In this document: piece after piece, positions 1 to 29,870 of the stretch
Layout of the letters: the number at the start of each line of letters is the position of its first letter
How positions within the stretch are numbered: position 1 is the stretch's first letter
Virus record (IMG/VR): IMGVR_UViG_3300010379_000034
Location: 1-29,870 of that record
Origin: a virus
Reading direction: 5' to 3' (one strand)
Length of the DNA stretch: 29,870 nt
Program-made: the position numbers and the translations under genes
Notes under the pieces: model-generated
The model's database searches: none
What the model saw: the letters and a program-made list of their open reading frames with translations, nothing else
Told to the model about the DNA's origin: nothing

Positions 1-50
1 GATCCCGCTGCACCCGATCCGCCTGTGCCGCCTGTACCGCCGGTTCCGCC
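1..50. repeat. 50-bp exact repeat shared with 10648-10697
   Basis: Bases 1-50 are identical and in the same orientation to bases 10648-10697. Both copies encode Gly-X-X repeats of two different collagen-like genes. The match ends at base 51; it may extend to the left beyond the window. Confidence 0.9.
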
Positions 51-464
51 AGCAGGACCCGGAGGACCACCCGGCGTACCACTCGCACCACTTGCGCCTT
101 GCGAGCCGATCATGCCAGCGTTCCAGATACCGGCACCGTACAAGAGTATCTGACCCTGAGTCAAAATGCCTTGCCAGACAACACGATTGTTCGCACCGTC
201 CGTCATATAGATCGTGACGGTATGAGGTATGTTATCATTGTTGAAAACTGAGATTTGCGTCACGCGACGAATGTTTCCGGAAACGGGAGACGCAATAGCT
301 GTGATTGGAGTCGTACCATTTGTAGTTAGATCGGCTGAGCCGTCGAGGTAAGTCTGTGCGGAAAAATTGATATCAGCGTAAGCAACCGTCACATCACAAT
401 CGTTCGCCGAAATAGATTCGCCGAGTACAATCGTTACTGACTTAGTGGCGATATCAAGAAGCAT
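1..464 (-). CDS. Collagen-like fibre protein, C-terminal part beyond window
   Basis: The start codon lies at 464, directly after the TAA stop of the upstream gene, and the frame stays open to the window edge, so the 3' end is missing. The first ~115 residues look globular and beta-rich (TKSVTIVLGESISAND near the start, then NNRVVWQGILTQGQ). They are followed by Gly-X-X triplets (GASGASGTPGG, then GGTGGTGG). Such architecture is typical of phage tail-fibre or head-fibre proteins with a trimeric collagen-like shaft. The Gly-X-X DNA at the edge is identical over 50 bp to part of the other collagen-like gene at 10086-11882. The exact place in the virion cannot be told. Confidence 0.8.
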   Translation of the reverse strand, partial: MLLDIATKSVTIVLGESISANDCDVTVAYADINFSAQTYLDGSADLTTNGTTPITAIASPVSGNIRRVTQISVFNNDNIPHTVTIYMTDGANNRVVWQGILTQGQILLYGAGIWNAGMIGSQGASGASGTPGGPPGPAGGTGGTGGTGGSGAAG

Positions 465-920
465 TTATTCATCCCCATCAACCACGAGAGGCCAAAACAG
501 ACCGCCCTCGCCTCCACTTGCGCCACCGCCGGGGTTTTGTTGGATAATAATCCGTTTTTGAATGATGACTTGAAACGGTGGCTTTTTGTTTTGGTTCGGA
601 CGTGGACCCCCAACTGTCGTACCCGCCGCTCGGGCAAATTCTCGGGCGCGCGACATTCCGAATACAGTGAGAAGAATACCTTGCGCAGTAACACTCCATG
701 AGTCCCCGGCCCATGGATTGGGAGAATCTTGCGCTTGCGTGATGAAGGATCGCGCTCGGTCAAGACCGTAATTCCGACCGTATCCCGCGACCATGCGCCG
801 AACAAAAGCACCTTGTTCCGCTACGTTGTAGGTGTCAGCCGCCCATGGATTCACTTCATTGCGTGGTGCGTAAGTGACCATGAAGGGTGTCCCGATAAGA
901 AACCGGCCGCCCAATGCCAT
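465..920 (-). CDS. Structural protein with two NPW...QG motifs
   Basis: This 151-residue protein carries two copies of a short motif, NPWAADTYNVAEQG (from residue 24) and NPWAGDSWSVTAQG (from residue 68). Each is followed by a helix-like stretch with an [DS]RAR[SE]F core. The same motif (NPWSKEGWSLTKQG) ends the scaffold-like protein encoded immediately upstream. The C-terminus is Gly-rich and acidic (GGGASGGEGG, then VVDGDE). Its place between the scaffold-like gene and a fibre gene suggests a head component that uses the motif to bind the same partner, perhaps the capsid protein; that is inference. The Shine-Dalgarno site is weak at the chosen start, and Met14 is a possible alternative. Confidence 0.75.
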   Translation of the reverse strand: MALGGRFLIGTPFMVTYAPRNEVNPWAADTYNVAEQGAFVRRMVAGYGRNYGLDRARSFITQAQDSPNPWAGDSWSVTAQGILLTVFGMSRAREFARAAGTTVGGPRPNQNKKPPFQVIIQKRIIIQQNPGGGASGGEGGLFWPLVVDGDE

Positions 921-977
921 TCAAGACACGAGGCGGCCGAAACATGCCCGATATTAACCATATCGTCAACCGGAGGT

Positions 978-1838
978 TCAGACACCCTTGTTGGGGTGGG
1001 TGTCGCCGAGCTTGGAGCCGACACGAGCCGCCAGTTCGGCGGCCTTCTCCGGCCCAAGTTCTTTGACGGCCTGTCCCTGCTTCGTGAGCGACCAGCCTTC
1101 CTTCGACCAGGGGTTTTCCTTGAGCGACGAGGAGCCGCCCCGGCCGCCGACTGCGCCGCCGCCGACACTTGCAGGCCACCAATGCGGTCGTGACTCCATC
1201 ATGTCCTTTGCCCACTCTTTCGGAGCGAGACCCGGAGTGATGCCGATGTCCGGTCGGGTGACGAGCTTGTTGTCAACGAGTTCGAACATGCGCTCGCCGA
1301 CCAGCACTGCATCCTCGATAGCCGAGGGGAGAACCTTCGCGTCCAAGAGTGCGGCGCGGATCGAGTTCTGGACTTTCTCAGCCTGCTTGTCCGCTTCGAG
1401 CTTGGTGACGATGGCCTCCTTCTCAGCGACCACCTTCTTCTGCGCCTCAAGCTGACGTGCGAGACCTTCCTTGTCTCGTTGCACCGGGCCGACCGCGCGA
1501 TTAACTGCCGCCTGAATGCGCTCGTCAACCGCAGCCTCGTCGATCTTGCCTTCCGCAGTCAGAGTTGTGAGTTTGGCTTGCGCCTCTTTCAACTCCTCAA
1601 GCATACCGGGAAGGGAGTCCGGGTCCACGTCGGCGAACTTCGCGAGCTTCTCCTTGGTTTCCTTGTGGGCTTCGCGCTCTTTGCGCGCGGCCTCTTGCAG
1701 CTTGTCGATGTCCTGTTGGGTTTTGATGCCCTCGACGCCGACTAGATCAAACTTGCCGTTACGCTCGACGTAAAGATCGCCGAAGCCTTCCGGAATTTCC
1801 TCGACAGTTTCATATGATGTCTTAAGTTTCGCGGGCAT
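978..1838 (-). CDS. Probable phage capsid scaffolding protein
   Basis: This 286-residue protein opens with TSYETVEEIPEGFGDLYVE and NGKFDLVGVEG, a beginning common in phage scaffold-like proteins. A long charged coiled-coil region follows (residues ~40-165, rich in Lys, Glu, Ala and Gln). A Gly-rich linker near residue 225 leads to a C-terminal NPWSKEGWSLTKQG motif (from residue 242). Scaffolds organise coat protein during head assembly and often bind it through a short C-terminal helix; the NPW tail may be that helix. A strong GAGGAGGG site precedes the start. No major capsid gene is recognisable downstream in the window, so it probably lies beyond the left edge. Confidence 0.75.
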   Translation of the reverse strand: MPAKLKTSYETVEEIPEGFGDLYVERNGKFDLVGVEGIKTQQDIDKLQEAARKEREAHKETKEKLAKFADVDPDSLPGMLEELKEAQAKLTTLTAEGKIDEAAVDERIQAAVNRAVGPVQRDKEGLARQLEAQKKVVAEKEAIVTKLEADKQAEKVQNSIRAALLDAKVLPSAIEDAVLVGERMFELVDNKLVTRPDIGITPGLAPKEWAKDMMESRPHWWPASVGGGAVGGRGGSSSLKENPWSKEGWSLTKQGQAVKELGPEKAAELAARVGSKLGDTHPNKGV

Positions 1839-1899
1839 GGCGCCCTCCTCTCAGTGTTCCCGTTTGGTCATCCTTGCGGGCTGGCCTCATGGCCTCTTT

Positions 1900-2340
1900 T
1901 CAGTTCAAACACGCGCGGAGCGCCGAAAGCTGTTCAGAAGACAATCCGTATTGCTCGGCCGCTGCAAGCACTTGCTTGCGGTCAAACTCGTTGGTGATCT
2001 TCGGCACGTCTCTGCACCGGTTCTTTCGAATCGGCTGCACTGCCGAGCATGGTGTGGTCATCAAACCTCGACCACAAGGTAAACTGACCACAGGCGGCGG
2101 CTGCGGCTGCGGCGGCGGCGGCGCTAAGCGCGGACTTTGCGCCCGCTTCACAACCGGACGCGGGACGATCACAGAAGGGGGCGATTCCAGCACTTGTGTC
2201 GGTTCGGCGGGCACAACTGTTGAGACCGGAGCGGACTCCGAAGTGGACTCTGCCTCTCTATAACGGACACCAAGCACGATGACTACTGTGAACGCGGCGA
2301 CGGTTAAAAAGGCACCTACCTTGTTGACAGTGATGGACAT
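1900..2340 (-). CDS. Small membrane-anchored proline-rich protein
   Basis: This is a 146-residue protein. Residues ~8-25 (VGAFLTVAAFTVVIVLGV) form one hydrophobic segment followed by basic residues, so it is likely an N-terminal membrane anchor. Residues ~40-90 are Pro/Val-rich with a run of prolines, as in an extended linker. The C-terminal part has four cysteines and a short helical end (QVLAAAEQYGLSSEQLSALRA). A GGAGG site sits 7 bases upstream of the ATG, and a sigma70-like promoter lies just before it. Lysis-associated or envelope proteins can look like this, but no family is recognised. Confidence 0.7.
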   Translation of the reverse strand: MSITVNKVGAFLTVAAFTVVIVLGVRYREAESTSESAPVSTVVPAEPTQVLESPPSVIVPRPVVKRAQSPRLAPPPPQPQPPPVVSLPCGRGLMTTPCSAVQPIRKNRCRDVPKITNEFDRKQVLAAAEQYGLSSEQLSALRACLN

Positions 2341-2361
2341 TTAGGGACCTCCAAGACCGAT

Positions 2362-2390
2362 CTGTTAACCTAGATTAAGGTGGATGTCAA
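2362..2390 (-). promoter_or_regulatory. Sigma70-like promoter before the membrane protein gene
   Basis: On the minus strand a perfect -35 box TTGACA (2385-2390) is followed after 17 bases by TAACAG (2362-2367), a weak -10 box. Transcription would start near 2355, about 15 bases before the ATG at 2340. The perfect -35 and correct spacing support it; the -10 match is only three of six. Confidence 0.45.
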
Positions 2391-2404
2391 TAGGGTTAAT
2401 GGGC

Positions 2405-2514
2405 GATACCGCGCGACCGGTCACACTTTACGCTCTACTCCGCCGGAAAAGGCCATGCCCCGCGAGCCGACATCACGCCAGTCGCTACCCGGCACACCGC
2501 AGTCGCGCGGTATC
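2405..2514. repeat. 13-bp perfect inverted repeat spanning a non-coding gap
   Basis: The arms are 2405-2417 (GATACCGCGCGAC) and 2502-2514 (its reverse complement), separated by 84 bases. They sit in the 184-base gap between the MuF-like fragment gene, which stops at 2525, and the membrane protein gene. The rest of this gap holds the promoter at 2362-2390 and no ORF with a ribosome binding site. The pair could form the base of a long RNA hairpin after the upstream stop codon. Confidence 0.6.
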
Positions 2515-2524
2515 TATTTTCATC

Positions 2525-2881
2525 CTATTCTCCGCGCCTTTTGCGGTGAATAGGGGGTCTAATCGCCGCAAGCCCGAGCCTCGCCACCCGCTGCCTAGTG
2601 ACCTCGGTCTCGCCATCGGTCCCATTCAGGTTAGCATTTCCGATAACTTTCCGGGCAATTTCGGCACCGTCCAGACCGCCGATCAAGCCGACCCGAAGTG
2701 TTTTGTCAATCCGGTTATGGTCCTCGCGTGCGATCTGCGCGGCGTGCGCGGCGTAGGACCTGCCAAGGAGTAGCTTGGTGCGCTGTTCGCGCGGGACTGG
2801 GGTTAGTGGAATCCTATGACCCTGCCGATGCCGGGCAAAGCCCTGCGCCTCATCGTCACCATCTTCGTAATCTGTGCTCAT
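2525..2881 (-). CDS. MuF-like head morphogenesis fragment
   Basis: This 118-residue protein overlaps the upstream gene by four bases (ATGA). Residues ~55-105 read RIDKTLRVGLIGGLDGAEI, then ARKVIG and GTDGETEVTRQRVARLG. That pattern (long helix, 'eIaR.v.G', 'tRq.i..l.r.ai') resembles the C-terminal half of the MuF/SPP1-gp7 minor head protein that binds the portal. The family usually has 250 or more residues, so this is either a stand-alone half or a reduced form. The C-terminus is basic (RPPIHRKRRGE). The assignment rests on pattern similarity only. Confidence 0.6.
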   Translation of the reverse strand: MSTDYEDGDDEAQGFARHRQGHRIPLTPVPREQRTKLLLGRSYAAHAAQIAREDHNRIDKTLRVGLIGGLDGAEIARKVIGNANLNGTDGETEVTRQRVARLGLAAIRPPIHRKRRGE

Positions 2882-4575
2882 GACTTATCTTTCCAAACCC
2901 AGGGCGGCAACCGCCCAATCTTCTGTGGCGCGTAATGCGTGTCGGCGGCGCTCGCGTGCTTGTTCTCCGCTGCATATGGACCGTAGTTGACCCATGAGTT
3001 CTGCCCGCGCGTCTCCGAAGTCATCGCCGGGATCGCGGCTGGCGAGAACATCGCCGCGTGCGAGCGCCACGCATTATCCTCTCCGGTGGCGCGAAAGCCG
3101 ACGCCCTCCCTGAAATGTCCAAACATATCGTGCACGATCCGAAACTCGTCGTTGACGACCATCTTGTGACCATCGACCGTCTCGCCGGTCGGTCGCAGCA
3201 ACGGATTGTCCCTGATCGCCGCTTCCGAGGAGGCTTCTCCCTTGTTACCAAAACCTGCGTCGGTCGGGAAGCCCCACCAATGATTATTCTTGCTTACGTC
3301 AGCCGCCGCGAGACGTGGGTTCTCCGCGTAGGGGTCCGGCTGACCCGGCTTGATCCACTGCACCTTGAGACCCGAATCCTTGAGCGCCTCCCATTGCGCG
3401 TGAACCTCGCGCGCGAGCGCGCTATACGACGCTTGGACTGCCGGATCGCTCGGATTGTGCTTCATGTCCTCGAACGCTTGTGCGATCTTCGTCGCCCGAG
3501 CTTCATTGACCGGCTGATAGGCAGTCGGCGGGTTATAGGCAAGTCCCGCCTTCTGCATGTAGTCGGTGGCGATGTCTCGCAATTTGCCGTTCGGACCGGG
3601 CACGTAATAGCTGCCATCCTTGAACTGGATCGGCTTCTGCGGCAGACCCGTGAGCGGCATATGACTGTCCGCCGCGATTGCCGCCCGCGCCACCGCTTCC
3701 GCAACCGAACGGTCACCGAACGCCGCAAGATACTGATTAGTCTCCGGCACGTGATTGGTGCCGACAATAGGCTTCACATCATCCGGATTGAAAACAATGT
3801 AGCTGGTCGGATTCGTGGCAGTTGCGTTCTCCATGGGCGATGTGTTGACGTACTTGATACCCGCGTAACCCTGATCTTGCCAGGACTGCTTCGCCAGTTC
3901 AACCATCCGCTGTCGGTCGGCGCCATTGTACGGGCGACCGCCGTAGTTATCCACGAAACGATTTAGGTCCATAGCGGGTACTTTCGAACCTTCTTTGAAA
4001 GTACCATCCGGTTGTTTCTCTATCGTTGTGCCGCCCTCTGTATATGCTTTCTTACCTGCAACAAGATCGGCGGCGACCTGCTTCGCTTGATCGGCTGGCA
4101 TAGCACGAGCTTGTTCGAGGTAGCGTTCGAGAAGTGCCGGGTCCTTCTTGAATGCCTCCTCCGCTACCATCCCGCCGATAGCCGACTGATCCGAATACCG
4201 AGACGACCATTCCGGGATCGCCGGGTCTTTCGATCCATCCGGTAACTTGGCCCGATCATAGAGCGGTTGATCGGCGACCAGGAACTTACTGTCCGGGGGC
4301 AACTCGACCGGAATGATGTGACCGCCCGGCTTCACGCCGATGTCGCGTCCGTTGACGCGCTCCATGACGAAGCTCTTTGAAATCTCCGGGTCCTGAGCGA
4401 AGTGCGGTCCGAGCGCACGGTCGAGCATGAACTCCTTGGGGTCGCCGGACTTGAACTTGGTGAACTCGTGCGTTGTACCGTGGAAAGCAACGTTCTTCCC
4501 GGCGGCTTGCGCCTCTGCCGCGCCTGCCGTCCACCTACCGAGAAGGTCTCGGGCTTCATCAGAACTAAAACTCAT
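2878..4575 (-). CDS. Multidomain polyvalent-type protein with ART-like N-terminus and HDxFGH C-terminal domain
   Basis: This 565-residue protein starts with SSDEARDLLGRWT, a phage motif also seen in the 1044-residue neighbour. Residues ~29-75 (VAFHGTTHEFTKFKSG, then LGPHFAQDPEISKSF) and a later GYAGIKYVNT and SYIVFNPDDVKPI resemble the ADP-ribosyltransferase domain of phage 'polyvalent' proteins. The middle (~340-450) is helical. The C-terminus has a dense set of polar residues: NDEFRIVHDMFGHFREG (from 475), GE at 498-499, His506 and SETRGQNSW (from 520), suggestive of a metal site. The gene overlaps both neighbours by four bases. Its likely role is a protein carried in the virion or acting on the host; no activity is shown. 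Confidence 0.65.
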   Translation of the reverse strand: MSFSSDEARDLLGRWTAGAAEAQAAGKNVAFHGTTHEFTKFKSGDPKEFMLDRALGPHFAQDPEISKSFVMERVNGRDIGVKPGGHIIPVELPPDSKFLVADQPLYDRAKLPDGSKDPAIPEWSSRYSDQSAIGGMVAEEAFKKDPALLERYLEQARAMPADQAKQVAADLVAGKKAYTEGGTTIEKQPDGTFKEGSKVPAMDLNRFVDNYGGRPYNGADRQRMVELAKQSWQDQGYAGIKYVNTSPMENATATNPTSYIVFNPDDVKPIVGTNHVPETNQYLAAFGDRSVAEAVARAAIAADSHMPLTGLPQKPIQFKDGSYYVPGPNGKLRDIATDYMQKAGLAYNPPTAYQPVNEARATKIAQAFEDMKHNPSDPAVQASYSALAREVHAQWEALKDSGLKVQWIKPGQPDPYAENPRLAAADVSKNNHWWGFPTDAGFGNKGEASSEAAIRDNPLLRPTGETVDGHKMVVNDEFRIVHDMFGHFREGVGFRATGEDNAWRSHAAMFSPAAIPAMTSETRGQNSWVNYGPYAAENKHASAADTHYAPQKIGRLPPWVWKDKS

Positions 4576-4997
4576 GGTGCATTGTCTCGTAGATAACGAA
4601 AGGCTTGCCGAATCGCAGCCTCTCGAATTGCTTTGATTTTCATAGACAGCTTGTCAGCCGCACGCATTGCCTCGCCGTACTTGATGCCGGATATACCCGC
4701 CAAGTCGGCAAGGTCGCGCTCGATTAGATCACGGACATGAATCTCGGAGGCGTCTATGATTTGAATAGCCTTGTTCCAGGTCCTAACGTAGCGTAGCTTT
4801 TCTATGCGCTTCGCGCGCGTAGAGGCGCGCTCAAGTTTCGCCTGAGTCTCCGGGCGCACCGGGTTCGGCTTGCGCGGGTGCGCAGCTTCCCACGCGGCTT
4901 TGTGCGCAGCCCGAATGCCAGCGCGCCCGCCTTTGCCCTTAAGGGAAAGCCAGTGCGGACCACCCGAATAGTCGTTGATGTCAATATCTACGGTCAT
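4572..4997 (-). CDS. Hypothetical basic helical protein
   Basis: This 141-residue protein overlaps genes on both sides by four bases, so it is translated as part of the same unit as the two large multidomain proteins. After a short start (MTVDIDINDYSGGPHW) it is rich in Arg, Lys and Ala, with long predicted helices such as AKLERASTRAKRIEKL and EAMRAADKLSMKIKA. It could bind nucleic acid or act as a partner or chaperone of the large neighbours. No family is recognised. Confidence 0.75.
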   Translation of the reverse strand: MTVDIDINDYSGGPHWLSLKGKGGRAGIRAAHKAAWEAAHPRKPNPVRPETQAKLERASTRAKRIEKLRYVRTWNKAIQIIDASEIHVRDLIERDLADLAGISGIKYGEAMRAADKLSMKIKAIREAAIRQAFRYLRDNAP

Positions 4998-7900
4998 TTA
5001 TAGCCCGCCCATTTTTCAGTTGCCTTGGCTTTCTCGTAAGCCTCCGACGAAGGATAGCCCAACTTCGCCCACGGCTCCCCGGCAACCTTCGCCTTCAAAG
5101 CTGGAAGGCTCGCTTCCTGTTCTGGAGTCAAAGTGATCTTAACCGGATGATACGCCGCATTCGCTGCTTCCTCAATAGCCCCCCAATCTTTCGTCGTCTG
5201 CGGCTTGTCAGCGTATGAGGACGGCGTGGTTCCAGCCATCGGCACTTCCGAGAAGCTAGGCGCTTTTTCAGACCATGCGTCCCACCCCTTCCAACCGGCG
5301 CCAACCGCGACGACTTCATGCTCGGTGTGAACGTTGATACCGTAAGCCGGAACCGAAAGAATGGCGGTGCGCGGCACTTCGGCGCGCAACACAACACGGT
5401 CGATCTTCGGTCTTTCTTGTACCGGCGCGTATGTCGGAATTGCAGCTTGTGCGCCCTCCTTGGTATCCCACGCGGCGTTTGGCGCTCCGTTCAAATTGGC
5501 AGCATATATGCCTAATGAGTTTTTCAGCGCATACAGTCCTCCACTAAATGGATGCGGCACGACAGTCCAATCCGAAGGAACAGGCCCTGCGGCAATTGAG
5601 TGCGGCATCGACAAACCACGGTAGAGTTGCACCACTGGCATGTCGGCTTTGTCAAGCAAGTATTGTGTCGTCTCCCACTTCGCGCGGACGGCGGCCTTGA
5701 CACCCTCATAGCCGCCGATAGTCGGGAACATTGTGTTGGCGTCTTTGATCGCCTCCTCGCGTGTGATTTGGTCGGTCTTGACCGGAGTGCCGCCCCATCT
5801 ATTCGCTACCGCCGGATCGGTGGTCATCGACGCCGCACCATTGCGTAGAACATTCACTTCGGGCAGGCGGGTGTATGTGTGCGAAGTGTCCGTTGTGGGC
5901 TTCTCGATAATTTCCCACCCTTTTTCTTTCCATTTGGGATAATCTTCGTTGAGGGCAGTTTCGGCGCCCTGTTTGGTCGTGTAGTAGCCCACGTAGTTGT
6001 CGTGGGCGTAGGCGTCATTCGGCGGGAGTTTAACCTCAAAATGCGAACCTGCGGTGATCGTCTCACCCCGAAGAACCGGCGGCTCGCTACTTTTGAATTC
6101 TGCTATTTGCGATGGTTGATTGATATTCTTGAACTCGGGGTGCGCTTCATAGAAGGCATTTGCGACCGAGTTCTTTTGCGCGTCATTCAACTTGTTCCAC
6201 GCAGTCTGCAAGGTTCCTGGCGTCGCTGCCCCAAACCCCTGTTTATCTATGATGCTTCCTATCTCCTTCGCCTCGCCCATGGCTGTCGAAACCGGAAGGA
6301 ACTTTTGAATGGTGGGGTCGTGATAAATCAAATCACCAGAATGGATGGTCACCGTTCCTGTTTGTCCCTCAGTCGTCGCCTCATGCAATGAGCCGGGACC
6401 AGCCATGCCTTCGATCACTGGATAGGGTTTGCCACTCGCGTTCCAGTTTTGATACTTCTCAGCCGTAACGCCATTTGTCGGGACAAGTTCATGCGCCTCG
6501 CCAACAGTCACACCTTTGGCGCTGGCGTACTCCATTGGAGAGGCGTAACCGCCGACCTTCCATGCTTCGCCTTTCTCGCCGCCGGGTTCCTCCCCAGGCT
6601 TGAGTTGTGCGCGCAGCCGACCGCCAAGCTCGTCAGCCGCCGCGACCTGTAGGATGCGACCTTCGGTGCCGCTTGAGCTTCCTTTCCAGCCGGACCACAG
6701 CCTGCTATCAACGCTCTGGATGTTGGCAACGGTGACCGGCGTTGCCATTTCCCGATGACTGATTTCGTCGGCAAGGTTTCTTAGAAAAGTCTTGGCAGAA
6801 GCCTCGTTCGGCATTCCGGACAGTTTTATCGCTTCTTCGGGATGCGCATGGAAATCCTTGAGTTCGTCAAGTGAGTAGGCGGCGAACCACGGATCGAGAT
6901 AGCCGCCGCCGCCCGACTTGATACCTCGGTCATTCATGACCTGAATAGCGCGCTGGTCCGCCATGTACTTCGCGAGCCGTTGCGTGTCCTGGTAGTCCTT
7001 GCCGCTGGTCTCGTTCATCGGGTCGAAAACTTTAGGAATTTCGAGTGGCTTTGCCGCTTCCTCGGCCGCCTCGTCGAGCATGTCGGTGTTCTTCTTGACC
7101 CAATTGAACTTCTCCTTGTCCGACAAATCCCCCCAAACAGACTGTATCTGTTCCTTAGCCGACTCCTCAAGATACTCTGGCGGTGTAACGTCTTTCTTGT
7201 CCGCCGCCTCCCAAAACGCTTCACGGAGCTTATCCTCAATGTCGGCGCGCATGTCCTTAGTCAGCGAGCCTTCCGGATTGTGCGCGATGCCCGGAAGCTG
7301 CATCTGATCTTTGACGAGGGTGTCCGGGTTTTGCAGTTTGGAGTCATCAAAGTCGATGTTGAGCAGGTCCATTTTTTGCATATGCGCGAGCGAGTAGCCA
7401 GAACCCGACGCCGCGTCGCTGTCAAAATTGATTTTGATTGCGTTCAACAATTCCTGTGCTGTGTATGGGATGCGCGGTAGATTTAGTGGGTTGCCATCTT
7501 CGTCCGTCTCTTTGGCACGGTCGTCGAGATAATCCGAAAGCCACTCCGCCTTCCAGTCGTGATCCTCGGCGACTTCTCTGGCTTGTTCGGCTGGCGCATC
7601 GTTCTCGTACCAGTTATTCTTTTCATCGTCGAGGTACGCGGAGAGATTGTTTTGCTCGTACTTCTCTTGCGCCGTCTCTTGAGCGCCTGCCGACATATCA
7701 TCCCATGACTCAGGAATGTGCGTCGGCGGTTCTTCCTCTTTATCTTCGCTCGCACTACCCGGCACGCCTTTACCGTATAGAGCCTTGGATGCTTCATAAA
7801 TTGAGCCGTACTTGTCGGCAAGCGCGTGTTGCTCGTCATCAGCCAAGTTCTGTGTTAGGTCGTGGAAGTTAGGTGTAGTTTTTGCTTTTTCTTCGGCGCT

Positions 7901-8128
7901 TAATAGGGCGCTTGCAGCCGCATCTTTAGCAATACCCTCCTGAGCAATTTTGTCGAGCGCCGGGCGTGCTGCATCGTACTCATTTTCGAGCCGAGCCGCT
8001 GTCTGCTTGTTCCACTCGTCGCCACCGACATCCATGACGCGCGGATCGGGTTTGGACGGCAGTTCGCCGCCCGCGCCGCGTGTCCAGCGTCCGTGTGGGT
8101 CCCGTTCCTCGGTGGGATCAAACGCCAT
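4994..8128 (-). CDS. Very large protein with C-terminal ADP-ribosyltransferase-like domain
   Basis: This is a 1044-residue protein. It begins with FDPTEERDPHGRWTRG, the same opening motif as the 565-residue protein downstream. Residues ~50-400 are acidic and helical. Near the end, VVQLYRGLS (Arg837), VVLRAEVPRTAILSVP and THTEHEVV-like EHE residues 936-938 (HTEHEVVAVGAG) fit the R...ExE pattern of R-S-E class ADP-ribosyltransferases; the central STS motif is not clear. Residues ~980-1040 form a helical tail. AAGGATG precedes the start, just after a GC-rich stem-loop. It is plausibly a virion-delivered effector that modifies a host protein. The domain call is a pattern match. Confidence 0.7.
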   Translation of the reverse strand: MAFDPTEERDPHGRWTRGAGGELPSKPDPRVMDVGGDEWNKQTAARLENEYDAARPALDKIAQEGIAKDAAASALLSAEEKAKTTPNFHDLTQNLADDEQHALADKYGSIYEASKALYGKGVPGSASEDKEEEPPTHIPESWDDMSAGAQETAQEKYEQNNLSAYLDDEKNNWYENDAPAEQAREVAEDHDWKAEWLSDYLDDRAKETDEDGNPLNLPRIPYTAQELLNAIKINFDSDAASGSGYSLAHMQKMDLLNIDFDDSKLQNPDTLVKDQMQLPGIAHNPEGSLTKDMRADIEDKLREAFWEAADKKDVTPPEYLEESAKEQIQSVWGDLSDKEKFNWVKKNTDMLDEAAEEAAKPLEIPKVFDPMNETSGKDYQDTQRLAKYMADQRAIQVMNDRGIKSGGGGYLDPWFAAYSLDELKDFHAHPEEAIKLSGMPNEASAKTFLRNLADEISHREMATPVTVANIQSVDSRLWSGWKGSSSGTEGRILQVAAADELGGRLRAQLKPGEEPGGEKGEAWKVGGYASPMEYASAKGVTVGEAHELVPTNGVTAEKYQNWNASGKPYPVIEGMAGPGSLHEATTEGQTGTVTIHSGDLIYHDPTIQKFLPVSTAMGEAKEIGSIIDKQGFGAATPGTLQTAWNKLNDAQKNSVANAFYEAHPEFKNINQPSQIAEFKSSEPPVLRGETITAGSHFEVKLPPNDAYAHDNYVGYYTTKQGAETALNEDYPKWKEKGWEIIEKPTTDTSHTYTRLPEVNVLRNGAASMTTDPAVANRWGGTPVKTDQITREEAIKDANTMFPTIGGYEGVKAAVRAKWETTQYLLDKADMPVVQLYRGLSMPHSIAAGPVPSDWTVVPHPFSGGLYALKNSLGIYAANLNGAPNAAWDTKEGAQAAIPTYAPVQERPKIDRVVLRAEVPRTAILSVPAYGINVHTEHEVVAVGAGWKGWDAWSEKAPSFSEVPMAGTTPSSYADKPQTTKDWGAIEEAANAAYHPVKITLTPEQEASLPALKAKVAGEPWAKLGYPSSEAYEKAKATEKWAGYK

Positions 8129-8141
8129 GGTTCATCCTTCA

Positions 8142-8159
8142 TCCCCCTTCGGCGGGGGA
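8142..8159 (-). other. GC-rich stem-loop before the 1044-residue protein gene
   Basis: Six perfect pairs (TCCCCC with GGGGGA) enclose a six-base loop, ending 13 bases before the ATG at 8128 and just upstream of its AAGGAT binding site. It could tune translation or end some upstream transcripts. There is no T-run after it. Confidence 0.4.
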
Positions 8160-8197
8160 AACCGGAGAGGTTAACCACATTTTAGGGAAGAAGTCTA

Positions 8198-9337
8198 CTA
8201 CAACCCCATTTTCACGTTGAAGGTTGTGCTGTTGAGATTCTTCCGGTCCGGACGCTTCTCGTACCAGCCCCGGCCGTTGACCCGATCTTGAACCGTCGTG
8301 AAGTATTCGTCATACATTGGACCGATACGCTCTAGCGAAAAACGTTCCGCCCACGCTCGGCAGTCCGCCGGTTTGATGTTTTTGATGTTGCGAGCAGCCC
8401 ACTCGAAATGCTCGAAAGTTCTGCACCGGTAACCGGTGACGCCGTGGACATTGTACTCAGCGAAGGCTCCCCAATCGGATGATATGACCGGAGTCCCCGA
8501 AAGCATAGCTTCAATTTGCGTGCCGCAGAACGGCTCCATGAATGTCGAGGGACACAACACCGCCCGAGCGCGTGTCAATAGCTGCTTGCGTTTGTGCGGA
8601 TCGACCACCCCGATGAGCTTGACGTTCTTGCTGCCACTGATGCGAACATTGTTATTGTCGAACTTTCCGGCCATGATGACTTGGGTTTTCAGCGCGTCGC
8701 CGATTTGTTGCGCGATATGTGCGCCTTTACCGTCGTTGACGCGCCCGAGGAACAGGAAATAATCTTGCTTCTGTGCGGAGTATTTGAATTCATCTAGATC
8801 GAAGTAGTTTGGAATCACCGCATCGTACCAAAAATCATTGCTGGCGAACTCGATCTTCTTTTGGCCTTGGAAGGCGTGCATGACGGCGTAAGATTCAAAA
8901 ATCCGATAAGGTGCGAAGCTGCCGTTGGGGTAGCCGATACCGGTCTCGACCGTCACCATGTCTGTGTGAAGGTCAGCTACCTTTTTGTGGGCGCCGCCGA
9001 AGGGGCAGAGCAAAAAATCTCCCGGCTGCTTTCGTTTCTGGATTTCTCCGATAGAGTTGGCGTAGAAGGCTTGATAAACCGGGTCCTCCCATTTGAATGT
9101 AGGCCAGCCACTCTTTCGCCAATCGTGTCCCGGATAGGATTTTTCAAGGTCGGCTTTTGAGGTAACCGCAACCATTTCGTCACAATCGACCTTCGAGTCC
9201 TCGTTGCCGTAATGGATCACATAATGCCCGCGCATCTTGAGAAGCCGACAGAGCCTTACGACTTTCTGCGTAAACGCGCAGGTCGAATACTCCGGGACGG
9301 AAACGGTGTGGGGTACGGCTAAAATGTGAAAACGCAC
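8198..9337 (-). CDS. GT4-family glycosyltransferase
   Basis: This is a 379-residue protein with a GT-B architecture. The C-terminal half shows KQDYFLFLGRVNDGKGAH (from 190), a VKLIGVV strand, LCPSTFMEPFCGTQIEAM with the E-x7-E motif (Glu268 and Glu276), then SGTPVISSDWGAFAE. These are the donor-binding features of retaining GT4 enzymes that use nucleotide sugars. The start is GTG, sharing one base with the TAG stop of the second glycosyltransferase gene, so the two are translationally coupled. The neighbouring collagen-like gene suggests fibre glycosylation, or modification of host surface sugars. Both substrates are unknown. Confidence 0.88.
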   Translation of the reverse strand: MRFHILAVPHTVSVPEYSTCAFTQKVVRLCRLLKMRGHYVIHYGNEDSKVDCDEMVAVTSKADLEKSYPGHDWRKSGWPTFKWEDPVYQAFYANSIGEIQKRKQPGDFLLCPFGGAHKKVADLHTDMVTVETGIGYPNGSFAPYRIFESYAVMHAFQGQKKIEFASNDFWYDAVIPNYFDLDEFKYSAQKQDYFLFLGRVNDGKGAHIAQQIGDALKTQVIMAGKFDNNNVRISGSKNVKLIGVVDPHKRKQLLTRARAVLCPSTFMEPFCGTQIEAMLSGTPVISSDWGAFAEYNVHGVTGYRCRTFEHFEWAARNIKNIKPADCRAWAERFSLERIGPMYDEYFTTVQDRVNGRGWYEKRPDRKNLNSTTFNVKMGL

Positions 9338-10029
9338 TAAAGATTCCTTTCCGGTCTATCCTCGCAATCGTACTTTTTTAGCATCGCTGCCATTTCTATC
9401 CACCCTAATTGTGAAACTTCTTGAGGAGAGTGATTAGGATTGGAATGAGTGACCGGTGTTTCATCAACGACATAGATGCCTTCGTAGTTGAGTAGTTTCG
9501 GCCACACGTAGTCGAGACCCCATCCAATGCCGCTTGGTGTCTCATCAAGTGTCGGTAACATCTTTTCCCACACATCGACACGGAAGCACGGCGTCATGAC
9601 TTCAACAAATGTCGTCGGACGTGCGCCACCAGGAGATTGTTGGATGGTCACCGGATGGCTTGCTATCGAACCGATAGTAAGCGCGGGAGCGGCGAGCGCC
9701 GCCTTTTGCTCTGTTACGGTCTTGAAAAATTGGGTCCACGTTCCCGGTGGGATTTGCAGGTCCTCGTCCGCGAAAACGATGTAGCGATAGCTATGCCAAT
9801 CCCGCTTGAGCGGCCACTTAGCAAAGAGTGCCCGAATACCAGACCACTTCAAACCTGGGATGATAGAGCTAATCAAGACATCCTTCGGCATCAAACTGAG
9901 CGCATCCTTGAAAGAGATTTTCTGGTATGGACAGAGGAGTAAATCCCACGAGCGTTTTGGATCGCCGTCGAGCCACTTTCGATGTGGGGAGTTCTCGCCA
10001 ACCCGAATGACAACTAGGTTCTTACGCAT
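9337..10029 (-). CDS. DUF707-like glycosyltransferase
   Basis: This 230-residue protein has a YRYIVFADEDLQIPPGTW segment with a D-x-D type motif (Asp88, Asp90), then ALAAPALTIGS, TFVEVMTPCFRVDVWEKM and GIGWGLDYVWPKL (WGLD at 170-173). This order matches the DUF707 family of GT-A-like putative glycosyltransferases. It ends by sharing one base with the GT4 gene. Together they look like a two-enzyme sugar-adding unit downstream of a collagen-like fibre gene. No signal peptide is visible, so it would act in the cytoplasm. Confidence 0.8.
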   Translation of the reverse strand: MRKNLVVIRVGENSPHRKWLDGDPKRSWDLLLCPYQKISFKDALSLMPKDVLISSIIPGLKWSGIRALFAKWPLKRDWHSYRYIVFADEDLQIPPGTWTQFFKTVTEQKAALAAPALTIGSIASHPVTIQQSPGGARPTTFVEVMTPCFRVDVWEKMLPTLDETPSGIGWGLDYVWPKLLNYEGIYVVDETPVTHSNPNHSPQEVSQLGWIEMAAMLKKYDCEDRPERNL

Positions 10030-10085
10030 GGTTAAGGGGTCCCGCGCGGTTTAGGTTTGGGTCCTAGCATTTCTATGCCCGGCGG

Positions 10086-11882
10086 TCAACTCAGCCAGAA
10101 TGTCCAGGTTTCCGTAGTGGTGGATGCGGTTGCTGAACTCGGGGCGGTGGCTCCCGAGTTCGAGAAATACCCTACAGGGACAGTCGGACCCGCCGCTGTG
10201 TACAAAGGCGCCGTGAGTACGATGAAACCAAAGAGGTATATCGTGCCTGCGTTAAGAGTGACCGGAGAAGTGAGCGGAACTGTATTGATGCCGACCGTGA
10301 CCCCGGTCACCTGCGGACCTGTCGCTACCAAGGTAAGGGTCGATCCGGACACTGAGTAAATAGCTGGCGTCAGTTTCGCCGTAGTAGCCGCTGAAAATCC
10401 ATAGAATTTAATGTTGGAGGCGGTAAAGTTGGCGGGCATCAAAAACATTGCACCCCCAAAAGCATTAACGTTGAACTCGGTGGCGGTTGCTGTCGGTACA
10501 AAATTCAACTGACCAAAATACGTCACTCCTCCTCCGACTGCACCTGTGCCTCCGGTGCCGCCCGTACCGCCTGTGCCGCCTGCGCCGCCCGCGCTTCCGG
10601 CCGCGCCCGATCCGCCGGTTCCGCCTGTGCCGCCCGCGCCGCCTGCCGATCCCGCTGCACCCGATCCGCCTGTGCCGCCTGTACCGCCGGTTCCGCCCGC
10701 GCCACCCGACGCACCGGTTGCGCCAACGCCGCCAAAAACTGCAATTTCGCAAACATCCCCGTTCGTGAACGCTCCCGATTCGCTGACGTATGCTACCGAA
10801 ATTTCGACCCAGGTGTTTGAGCCTTCATCCGTGACCGTGCCACTTGTGAAGATGGCATATGCGCCCGGCGTCGTGATGTCACGAATCAAGATCGTAGAGC
10901 CTACCGGGATATTGTCGAGCCACGTTCTGACATTTGGGTTTCCAGCATCGTTCGTTGTATTCATAAGCGCCAGTACCGTGACGCTCGACCATGTTGCGTT
11001 ATTCGCAAGGAATGTACCGGTGCCCGGTGATGCAAGGGTTGTTGAACTTGAGTAGAGCCACGAGAACGCCGGAGGCAGTCCCGTCGCTCCCGCAGGACCA
11101 ATGCCTCCTGTACCGCCCTCGCCGCCCGCGCCTCCGGTGCCGCCTGTTCCGCCCGTTCCGCCCGTACCGCCCGCACTGCCGTCTGATCCCGCTGCGCCTG
11201 AGCCGCCCGTACCGCCGGTCCCGCCTGCCGGTCCGGCTTGACTTGATGTCGCGCCGGTCCCGCCGGTCCCGCCGGTTCCGCCTGTGCCGCCCGCACTGCC
11301 GTCTGATCCCGCTGCGCCCGATCCGCCCGTACCGCCCGTGCCGCCGGTTCCGCCTGTGCCGCCCGCGCTGCCGTCTGATCCCGCTGCGCCGGTTCCGCCT
11401 GTGCCGCCCGTGCCGCCCGTGCCGCCATTCGATCCCGCCGCGCCTGATCCGCCCGTACCGCCCGTGCCGCCTGTGCCGCCCGCCGGTCCGGCTTGACTTG
11501 ATGTCGCACCCGTCCCGCCCGTCCCGCCTGTGCCGCCCGCGCTCCCGGCCGCACCCGACCCGCCCGTGCCGCCCGTACCGCCTGTGCCGCCTGCCGGTCC
11601 GGCTGCGCCCGACCCGCCCGTACCACCCGAACCTCCAGAGATGCCACTCGCACCCGTAGCGCCACTCACGCCTACTACACTGCCGGTGCCGCCTGTGCCC
11701 CCCGTACCGCCGCTCGCGCCGGTCGCGCCGGTCGAGCCGATACCGCCGACAGATTCGACCGCCTCTTGAAGTGTGCACCACTCCGAAGTCGGACCTGACG
11801 GGTTCTCAATCTCAATCTTCGCCGTACTCGGCGGCGTTGGATCATGTGTCGGGATTTCGCCGATGGTATAGGGACCGGCCAT
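10086..11882 (-). CDS. Collagen-like fibre protein with two Gly-X-X shafts
   Basis: This is a 598-residue protein. A short N-terminal part ([18 protein letters not shown], then [13 protein letters not shown]) leads into Gly-X-X repeats to about residue 270, dominated by GGTGGTGG and [15 protein letters not shown] globular beta-rich domain follows (~275-385, [15 protein letters not shown] then [12 protein letters not shown]). A second Gly-X-X block runs to ~465, and a C-terminal beta-rich domain ([18 protein letters not shown]) could be the trimerising or receptor-binding end. Such proteins form trimeric fibres on phage heads or tails. A GGGGAG site precedes the start. The Gly-Thr and Gly-Ser richness gives many hydroxyls that the adjacent glycosyltransferases might modify. 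Confidence 0.88.
10530..10735 (-). repeat. Gly-X-X coding repeat, second shaft
   Basis: GC-rich 9-base-scale repeats of the type GGCGGCACNGGCGGNACN encode the C-terminal Gly-X-X block. It includes the 50-bp stretch identical to the left edge of the window. Confidence 0.85.
10648..10697. repeat. 50-bp exact repeat shared with 1-50
   Basis: Identical to bases 1-50 in the same orientation; it lies inside the second Gly-X-X block. Confidence 0.9.
11075..11755 (-). repeat. Gly-X-X coding repeat, first shaft
   Basis: This long tandem-like array encodes the first collagen-like block. Longer units recur within it: a stretch encoding [11 protein letters not shown] occurs three times (near 11170, 11290 and 11363). 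One encoding [10 protein letters not shown] occurs twice (near 11228 and 11484). The variants are close at the DNA level, which points to recent unit duplication or slippage. Confidence 0.85.
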
Positions 11883-11895
11883 TTACAACTCCCCT

Positions 11896-13569
11896 TTACG
11901 TGACGGCGGAGGCGCCCTTTTTGCCGACCTTCCGCTTGAGGGGGGTGGGCGAGCCGCGACGGTGAGGCGTTACAGGGACGTTCCCCGTACCGATGGTGTG
12001 GGCGGGCGGTTCGTTCGGCGCCGGAGCCGCCGGGGGTACGAAGTCCTCCGGGTTGCCTGGATCGGTGCTGACGCCGCCAGCCGTATCGAGGAAGGACTCG
12101 TCCACCGCGCCGACGTTGGCGCCGTGCACCATCATACCGACCAGGGTCTCGCTTTCCTGCTCGATCTGGTCGTTCTCCTCGTCGAAGTCCATGTCCGTCA
12201 TGTCGTTCAGTTGCATCATGCGATGCAGACTCTTGAGCGACAGCGGCAGACCGAGTTGCTTAGCCTGCATGAAGGCGAGTAAGCTGGCGCCAGCCACGTT
12301 GGCATCCGCGAAGTCTGTCTGCGGCGACACCGAAACCTCATTCGGGTCCTCACCGACCCACTGCGCCGCGTACTTGAGAACTTGCTCAAGCGCCGCGCCG
12401 GCTGCGACCGCGATTTGCTGAATGGTGGTCGTGCGAGCCGCCACGCGGATGCGCAGTGCCTCGCCGCTCGCGCCCCTCGCGGAGCCGACATCCATGAACT
12501 GGACGCCGAAGCTCGCGGCTTGTTCTGAATCGTTCTTGATGGCCTGGCGCATTTCGCCGAGACCAGACGAACTGACGCCGATGTATTTTGCGTCACCGCC
12601 GATGCGCAGGTCGATCACACCCTTGTTGCCAATGCGGAGTTGTTGGTTCTCGTCTACGTCGGATACGTTGCCACCGATGATAACGAGAGTTTGCTGACCC
12701 TGATAGTGCAGAGTCGAGCGATAATCTGCTTCGCCGCGATAGATCGAGAGTGCGAGAGTGCTGAGTCCGAGGAGCGGCGGCTCGTCCGGCTCGGGCACAA
12801 GGTCGTTGGCACCGCAGAACACGAACGGAATATCGGTGAGCGCACGTCCGGCGATTGATGGCATAATGAAGTAGTCCGGGATCGGCATACTCGTGTCATT
12901 AACTTTTACGCACACCTGATAGGGTGCGTCGAGCGGCGGACGGGTCCAGCCGCTTTCCAAGCTCTCCGGCGTGCCGCGCGTCAGGATGCGGTGCTTACGC
13001 TCTGCGACCCATGTGAAGCCTTCGCGTTGGAAGCCTGACTCGTCGAGCACGACAAGATCGAGAATGTTCCGTCCCTCGTCGCGCCGACCGGCATCCCAAT
13101 TGATGATCCGCTCGGGATCGTAGAAAGCGATGTAAGGAAGCGCATTGTATGGGTCAACGCCCGTGGGCGCATCGACCAGCAAACCGCAGCGACCTTTGAC
13201 CAACTGTGCTTCGTTGATCCGGCGAAGCAACATCTGCATTCCCTCGCCCTGAATCGTTGCTTTGTCCATCATCGGAGCGAGACGTTGCGGCAGTTTGATA
13301 ACCGCCGGTTTCATGTGCATTATTCCTAACATCGCTTTTACCGCATCGCGAACGACATCATGGAAATATGCCCGAGTAAGGTAGGCTTCGTAGTCTTTCC
13401 AGCCGGGAGAGGACGGGGTGGTCATCCCGTCCTGGATCATGGCTTCGGAGGGAGGCAGGTAGTCTAGGCGCTTCTTCTTGATGGCTCGCTCACCCGCATA
13501 GGTGTCGCCCATCTGAATCCACTCGCCAGTCTTACTCACATATTGGGGGTGCTTGTCGTCGATAGCCAT
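11896..13569 (-). CDS. Phage portal protein, DUF4055-like
   Basis: This 557-residue protein has features of the DUF4055 portal family: a start with VSKTGEWIQMGDTYAGE, a Tyr-rich YEAYLTRAYFHDVVRDAVKA segment, then RRINEAQLVKGRCGLLVDAP, an aromatic IAFYDPERIINWD and a helical part with LHYQGQQTLVIIGG. The portal ring forms the vertex through which DNA enters and leaves the head. Length and position two genes downstream of the large terminase fit. The ~90-residue C-terminal tail is Pro/Ala-rich and basic and is probably a flexible extension. GGAGGG lies upstream of the ATG. Confidence 0.87.
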   Translation of the reverse strand: MAIDDKHPQYVSKTGEWIQMGDTYAGERAIKKKRLDYLPPSEAMIQDGMTTPSSPGWKDYEAYLTRAYFHDVVRDAVKAMLGIMHMKPAVIKLPQRLAPMMDKATIQGEGMQMLLRRINEAQLVKGRCGLLVDAPTGVDPYNALPYIAFYDPERIINWDAGRRDEGRNILDLVVLDESGFQREGFTWVAERKHRILTRGTPESLESGWTRPPLDAPYQVCVKVNDTSMPIPDYFIMPSIAGRALTDIPFVFCGANDLVPEPDEPPLLGLSTLALSIYRGEADYRSTLHYQGQQTLVIIGGNVSDVDENQQLRIGNKGVIDLRIGGDAKYIGVSSSGLGEMRQAIKNDSEQAASFGVQFMDVGSARGASGEALRIRVAARTTTIQQIAVAAGAALEQVLKYAAQWVGEDPNEVSVSPQTDFADANVAGASLLAFMQAKQLGLPLSLKSLHRMMQLNDMTDMDFDEENDQIEQESETLVGMMVHGANVGAVDESFLDTAGGVSTDPGNPEDFVPPAAPAPNEPPAHTIGTGNVPVTPHRRGSPTPLKRKVGKKGASAVT

Positions 13570-13620
13570 GGGAGAACCCTCCGGGGGGAGCCTCGTTTAC
13601 CATACGGGCGGCTCGGACGC

Positions 13621-13634
13621 AAGCCTTTCGGCTT
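13621..13634 (-). other. GAAA-loop hairpin at a stop codon
   Basis: On the minus strand AAGCC-GAAA-GGCTT forms a five-pair hairpin with a GNRA tetraloop. It overlaps the TAA stop of the 178-residue protein gene. It has no T-run. Confidence 0.3.
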
Positions 13635-14169
13635 ACGCAACGTTATCGAGCCATCCGCCCGTCAAACTACGCCAAAAACGCACGATTGGCAGGACTCGCC
13701 GCTGAACAGCCACAGTCGCCGCCTCGACCGCTTCCTTCTCGGTGCGGCCGCGCTTCTCGTTTGTGCCAGTGATCTTTCCAGTAAGCACGGCGTCCAGGCA
13801 TCTACGACGCCAGCCCGGCTGCATATACCAGCCCCGCTGTGCAGCCGGCTGCATATACCAGCCCCGCTGTGCAGCATGATCGCCGGAAGTCCTCGCCAAA
13901 GACCATCGGAAACGCCAGCGATACCACCACATGAGCCATGCCGGACGGTCGAGATTGACCGTCCCCCAACGGTTATCCGCGTGCGGTCGGGGAAGGAATG
14001 AGAATGCCTGCGGAAGCGGGGTCGCGGGTGTAGACAAGAGCGAAACCGGAAGGGGTGGTGCGTTCTCGACCGGCTCTGGCGTGGACAAACCGGCGAATAC
14101 CTGCTCGCCGACGTGAAGGGTAACAGCCTTGGCTTTCGCTCTCGGCTTGCGTTTGGTTTTAGTGGTCAT
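13633..14169 (-). CDS. Hypothetical basic protein with a 10-residue tandem duplication
   Basis: This 178-residue protein lies between the large terminase and portal genes. The N-terminus is strongly basic (KTKRKPRAKAKA). The middle is Trp/Arg-rich (WLMWWYRWRFRW near residue 80) and could lie on a membrane or against DNA. Residues ~99-118 are two perfect copies of AAQRGWYMQP, produced by a 30-bp in-frame tandem duplication. The C-terminus is helical with a VEAATVAVQRRVLPIVRFW stretch. The position could suit a head-assembly accessory. No family is recognised. Confidence 0.65.
   Translation of the reverse strand: MTTKTKRKPRAKAKAVTLHVGEQVFAGLSTPEPVENAPPLPVSLLSTPATPLPQAFSFLPRPHADNRWGTVNLDRPAWLMWWYRWRFRWSLARTSGDHAAQRGWYMQPAAQRGWYMQPGWRRRCLDAVLTGKITGTNEKRGRTEKEAVEAATVAVQRRVLPIVRFWRSLTGGWLDNVA
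13815..13875. repeat. Perfect 30-bp tandem duplication
   Basis: Bases 13815-13845 and 13845-13875 are the same 31-base string sharing one base, that is, two perfect copies with a 30-bp period. The unit keeps the reading frame and adds ten residues. Perfect identity implies a recent event. Confidence 0.9.
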
Positions 14170-14193
14170 CTGACTTCTCCATTTTGTGAGGGG

Positions 14194-14224
14194 TCGGTCG
14201 GGACAGGGGACGTGTCCCGACCGA
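14194..14224 (-). terminator. Stem-loop after the large terminase gene
   Basis: A perfect 12-bp stem (14194-14205 with 14213-14224) encloses a 7-base loop and starts 14 bases after the terminase stop codon. The stem is GC-rich but no T-run follows on the minus strand. It is therefore a weak terminator candidate or an mRNA-processing or stability structure. Confidence 0.45.
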
Positions 14225-14238
14225 GGGGGACCCGGCGA

Positions 14239-15897
14239 TTAGGCTCGTCGTGTCAAGTTTCCTGGCGGCTCGTAGTAGCGGAGCCGGTATCGCGTCGCAT
14301 CTGCACAGTGATCCTCCGAAGGCTCCATAACCTCGTCCATGTCGTCCTCGTCCCGTTGCAGTTGCGGAACGGTCCGAATCCAGTGTCGGCAATTCATGCA
14401 AACGAACAGACCGGGGTATTCGCGGAAGCCGCCGGGCGCCAGAGTCGCCGCCAGCTTTTGCCGCATCAATTGCCAGCCTTGCTTGCGCGATCCGGGTGCC
14501 TTGTCGGCCATTTCCCAAATAATGCCCCGGAACCGGGCACCGTTGACGACGACAGGCTTTTCCATTTCATTAGCGATGCTCGGGCGTCCGTCTGTCTCAG
14601 CCCAAATCTGAGTGTCGGCGGGTCCGCGTCGAATCCGAGACAGCCAGCCACCGCCATTGGGGTCCTGGTAGCGCCAGCCACGGTCTATTTCGTACTGGAT
14701 TATGCGCCTGACAATTTCGACGGGCGGTGCGTTTACCCCCTCGTCTTTGTGACCGCTCCACCCGTACAGTTCGCCGACGATAAACAGGTCGCCGCGCATA
14801 GTACGCATAGTCTTGCCGTCCGGGAGCGCCAAATCCTCGCCGTTGCTCTTTGCGAACCACAAGCAAGTATATGGCTTGGAGGAGCCATGATCGTATGCAC
14901 GCGTGATGTGCCAGTTCGCCGGTACTACAAACTCCGGCACCAAGATGCTATCCCGGTGCGTTGCCCAAATATCGCCGAACATGCCGCCTGCGGTGATGTC
15001 CCAATCGCCATCCCGCCACGCTTTCAACACTGATTCGCTTGGCGCGCTGGCGAGAAGGCGGTCGAGGTAGTGCGGGTCCACTTTGTTCAGAATCTTGTTC
15101 TCGCTGATGTGTCCGAAGATCGCGCGGCGCGAAGGGAGCTTGTGACCCTGTTCGTCTCGCGCGTCATCAATGAGCGGTCCAAGAATTTCGCCGGACTTGC
15201 GGTCACTGATATGGAACCGATCCTTGATTTCGTTGTGGCTAGGACCCCACGGATTAGTGGTGCTCCGAATCTTGCGTGGAATGCCCGGCACCGAACTGCG
15301 CAAGCACGAGAACATCAAGCCATAGCAGGTCAAGTCCGGCCACGTAATAAGCTCCTCGAAACCGATAAACGTGAACTCCATTCCGAGGTAGCGCCGGAAG
15401 TCCGTCTGGTCGGCAAGATGATCGAACACGAGCGTCTCACCGTCCGGAAACTCCCAACGATATTTGATTTCGTTGTAGAACGCCTTGGGCCAAAGACGCG
15501 GAAACCAACGTTTGCTCTTGGCGATCACTTCCTTCAACATCGGATGCGATTGGCGCAGAATGATGCCTTTGAGGGAGGGTCCCCATCCCTTGCCGACATC
15601 CATGGCGAAGGACATGAGGAGGGCGTCAGTTTTGCCACAGCCGGCACGCGTGCCGGCGAACAGGACTTCCGTTTCGGTTGATTCCAGGAACGCGGCTTGC
15701 GATCCTTTTTGCGGCGCCCACACGACTTCGACTTCTTGACCGTCATCGTCAATAATGATTGGAATATACTCGCCGTGTCGGAGTTTCCACCTGTGAACGG
15801 TCGGAATGCCGCGCGGCTTCAAGAAAAATGATCCGGTGTTTTTGTCGAAGGTAAACAACTTCGGCTTGTCGTCTTTGCTGCCTTTGTCCTTACTCAT
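14239..15897 (-). CDS. terL: Terminase large subunit
   Basis: This 552-residue protein has the two-part plan of a packaging motor. The ATPase half has Walker A AGTRAGCGKT (81-90), a Walker B strand with catalytic acidic residues FTFIGFEE (175-182) and a coupling-type motif RSTTNP (211-216). The C-terminal half carries nuclease-like acidic motifs, AYDHGSSKPYTCLWF and, near the end, EDHCADATRYRLRY. It pumps DNA into the prohead and cuts it, working with the portal and small subunit encoded nearby. GGAG lies 9 bases before the ATG. The usual length is 450-600 residues, so it looks intact. Confidence 0.93.
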   Translation of the reverse strand: MSKDKGSKDDKPKLFTFDKNTGSFFLKPRGIPTVHRWKLRHGEYIPIIIDDDGQEVEVVWAPQKGSQAAFLESTETEVLFAGTRAGCGKTDALLMSFAMDVGKGWGPSLKGIILRQSHPMLKEVIAKSKRWFPRLWPKAFYNEIKYRWEFPDGETLVFDHLADQTDFRRYLGMEFTFIGFEELITWPDLTCYGLMFSCLRSSVPGIPRKIRSTTNPWGPSHNEIKDRFHISDRKSGEILGPLIDDARDEQGHKLPSRRAIFGHISENKILNKVDPHYLDRLLASAPSESVLKAWRDGDWDITAGGMFGDIWATHRDSILVPEFVVPANWHITRAYDHGSSKPYTCLWFAKSNGEDLALPDGKTMRTMRGDLFIVGELYGWSGHKDEGVNAPPVEIVRRIIQYEIDRGWRYQDPNGGGWLSRIRRGPADTQIWAETDGRPSIANEMEKPVVVNGARFRGIIWEMADKAPGSRKQGWQLMRQKLAATLAPGGFREYPGLFVCMNCRHWIRTVPQLQRDEDDMDEVMEPSEDHCADATRYRLRYYEPPGNLTRRA

Positions 15898-15979
15898 AGC
15901 ACTTTACTCCACTTTTTTCCCGCCAAGGGCATCCCCGACAGGCGCGGTCATCCGTCTTTTTAGTTGCCTCAACGGGCAT
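15890..15979 (-). CDS. Possible 29-residue Cys-containing peptide before terL
   Basis: A 29-codon ORF starts at 15979 and ends eight bases inside terL. It encodes ACRGCPWREKSGVKCYE near its end, a C-x2-C...C pattern that could bind a metal. It begins inside the loop of the hairpin at 15967-15988 and has no clear ribosome binding site, so it may be chance. Confidence 0.35.
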   Translation of the reverse strand: MPVEATKKTDDRACRGCPWREKSGVKCYE

Positions 15980-15988
15980 CCGTTGAGG
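15967..15988 (-). terminator. Stem-loop directly after the small terminase stop
   Basis: A perfect 9-bp stem (15967-15975 with 15980-15988) with a 4-base loop begins immediately after the TAA stop of the upstream gene. No T-run follows in the minus direction. It could set the ratio of small to large terminase by partial termination or by protecting the mRNA end. Confidence 0.45.
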
Positions 15989-16813
15989 TTAAGCGGTTTC
16001 AGGGGTGGCTTGGGATGACCGATTTGGCATCTGCAAGTCGTCATCAGATTCCCGCGCCGCCTCGTCAACTTCTTCGAACTCTACATCCTCGATTTCATGG
16101 TGTTTCATTTGATACGATGCCTCCAACTCTTTCGAGGATTTTGTCGCGCCGACGACGAGCACACCACCTACCTTGTGTTCGTGCGCAACTTGGATTCGAT
16201 TGCCATAACTGTCAGGACGCTTGCGGGCGAGCAACCAACGAGTCATTTCGGGGTCAAGCCAAGGGACCGTTTGCGGAACTGGTTTGCCGTCCGCATCCAA
16301 AAGATACGCTTCCTCGCCTCTAAGACCGAGCTTGATTAAATCGGGGTCAATTTCAAAGATGACGCCTTGCTGATTAGTGAGGATTTTGCGCTCGATACCA
16401 GTCGCGAGCTTTAGCGCATGGTCCTCGACTATATCCGTTCCCGCGTCCCACGCTTCCGCAAATAAAATATGAAACCGCTCGGTGCGACCGTCATCGACTG
16501 GTAAATCAAAACCATCGCCGGGATGCCCTTTTTTGCTGAGCTTAAGCCAATATCCTAGCTTGTACCGGCTGACACCACTGCCCCTGCAAATAGATGCAAG
16601 ATGCGGCCATGTTGCGGCGGCGCGAAGGACTTTTAGCATTGCTTTGGGATTGCGGATAGCAAGTTCACGAGCGGCATCGCCCATAATGCTGTCGCTGTGC
16701 ATTAGTTCTCTTTCGAGTGCCCGACCGCCCCGGTTTTTACGATTCGGACTTACGCGACCCTTCGCCAGCCCTATTGCTTCCGCCTCTGATGCGGGTTGTC
16801 CCTTGCGGCTCAT
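15989..16813 (-). CDS. Probable terminase small subunit
   Basis: This is a 274-residue protein encoded just before the large terminase. The basic N-terminus (GLAKGRVSPNRKNRGGRAL) and a segment PHLASICRGSGVSRYKLGYWLK (split here as two helices around residues 90-111) resemble a helix-turn-helix. The middle holds EAWDAGTDIVEDHALKLATG and LARKRPDSYGNRI, patterns seen in phage small terminases or terminase-linked DNA-binding proteins. The C-terminus is acidic (EIEDVEFEEVDEAARESDDD). Small terminases recognise the packaging site and form rings. The call rests on position and HTH-like sequence. Confidence 0.65.
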   Translation of the reverse strand: MSRKGQPASEAEAIGLAKGRVSPNRKNRGGRALERELMHSDSIMGDAARELAIRNPKAMLKVLRAAATWPHLASICRGSGVSRYKLGYWLKLSKKGHPGDGFDLPVDDGRTERFHILFAEAWDAGTDIVEDHALKLATGIERKILTNQQGVIFEIDPDLIKLGLRGEEAYLLDADGKPVPQTVPWLDPEMTRWLLARKRPDSYGNRIQVAHEHKVGGVLVVGATKSSKELEASYQMKHHEIEDVEFEEVDEAARESDDDLQMPNRSSQATPETA

Positions 16814-16899
16814 GCCGTCCTCCCAATCTTCATTCGTCGGGTCATCCCGACGTGCGCAGACATCCGCGCTGTATTTAACTTCGCTTGCGATATACTCAT
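16810..16899 (-). CDS. 29-residue basic peptide between phosphatase and small terminase
   Basis: This very short ORF overlaps both neighbours by exactly four bases: its ATG uses the last bases of the phosphatase-like gene, and its TGA overlaps the ATG of the small terminase gene. That perfect fit argues for real coupled translation. The product is basic and Met-rich (ARMSAHVGMTRRMKIGRTA). It may mainly serve to carry ribosomes across the gap. No function is recognised. Confidence 0.5.
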   Translation of the reverse strand: MSISQAKLNTARMSAHVGMTRRMKIGRTA

Positions 16900-17375
16900 G
16901 TCATCGCAAGATCAAGAAATCGAGGCTCCATGTGCCGCAAGTGTGCGACGAAGCCGGGGTTTGGATTCGCTTGCTTCCGACCCTTGCGGATCATGGCAAG
17001 CGCGTCGTCGAACTTAAGACCGAGCGTCGTCATCAACGTCGCACAATCGGCATAGCTCGACCGAGAAATGCCGGCGGCACACCCGAATATAATATCGCCG
17101 CCGCCTCGCAACCATGCCCGACAACTGAGAGCCAACGCTTCGAGCGTCGGATCGTCGAGCGCGGACTGTTCGTTATCGTCGATGCCGAAGTAGAGCACCG
17201 ACCGCAAATTTCCTTGGCGGACCCACTTGAGCGCGTCAACGCCCGCCGCCATTTCGACCAACATGAGCATCCGACCTGGGGTCTGGAACGTCACGATCCC
17301 TTCGTTCGGGGAGGCACCCTGGTATACGCGACCACGCGCCACGTCACCGATCAAGTTCACATCGTAGTCCACCAT
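16896..17375 (-). CDS. CX5R phosphatase-like protein (dual-specificity type)
   Basis: This 159-residue protein contains GGDIIFGCAAGISRSSYAD, a Cys-x5-Arg P-loop (Cys99, Arg105 from the ATG at 17375) followed by Ser and a helix. Further on is GLKFDDALAMIRKGRKQANP, which matches the 'sv.eAl..Ir..R..a.p' tail of dual-specificity phosphatases. Asp66 or Asp67 in FGIDDNE could be the general acid. The usual His before the Cys is Gly here. The family removes phosphate from proteins or RNA ends. A TTG start two codons upstream is possible. Why it sits beside terminase genes is unknown. Confidence 0.75.
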   Translation of the reverse strand: MVDYDVNLIGDVARGRVYQGASPNEGIVTFQTPGRMLMLVEMAAGVDALKWVRQGNLRSVLYFGIDDNEQSALDDPTLEALALSCRAWLRGGGDIIFGCAAGISRSSYADCATLMTTLGLKFDDALAMIRKGRKQANPNPGFVAHLRHMEPRFLDLAMT

Positions 17376-17377
17376 GG

Positions 17378-17554
17378 TCAAACATCCCGAATTATCTCGT
17401 CGATTTCCTTTTTGGTCTCTCGAACCAAATAGTCAACTCCGTCGATCACGACTCGCACTGGCACCGTCTCATAGATCAAATCTCGCCCGAGACGAACCCC
17501 GATGGGTTTGCCGGCGAGAGTATGCACAATAATGACCGCCGGCCAAGTTGCCAT
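17378..17554 (-). CDS. Small hypothetical protein, 58 residues
   Basis: AAGG lies upstream of an ATG at 17554, and the stop is three bases before the phosphatase-like gene's ATG. The protein reads as a compact beta fold (VIIVHTLAGKPIGVRLG, then VPVRVVIDGVDYLV) with a charged C-terminal helix (RETKKEIDEIIRDV). The good coding character and tight fit support it. No family is recognised. Confidence 0.65.
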   Translation of the reverse strand: MATWPAVIIVHTLAGKPIGVRLGRDLIYETVPVRVVIDGVDYLVRETKKEIDEIIRDV

Positions 17555-17581
17555 CGTCTTTTGCCTTGTACGTGAGTTGAT

Positions 17582-17938
17582 TTACATCCCATGGACTGGA
17601 TTGCCTCGTTTGTTAGCCGACTTCGAAAAATGCGTGCCGACCGAAGGTGCGTTCATATGCGGATTGACAACCTGTCGGCCGTCTGTGACTTCGCCGACCG
17701 GCGCTCCGGTAGGTGGCTGCGGTGCGGGCGCCGGAGCTTGACCGGGCATCGGCGGTGGAGGACCGGAGCCGGGCAGACCCGAGCCGGGCGGGGGTCCTTT
17801 GCTCGTGGTGGCGGCCGGGGCGCCTGCCGTAGTACCCATGGCACTGACATCGGCGAGCGTGCGACTGGCGGGCGGGGGCGGTGCTGCCGGCGGACCTTGC
17901 GGACCGGGCGGCGTATTCGGGGGCATGTTGAAGCTCAT
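17582..17938 (-). CDS. Proline-rich small protein
   Basis: This 118-residue protein starts at 17938 behind a GAGGGAGAG site; a longer reading frame starting further upstream lacks such support. About a third of residues are Pro, with Gly, Ala and Thr (PPNTPPGPQGPPAAPPPP, then PPPMPGQAPAPAPQPP), so it is probably unfolded. The C-terminal part, VNPHMNAPSVGTHFSKSANKRG, is more ordinary. It could be a virion linker or decoration. The plus-strand endonuclease gene begins only 36 bases upstream. Confidence 0.65.
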   Translation of the reverse strand: MSFNMPPNTPPGPQGPPAAPPPPASRTLADVSAMGTTAGAPAATTSKGPPPGSGLPGSGPPPPMPGQAPAPAPQPPTGAPVGEVTDGRQVVNPHMNAPSVGTHFSKSANKRGNPVHGM

Positions 17939-17974
17939 TGGACTCTCCCTCTCAGCGCGTTTACCATACTTATA

Positions 17975-18328
17975 TTGCCGCTGGCAACCGCAGAACAACG
18001 ACACTCAAACAAACGGGCAGTTGAACGACGTTGGTACGCTAAACGCGGTAAAATTCACACCGCACTAAAATCTTCTCGGCGACTCGCAAAACGTTACAGT
18101 TATTTGCCTTGCGATCCGACGACTGTTCGCCCGCCCTACGACAACCGATGCGATCATTGCGGGAAAGAAACAACGAGACTCCGATTAGACCACGATCACG
18201 TGACCGGCAAATTTAGGGGTTGGCTGTGCAATGACTGTAACCTTGCTTTTGGGCGTTTCGGTGATAGTGTCGAAGGAATGAGACGCGGAATAGCCTATTT
18301 AGAGGGACGCCTCGTTAGGTCATCTTGA
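17975..18328 (+). CDS. Recombination endonuclease VII-like HNH nuclease
   Basis: This is the only clear plus-strand gene. The product of about 117 residues has a basic N-terminal helix (AVERRWYAKRGKIHTALK). Then come CDHCGKETTRLRLDHDHVTG, KFRGWLCNDCNLAFGRFGD and a helix GMRRGIAYLEGRL. Two CxxC pairs that bind zinc and the LDHDH...CN active-site signature are those of endonuclease VII. Such enzymes resolve branched DNA or act as homing nucleases. No in-frame ATG fits; TTG at 17975 is the best start and CTG at 17981 another. Its opposite strand and tight flanks suggest later insertion. Confidence 0.85.
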   Translation: MPLATAEQRHSNKRAVERRWYAKRGKIHTALKSSRRLAKRYSYLPCDPTTVRPPYDNRCDHCGKETTRLRLDHDHVTGKFRGWLCNDCNLAFGRFGDSVEGMRRGIAYLEGRLVRSS

Positions 18329-18566
18329 ATCCCCCTCCAAGAAAAGGGTCAGGGCCATTGCCAACAGTGCATTGCCCGCTGCCGATCTTCCCCGCGTCTG
18401 CCGTATAGGGCGGATCGGTGTGCGCCAGACGCCGAGAGCGTGCAAGATAAGACGGCGCCAAATCTGAGTACCGGGTCGTAACCAAGGCGAAACCTTCGTT
18501 ACCGCCGACCAAATGTGGGTCCTGACCGGGACCGTTGTGCTCTTTCACGTCGATAGCAGCGTCCAT
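18315..18566 (-). CDS. Small hypothetical protein, 83 residues
   Basis: AAGGG lies 11 bases before the ATG at 18566. The 3' end overlaps the end of the endonuclease gene by 14 bases in a convergent arrangement. The protein is hydrophilic and Gly/Asp/Pro-rich (KEHNGPGQDPHLVGG near the start) and ends in GGGFKMT. It resembles none of the motif-sharing neighbours. The gap upstream carries a repeated operator-like element. Confidence 0.6.
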   Translation of the reverse strand: MDAAIDVKEHNGPGQDPHLVGGNEGFALVTTRYSDLAPSYLARSRRLAHTDPPYTADAGKIGSGQCTVGNGPDPFLGGGFKMT

Positions 18567-18586
18567 TTTCGTAGCCCTTATCTCAG

Positions 18587-18643
18587 TTAATGTGCTCTTG
18601 AGAGCACATTAAGTCGTCAAATGTTGCCTCAAGAGCACTTTAA
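18587..18643. promoter_or_regulatory. Operator-like inverted repeat plus extra half-site
   Basis: A 12-bp inverted repeat with a 2-base centre (TTAATGTGCTCT at 18587-18598, its complement at 18601-18612) lies in the 112-base gap between two minus-strand genes. A third near-copy of the half-site, AGAGCACTTTAA, follows at 18632-18643. Two bases are too few for an RNA loop, so a protein-binding site is more likely than a terminator. The rest of the gap shows no ORF. Confidence 0.55.
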
Positions 18644-18678
18644 TTGCGCGTAACTCGCCTTTTCTGGCGCGTAGCGGG

Positions 18679-19020
18679 TTATTTGTTACGCGGAGTACGT
18701 TGAGCCATGCCCATGCTGAGCGGGTAGGAGTCAGCCTTGACCGGTCGCGTCTGAGTGAAGCGAGACGTGTCGCCGCCCTTCGGGGGCGTCGGAGGGTTGC
18801 CCTTGCCCGAGCGCCCATGGTTGTCCGTCTCCAAAGGACTGACAGCGGCTTTGAGTGCATCACCCAAAGGCGGACCCGGCAGGAACCCGCTAGTGGTATT
18901 CTCGCCCGGCAGGTCGCTTGATGCGCCTGCGTAGCCATTCTGACCGTATCCGGCTTTCGACGGCTTCAACGCTTCGGATGCCAGCGACGGCATTTTCGAT
19001 CCAACGATGTCTTGTGCCAT
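18679..19020 (-). CDS. Small hypothetical protein, 113 residues
   Basis: A strong GGGGAGGAG site precedes the ATG at 19020. The protein is polar and low-complexity, rich in Gly, Pro, Ser and Lys (SKAGYGQNGYAGASSDLPG, then GRSGKGNPPTPPKGG), and is probably largely unfolded. It is one of a run of similar small polar proteins that end near the endonuclease gene. No domain is recognised. Confidence 0.65.
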   Translation of the reverse strand: MAQDIVGSKMPSLASEALKPSKAGYGQNGYAGASSDLPGENTTSGFLPGPPLGDALKAAVSPLETDNHGRSGKGNPPTPPKGGDTSRFTQTRPVKADSYPLSMGMAQRTPRNK

Positions 19021-19035
19021 GATGGCTCCTCCCCT

Positions 19036-19278
19036 TTAATTCTCGTATTGCGGCGCGCGACCCCGAGCACCCGAATGAACTGGAACCGGGGCGGATTTCG
19101 CGCCGCCCTGCGCAAGTGCGACAGCGGCATCCTGATCGGTAGGCGCGGACTGTTGCGCGCGCTGCGCGCGCACGTACTGACCGAATTCCTCAGCGGTTTG
19201 CGGCTCGGTTTTCCCTGTGCCGCCTTCCGCCGCACGCGCCGCAGCCGATGCTTCCCACTGTGCGGGTCCCCAAGTCAT
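19036..19278 (-). CDS. Small protein with GAKSAPVPVHSG motif
   Basis: This 80-residue protein starts at 19278 behind GAGGGGG; a longer frame upstream lacks support. The N-terminus MTWGPAQWEASAAARAAEGG resembles MAWSDAARQAARAAEAA of the protein at 25450-25698. Both share a C-terminal motif: here VALAQGGAKSAPVPVHSG, there SLAGGGAKSAPVPLHSG. They are therefore diverged paralogues placed 6 kb apart. The function is unknown; it may be a peptide bound to the virion. Confidence 0.7.
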   Translation of the reverse strand: MTWGPAQWEASAAARAAEGGTGKTEPQTAEEFGQYVRAQRAQQSAPTDQDAAVALAQGGAKSAPVPVHSGARGRAPQYEN

Positions 19279-19280
19279 CG

Positions 19281-19400
19281 TTACCCCCTCGACTTTTTTG
19301 CTCGAACCACTACACGCGCGAGTGTGCGACGGTAGCGCAACACAAGCATGAGTGTCAAGATGAAACCCCACGCGGCGATCATCTGGATCATCGTATTCAT
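19281..19400 (-). CDS. 39-residue single-span membrane peptide
   Basis: This short ORF starts at 19400 behind a GAGGAG site. It overlaps the upstream gene by four bases and stops two bases before the next start. It encodes a hydrophobic segment MIAAWGFILTLMLVL followed by a basic tail (RYRRTLARVVVRAKK), the pattern of a small inner-membrane peptide with a positive cytoplasmic end. Similar tiny membrane peptides occur at 21238-21327 and 22743-22835. Confidence 0.6.
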   Translation of the reverse strand: MNTMIQMIAAWGFILTLMLVLRYRRTLARVVVRAKKSRG

Positions 19401-19822
19401 GGGCGGTAGTCTCCTCGCGACTGCTTCAAGATCAACGGACTTTCTCCTCGATGCCTGCCGTCCGGCGACGCCACACGACCATCGTTCGTCGTCGCGTCGT
19501 TGAATGGCGTAAAGCTGGTCGGGACCTGCCCGTCCGGCGCTTTGTAGTTTGCGTCCCGCGCCGTTCGGAATAATCCGGGACGCAATCCCGGATGAACCGG
19601 AACGTCGCCCTTCTCGGCGGGCGACTCATCTTCGAGACCCACGTGTTGCATTTTCGCTGCGCTTACCGGATCGACGTTCGATCCGCTCGGAAACTGAGCA
19701 CCCTTTGCAGAGTTTGAAGTCGCCCATTGACTTGACGCACCCATAAAAGCGCGACTTCCGCCGGGCGCGGTGGCGCCCATATTGGCGATGTCGGAGTTCC
19801 GCTTTTTGTTCAGTGTTACCAT
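19397..19822 (-). CDS. Small hypothetical protein, 141 residues
   Basis: This polar protein has a basic start (VTLNKKRNSDIANMG) and long Gly/Ser/Ala/Asp-rich stretches. A DVPVHPGLRPGLF segment recalls the IHPGVGP of the protein at 20575-21069. It overlaps the membrane peptide gene by four bases and the upstream gene by seven. It belongs to the string of small, probably unfolded proteins of this region; no domain is recognised. Confidence 0.65.
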   Translation of the reverse strand: MVTLNKKRNSDIANMGATAPGGSRAFMGASSQWATSNSAKGAQFPSGSNVDPVSAAKMQHVGLEDESPAEKGDVPVHPGLRPGLFRTARDANYKAPDGQVPTSFTPFNDATTNDGRVASPDGRHRGESPLILKQSRGDYRP

Positions 19823-20091
19823 GATCGTTTGACCTGTACCGACTTCGGATGTCCCTGTGCCAGAATGCGCGCCGCATCTGCATCCATTGGCTCGTCGTTC
19901 GCGTTCGGTCGAGACGTGCTCACACCTTGACCGCTCGTAAGCGGAAAGCTAGTCAGTCCCCCAGGCGCCGAACCACCACTGCCGCTCCAATCGTTCGCGC
20001 GGTTCGCTTCTGGTCGCTGCGCCGGTTTCGTCGAATCTGGTCCGCTATAACCAGTGCCGCGTGCTCGTGTTCCGCGCCGTGTCTTACTCAT
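19816..20091 (-). CDS. Small protein ending in the LAQGHPKS motif
   Basis: This 91-residue protein is polar and Ser/Gly/Arg-rich and finishes with DADAARILAQGHPKSVQVK. The same motif is internal in the proteins at 21530-21832 and 24332-24607, and in a looser form at 27142-27432. The ATG overlaps the upstream stop (ATGA). The motif looks like a short binding peptide reused by several proteins; its partner is unknown. Confidence 0.7.
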   Translation of the reverse strand: MSKTRRGTRARGTGYSGPDSTKPAQRPEANRANDWSGSGGSAPGGLTSFPLTSGQGVSTSRPNANDEPMDADAARILAQGHPKSVQVKRSW

Positions 20092-20228
20092 TCATCCAAC
20101 TCCTGAACCTCTTTGCGATCCTCCGGATCGGGCCAATCTGTTTTCAGTTGGTCGATATTGGGGATGCTACGTTCAATGCCTTCTTGATGCGCCGTCGAAT
20201 GTCTCTTTCTTCGCCGGGTCTTGCCCAT
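20088..20228 (-). CDS. 46-residue basic peptide with HQEGI motif
   Basis: The ATG at 20228 lies one base after the upstream stop and GGAGGGG is nearby. The peptide begins with a basic patch (GKTRRRKRH), then has TAHQEGIERSIPNIDQLK and an acidic end (VQELDE). The HQ-x-G-[IV] part recurs in the leader-tagged proteins (AHQEGIRQ, AHQTGVNN, AHQAGVQQ) at a similar distance from the start. It may be a leaderless relative. Confidence 0.6.
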   Translation of the reverse strand: MGKTRRRKRHSTAHQEGIERSIPNIDQLKTDWPDPEDRKEVQELDE

Positions 20229-20229
20229 G

Positions 20230-20568
20230 TTACGCGCCCCTCCCGATACCGGTCGGGTCGCGCACGGAAGCATCGCCCTCAGTCTCTTGTGTATCGGAGC
20301 CTTCGGACGGGACTTGTGCCGGATGAATTGGTGTGTTTTGTCCGCCCTGAGCAAGCAACTTCTCGTCGTCACTCAAGTCGCGGTGCATGACTGCGGCGGC
20401 GAACTGTGGAGTAACGAAGCCATGTCCCATTACGGATTTGGCTTCGTCGCCTTGCGTTGCCGGAGCTTTAGCCCGCTGAGCGGGATTTGCAGGATCGTTG
20501 AACCCCGGTGCGATATTCGCCTGCGCTGCTCGAATGTCCTCGCGCCCGTGGAATGCTATCGGGCGCAT
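20230..20568 (-). CDS. Small hypothetical protein, 112 residues
   Basis: This protein contains a helical, Ala-rich N-terminal half (REDIRAAQANIAPG, then PQFAAAVMHRDLSDDEK). A LLAQGGQNTPIHPAQVP segment resembles the LAQGGAKSAPVP motif of neighbours. The C-terminus is acidic and polar. The start lies six bases after the upstream gene with a modest binding site. No domain is recognised. Confidence 0.65.
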   Translation of the reverse strand: MRPIAFHGREDIRAAQANIAPGFNDPANPAQRAKAPATQGDEAKSVMGHGFVTPQFAAAVMHRDLSDDEKLLAQGGQNTPIHPAQVPSEGSDTQETEGDASVRDPTGIGRGA

Positions 20569-20574
20569 CGGACA

Positions 20575-21069
20575 TTAACCGCCCCGATCTGGAGTCGGGA
20601 ACGGCTTGGGAGCCGCACCGCTATCGGTTTTCAGGGCGACCGCCGCCGGGAGCTTCGTGGAGCCGGAGAGGATCGCCTCGCCGAGCACCTTACCACTCAT
20701 GTCGTTGTCCACGCCCTGACCGTTGCCACCCTTCATGCCCCAAGACGAACTGAGTTTGCCTGGGACCCAAGTGCCATTGCTGGTCTGAGCACCAACGCCG
20801 CCCGGCTGACGCCGAAGCGTCTTGCCGCGCTCCGTCGGAGTCTCCGGGTCCATGACATCAGCCGCACTTGCGTCCGGACCAACGCCTGGATGAATCGGAG
20901 CGATTGCGCTCGTAACGCCGGAGGGTTTGTTTTGGTCAGTCATGCCCCACTTGGTTTCAAACGTGGTGAGCGCCTTCTTCGGCGCGCCTTTGCGCGCGTC
21001 GTAGTGAGTCTGCTCAACGAATTCGCCTTTGTCGGGTCCGGCCCCGAGTCCACTACCCTTGACAGCCAT
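20575..21069 (-). CDS. Small hypothetical protein with WGM motifs, 164 residues
   Basis: The ATG at 21069 follows GGAGGAGAG; a longer frame upstream is not supported. Two short motifs repeat in it: TFETKWGMTDQNKP near residue 40 and SSSWGMKGGNGQGVDND near residue 120. They recur as KTAWGMKDQSLDND in the protein at 21530-21832. A central AIAPIHPGVGPDASAADV resembles other neighbours. It is polar and probably flexible. Upstream lies the divergent plus-strand remnant at 21176. Confidence 0.7.
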   Translation of the reverse strand: MAVKGSGLGAGPDKGEFVEQTHYDARKGAPKKALTTFETKWGMTDQNKPSGVTSAIAPIHPGVGPDASAADVMDPETPTERGKTLRRQPGGVGAQTSNGTWVPGKLSSSWGMKGGNGQGVDNDMSGKVLGEAILSGSTKLPAAVALKTDSGAAPKPFPTPDRGG

Positions 21070-21175
21070 GTTACTCTCCTCCAAAAAGGAATTGTCAGCC
21101 GCACACGGCGACTTCGGGGCTACGCCCACGGTGGACCCTACCCGAAATTAACCATGATGGCAACCGGAGTTTCAC

Positions 21176-21499
21176 ATGGCTTTTAATTCGGCGCAGCGCC
21201 GCGCTTATCGGACAGCGAATCCGGCAAAAGTGCGTGCTCAAGACTCAGCCGCCCAAAAAGCGATGACGACTGCCCATGTCCCGCCGAGCGCGATCAACGG
21301 CCAAGCGTCTTGGAGTGTGGTAGTCATAGGGATTTTCCGTGCGTGGCAGCGTGGATGCCGTGATGATGCGCGGGCAATTGGCCGAACTTCATGCCCTTGC
21401 TCGCGTGCAGGAATTCGTGGGCGACCTTCGGATCAACAGGCTTCTTGCCGTGAGCGCGGAGCTTGGCCCGCCCTTTGGCGGTCAAACTCATACCCATGA
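21176..21499 (+). pseudogene. Plus-strand start of a decayed gene, perhaps an HNH endonuclease
   Basis: An ATG with GGAG eight bases upstream opens a basic, helical N-terminus (FNSAQRRAYRTANPAKVRAQ) of the style seen in endonuclease VII and other HNH proteins. No zinc or HNH residues follow, and from 21238 on the sequence is used by minus-strand genes. It may be the surviving start of a gene lost by recombination. A short real peptide is also possible. Confidence 0.3.
21238..21327 (-). CDS. 29-residue membrane peptide
   Basis: The ATG overlaps the stop of the upstream gene by four bases (ATGA), which is the strongest support. The product has a hydrophobic core, WPLIALGGTWAVVIAFWAA, long enough for one membrane span, and few charges. 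It ends the small-gene run before the divergent region at 21070-21237. Confidence 0.5.
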   Translation of the reverse strand: MTTTLQDAWPLIALGGTWAVVIAFWAAES

Positions 21500-21530
21500 G
21501 ACCGGCTTGTGATCCGCTGACTACCGGCAT
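21324..21530 (-). CDS. 68-residue His-rich basic protein
   Basis: The start shares one base with the upstream TGA (TGATG). The product is basic, with LTAKGRAKLRAHGKKPVDP in the middle and a His-rich end (LPAHHHGIHAATHGKS) that could bind metal. The KVAHEFLHASKGMKFG part looks folded. No family is recognised. Confidence 0.6.
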   Translation of the reverse strand: MPVVSGSQAGLMGMSLTAKGRAKLRAHGKKPVDPKVAHEFLHASKGMKFGQLPAHHHGIHAATHGKSL

Positions 21531-21832
21531 CAGAGCACCCGATTTTTGCCCTTGTTGAACGATTGCAGCCGAGCGTCATCATCCGGGCCGTCGTTGTCGA
21601 GAGACTGGTCCTTCATGCCCCACGCAGTCTTGACCGCACTGGACTTCGGATGCCCTTGCGCCAAACAGGCTGAGGCGTCTGCGTCACTTGCGCAGACTTG
21701 ACCGCCGTCACTCGGACCGTTCATTTTCGGGTCTTTCGCCATAACCCCCTCCGCACGTTGAGAAACCCGAGCCTTGTGAAGCTCTACCTGTGAGGCGCGC
21801 GAGGCGTCGGGTTGCTGAATTTGATTCTTCAT
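21530..21832 (-). CDS. Small protein with LAQGHPKS and WGMK motifs
   Basis: This 100-residue protein starts behind GGTGG. It joins two of the reused motifs: DADASACLAQGHPKSSAVK is followed directly by TAWGMKDQSLDND, as if the two form one unit of about 35 residues. Equivalent parts occur separately in neighbours. The N-terminal third (QQPDASRASQVELHKARV) is helical. An internal start at Met31 is possible. The function is unknown. Confidence 0.7.
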   Translation of the reverse strand: MKNQIQQPDASRASQVELHKARVSQRAEGVMAKDPKMNGPSDGGQVCASDADASACLAQGHPKSSAVKTAWGMKDQSLDNDGPDDDARLQSFNKGKNRVL

Positions 21833-21875
21833 GAGTCCACCTGTATACGAATCCCGGACAAAAGCAACCCGAGTT

Positions 21876-21899
21876 TCAAGCCTTCGCCGTGTCCTTCAT
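21876..21899 (-). pseudogene. Degenerate copy of the MKDAKGHGS leader
   Basis: Directly after the stop at 21899 (sharing TGATG) is ATGAAGGACACGGCGAAGG, which ends after seven codons. It matches the leader DNA if about ten bases after ATGAAGGA are deleted. It looks like the broken start of a lost family member. Confidence 0.35.
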
Positions 21900-22150
21900 C
21901 ACGCCTTCTCCCTGGACGGCAAATTGAACATCGCGCGCACACCCTCGCGCACCTGGGCATTCGACGCTCCCTTATCACGCCAGTCAGCGATCTTCTGCGC
22001 ACGCTCACTGTCCGACATCGGCACACCTTGCCGAATGCCCTCTTGATGTGCGGCGGGTGCCCGGATCATATTGACCAATCCCTTGACGGCGGTGACTTGA
22101 CTGCTCACTCCGCCATGCGAGTCGCTGCCATGTCCTTTTGCATCCTTCAT
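21899..22150 (-). CDS. Leader-tagged small protein (MKDAKGHGSDSHGG)
   Basis: This 83-residue protein has the shared leader, GGAGG upstream and a four-base overlap with the previous tagged gene. After the leader come VSSQVTAVKGLVNMI, the second family motif AAHQEGIRQGVP and a helical end (DSERAQKIADWRDKGASN, then AQVREGVRAMF). The helical end resembles a small DNA- or protein-binding bundle. No known family is recognised. Confidence 0.75.
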   Translation of the reverse strand: MKDAKGHGSDSHGGVSSQVTAVKGLVNMIRAPAAHQEGIRQGVPMSDSERAQKIADWRDKGASNAQVREGVRAMFNLPSREKA

Positions 22151-22308
22151 GACTTCCTCCGGGATAACCGAAAACCGTTTTCGTGCGGTGATGGCGACGA
22201 AAGAAACGTCCAGGCGCGCCGAGCTTCTTTTAGGCTAGTCGATCCAATCGTTGTCTTGGGATCGTTGCCGAAGCGGCGAGTACCGCCGCGGCCCTTAGCG
22301 TCTTTCAT
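22147..22308 (-). CDS. Variant leader-tagged peptide (MKDAKGRGG)
   Basis: This 53-codon ORF overlaps the Arr-like gene at its start and the next tagged gene at its end, each by four bases (ATGA). The leader is changed after Gly6 (MKDAKGRGGTRRFG), so it lacks the HGS part. The body (IGSTSLKEARRAWTFLSS, then a basic tail) is unrelated to the others. The double coupling argues that it is real. Confidence 0.6.
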   Translation of the reverse strand: MKDAKGRGGTRRFGNDPKTTIGSTSLKEARRAWTFLSSPSPHENGFRLSRRKS

Positions 22309-22655
22309 TTTGCTCCCCTGACTTCACTAACAACTCGTAGAGGAAACTCTGACGCCCATTCCGAATCTCGTGCATCACGCCGATGTCCGAACGGTCCGGT
22401 AGGGCGTACCTCATAGACATGAGTCCCGTAGCCACGTGCGCCTTTGTAGATGTCCGATCCTTCGGGTTGTGTAGTCATGTAAACATGCGTCATTGACCGA
22501 ACAAAGTTTCCGGGGTGCCCCGGCTCAATCAATGCGCCGGAAGCGAACTGTCGAGCGGACCCATGATAGAAACGCTCCTCTTGACCGATCTCATTCGGAT
22601 ACCGCTCGTTCCGCAACGATCCCAATGAATGGATCGGTCGGGCGTTCGGTAACAT
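22305..22655 (-). CDS. Arr-like ADP-ribosyltransferase
   Basis: From residue 29 the protein reads FYHGSARQFASGALIEPG, then THVYMTT, GYGTHVYEVRPTGPFG and EFPLRVVSEV. These match, in order, the conserved blocks of rifampin ADP-ribosyltransferase (Arr): the HG start with catalytic-type His31, the Tyr59 strand, the PTGP turn and the final 'PLrivgev' strand. Arr moves ADP-ribose from NAD to its target. The acidic pair usually after PTGP is replaced by HRRDARD, so Asp94 or Asp97 would have to serve. It overlaps a leader-tagged ORF by 65 bases in another frame. As a phage protein its target may not be rifampin. Confidence 0.75.
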   Translation of the reverse strand: MLPNARPIHSLGSLRNERYPNEIGQEERFYHGSARQFASGALIEPGHPGNFVRSMTHVYMTTQPEGSDIYKGARGYGTHVYEVRPTGPFGHRRDARDSEWASEFPLRVVSEVRGAK

Positions 22656-22746
22656 CGGGTAGTGTCAGCGGCGTCTTACCTACCGCATCTGTTCCTGCGG
22701 CATGCGCGCCGCGCGGATCGGAGCCATGTCCTTTTGCATCTTTCAT
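22591..22746 (-). CDS. Leader-tagged ORF joined to the Arr-like frame
   Basis: This 51-codon ORF has the full leader (MKDAKGHGSDPRG) and a second family motif (AHAAGTDAVG), then ends at TGA inside the Arr-like gene. A +1 shift at that TGA would continue straight into the Arr-like frame (AVSE then EIGQEERFYHG) and give a fusion of about 146 residues, close to the size of other tagged proteins. Either a programmed shift, a recent one-base loss or a sequencing error could explain it. The membrane peptide gene upstream overlaps it by four bases. Confidence 0.65.
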   Translation of the reverse strand: MKDAKGHGSDPRGAHAAGTDAVGKTPLTLPDVTERPTDPFIGIVAERAVSE

Positions 22747-22835
22747 GTCACTATCGCCCAAAACATAACTGCGAAGGCAAACATCACGAAGATGATCGTA
22801 ATGATATCGCCCACCCCTACCTCATGGTGTCGCAT
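22743..22835 (-). CDS. 30-residue membrane peptide
   Basis: The stop overlaps the next ATG by four bases (ATGA) and GGGTGG lies upstream. After a short polar start (MRHHEVGVGD) comes a very hydrophobic stretch, IITIIFVMFAFAVMFWAIV, sufficient for one membrane span. It is too short for standard gene finders. Confidence 0.5.
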   Translation of the reverse strand: MRHHEVGVGDIITIIFVMFAFAVMFWAIVT

Positions 22836-22851
22836 AAGTTATCACCACCCC

Positions 22852-23052
22852 TCACGTCGAGAAATCTTGCCCAAGCTTCCAATCGGGGACCACCTGAGCA
22901 TGTCCGGTCTGACCTTCATAGAAATGTCGAAGTGTCTTGCGCCCGAGTTTCGTCAAGCCTTTGAACGCCGACTTCGGGATATTATTCACACCGGTTTGAT
23001 GCGCGACTAAACCGCCGCGCGGATTTGAGCCGTGGCCCTTGGCGTCTTTCAT
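22852..23052 (-). CDS. Leader-tagged small protein (MKDAKGHGSNPRGG)
   Basis: This 66-residue protein begins at 23052 behind GAGGAAG, with the full leader and the second motif AHQTGVNNIP. The body (SAFKGLTKLGRKTLRHFYEG) is basic and helical, and the end is ordinary (TGHAQVVPDWKLGQD). It overlaps the upstream ORF by four bases. The function is unknown. Confidence 0.75.
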   Translation of the reverse strand: MKDAKGHGSNPRGGLVAHQTGVNNIPKSAFKGLTKLGRKTLRHFYEGQTGHAQVVPDWKLGQDFST

Positions 23053-23165
23053 GGCTTCCTCGTATACGCTATTGCGATCCCGATCCACGATACGTCGTGG
23101 CGGATTACGAAGCGCCGGGGCGTCCGCGCAAATGAGATAAACGAAAGGACTTCGGCGTCGCTCAT
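23049..23165 (-). CDS. 38-residue hypothetical peptide
   Basis: This ORF starts behind GGGGGTAA and overlaps the next tagged gene by four bases (ATGA). The product is basic with alternating hydrophobic residues (VLSFISFARTPRRFVIRH, then WIGIAIAYTRK) and could contact a membrane. No family is recognised. Confidence 0.5.
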   Translation of the reverse strand: MSDAEVLSFISFARTPRRFVIRHDVSWIGIAIAYTRKP

Positions 23166-23169
23166 GACT

Positions 23170-23538
23170 TTACCCCCGACGAGTTGGATTTGAAATATTC
23201 GGAGCGTCCCAACTATTCGCTGATTTACGTTCAACCCACCCCTTTGCCGATTGCACAGAGCCAAGAAGTCCCCAACTTCCCGATTTCCCTGCTCCGGTGT
23301 TGAAATCTTTGTGAAGCTGCCCGTAGTAATACCCCTTTGGTACCGGACCGCCGGACAATGGCGGCTTCTCGGTTCCAGGCTTAAATACCGAAGCGATAGG
23401 CGGCTCGTTACCCGAAGCTAGTCGGTGAACCCCATCTAATCCTTTTGCCCATGTATAAGTTTTTGGTTGCCCAATTTGATCGACGCCCTCTGCGTGAGCG
23501 CCTTTCGGGTCGGACCCGTGTCCCTTGGCGTCTTTCAT
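23170..23538 (-). CDS. Leader-tagged protein (MKDAKGHGSDPKGA), 122 residues
   Basis: The leader is followed by the second motif AHAEGVDQIGQ. The body holds aromatic and Gly-rich segments (KTYTWAKGLDGVHRLASG, then PKGYYYGQLHKDFNTGAG and SGSWGLLGSVQSAKGWV) and looks folded, mainly beta. GGGGG lies upstream of the ATG. No family is recognised. Confidence 0.75.
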   Translation of the reverse strand: MKDAKGHGSDPKGAHAEGVDQIGQPKTYTWAKGLDGVHRLASGNEPPIASVFKPGTEKPPLSGGPVPKGYYYGQLHKDFNTGAGKSGSWGLLGSVQSAKGWVERKSANSWDAPNISNPTRRG

Positions 23539-23543
23539 GTGAC

Positions 23544-23990
23544 TTACCCCCGATGTGGCCGAACATGGGTTTCCGGTCGGCTTTTTGGATTCTTATTCAC
23601 GCTGCCTTTGTCGGCTTTGAGCGATATTTCGAGCTTGTGATTCTGCGCCTGGGCGGGGGAAGCCGTAGGTTTTGGTGTTACGAACTTTATAGGTTTTGGT
23701 GGCATGGGAGGTTTCTGACCAAGCCATGCAGGCTTGCCGTCTTTCTTGCCGAGCGTGGCGCCGTGCCGTCCGAGGAATCTCGCCACGGTCACGCTGGTAG
23801 CCTTCGGACCGACGCGCCCGCGTATATGTCCGTTATGGTCGAAGATAGGAATGTGAGGAGGTTGTACCGTACCCGGCGGGTCCGGCTTTACCTCTTTCCG
23901 GGTAAGCTCGCCAATGTGTGGCACCTGAGACTTAATTGGCCACTGCTTCGGCTTCTTACTTTGATCTTCTTGTTTCACTGGTTGTACCAT
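23544..23990 (-). CDS. Hypothetical basic Pro/Lys-rich protein, 148 residues
   Basis: This protein lacks the leader. It is rich in Lys, Pro and Gln (QSKKPKQWPIKSQVPH at the start). A central segment, IPIFDHNGHIRGRVGPKAT then VARFLGRHGATLGKKDG, looks like a small fold. The end is basic and unfolded (KSRPETHVRPHRG). It lies between a ParB-fold gene and a tagged gene in the same direction. The function is unknown. Confidence 0.65.
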   Translation of the reverse strand: MVQPVKQEDQSKKPKQWPIKSQVPHIGELTRKEVKPDPPGTVQPPHIPIFDHNGHIRGRVGPKATSVTVARFLGRHGATLGKKDGKPAWLGQKPPMPPKPIKFVTPKPTASPAQAQNHKLEISLKADKGSVNKNPKSRPETHVRPHRG

Positions 23991-23996
23991 GGCAAA

Positions 23997-24335
23997 TCAA
24001 ATCCTCTTGCTGTGAAGATACGAAACAGCCCGAACTTTCTTGACGCCTTCGAGCGCCTGCGCAGCCAGCCGATGATGACCGTTATTTAGATACCACTTCT
24101 TGTTCGAGTCTTGGACGCCGTAAAGGTCCCGGTTCTCGGGCGTCAGTTCACTAACGCGGATCGGTTTTATTTTCTTGCCCATGCGAATGCTGTTTTGCAT
24201 TCGTTGAACTTTCTCGACATCGGCGTAATCTTGTAATGGATAGCCGGTGCTCGCAATCTCGCGGATCGGGATCATTATCGGGGTCAGCTTCTTAGTCGCT
24301 TCCTTGACCCCCTGTTGGTGCGCTGGACCACTCAT
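23997..24335 (-). CDS. ParB/sulfiredoxin-fold protein
   Basis: This 112-residue protein starts with MSGPAHQQGVKEAT, a short piece also found inside the tagged protein at 26436-26891 (ISGPAHQAGVQQVG). It then reads IPIREIASTGYPLQDYADVE, KIKPIRVSEL and WYLNNGHHRLAAQALEG, ending with a VRAVSYL strand. The GHHR turn and the order of strands are those of ParB N-terminal or sulfiredoxin-like domains, which bind or hydrolyse nucleotides such as CTP. Phage versions are often nucleases or regulators. GAGGA lies upstream, and the gene overlaps the previous one by four bases. Confidence 0.7.
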   Translation of the reverse strand: MSGPAHQQGVKEATKKLTPIMIPIREIASTGYPLQDYADVEKVQRMQNSIRMGKKIKPIRVSELTPENRDLYGVQDSNKKWYLNNGHHRLAAQALEGVKKVRAVSYLHSKRI

Positions 24336-24607
24336 GTCATCCTCTTGTCCGGTTCGATCTTTGTCCCTACGGTTTCGTGTGCGTTCCGAAAACGCAAACT
24401 ATGCGGTGTCAAGTGCGGGTATCCAGTACGACCACCCTCCATTCCCTTGTGGGTTTTAACCGGGACTGATTTGGGATGACCCTGAGCAAGCGCGCTCGCT
24501 ACTTCGGTGGGCGTGAGTTCGTTTATGTCGCGCGGAGTCGGTGCGACCGCATGGGGCGCCGGGTTGAATGCAACAATCTTTTCAAGTGGCGATACTTTCG
24601 GCGTCAT
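24332..24607 (-). CDS. Small protein with central LAQGHPKS motif
   Basis: This 91-residue protein has an N-terminal half with Pro and Ala, then TEVASALAQGHPKSVPVK followed by THKGMEGG, the best example of this reused motif. The end (HSLRFRNAHETVGTK) is basic. It overlaps genes on both sides by four bases, placing it in one translational unit with the ParB-fold and GNAT-like proteins. Confidence 0.7.
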   Translation of the reverse strand: MTPKVSPLEKIVAFNPAPHAVAPTPRDINELTPTEVASALAQGHPKSVPVKTHKGMEGGRTGYPHLTPHSLRFRNAHETVGTKIEPDKRMT

Positions 24608-25083
24608 TTCGCACCTTTGAGCTTCATGAACACAACGTCAGGTGTGCCGTATTTCTTCGTGTCCCACTGCGGAGGCGCCTGCTTGGGATCGAACGGAGCG
24701 CGACCGGTCTCCTCGAATCCATGCTGCTTGTAGATTTCCGGGAGCACCGGAGCGAAACAGTCCAACGTCTTGCCGCCCCGAGCTTTGGCTTCCTCTACCG
24801 CCGCGCCACCCGCACCCTTGACACCGCTGTTATTGAAAACGCTCTGGATGTCGCCGGTCGGACTGACCGCCCCGCCGACCGTACCCGCCGGATTGATGAA
24901 CAACTTGAATTGTGCAAGGTCCTCCGGAGCGTGTGGTGTGAACATGCCTGGACGGCTCGACTGAGCACGCGCGGCTAAAAACTCGGTCGGCGATGCCGAC
25001 CGAAACTTCTGCCCGATTTGGTTCACGCCGTCTTGATGTGAGCCGCCGCGTGGGTCGGAGCCATGACCTTTGGCATCTTTCAT
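24604..25083 (-). CDS. Leader-tagged GNAT-like acetyltransferase
   Basis: This is a 159-residue protein. After the leader (MKDAKGHGSDPRGG) and second motif (SHQDGVNQIGQ), residues ~35-155 read FKLFINPAGTVGGAVSP, then GVKGAGGAAVEEAKARGG, PEIYKQHGFEETGRAPF and GTPDVVFMKL. This order (a strand pair, a Gly-rich turn with helix, the 'Y...GF' segment and a last strand) fits a GNAT fold of the kind seen in phage polyvalent proteins. Such enzymes acetylate proteins or small molecules using acetyl-CoA. The Gly-rich loop is not a textbook Q/R-x-x-G-x-G/A. GGGAG precedes the ATG. Confidence 0.65.
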   Translation of the reverse strand: MKDAKGHGSDPRGGSHQDGVNQIGQKFRSASPTEFLAARAQSSRPGMFTPHAPEDLAQFKLFINPAGTVGGAVSPTGDIQSVFNNSGVKGAGGAAVEEAKARGGKTLDCFAPVLPEIYKQHGFEETGRAPFDPKQAPPQWDTKKYGTPDVVFMKLKGAK

Positions 25084-25439
25084 CTTCGTCTCCCGCCACC
25101 TTGCTGAGCTTGCTGATCCTCTTGTTCTTTTTGATCCAGCATAGAAAGATGCGACGTTTGAAGGCCGTGCTTTTTCGCAAGATTGTGCGTGTGCATTTCA
25201 CCGCTGCCGCCGCCTCCGCCGCCGCCGCGACCGCCTCCGCCGCGACCGCCCATACCGCCTCCGCCGCTACCCCCGCCACCGCTACCGCCGCCTCCGCCGC
25301 CGCCGCGCTGACCTTTCTTCTTGGCAAAATGCGCCATACGCCCCGGTCCGAACCGCTGCGCTTGCGCTTGCTTTCCTTTTGCATCGGCTTCGCGGGTCTC
25401 TATCGACGCCTGCCGAGCTTCTTCTGTCCAGCCGGACAT
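25080..25439 (-). CDS. Glycine-rich small protein, 119 residues
   Basis: The N-terminus MSGWTEEARQASIETREAD resembles the starts of the two GAKSAPVP proteins (MAWSDAARQAARAAEAA). It is followed by a basic part (RMAHFAKKKGQRG), about 45 residues that are mostly Gly with Ser, Arg and Met, and a polar helical end (MLDQKEQEDQQAQQ). The glycine tract is likely an unfolded spacer. It overlaps the tagged GNAT-like gene by four bases. Confidence 0.65.
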   Translation of the reverse strand: MSGWTEEARQASIETREADAKGKQAQAQRFGPGRMAHFAKKKGQRGGGGGGGSGGGGSGGGGMGGRGGGGRGGGGGGGSGEMHTHNLAKKHGLQTSHLSMLDQKEQEDQQAQQGGGRRR

Positions 25440-25449
25440 GACATCCTCA

Positions 25450-25698
25450 TTATGTTATCGCGCAAGCGTTGGGCACGCTGCCGTTATCAGGAGTGACACG
25501 AAGGAACTGACCCGAGTCGTAGATAATCCGACAGCCGCTTTGTGGCGTCGGCAACGTACCAGAGTGCAATGGCACCGGAGCCGACTTTGCCCCGCCGCCC
25601 GCAAGAGATTGAGCGGCTTGTTGATCGCTTACGCCGCTGCCCTTCTTCGCCGCTTCGGCGGCGCGAGCCGCCTGTCGAGCCGCGTCTGACCAAGCCAT
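25450..25698 (-). CDS. Small protein with GAKSAPVPLHSG motif
   Basis: This 82-residue protein is a paralogue of the one at 19036-19278. The Ala/Arg-rich N-terminal helix (WSDAARQAARAAEAAKKG) is followed by SLAGGGAKSAPVPLHSG. It then has its own end, GCRIIYDSGQFLRVTP. GGGGAAG lies upstream. The shared helix plus short motif suggests binding to one common partner. Confidence 0.7.
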   Translation of the reverse strand: MAWSDAARQAARAAEAAKKGSGVSDQQAAQSLAGGGAKSAPVPLHSGTLPTPQSGCRIIYDSGQFLRVTPDNGSVPNACAIT

Positions 25699-25701
25699 TG
25701 T

Positions 25702-25848
25702 TTACTTCCCCTGCCTCTTGAGGCGATTGATTTCCCGCTTCCCGCTGGCGAAGCCACGAGCTTCGGCTGCGTGATCGCGCGGAGCGCCGTACTTTTCACG
25801 GAAACCGGATACCGCGTCGCGCCTGCGCGAGCGCGGCGCTCGCCGCAT
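25702..25848 (-). CDS. 48-residue basic peptide overlapping a tagged gene
   Basis: This frame overlaps the 3' end of the tagged gene at 25796-25990 by 53 bases. The best start is the ATG at 25848 with GAGG nine bases before. The product is basic (FREKYGAPRDHAAEARGF, then SGKREINRLKRQGK). It is also exactly +1 to the tagged frame at its TGA stop, so a fusion to the leader protein is possible. Confidence 0.5.
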   Translation of the reverse strand: MRRAPRSRRRDAVSGFREKYGAPRDHAAEARGFASGKREINRLKRQGK

Positions 25849-25990
25849 TCTGGTCATCCTCATTCCAGGCAGTGCGTCCAGCCGCCCGCATACTCTTGTT
25901 GCCAGCGTCCATGCCAACGCCAGTCGCCATTCCCGGCGTCATCGTCGGACCGCCGCGTGAGTTTGAGCCGTGCCCTTTGGCATCCTTCAT
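25796..25990 (-). CDS. Leader-tagged small protein (MKDAKGHGSNSRGG)
   Basis: This 64-residue protein has a GGGAG site upstream. After the leader come Met/Gly-rich residues (PTMTPGMATGVGMDAG) and RTAWNEDDQNAASAALAQAR. The latter resembles both the WGMK and the ALAQGHPKS motifs of neighbours. It lacks the HQxGV motif. It may extend by a +1 shift into the ORF at 25702. Confidence 0.7.
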   Translation of the reverse strand: MKDAKGHGSNSRGGPTMTPGMATGVGMDAGNKSMRAAGRTAWNEDDQNAASAALAQARRGIRFP

Positions 25991-25991
25991 G

Positions 25992-26429
25992 TCACGCTCC
26001 CGCTGATTTCAAAAACCGCCCCGAATTGAAGTTTGCGTTGCTGCGACCCAACTCGCCCGCGAAGTGCGTGGCTACTGAGCCGCGTAATGTGGATGGCAAG
26101 TTGGCGATAGCTCCGGCAACCGCCTCATAGTGGCGGCTCTGCATCCCAGGAGCCTTACTTTGTGTGCGACCCATGTCGCCGGTCATCGCTGCGGTCTGGA
26201 ACTTGCCTGCGTTGAAATTCGGATTCGTACCCTTCAAGGCATCCGCGAAATGCTGCGCAATGTTGCCTTTCGCATACGAAATATCTGCGGGGAGCCGACT
26301 AATCGCTCCCGCGATGGCTTCGTACTGGCGGCGCTGCATAGCGACCGGACGGCCAACTTGCTGCACGCCCTCTGAGTGCGCACCGGCTCCGCCGTGCGCT
26401 TCGCTGCCGTGTCCCTTGGCATCCTTCAT
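25992..26429 (-). CDS. Leader-tagged protein with duplicated ~50-residue module
   Basis: After MKDAKGHGSEAHGG and GAHSEGVQQVG, this 145-residue protein has two copies of one module: QRRQYEAIAGAISRLP...IAQHFADALKGTNPNFNAGKF (residues ~32-78) and QSRHYEAVAGAIANLP...VATHFAGELGRSNANFNSGRF (~96-140). The pattern 'r..YeaiA.ai...va..fa..l...NpnFn..rF' is that of a small helical domain often found singly in phage proteins. AGGGG precedes the ATG. Its role is unknown, but two copies suggest two binding faces. Confidence 0.75.
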   Translation of the reverse strand: MKDAKGHGSEAHGGAGAHSEGVQQVGRPVAMQRRQYEAIAGAISRLPADISYAKGNIAQHFADALKGTNPNFNAGKFQTAAMTGDMGRTQSKAPGMQSRHYEAVAGAIANLPSTLRGSVATHFAGELGRSNANFNSGRFLKSAGA

Positions 26430-26435
26430 GGCACT

Positions 26436-26891
26436 TTACCCCTTGTAGGTGCGGCTCGATCCGCTCTTAATGTCGTCGCGCTCGTCGGCTTCCCAATGCG
26501 CAGCCGCTTCCTTGCGCACAGCCGGAGTGAACATCTTATGCCAAGGCTGGTCGGCACTGCCGAACTGCTTGGCGTAAGACTGCGCAGCGCGGTCGGCGTG
26601 ATAGCCCCACAGCTTTGTCGCCAACGTCGGGTCATAGACGCCCTTGTCCATTTTCTTGCCGAGGTTGTCGCGGATCGGCTGTGTTGACTGCCGATTAAGA
26701 TTGGCGTCGTTGTCGGCAAAGAGCCGCAACTCGCGTGATTCTGGACCTTCCGGCGGCAACGCCGGTCGCTGACCGACTTGCTGCACACCGGCTTGGTGTG
26801 CCGGTCCGGAAATGTAAGCGGCATTTGACTGAACCACGGGGAGATTTCCGCCACCGCGCGCGTCCGAACCGTGTCCTTTTGCATCTTTCAT
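26436..26891 (-). CDS. Leader-tagged protein with phage helical module, 151 residues
   Basis: After the leader, an ISGPAHQAGVQQVG motif (residues ~27-40) matches the start of the ParB-fold protein. The rest reads ESRELRLFADNDANLNRQ, IRDNLGKKMDKGVYDPTLA, LWGYHADRAAQSYAKQFG and FTPAVRKEAAAHWEADE. This is a helical arrangement seen in small phage proteins of unknown role ('Nd..ly.....i..nl..k...g.yd...a..l'). It overlaps the next tagged gene by four bases. Confidence 0.75.
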   Translation of the reverse strand: MKDAKGHGSDARGGGNLPVVQSNAAYISGPAHQAGVQQVGQRPALPPEGPESRELRLFADNDANLNRQSTQPIRDNLGKKMDKGVYDPTLATKLWGYHADRAAQSYAKQFGSADQPWHKMFTPAVRKEAAAHWEADERDDIKSGSSRTYKG

Positions 26892-27145
26892 TTTAGCCTC
26901 CCGCCGCCTCGATCAAACGAGACGCCCTGTAGATTTCGAATTCCTTGCCCAAGCGCCGCTTGGTGTCCCGGACCTGTGCCGGACATCCGCGCCCGCAGGT
27001 CGGCAATTATCCGCATCGTGTCGATGTTGTCCGAGGCCATTGGCTTCCCGGCGCCCGCAGGCGAGCGAATGCCAGGACGTGACGCTTCCTCAATGGTCGG
27101 CATCCGATTACGAGGATCGCTGCCGTGTCCTTTTGCGTCTTTCAT
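26888..27145 (-). CDS. Leader-tagged small protein (MKDAKGHGSDPRNR)
   Basis: This 85-residue protein has GGAGG upstream and four-base overlaps on both sides. The leader lacks the final GG. A helical DNIDTMRIIADLRARMSG segment is followed by GPGHQAALGQGIRNLQG, a looser version of the second family motif. The end is basic and Gly-rich. No family is recognised. Confidence 0.72.
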   Translation of the reverse strand: MKDAKGHGSDPRNRMPTIEEASRPGIRSPAGAGKPMASDNIDTMRIIADLRARMSGTGPGHQAALGQGIRNLQGVSFDRGGGRLK

Positions 27146-27432
27146 GACTTCCTCCGTCCAGGCGTGCCACGCGGGAGTGCGAGGTTGCGCGCGCGGTCCA
27201 ATTGATCCTGAGCCGCCGCAAAGCTCGATCCGAGCGGCGAGATATACGACTTGGGATGTGCCTGCCCGAGCGCGTTCGCCGCCATTCGATCCGAGACCGT
27301 GGTCACAGGAAAGTGCGACTGATCGACCATCTTGCCGCGAATGACCCGATCCCGCGCTGCGGCGGTCAAGCCGGTGGGTGCGATAGAAGTGTTCCCGCGC
27401 GCGTCCGAACCGTGTCCTTTTGCGTCCTTCAT
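27142..27432 (-). CDS. Leader-tagged protein carrying a second reused motif
   Basis: This is the first leader gene in the direction of transcription (96 residues, GGAG upstream). After MKDAKGHGSDARGN it has AARDRVIRGKMVDQSHFP and DRMAANALGQAHPKSYISP. The latter is a relative of LAQGHPKSxxVK, so this protein joins the leader family and the motif family. It ends in a basic helix (FAAAQDQLDRARNLALP). Confidence 0.72.
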   Translation of the reverse strand: MKDAKGHGSDARGNTSIAPTGLTAAARDRVIRGKMVDQSHFPVTTVSDRMAANALGQAHPKSYISPLGSSFAAAQDQLDRARNLALPRGTPGRRKS

Positions 27433-27454
27433 GGGTCTGCTCCGAATAACACTA

Positions 27455-27478
27455 TGCCCGGCGGAAAGCCGCCGGGCA
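27455..27478 (-). terminator. Strong stem-loop before the leader-gene cluster
   Basis: A perfect 10-bp, very GC-rich stem (27455-27464 with 27469-27478) and a 4-base loop lie 32 bases after a stop codon and 23 bases before the first leader gene's ATG. A short AT-rich stretch (TAGTGTTATT) follows on the minus strand. It could act as a partial terminator that lowers expression of the cluster. Confidence 0.5.
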
Positions 27479-27509
27479 ACCGGATTGCCTGAAAACGGTT
27501 AACCGGCGG

Positions 27510-27767
27510 TTACTTAGGGATATTGTGGTACGTGGAGTCGGTCTCGCCCAGGATATGATTGGCTTTGTGGCGAATCGTCGCGGCATCGGCCGCCGACAGC
27601 TTGCCCTTGGCAACCATCTGCGTCGCGCGGGCTTTTGCATTCGCGGCATGAGCCTTGTCGGGCATTGGGTACTTGCCCTTGACGCCGCCTTGCGGACCTT
27701 TCTTCGCGGGCAGACCGAACGTGCTCGGCGCCATCCGCTTCTTCGCAGCTTCCTTGAGTACAGCCAT
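27510..27767 (-). CDS. Small phage protein with PDKAHAANAKAR segment, DUF6582-like
   Basis: This 85-residue protein has GGGAGAG upstream. It reads KKRMAPSTFGLPAKKGPQGG, GKYPMPDKAHAANAKARAT and KGKLSAADAATIRHKA. The pattern 'lp.s.Fa.p....yPi.d.aHa.nAkar......gkls......i..ka' is common in small phage proteins of the DUF6582 type, often near structural genes. It is helical and basic; its role is unknown. Confidence 0.75.
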   Translation of the reverse strand: MAVLKEAAKKRMAPSTFGLPAKKGPQGGVKGKYPMPDKAHAANAKARATQMVAKGKLSAADAATIRHKANHILGETDSTYHNIPK

Positions 27768-27810
27768 GATACTCTCCCATGGGTTCGTGACGGGAGAGGG
27801 GGGACAACTA

Positions 27811-27851
27811 TTAAGACACTCTTAAGGGATTTCGGGTTTTCAAGCAACCCG
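27811..27851. promoter_or_regulatory. Short dyad and hairpin upstream of the PDKAHA gene
   Basis: TTAAGA-CAC-TCTTAA (27811-27825) is an AT-rich dyad. Next to it CGGGTT (27833-27838) pairs with AACCCG (27846-27851) over a 7-base loop. They lie in the 88-base gap between the stop at 27856 and the ATG at 27767. Operator or terminator roles are possible; no good -35/-10 pair is seen. Confidence 0.3.
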
Positions 27852-27855
27852 TGAC

Positions 27856-27948
27856 TTACTGACCCCGAGCGGTGCCCCGACGCATGGTCTCAACCTGTTT
27901 GCCGATCATCGTTTGGTGCTCGGCGTAGCGGCTGATCGCGAGCGTCAT
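27856..27948 (-). CDS. 30-residue basic peptide
   Basis: The ATG at 27948 overlaps the stop of the upstream gene by four bases (ATGA). The product (MTLAISRYAEHQTMIGKQV, then ETMRRGTARGQ) is helical and basic. A longer reading in this frame would run back through the upstream gene, so the short form is preferred. Confidence 0.55.
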   Translation of the reverse strand: MTLAISRYAEHQTMIGKQVETMRRGTARGQ

Positions 27949-28433
27949 CGCGTTCCGACTAGCCGACTTTTGCCGACCTTCGCCCGTGAGGAACGGGCGG
28001 AGCGCGAGCGGGACTTTTTGCCGAATCGGGAAGTTCCACGCGAGGCCTTGAGCTTGCTTGCGAGCTTTAGTTCGTCGCCAAGCCCTGAAACATCGTCCGG
28101 TATGAGCGCCCATGGTGCGTGCTTTCCTTTTTTCGGGAAGATTGCGATGTAGAAAATCTCTGACTCGTGAAGTTCCTTCTGGTGCTTCCGTATCCGAGCG
28201 GTGGCCCGCTTGTCAAGCCGAATGCGCGTCCAGAGCGTGAGGCGCTTTGGACCGCGTGTTGTGGGAATGATTTTGTATTCGTGTTCGTGAGTCATGCCGC
28301 AGCCGCAACACGCAAACTTGTTGCGGTGGGGCGGGAGAGCGCACTGAATCCACTTGCCTTGTGTGCCGTGTTTGTAGCGAGCCACTCGGGGGACTTTCTC
28401 TAAAACGAAACCGGGGCGGGCTTCCACCGCCAT
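27945..28433 (-). CDS. Cys/His-containing phage protein, 162 residues
   Basis: After FVLEKVPRVARYKHG the protein has WIQCALPPHRNKFACCGCG, then MTHEHEYKII, LTLWTRIRLDKRATARIRK and FYIAIFPKKGK. The cysteine and histidine group looks like a small zinc site. The 'hey.i.....l.tRir.dkRATariRk' part resembles small phage proteins of unknown function. The last ~45 residues are very Ser/Arg/Lys-rich and probably bind nucleic acid or are unfolded. The ribosome binding site is weak. Confidence 0.65.
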   Translation of the reverse strand: MAVEARPGFVLEKVPRVARYKHGTQGKWIQCALPPHRNKFACCGCGMTHEHEYKIIPTTRGPKRLTLWTRIRLDKRATARIRKHQKELHESEIFYIAIFPKKGKHAPWALIPDDVSGLGDELKLASKLKASRGTSRFGKKSRSRSARSSRAKVGKSRLVGTR

Positions 28434-28708
28434 CGTGGATGTTCCACTTGCACCCTTCCTTTTCGGCGGGGGCGTTCCGGGCGTAATCCCGGCTATCCCT
28501 TGTTCCGCCTTACGTCGCAGATGCGCGAGCGGTCAACCTCGCAAAATTCGGACCCGATGTCAAGTCACTAACAGCCGAACTGCACGCTAACGGCGACAGT
28601 GTTAATAGCCGAGAGCCGAGACCTTTCGGGGGTGCCTGCCGACACATCCCTACTCCGTCTCGGCTCTCTTTACGGCCTCAGCGCGCGCTACGCCTCAGCC
28701 GTATTCGA
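28434..28708. other. 275-base non-coding gap with a long-looped inverted repeat
   Basis: No convincing gene is seen here. A perfect 12-bp inverted repeat (28611-28622 with 28657-28668) encloses 34 bases. A TTGACA box on the minus strand (28558-28563) has no good -10 partner. The stretch could hold a terminator or structured RNA for the gene ending at 28709 and a weak promoter for the gene starting at 28433. Confidence 0.5.
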
Positions 28709-29167
28709 TTAGCTCACTGAAACGGCGATCTGAACGCCGGTCAGAACTTGCGGAGCGGCGGACACTACGAGTGTCACTGACGCCTGATACTCAACACCAC
28801 CGACGTAGGTCGTTACGGACACAACGTCTGAGCCGGGGTTTTCGGCAAGTTCGGAAGCCGTATTGCCCGCCGGAGTCAGTACGCCCACAGCCGGTGAACC
28901 CGGAGCATCCGACCACGTAGTAGCAGGCGACGCATCCGGCGTCGGTTGCGTGAGCATTGGATTGCCATTCTGATCGGTGAACACCAACGACATATTCGCA
29001 GTGTGACCGACGTTCAACGGAACTGTAGCCATAGTTGTAATCCTCCCTTTTGTTAGTTCGCGCGCCTGAAAGTAGACGCCGTGATCGTCACTTACTTCAA
29101 CGACAAACCAAACCCGAATGTCGCAGTCTGGTTTATGCCGCTGCCGACGATGCCAATGCCAAAACAT
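28709..29167 (-). CDS. Beta-rich, possibly Ig-like, protein with two good starts
   Basis: The reading frame gives 152 residues from an ATG at 29167 behind AGGAG, or 107 from an ATG at 29032 behind GGGAGG; both sites are strong. The short form starts MATVPLNVGHTANMSLVFTD and continues with VGVLTPAGNTASELAENPG, VVSVTTYVGGVEYQASVT and LTGVQIAVSVS. These alternate like the strands of a bacterial Ig-like domain, which phages use for surface decoration. The extra 45 residues are rich in Trp, His and Arg. Both forms may be made. Confidence 0.7.
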   Translation of the reverse strand: MFWHWHRRQRHKPDCDIRVWFVVEVSDDHGVYFQARELTKGRITTMATVPLNVGHTANMSLVFTDQNGNPMLTQPTPDASPATTWSDAPGSPAVGVLTPAGNTASELAENPGSDVVSVTTYVGGVEYQASVTLVVSAAPQVLTGVQIAVSVS

Positions 29168-29179
29168 ATTGCGACTCCT

Positions 29180-29365
29180 TTACGTCGAAAAAGGATTATC
29201 TCCCTCCACAGACCCGTCATCGTCGCCGGCTGGACTGTCGTCGGTCGTCACCGGAGTCGGTGGAGTCTCCGGAACTGCCGGAGTATCCACGGTCGGCGTG
29301 GTCAACTTTGCGGCTTTCTTTTCTGCCTTCTTCGCTTTACGCGCCGTATCTTTCTTCTTGCCCAT
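29180..29365 (-). CDS. 61-residue Lys/Ala-rich then acidic peptide
   Basis: The ATG at 29365 follows GGGAGG; a longer frame lacks support. The first part is KKKDTARKAKKAEKKAAKL, and the second is Thr/Pro-rich then acidic (TPTVDTPAVPETPPTPV, then DDDGSVEGDN). It is probably unfolded. It lies 12 bases before the Ig-like gene. Confidence 0.6.
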   Translation of the reverse strand: MGKKKDTARKAKKAEKKAAKLTTPTVDTPAVPETPPTPVTTDDSPAGDDDGSVEGDNPFST

Positions 29366-29427
29366 GTCCGCCTCCCGCTGGTTTGATTTGATGGCGGAAC
29401 ATCGCACAAATCGCATGAAACCTCAAT

Positions 29428-29455
29428 CGGAGAGAACAAAGAAAAGTTCTCTCCG
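29428..29455 (-). terminator. Stem-loop between two small genes
   Basis: A perfect 10-bp stem (29428-29437 with 29446-29455) with an 8-base loop. On the minus strand the loop is T-rich but no T-run follows the stem. It is a possible terminator or processing site. Confidence 0.4.
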
Positions 29456-29494
29456 GTCGAGGCTATAGGCTATGTCTGATAATCTTGAGCGGTT

Positions 29495-29516
29495 CCTATA
29501 AGCTAGAACTTATAGG
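29495..29516 (-). other. AT-rich 8-bp stem-loop
   Basis: CCTATAAG (29495-29502) pairs with CTTATAGG (29509-29516) over six bases, 11 bases after the stop codon at 29527. It lies close to the stem-loop at 29428, so the 161-base gap holds two dyads. It may be a binding site. Confidence 0.35.
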
Positions 29517-29526
29517 GTGCCGGTTG

Positions 29527-29870
29527 CTACCAGCGGAAGCCGACTATGTTGCCATTCATGTCGGCTTTGAGTGGATGAAATGAGGAGCCGTGACCATCCT
29601 CCGCGCACGCGACGCCCAGGTCGCCGTGCCACTTGTAGACTCGGCATGGCCAGCCGGCTTCGAGACACACGAATGGACGCCCCGGTCCGTGAACCAACAC
29701 ATCGTTCTCTTTCACGTCGGCGAACTTCACCGGTCGAAGTGGAAACTCCCGCAGCGGTATCCCGGATGCTTTCTCGTACAGGTCCTTGAGGATTTCGTGG
29801 CAGTACAAAATCTCAGGGTCGTTCTCGACCTGCTTTTGTAAATGCAGACGCGGGTGGAACTCGGTCGCGA
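29527..29870 (-). CDS. Hypothetical protein, 5' end outside window
   Basis: The frame is open to the right edge (ATEFHPRLHLQKQ, then VENDPEILYCHEILKDLYE), so a short version starting at TTG 29808 is an artefact of the window. At least 114 residues are visible. The later part (RPVKFADVKENDVLVHG, then PFVCLEAGWPCRVYKW and GVACAEDGHGSSFHPL) looks like a small beta barrel with three cysteines. No family is recognised. Confidence 0.7.
   Translation of the reverse strand, partial: ATEFHPRLHLQKQVENDPEILYCHEILKDLYEKASGIPLREFPLRPVKFADVKENDVLVHGPGRPFVCLEAGWPCRVYKWHGDLGVACAEDGHGSSFHPLKADMNGNIVGFRW

What the first reader, a model, noticed from the sequence alone, without database searches (positions are those of the whole stretch)
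21899..27432. Eleven phage ORFs share one N-terminal leader, MKDAKGHGSDxxGG, on unrelated bodies
Leader ORFs begin at 22150, 22308 (variant), 22746, 23052, 23538, 25083, 25990, 26429, 26891, 27145 and 27432. The DNA of the leader differs at third positions (AAA/AAG, GAT/GAC, GGA/GGC/GGT, TCC/AGC), so the peptide itself is kept rather than being a fresh DNA repeat. Bodies differ: GNAT-like, duplicated helical module, Arr-like by frame relation, others unknown. Phage T4 internal head proteins carry a shared N-terminal capsid-targeting sequence that the head protease removes, so a sorting or packaging tag is an attractive reading. This would be a multi-effector set delivered by one tag.
Basis: partly seen in the sequence, partly recalled or inferred. 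Interest (0 to 1): 0.93.

Follow-up and report, generated by a model that had tools for sequence, protein, structure and literature searches.

The report
Shared tag on phage cargo proteins
A group of uncultured soil phages begins many otherwise unrelated small proteins with the same nine-residue peptide, and several indirect lines of evidence suggest that it is an address label that loads a set of host-modifying proteins into the virus particle for injection.

Summary
Ten minus-strand ORFs in the window start with MKDAKGHGS; an eleventh (22308) is a degenerate variant, and the 22746 gene is frameshift-split. The conserved core is start codon, sometimes one residue, then KDxxGHGS. IMG/VR scans found the leader in dozens of mostly soil contigs: 188 distinct tagged proteins with about 60 body types. 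All 190 occurrences checked sit at a start codon. Third positions are free and flanking DNA is at background, so the peptide is kept, not a DNA repeat.

Tagged genes lie beside terminase and portal (25/25 testable contigs, same strand) or after the tape measure gene. Bodies include ADP-ribosyltransferases, acetyltransferases, a ParB-like domain, and a domain found inside internal virion proteins of Synechococcus phages. Tagged proteins are small, basic (median pI 9.9) and almost cysteine-free (2 Cys in 20,863 residues; untagged neighbours 1.6 per 100), like T4 internal proteins.

Best reading: an N-terminal virion-targeting signal for a set of injected effectors, each carrying the tag instead of being fused into one polyvalent protein. 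Encapsidation is inferred, not shown. New variant of a known kind.

The parts
27142..27432 (-). Tagged ORF 1 (96 aa), with an AHPKS-type S3 motif
   Evidence: MKDAKGHGSDARG...
26888..27145 (-). Tagged ORF 2 (85 aa), small helical family (IxxLRxRMxxTGPGHxxxLxQGIxN)
   Evidence: homologues L002, L027
26436..26891 (-). Tagged ORF 3 (151 aa), leader + S2 motif (AHQAGVQQVG) + body shared with L034:423
25992..26429 (-). Tagged ORF 4 (145 aa), leader + S2 + duplicated helical module
   Evidence: phrog_2922 E=6.6e-12; module also in a 1168-aa protein gene near the portal gene of ScoobyDoobyDoo
25796..25990 (-). Tagged ORF 5 (64 aa)
24604..25083 (-). Tagged ORF 6 (159 aa), leader + S2-like + GNAT acetyltransferase-type body
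   Evidence: phrog_2563 3.6e-16; homologous to part of Caron minor capsid protein; low-confidence model matches GNATs in the PDB (E 2.7e-4)
23170..23538 (-). Tagged ORF 7 (122 aa), leader + S2
   Evidence: paralogue in the same phage at G001:2087 (L028/L070)
22852..23052 (-). Tagged ORF 8 (66 aa), leader + S2
22591..22746 (-). Tagged ORF 9, 51-aa N-terminal part of a frameshift-split Arr-like gene
   Evidence: intact homologue L034:3181-3627 matches Arr-ms 7.4e-7
22305..22655 (-). C-terminal part of the split Arr-like gene (no own leader)
   Evidence: phrog_17296 2.9e-4
22147..22308 (-). Degenerate leader variant MKDAKGRGG (53 aa)
21899..22150 (-). Tagged ORF 11 (83 aa), S2 motif at residue 34
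25450..25698 (-). Untagged small ORF with S3 motif (AGGGAKSAPVPLH)
24332..24607 (-). Untagged small ORF with S3 motif (AQGHPKSVPVK)
23997..24335 (-). Untagged ORF that begins with the S2 motif (MSGPAHQQGV), ParB-like body
   Evidence: phrog_4715 6e-4
21530..21832 (-). Untagged ORF with S3 motif followed by WGMKDQ
20575..21129 (-). Conserved core protein between the tag cluster and terminase genes, with GMKDQ / WGMKDANGxGV-like repeats resembling the leader
   Evidence: found in most contigs of the group
15989..16813 (-). Terminase small subunit
   Evidence: phrog_1482 1.1e-3
14239..15897 (-). Terminase large subunit
   Evidence: phrog_979 7e-30; 49-56% identical homologues downstream of tag clusters
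11896..13569 (-). Portal protein
   Evidence: phrog_145 3e-105
4994..8128 (-). 1044-aa protein with N-terminal RDPHGRWTRG motif, no Cys
2878..4575 (-). 565-aa polyvalent-type protein: RDLLGRWT N-terminus, weak ART-PolyVal match, domain of phrog_3170, no Cys
978..1838 (-). Head scaffolding protein
   Evidence: phrog_206 3.7e-36

Best explanation
The leader is an N-terminal virion-targeting (cargo) signal. During late gene expression each tagged protein is made next to the packaging and head genes. Its short, probably unstructured leader is recognised by a head component (scaffold, portal, shell or the conserved core protein at 20575-21129), so the protein is enclosed in the procapsid with the DNA. 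At infection the small, basic, cysteine-free cargo is ejected with the DNA into the new host, where the bodies (ADP-ribosyltransferases, GNAT acetyltransferases, ParB-like and unknown domains) act on host proteins or defences before phage genes are expressed. It works like the T4 internal-protein targeting sequence, but one signal serves about 60 body types, with 5-13 per genome in the better-covered contigs. Other phages join the same domains into one polyvalent protein. Shown by sequence: shared leader, position, co-location, homology, composition. Inferred: recognition, encapsidation, ejection, targets.
For: Leader only at ORF starts (190/190), peptide-level conservation, low pLDDT in the AF2 model of the commonest body family (residues 1-16 below 50, body about 90). 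Tag genes on the same strand as TerL in 25/25 contigs with TerL, upstream of it; further tagged genes follow the tape measure gene in five loci. In other phage types a tagged gene lies between a P22-type portal and scaffold/MCP (L103), at the end of a divergent portal gene (L107) or next to TerS (L108). Commonest body is homologous to segments of annotated internal virion proteins of Synechococcus phages S-CBP42 and P60 and matches the predicted fold of domains in large phage proteins; GNAT body occurs in a minor capsid protein and a 3126-aa phage protein. Dereplicated tagged proteins: 167/169 Cys-free, 0.010 Cys/100 aa against 1.59 in untagged conserved ORFs, Fisher p 3e-54; median pI 9.9. 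T4 IPI-III: Cys-free, pI 8.9-9.5, 95-193 aa; T7 gp15/gp16 Cys-free, P1 Dar proteins Cys-poor; other T7 genes 1.35/100.
Against: No virion proteomics exists for these uncultured phages, and no tagged relative was found among 50,697 phage records, though tblastn is weak for short peptides. No recognising partner is identified. No S78 head protease, so the T4-style cleavage step is unsupported. Some tagged ORFs are very short or lack any recognisable domain. The Arr-like copy in the window is broken. Basic, Cys-poor composition could also arise in small low-complexity proteins that stay in the producing cell. The untagged control ORFs were called by a simple script and may include some spurious ones.
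Confidence: 0.74

Rival explanations
1. The leader is a localisation or interaction tag that works inside the producing cell: it docks proteins to a late assembly site or keeps a chaperone-bound pool, and the tagged proteins are not packaged.
For: Encapsidation is not shown; very small tagged ORFs without a domain exist.
Against: Homologues lie inside annotated internal virion or minor capsid proteins. Cysteine depletion matches known ejected proteins rather than other phage genes.
Confidence: 0.12
2. The tag sorts cargo to the tail or to an ejection conduit (for example the tape measure or tail tube) rather than to the head interior.
For: Some tagged ADP-ribosyltransferase genes lie directly after the tape measure gene, and the tape measure proteins in these loci are also Cys-free.
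Against: Most tag genes are beside TerS, TerL and portal. In L103 the tag gene sits between portal and scaffold/MCP. The high pI fits DNA-filled heads.
Confidence: 0.08
3. The leader is a translation-initiation or 5'-mRNA element; the conserved peptide is a by-product.
For: Codons 2-6 favour A-ending codons (AAA, GCA, GGA) over the local background, as is common near start sites.
Against: Third positions vary freely, Ser9 uses AGY and TCN, and the leader keeps the same peptide after an extra codon (MAKD...).
Confidence: 0.02
4. The leader is a mobile DNA repeat or a recombination seam that spreads cassettes.
For: Many copies per genome with different bodies; residues 5 and 10 are somewhat more alike within a genome than between genomes, which could reflect exchange.
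Against: Never seen off an ORF start (190/190); DNA identity falls to background right outside the leader.
Confidence: 0.02

Closest known systems
Phage T4 internal head proteins IPI-IPIII and their capsid targeting sequence (PMC7697877)
   Same: About 10-residue N-terminal signal shared by small, basic, Cys-free proteins (measured here) that are enclosed in the head.
   Different: Different sequence (MKTYQEF), few cargo genes, cleaved by a head protease; here no S78 protease was found and about 60 body types share the tag.
Phage P1 Dar proteins / DarB N-terminal packaging signal (PMC9024508)
   Same: N-terminal signal sufficient to load a reporter into the head; proteins delivered to the host.
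   Different: The authors report no consensus among Dar N-termini by BLAST; 30 residues suffice and 9 do not.
Polyvalent proteins of phages and conjugative elements (Iyer et al. 2017, PMC5512222)
   Same: Same kinds of effector domains (ART-PolyVal, GNAT, ParB), same context of virion genes, same predicted early injection.
   Different: Polyvalent proteins fuse 2-15 domains in one chain; here small proteins each carry a common leader. In the passages read, that paper mentions solo versions near late genes but no shared tag.
Internal virion proteins of T7-like Synechococcus phages P60 and S-CBP42
   Same: Contain a segment homologous to the commonest tagged body.
   Different: 1610-1639-aa proteins without this leader.

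Membership tests
T4-type internal proteins with capsid targeting sequence | Short N-terminal signal shared by otherwise different proteins | tested here: met
   188 proteins, 61 body clusters, 190/190 at start codons
T4-type internal proteins with capsid targeting sequence | Small, basic, Cys-free proteins | tested here: met
   median about 126-131 aa, pI 9.9, 167/169 Cys-free; T4 IPs measured alike
T4-type internal proteins with capsid targeting sequence | Signal homologous to T4 MKTYQEF... | tested here: not met
   KDxxGHGS shares no more than the initial MK with the T4 sequences printed; read by eye, no alignment statistic
T4-type internal proteins with capsid targeting sequence | Removal of the signal by a head maturation protease | tested here: inconclusive
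   No S78 protease in 15 contigs; S77 search had no positive control; contigs are fragments
T4-type internal proteins with capsid targeting sequence | Presence in the head and ejection into the host | not testable with these tools
   needs virion proteomics
Polyvalent proteins | Two or more disparate domains in one chain | tested here: not met
   tagged proteins are 24-205 aa and mostly carry one body
Polyvalent proteins | Characteristic effector domains | tested here: met
   ART-PolyVal, GNAT, ParB_N, Arr-ms matches; phrog_3170 domain; fold matches to large phage proteins
Polyvalent proteins | Encoded with virion structural genes | tested here: met
   25/25 contigs with TerL, same strand
Mobile DNA repeat | Copies outside ORF starts and DNA-level identity | tested here: not met

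The most novel reading that the evidence does not exclude
Several lineages of uncultured phages use a short transferable peptide address (start codon, KDxxGHGS) as a general loading code for the virion. Any small protein that gains it becomes injected cargo, so an arsenal of host-modifying proteins can be swapped gene by gene. Secondary motifs that never co-occur within one tagged protein (AHxxGVxxIG or GPKSAPVPVH) would specify sub-addresses.
Probability: 0.45. Interest if true: 0.92.

Novelty: new variant of a known kind. Interest (0 to 1): 0.82.

Why it matters
If right, one can list a phage's injected effectors from sequence alone, as signal peptides list secreted proteins. About 60 body types, most with no known function, become candidates for host takeover or anti-defence proteins that act before phage transcription. 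A signal whose conserved core is about nine residues would also be a handle for loading chosen proteins into phage heads. The near-absence of cysteine in tagged proteins, also seen in T7 and T4 ejected proteins, suggests a simple composition test for ejected virion proteins in general.

Tried and rejected
Literature search for the exact leader: no paper. tblastn with a hand-written consensus query, with a 24-aa leader+S2 segment and with two more distant tagged proteins: no tagged relative identified among phage records; short peptides are beyond tblastn's reach there, and for the matched places were not read. PADLOC: no defence family among 75 tagged proteins. PDB by sequence: none. PDB by fold for the commonest body: nothing significant. 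Residue-5 homogenisation within genomes (0.55 against 0.36 for unrelated pairs) was not used as evidence, because contigs were found through one spelling of the leader. Similarity of the leader to WGMKDANGxGV repeats in the core protein and to RDxxGRWT N-termini of large ART proteins is suggestive but could be chance: one of five shuffled targets gave 19 hits at 6/9 identity. Mobile repeat, recombination seam and mRNA-element readings rejected as described.
Full report
Observation. The window is one IMG/VR virus record of 29,870 bases. Ten minus-strand ORFs begin with MKDAKGHGS; an eleventh at 22308 reads MKDAKGRGG. Residue 10 is D/N/E and the trailing GG is frequent, not fixed. Neighbouring ORFs overlap by four bases or lie a few bases apart in much of the cluster, which suggests an operon running towards TerS (15989-16813), TerL (14239-15897) and portal (11896-13569). 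A strong terminator-like hairpin lies at 27478-27455, just before the first tagged gene.

Is it more than chance? A degenerate DNA pattern for the leader found 53 stretches in IMG/VR. In 257 Gb of bacterial and archaeal genomes it found three: two MAG contigs of Hyphomicrobiales and one Prevotella hit inside a gene. A search allowing any three of nine residues to differ gave 87 exact, 64 with 8/9 and 33 with 7/9 matches in the fetched loci; five shuffled targets gave none above 6/9. Nearly all keep KDxxGHGS directly after the start codon or after one extra residue. A core pattern gave 200 matches in 30 contigs, 0 for the pattern read backwards. All 190 distinct occurrences are at a start codon. 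On 168 dereplicated sites third positions vary, Ser9 uses both codon families, and identity outside the leader is at background. So selection is on the peptide. Wider scans with relaxed patterns added more contigs; about 2-3 chance matches are expected for the MAKD pattern by my own estimate, and three loci (L112-L114) indeed contain no KDxxGHGS.

Bodies. 188 tagged proteins fall into 61 clusters (the largest is chained by short shared modules). Recognised domains: ART-PolyVal, Arr-ms, GNAT, ParB_N, plus PHROG families 3170, 17808, 7884, 2563, 2922. The GNAT body of the window (24604-25083) matches part of the minor capsid protein of Microbacterium phage Caron and a segment of a 3126-aa protein of Limnohabitans phage DC33; a low-confidence model matches GNATs in the PDB. 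The commonest body matches segments of internal virion proteins of Synechococcus phages S-CBP42 (1610 aa) and P60 (1639 aa); its AlphaFold model (mean pLDDT 85.5, leader below 50) has no PDB match but matches 23 phage proteins in BFVD at E up to 0.001, among them several of 767-1102 aa. The helical module at 25992-26429 matches part of a 1168-aa protein of Mycobacterium phage ScoobyDoobyDoo whose gene lies near the portal gene.

Context. 25 of 30 contigs hold the window's portal family and a TerL 49-56% identical (apart from two contigs with the window's own TerL), always on the strand of the tag genes. Several genomes have extra tagged genes far away; in five loci these are ART-like or untyped small proteins downstream of the tape measure gene. 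The tag also occurs in other phage types: L103 (TerL, P22-type portal, tag gene, scaffold, MCP), L107 (divergent portal), L108 (TerS).

Composition. Tagged proteins are basic (median pI 9.9, about 95% above 8) and nearly devoid of cysteine: dereplicated, 167 of 169 without Cys and 2 Cys in 20,863 residues, against 163 of 451 and 1.59 per 100 in untagged conserved ORFs of similar length. As a yardstick, T4 IPI-III and gp2, T7 gp7.3, gp15 and gp16 and P1 Sit, Ulx and DdrA have none, P1 DarA/DarB/DdrB have 0.16-0.40 per 100, and other T7 genes 1.35. T7 gp6.7 and gp14 each have one. My inference: avoiding cysteine may help proteins that cross the oxidising periplasm; the high pI suits a DNA-filled head.

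Mechanism, with what is shown and inferred. Shown: a shared, peptide-selected N-terminal leader; proximity to head, packaging and tape measure genes; effector-type bodies related to parts of virion proteins; composition of ejected proteins. Inferred: recognition by a head component, encapsidation, ejection, action on the host. Head-protease removal is unsupported. Two further motifs occur in tagged proteins, AHxxGVxxIG (55 of 192) and GPKSAPVPVH-like (25 of 192), never together; they may be secondary addresses.

Comparison. T4's capsid targeting sequence is about 10 residues at the N-terminus and can load almost any protein (PMC7697877). Polyvalent proteins fuse such domains and are predicted to be injected (PMC5512222). 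The present set works like the first, carries the domains of the third, and is a member of neither by sequence. I found no description of this leader in the papers held, which exclude most subscription journals.

Limits. Contigs are fragments, hosts are inferred from two MAG contigs, and no virion data exist. The untagged control set was produced by a simple ORF caller with a conservation filter.

Noticed in passing
window 22305-22746: The tagged Arr-like gene is split by a frameshift; the same sequence occurs in L022 and L047, while L034 holds an intact tagged homologue.
   Followed up: partly
window 465-920 and 978-1838; L017, L039, L049: The C-terminal NPWxxxxWxxTxQG motif of the scaffolding protein recurs once or twice near the scaffold gene; the small protein after the scaffold in the window has two copies. 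It may be a second capsid-binding motif.
   Followed up: partly
window 2878-4575, 4994-8128; L004, L032, L038, L086, L101: Large proteins of these phages, several ART-like, begin with a RDxxGRWTxG motif that resembles the leader core (KDxxGHGS).
   Followed up: partly
window 20575-21129 and homologues: A conserved protein between the tag cluster and terminase carries repeated GMKDQ / WGMKDANGxGV motifs resembling the leader; no PHROG match.
   Followed up: partly
G030 (L018), G007, G012, G024: TerL reading frames of 815-907 aa, in G030 with a split match, suggest an insertion such as an intein.
   Followed up: no
window 10086-11882: 598-aa collagen-like GGTGGTG repeat protein directly after the portal gene.
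   Followed up: no
window 16896-17381: Dual-specificity phosphatase-like gene just upstream of TerS.
   Followed up: no
window 8198-9337: Glycosyltransferase group 1 gene inside the structural block.
   Followed up: no
L072, L073, L075, L033 and scaffold genes: Tape measure and scaffolding proteins of these phages are also cysteine-free.
   Followed up: partly

Follow-up and report, generated by a model that had tools for sequence, protein, structure and literature searches.

The window analysed here is the whole 29,870-nucleotide stretch, positions 1 to 29,870 of IMG/VR virus record IMGVR_UViG_3300010379_000034, and the features collected in Table 1 all lie on its minus strand. Among them is an ORF resembling rifampin ADP-ribosyltransferase (Arr), set in a cluster of small ORFs most of which share the same N-terminal tag. 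The peptide MKDAKGHGS begins 10 ORFs of the window, all on the minus strand, against an expectation of 0.00 exact matches. The ORF directly upstream of the Arr ORF, in another frame, begins MKDAKGHGSDPRGAHAAGTDAVG at 22746. A second shared motif, AxxLxxGxPKSxxVxxH/M, occurs in both tagged and untagged ORFs of the cluster (21530-21832, 24332-24607, 25450-25698 and 27142-27432, all minus strand) and in relatives mostly takes the form PKSAPVPVHDSM.

Table 1. Features of the tagged cluster and of the head-gene region in the window, by position
Feature	Position	Strand	Remarks
Head scaffolding protein	978..1838	(-)	phrog_206, 3.7e-36
Head-morphogenesis-like ORF	2525..2881	(-)	phrog_241, E=2.7e-4
Portal	11896..13569	(-)	phrog_145, DUF4055
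Terminase large subunit (TerL)	14239..15897	(-)	phrog_979
Terminase small subunit (TerS)	15989..16813	(-)	weak phrog_1482; position conserved in relatives
Tagged ORF MKDAKGHGSDSHGG...	21899..22150	(-)	
Next ORF, degenerate tag MKDAKGRGGTRRFGND	22147..22308	(-)	ATG overlaps Arr stop
Arr-like ADP-ribosyltransferase ORF, 116 aa	22305..22655	(-)	H31, Y59 kept; Asp84 column = R92; D94 invariant in subfamily
Tag ORF, 51 aa, MKDAKGHGSDPRGAHAAGTDAVGKTPLTLPDVTERPTDPFIG..., probably once the N-terminus of the Arr protein	22591..22746	(-)	in-frame fusion in L004
14-nt length difference from L004, placing tag and Arr in different frames	22623..22624	(-)	DNA alignment
Hydrophobic ORF, 30 aa	22743..22835	(-)	stop overlaps tag ORF ATG (ATGA)
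Tagged ORF MKDAKGHGSNPRGG...	22852..23052	(-)	
Tagged ORF MKDAKGHGSDPKGAHAEGVDQIG...	23170..23538	(-)	
Untagged ParB-like ORF within the cluster	23997..24335	(-)	weak: phrog_4715 E=6e-4
Tagged ORF, phrog_2563 body	24604..25083	(-)	E=3.6e-16
Tagged ORF MKDAKGHGSNSRGG...	25796..25990	(-)	
Tagged ORF, repeated body	25992..26429	(-)	
Tagged ORF, body family shared with L004:3114-3554	26436..26891	(-)	
Tagged ORF MKDAKGHGSDPRNR...	26888..27145	(-)	
Tagged ORF also containing the second motif (GQAHPKS)	27142..27432	(-)	

In every contig containing both tags and the TerS-TerL-portal set, the tags lie upstream of that set and on the same strand, with 42 tags on the portal strand and none on the opposite strand in the portal set; the scaffold gene follows further downstream. 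The nearest portals from cultured phages, about 47% identical, are those of Roseobacter phage RDJL3 and Pseudomonas phage NP1, which carry a Queuovirinae-like head module and share the TerS-TerL-portal order. In the stretches of these two that were read, however, no cluster of tags precedes the terminase, unlike in the window's phage.

The head region of the window contains three further genes of note. Directly after the portal lies a 598-aa protein consisting largely of collagen-like GxxGGTGGTG repeats, with a weak tail-fibre match (10086-11882, minus strand), and a glycosyltransferase kept in some relatives (8198-9337, minus strand; phrog_3408, 6.5e-120) sits between the portal and scaffold genes. 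The C-terminus of a 565-aa protein (2878-4575, minus strand) matches phrog_3170 (4e-15), a profile also matched by nine tagged proteins, in contig L055 at a different part of the profile.

The Arr-like domain and its acid loop

The sequence blocks on which the earlier note based its assignment (FYHGS, IEPG, THVYMTT, PTGPFG and PLRVVSEV) are all present in the order it gave, and the likeness to Arr is above chance. The Pfam profile PF12120 (Arr-ms) matches the ORF at 31.3 bits (E=2.3e-7, cut-off 25 bits), five of five related records exceed the same cut-off, and a PDB profile search with the ORF and three relatives returned nothing but three Arr chains, led by ARR-2 (E=1e-4). The score against the NCBIfam equivalog rifampin_ARR stays below threshold (E=1.1e-5, 25 of the 130 bits required). 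As judged from these profiles, the homology is real but distant, and the ORF is predicted to encode a genuine Arr-family ADP-ribosyltransferase (ART) domain.

As in Arr-ms and ARR-2, the elements [Y/F]HG[S/T], xNF loop, HxY and P[T]GP follow one another in order, and the NAD-side motifs are represented in the ORF by YHGS, GNF and HVYMT. The relatives in contigs L004 (81% identical in the first search), L005 (60%) and L006 (46%) conserve Y30-H31-G32, N50-F51, H57-V-Y59 and KGARGYG..HVYEV. The critical residues of Arr enzymes are H19, Y49 and D84, and rifampin is bound by loop 87-95 and helix 126-133 (PMC6092378, PMC8492726), with D84 being 100% conserved among tested Arr enzymes (PMC8492726). 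The equivalents of the first two, H31 and Y59, are invariant in four relatives; the earlier note would have taken a loss of this His/Tyr pair in related phages as telling against its proposal.

The third position is different. Alignment with arr-2 and with the Arr domains of giant phage proteins places Arg92 in the D84 column, with the closest Asp, D94, two residues further on, in keeping with the earlier remark on altered acidic residues behind PTGP. Most other Arr domains of L005 retain an acid at this column (GPVEPDP, GPVEDDS), whereas the four-member subfamily to which the ORF belongs has an invariant GHRxDA....WA instead, including D94. Because the Asp84 column is lost, catalytic activity is uncertain; the NAD half appears intact and the acid loop rebuilt, and catalysis is possible with D94 as the sole nearby conserved acid.

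In the same alignment the loop of RIF site 1 (87-95) is shortened and helix alpha-2 of site 2 (126-133) is absent, and little of the chain follows the last strand, which precludes a rifampin pocket of the Arr kind. Hence, despite the Pfam match, the possibility that this is a phage-borne rifampin (rifamycin) resistance gene is very small, being disfavoured by the replaced or missing D84, RIF loop and helix alpha-2 (PMC6092378, PMC8492726), with the shortfall against the NCBIfam equivalog pointing the same way. Of the original proposal, the Arr-type ART domain and its setting among phage late genes are supported, as is the comparison with T4 Alt taken up below; rifampin as the target is not supported.

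Separation of the tag and Arr frames

In L004 the tag peptide and the Arr domain form a single 149-aa in-frame protein (L004:5872-6318), whereas in the window they are out of frame. In the DNA alignment the tag half and the Arr half are both conserved relative to L004, and the 14-nt difference falls exactly between them. The same junction is present in a 44-kb IMG/VR contig that is 99.99% identical to the window and in a contig from another metagenome (99.95%). A sequencing or assembly error can be excluded as the cause of the split, since near-identical contigs from two metagenomes agree on the junction and the indel measures 14 nt.

The ATG at 22655 lacks a Shine-Dalgarno sequence, unlike nearly all tagged ORFs, and was probably not the original start of the Arr gene, which appears once to have begun at the tag ORF (22746). 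Between the window and L004 the Arr frame has a dN of 0.11 and a dS of 1.56; the resulting dN/dS of about 0.07 spans both lineages and cannot date the indel. Together, the L004 alignment, the shared junction, the missing Shine-Dalgarno sequence and the dN/dS suggest that the tag-Arr fusion is probably the ancestral state. The Arr copy in the window's phage is probably untagged or damaged, that is, recently broken or made untagged.

We give even odds to the copy being a decaying pseudogene, in which case the 14-nt deletion would have stopped production of the tagged enzyme and left the open Arr frame as a recent relic. The loss of the frame relative to L004, the recurrence of the split in two metagenomes and the bare ATG all favour decay, as do the degenerate tag (KGRGG) on the next ORF and the shortness of the window's tag ORF, which is one of only 9 among 230 closed tagged ORFs to fall below 62 aa. 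On the other side, the Arr frame contains no stop or damaged motif (H31, Y59 and GHRRDA are intact), and the dN/dS quoted above is low, subject to the same limit on dating. Such decay would concern the window's copy only and would be compatible with tagged cargo elsewhere in the group.

Alternatively, the split could be functional, with ribosomes shifting +1 within the 22591-22670 overlap and so joining tag and Arr in some products and the level of tagged enzyme being set by recoding. The frames do overlap, by 65 nt, and each matches L004 on its own side of the indel. However, there is no recognisable slippery site or internal Shine-Dalgarno sequence beside the TGA, the shift is fully accounted for by the 14-nt indel, and the layout is seen in no relative, which leaves frameshifting very improbable.

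Distribution of the tag and its cargo

Pattern scans of viral contigs (53, 70 and 42 stretches, sampled by K and L patterns) yielded 235 distinct tagged ORFs with a median length of 126 aa, in about 48 uncultivated phage contig groups assigned by hand. The core of the tag is KD-x-x-GHGS, with K or L commonest in the fourth place, and the wider consensus reads M(A)KDx[K/L]GHGS[D/N/E]xRGG..(A)H..GV..(I/V)G. Contig L167, whose long upstream stretch without KGHGS had made it a candidate tagless relative, proved to carry seven or more tags of DALGHGS/DPLGHGS type and was discarded as such. No match to the tag or the Arr domain was obtained in annotated phages, by a tblastn search that is insensitive for short peptides, and we found no paper on the tag. 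The tagged proteins form a large set that is apparently undescribed in the literature. An attempt to read the host from genome contigs was also set aside, as only two Hyphomicrobiales-labelled MAGs (L062, L089) have start-positioned tags and neither has this TerL.

Among 97 tags of KDAKGHGS type, codon positions 1 and 2 hardly vary except between the two serine codon families, third positions range over 0.5-1.7 bits, and 83 different 24-mers occur. Free third positions around a fixed peptide indicate selection on the tag as a peptide, and exclude a DNA- or RNA-level repeat as its origin. The fourth residue is more homogeneous within genomes than in shuffled sets (0.82 vs 0.50; 0 of 5000 shuffles as high), in a sample drawn by K and L patterns. 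Such homogeneity would be expected with a co-varying partner but could equally arise by duplication or gene conversion. We claim it only as a statistical tendency, having dropped strictly concerted change because K and L tags often co-occur.

The bodies behind the tag are diverse. Ninety-seven of them fall into about 45 blast clusters, the largest of which is joined by shared motifs, and recognisable domains include ART-PolyVal (8.7e-14), GNAT (7e-8), ParB_N and Arr; additional tagged ORFs have YHG-type ART-like starts, as judged by eye. ART-PolyVal, GNAT, ParB-like and Arr-like domains are constituents of polyvalent proteins, which are thought to be injected (PMC5512222). A protein of Synechococcus phage S-CBP42 annotated as "internal virion protein" is a weak match (E=3e-5) to the commonest cargo family, which has 14 members. 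Separately, the C-terminal motif GYNPDAVNxAIASSNRSGRRIGGKEASAIHRLLKGR is common to otherwise different proteins in L167 (3020-4033, plus strand), L011 and L055.

Seven Arr domains in L005 and five in L006 lie within giant frames of about 1300-2000 aa. A single giant multi-ART protein of L005 contains distinct domains matched by the tagged Arr of L004 and by the tagged ART of L039, which argues for a single domain pool whose members are either fused or tagged. In both contigs (84,944 and 166,488 bases) the giant frames also contain other YHGT-type ART-like stretches. A MuF fusion was considered and rejected, as searches found no PF04233 in the phage records analysed and no PF05133 in L005 and L006.

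The tag could, in principle, be a docking or regulatory peptide acting in the infected cell, recognised by one phage partner or serving as a stability signal, with no part in packaging. Its recognition as peptide and not as DNA would fit, and within-genome homogeneity of the fourth residue would follow from co-evolution with any partner. That homogeneity may, however, stem from duplication or gene conversion, under the same K and L sampling, and the head-operon position and polyvalent-type cargo point to the virion. We therefore regard a purely intracellular docking role as rather unlikely.

A candidate capsid address

Position, cargo and selection together point to a capsid address. We propose that the Arr-like ORF arose as one piece of tagged cargo, among many small late proteins in which the same N-terminal peptide precedes unrelated effector domains, and that it corresponds to the catalytic domain of a mono-ADP-ribosyltransferase with the Arr fold. 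During head assembly the tag would bind one shared structural partner (scaffold, portal or inner capsid), and the tagged proteins would be packaged and then injected with the DNA, as are the internal proteins and Alt of T4 by virtue of their capsid-targeting sequence. Once injected, the Arr-like domain would act, with NAD+ as co-substrate, on some macromolecule of the host rather than on rifampin, to the benefit of takeover or counter-defence. As a whole we put this explanation at about 55%, and within it we infer packaging, injection, catalytic activity and target.

The closest precedent is phage T4, whose varied internal proteins have nothing in common but a capsid-targeting sequence (PMC3012670) and which packages and injects Alt. 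Phage ARTs are often found in head-gene contexts (PMC9503650). In T4 as in the present phages, a brief N-terminal peptide is shared by very different effectors, an ART is among the cargo and the genes stand in a head-assembly context (PMC3012670); here, the otherwise unrelated cargo amounts to the 235 tagged ORFs and about 45 body clusters described above. The earlier comparison with T4 Alt gains from L004, where the Arr domain is fused to the shared tag within the cluster that immediately precedes terminase and portal. The likeness drawn here is one of layout. The peptide is KDxxGHGS, a putative packaging signal, the tagged phages have a siphovirus-type (Nipunavirus/RDJL-like) portal, and there are up to about 12 tagged genes per genome, mostly in one island.

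Polyvalent proteins (Iyer et al. 2017) draw on the same pool of ART-PolyVal, GNAT, ParB-like and Arr-like domains in a phage head context. They combine several effector domains in one polypeptide, whereas each domain here forms a separate small tagged protein, and multidomain giants are confined to L005 and L006. Tentatively, and at a little short of an even bet, this uncultivated group of soil and sediment phages may use KDxxGHGS as a plug-in address tag for rapidly changing injected effectors, a modular alternative to giant polyvalent proteins in which the recogniser of the tag co-varies between genomes.

The four-member Arr-like subfamily, whose ARTs lack a drug pocket and have an altered catalytic-acid loop, bears on the function of the Arr fold beyond rifampin. 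If the tag is indeed a capsid address, then every tagged ORF becomes a likely injected effector, giving about 235 proteins, most of them without known function. One short motif would then suffice to search out many candidates for counter-defence and takeover functions, and foreign proteins could be loaded into a siphovirus-type head by means of the tag.
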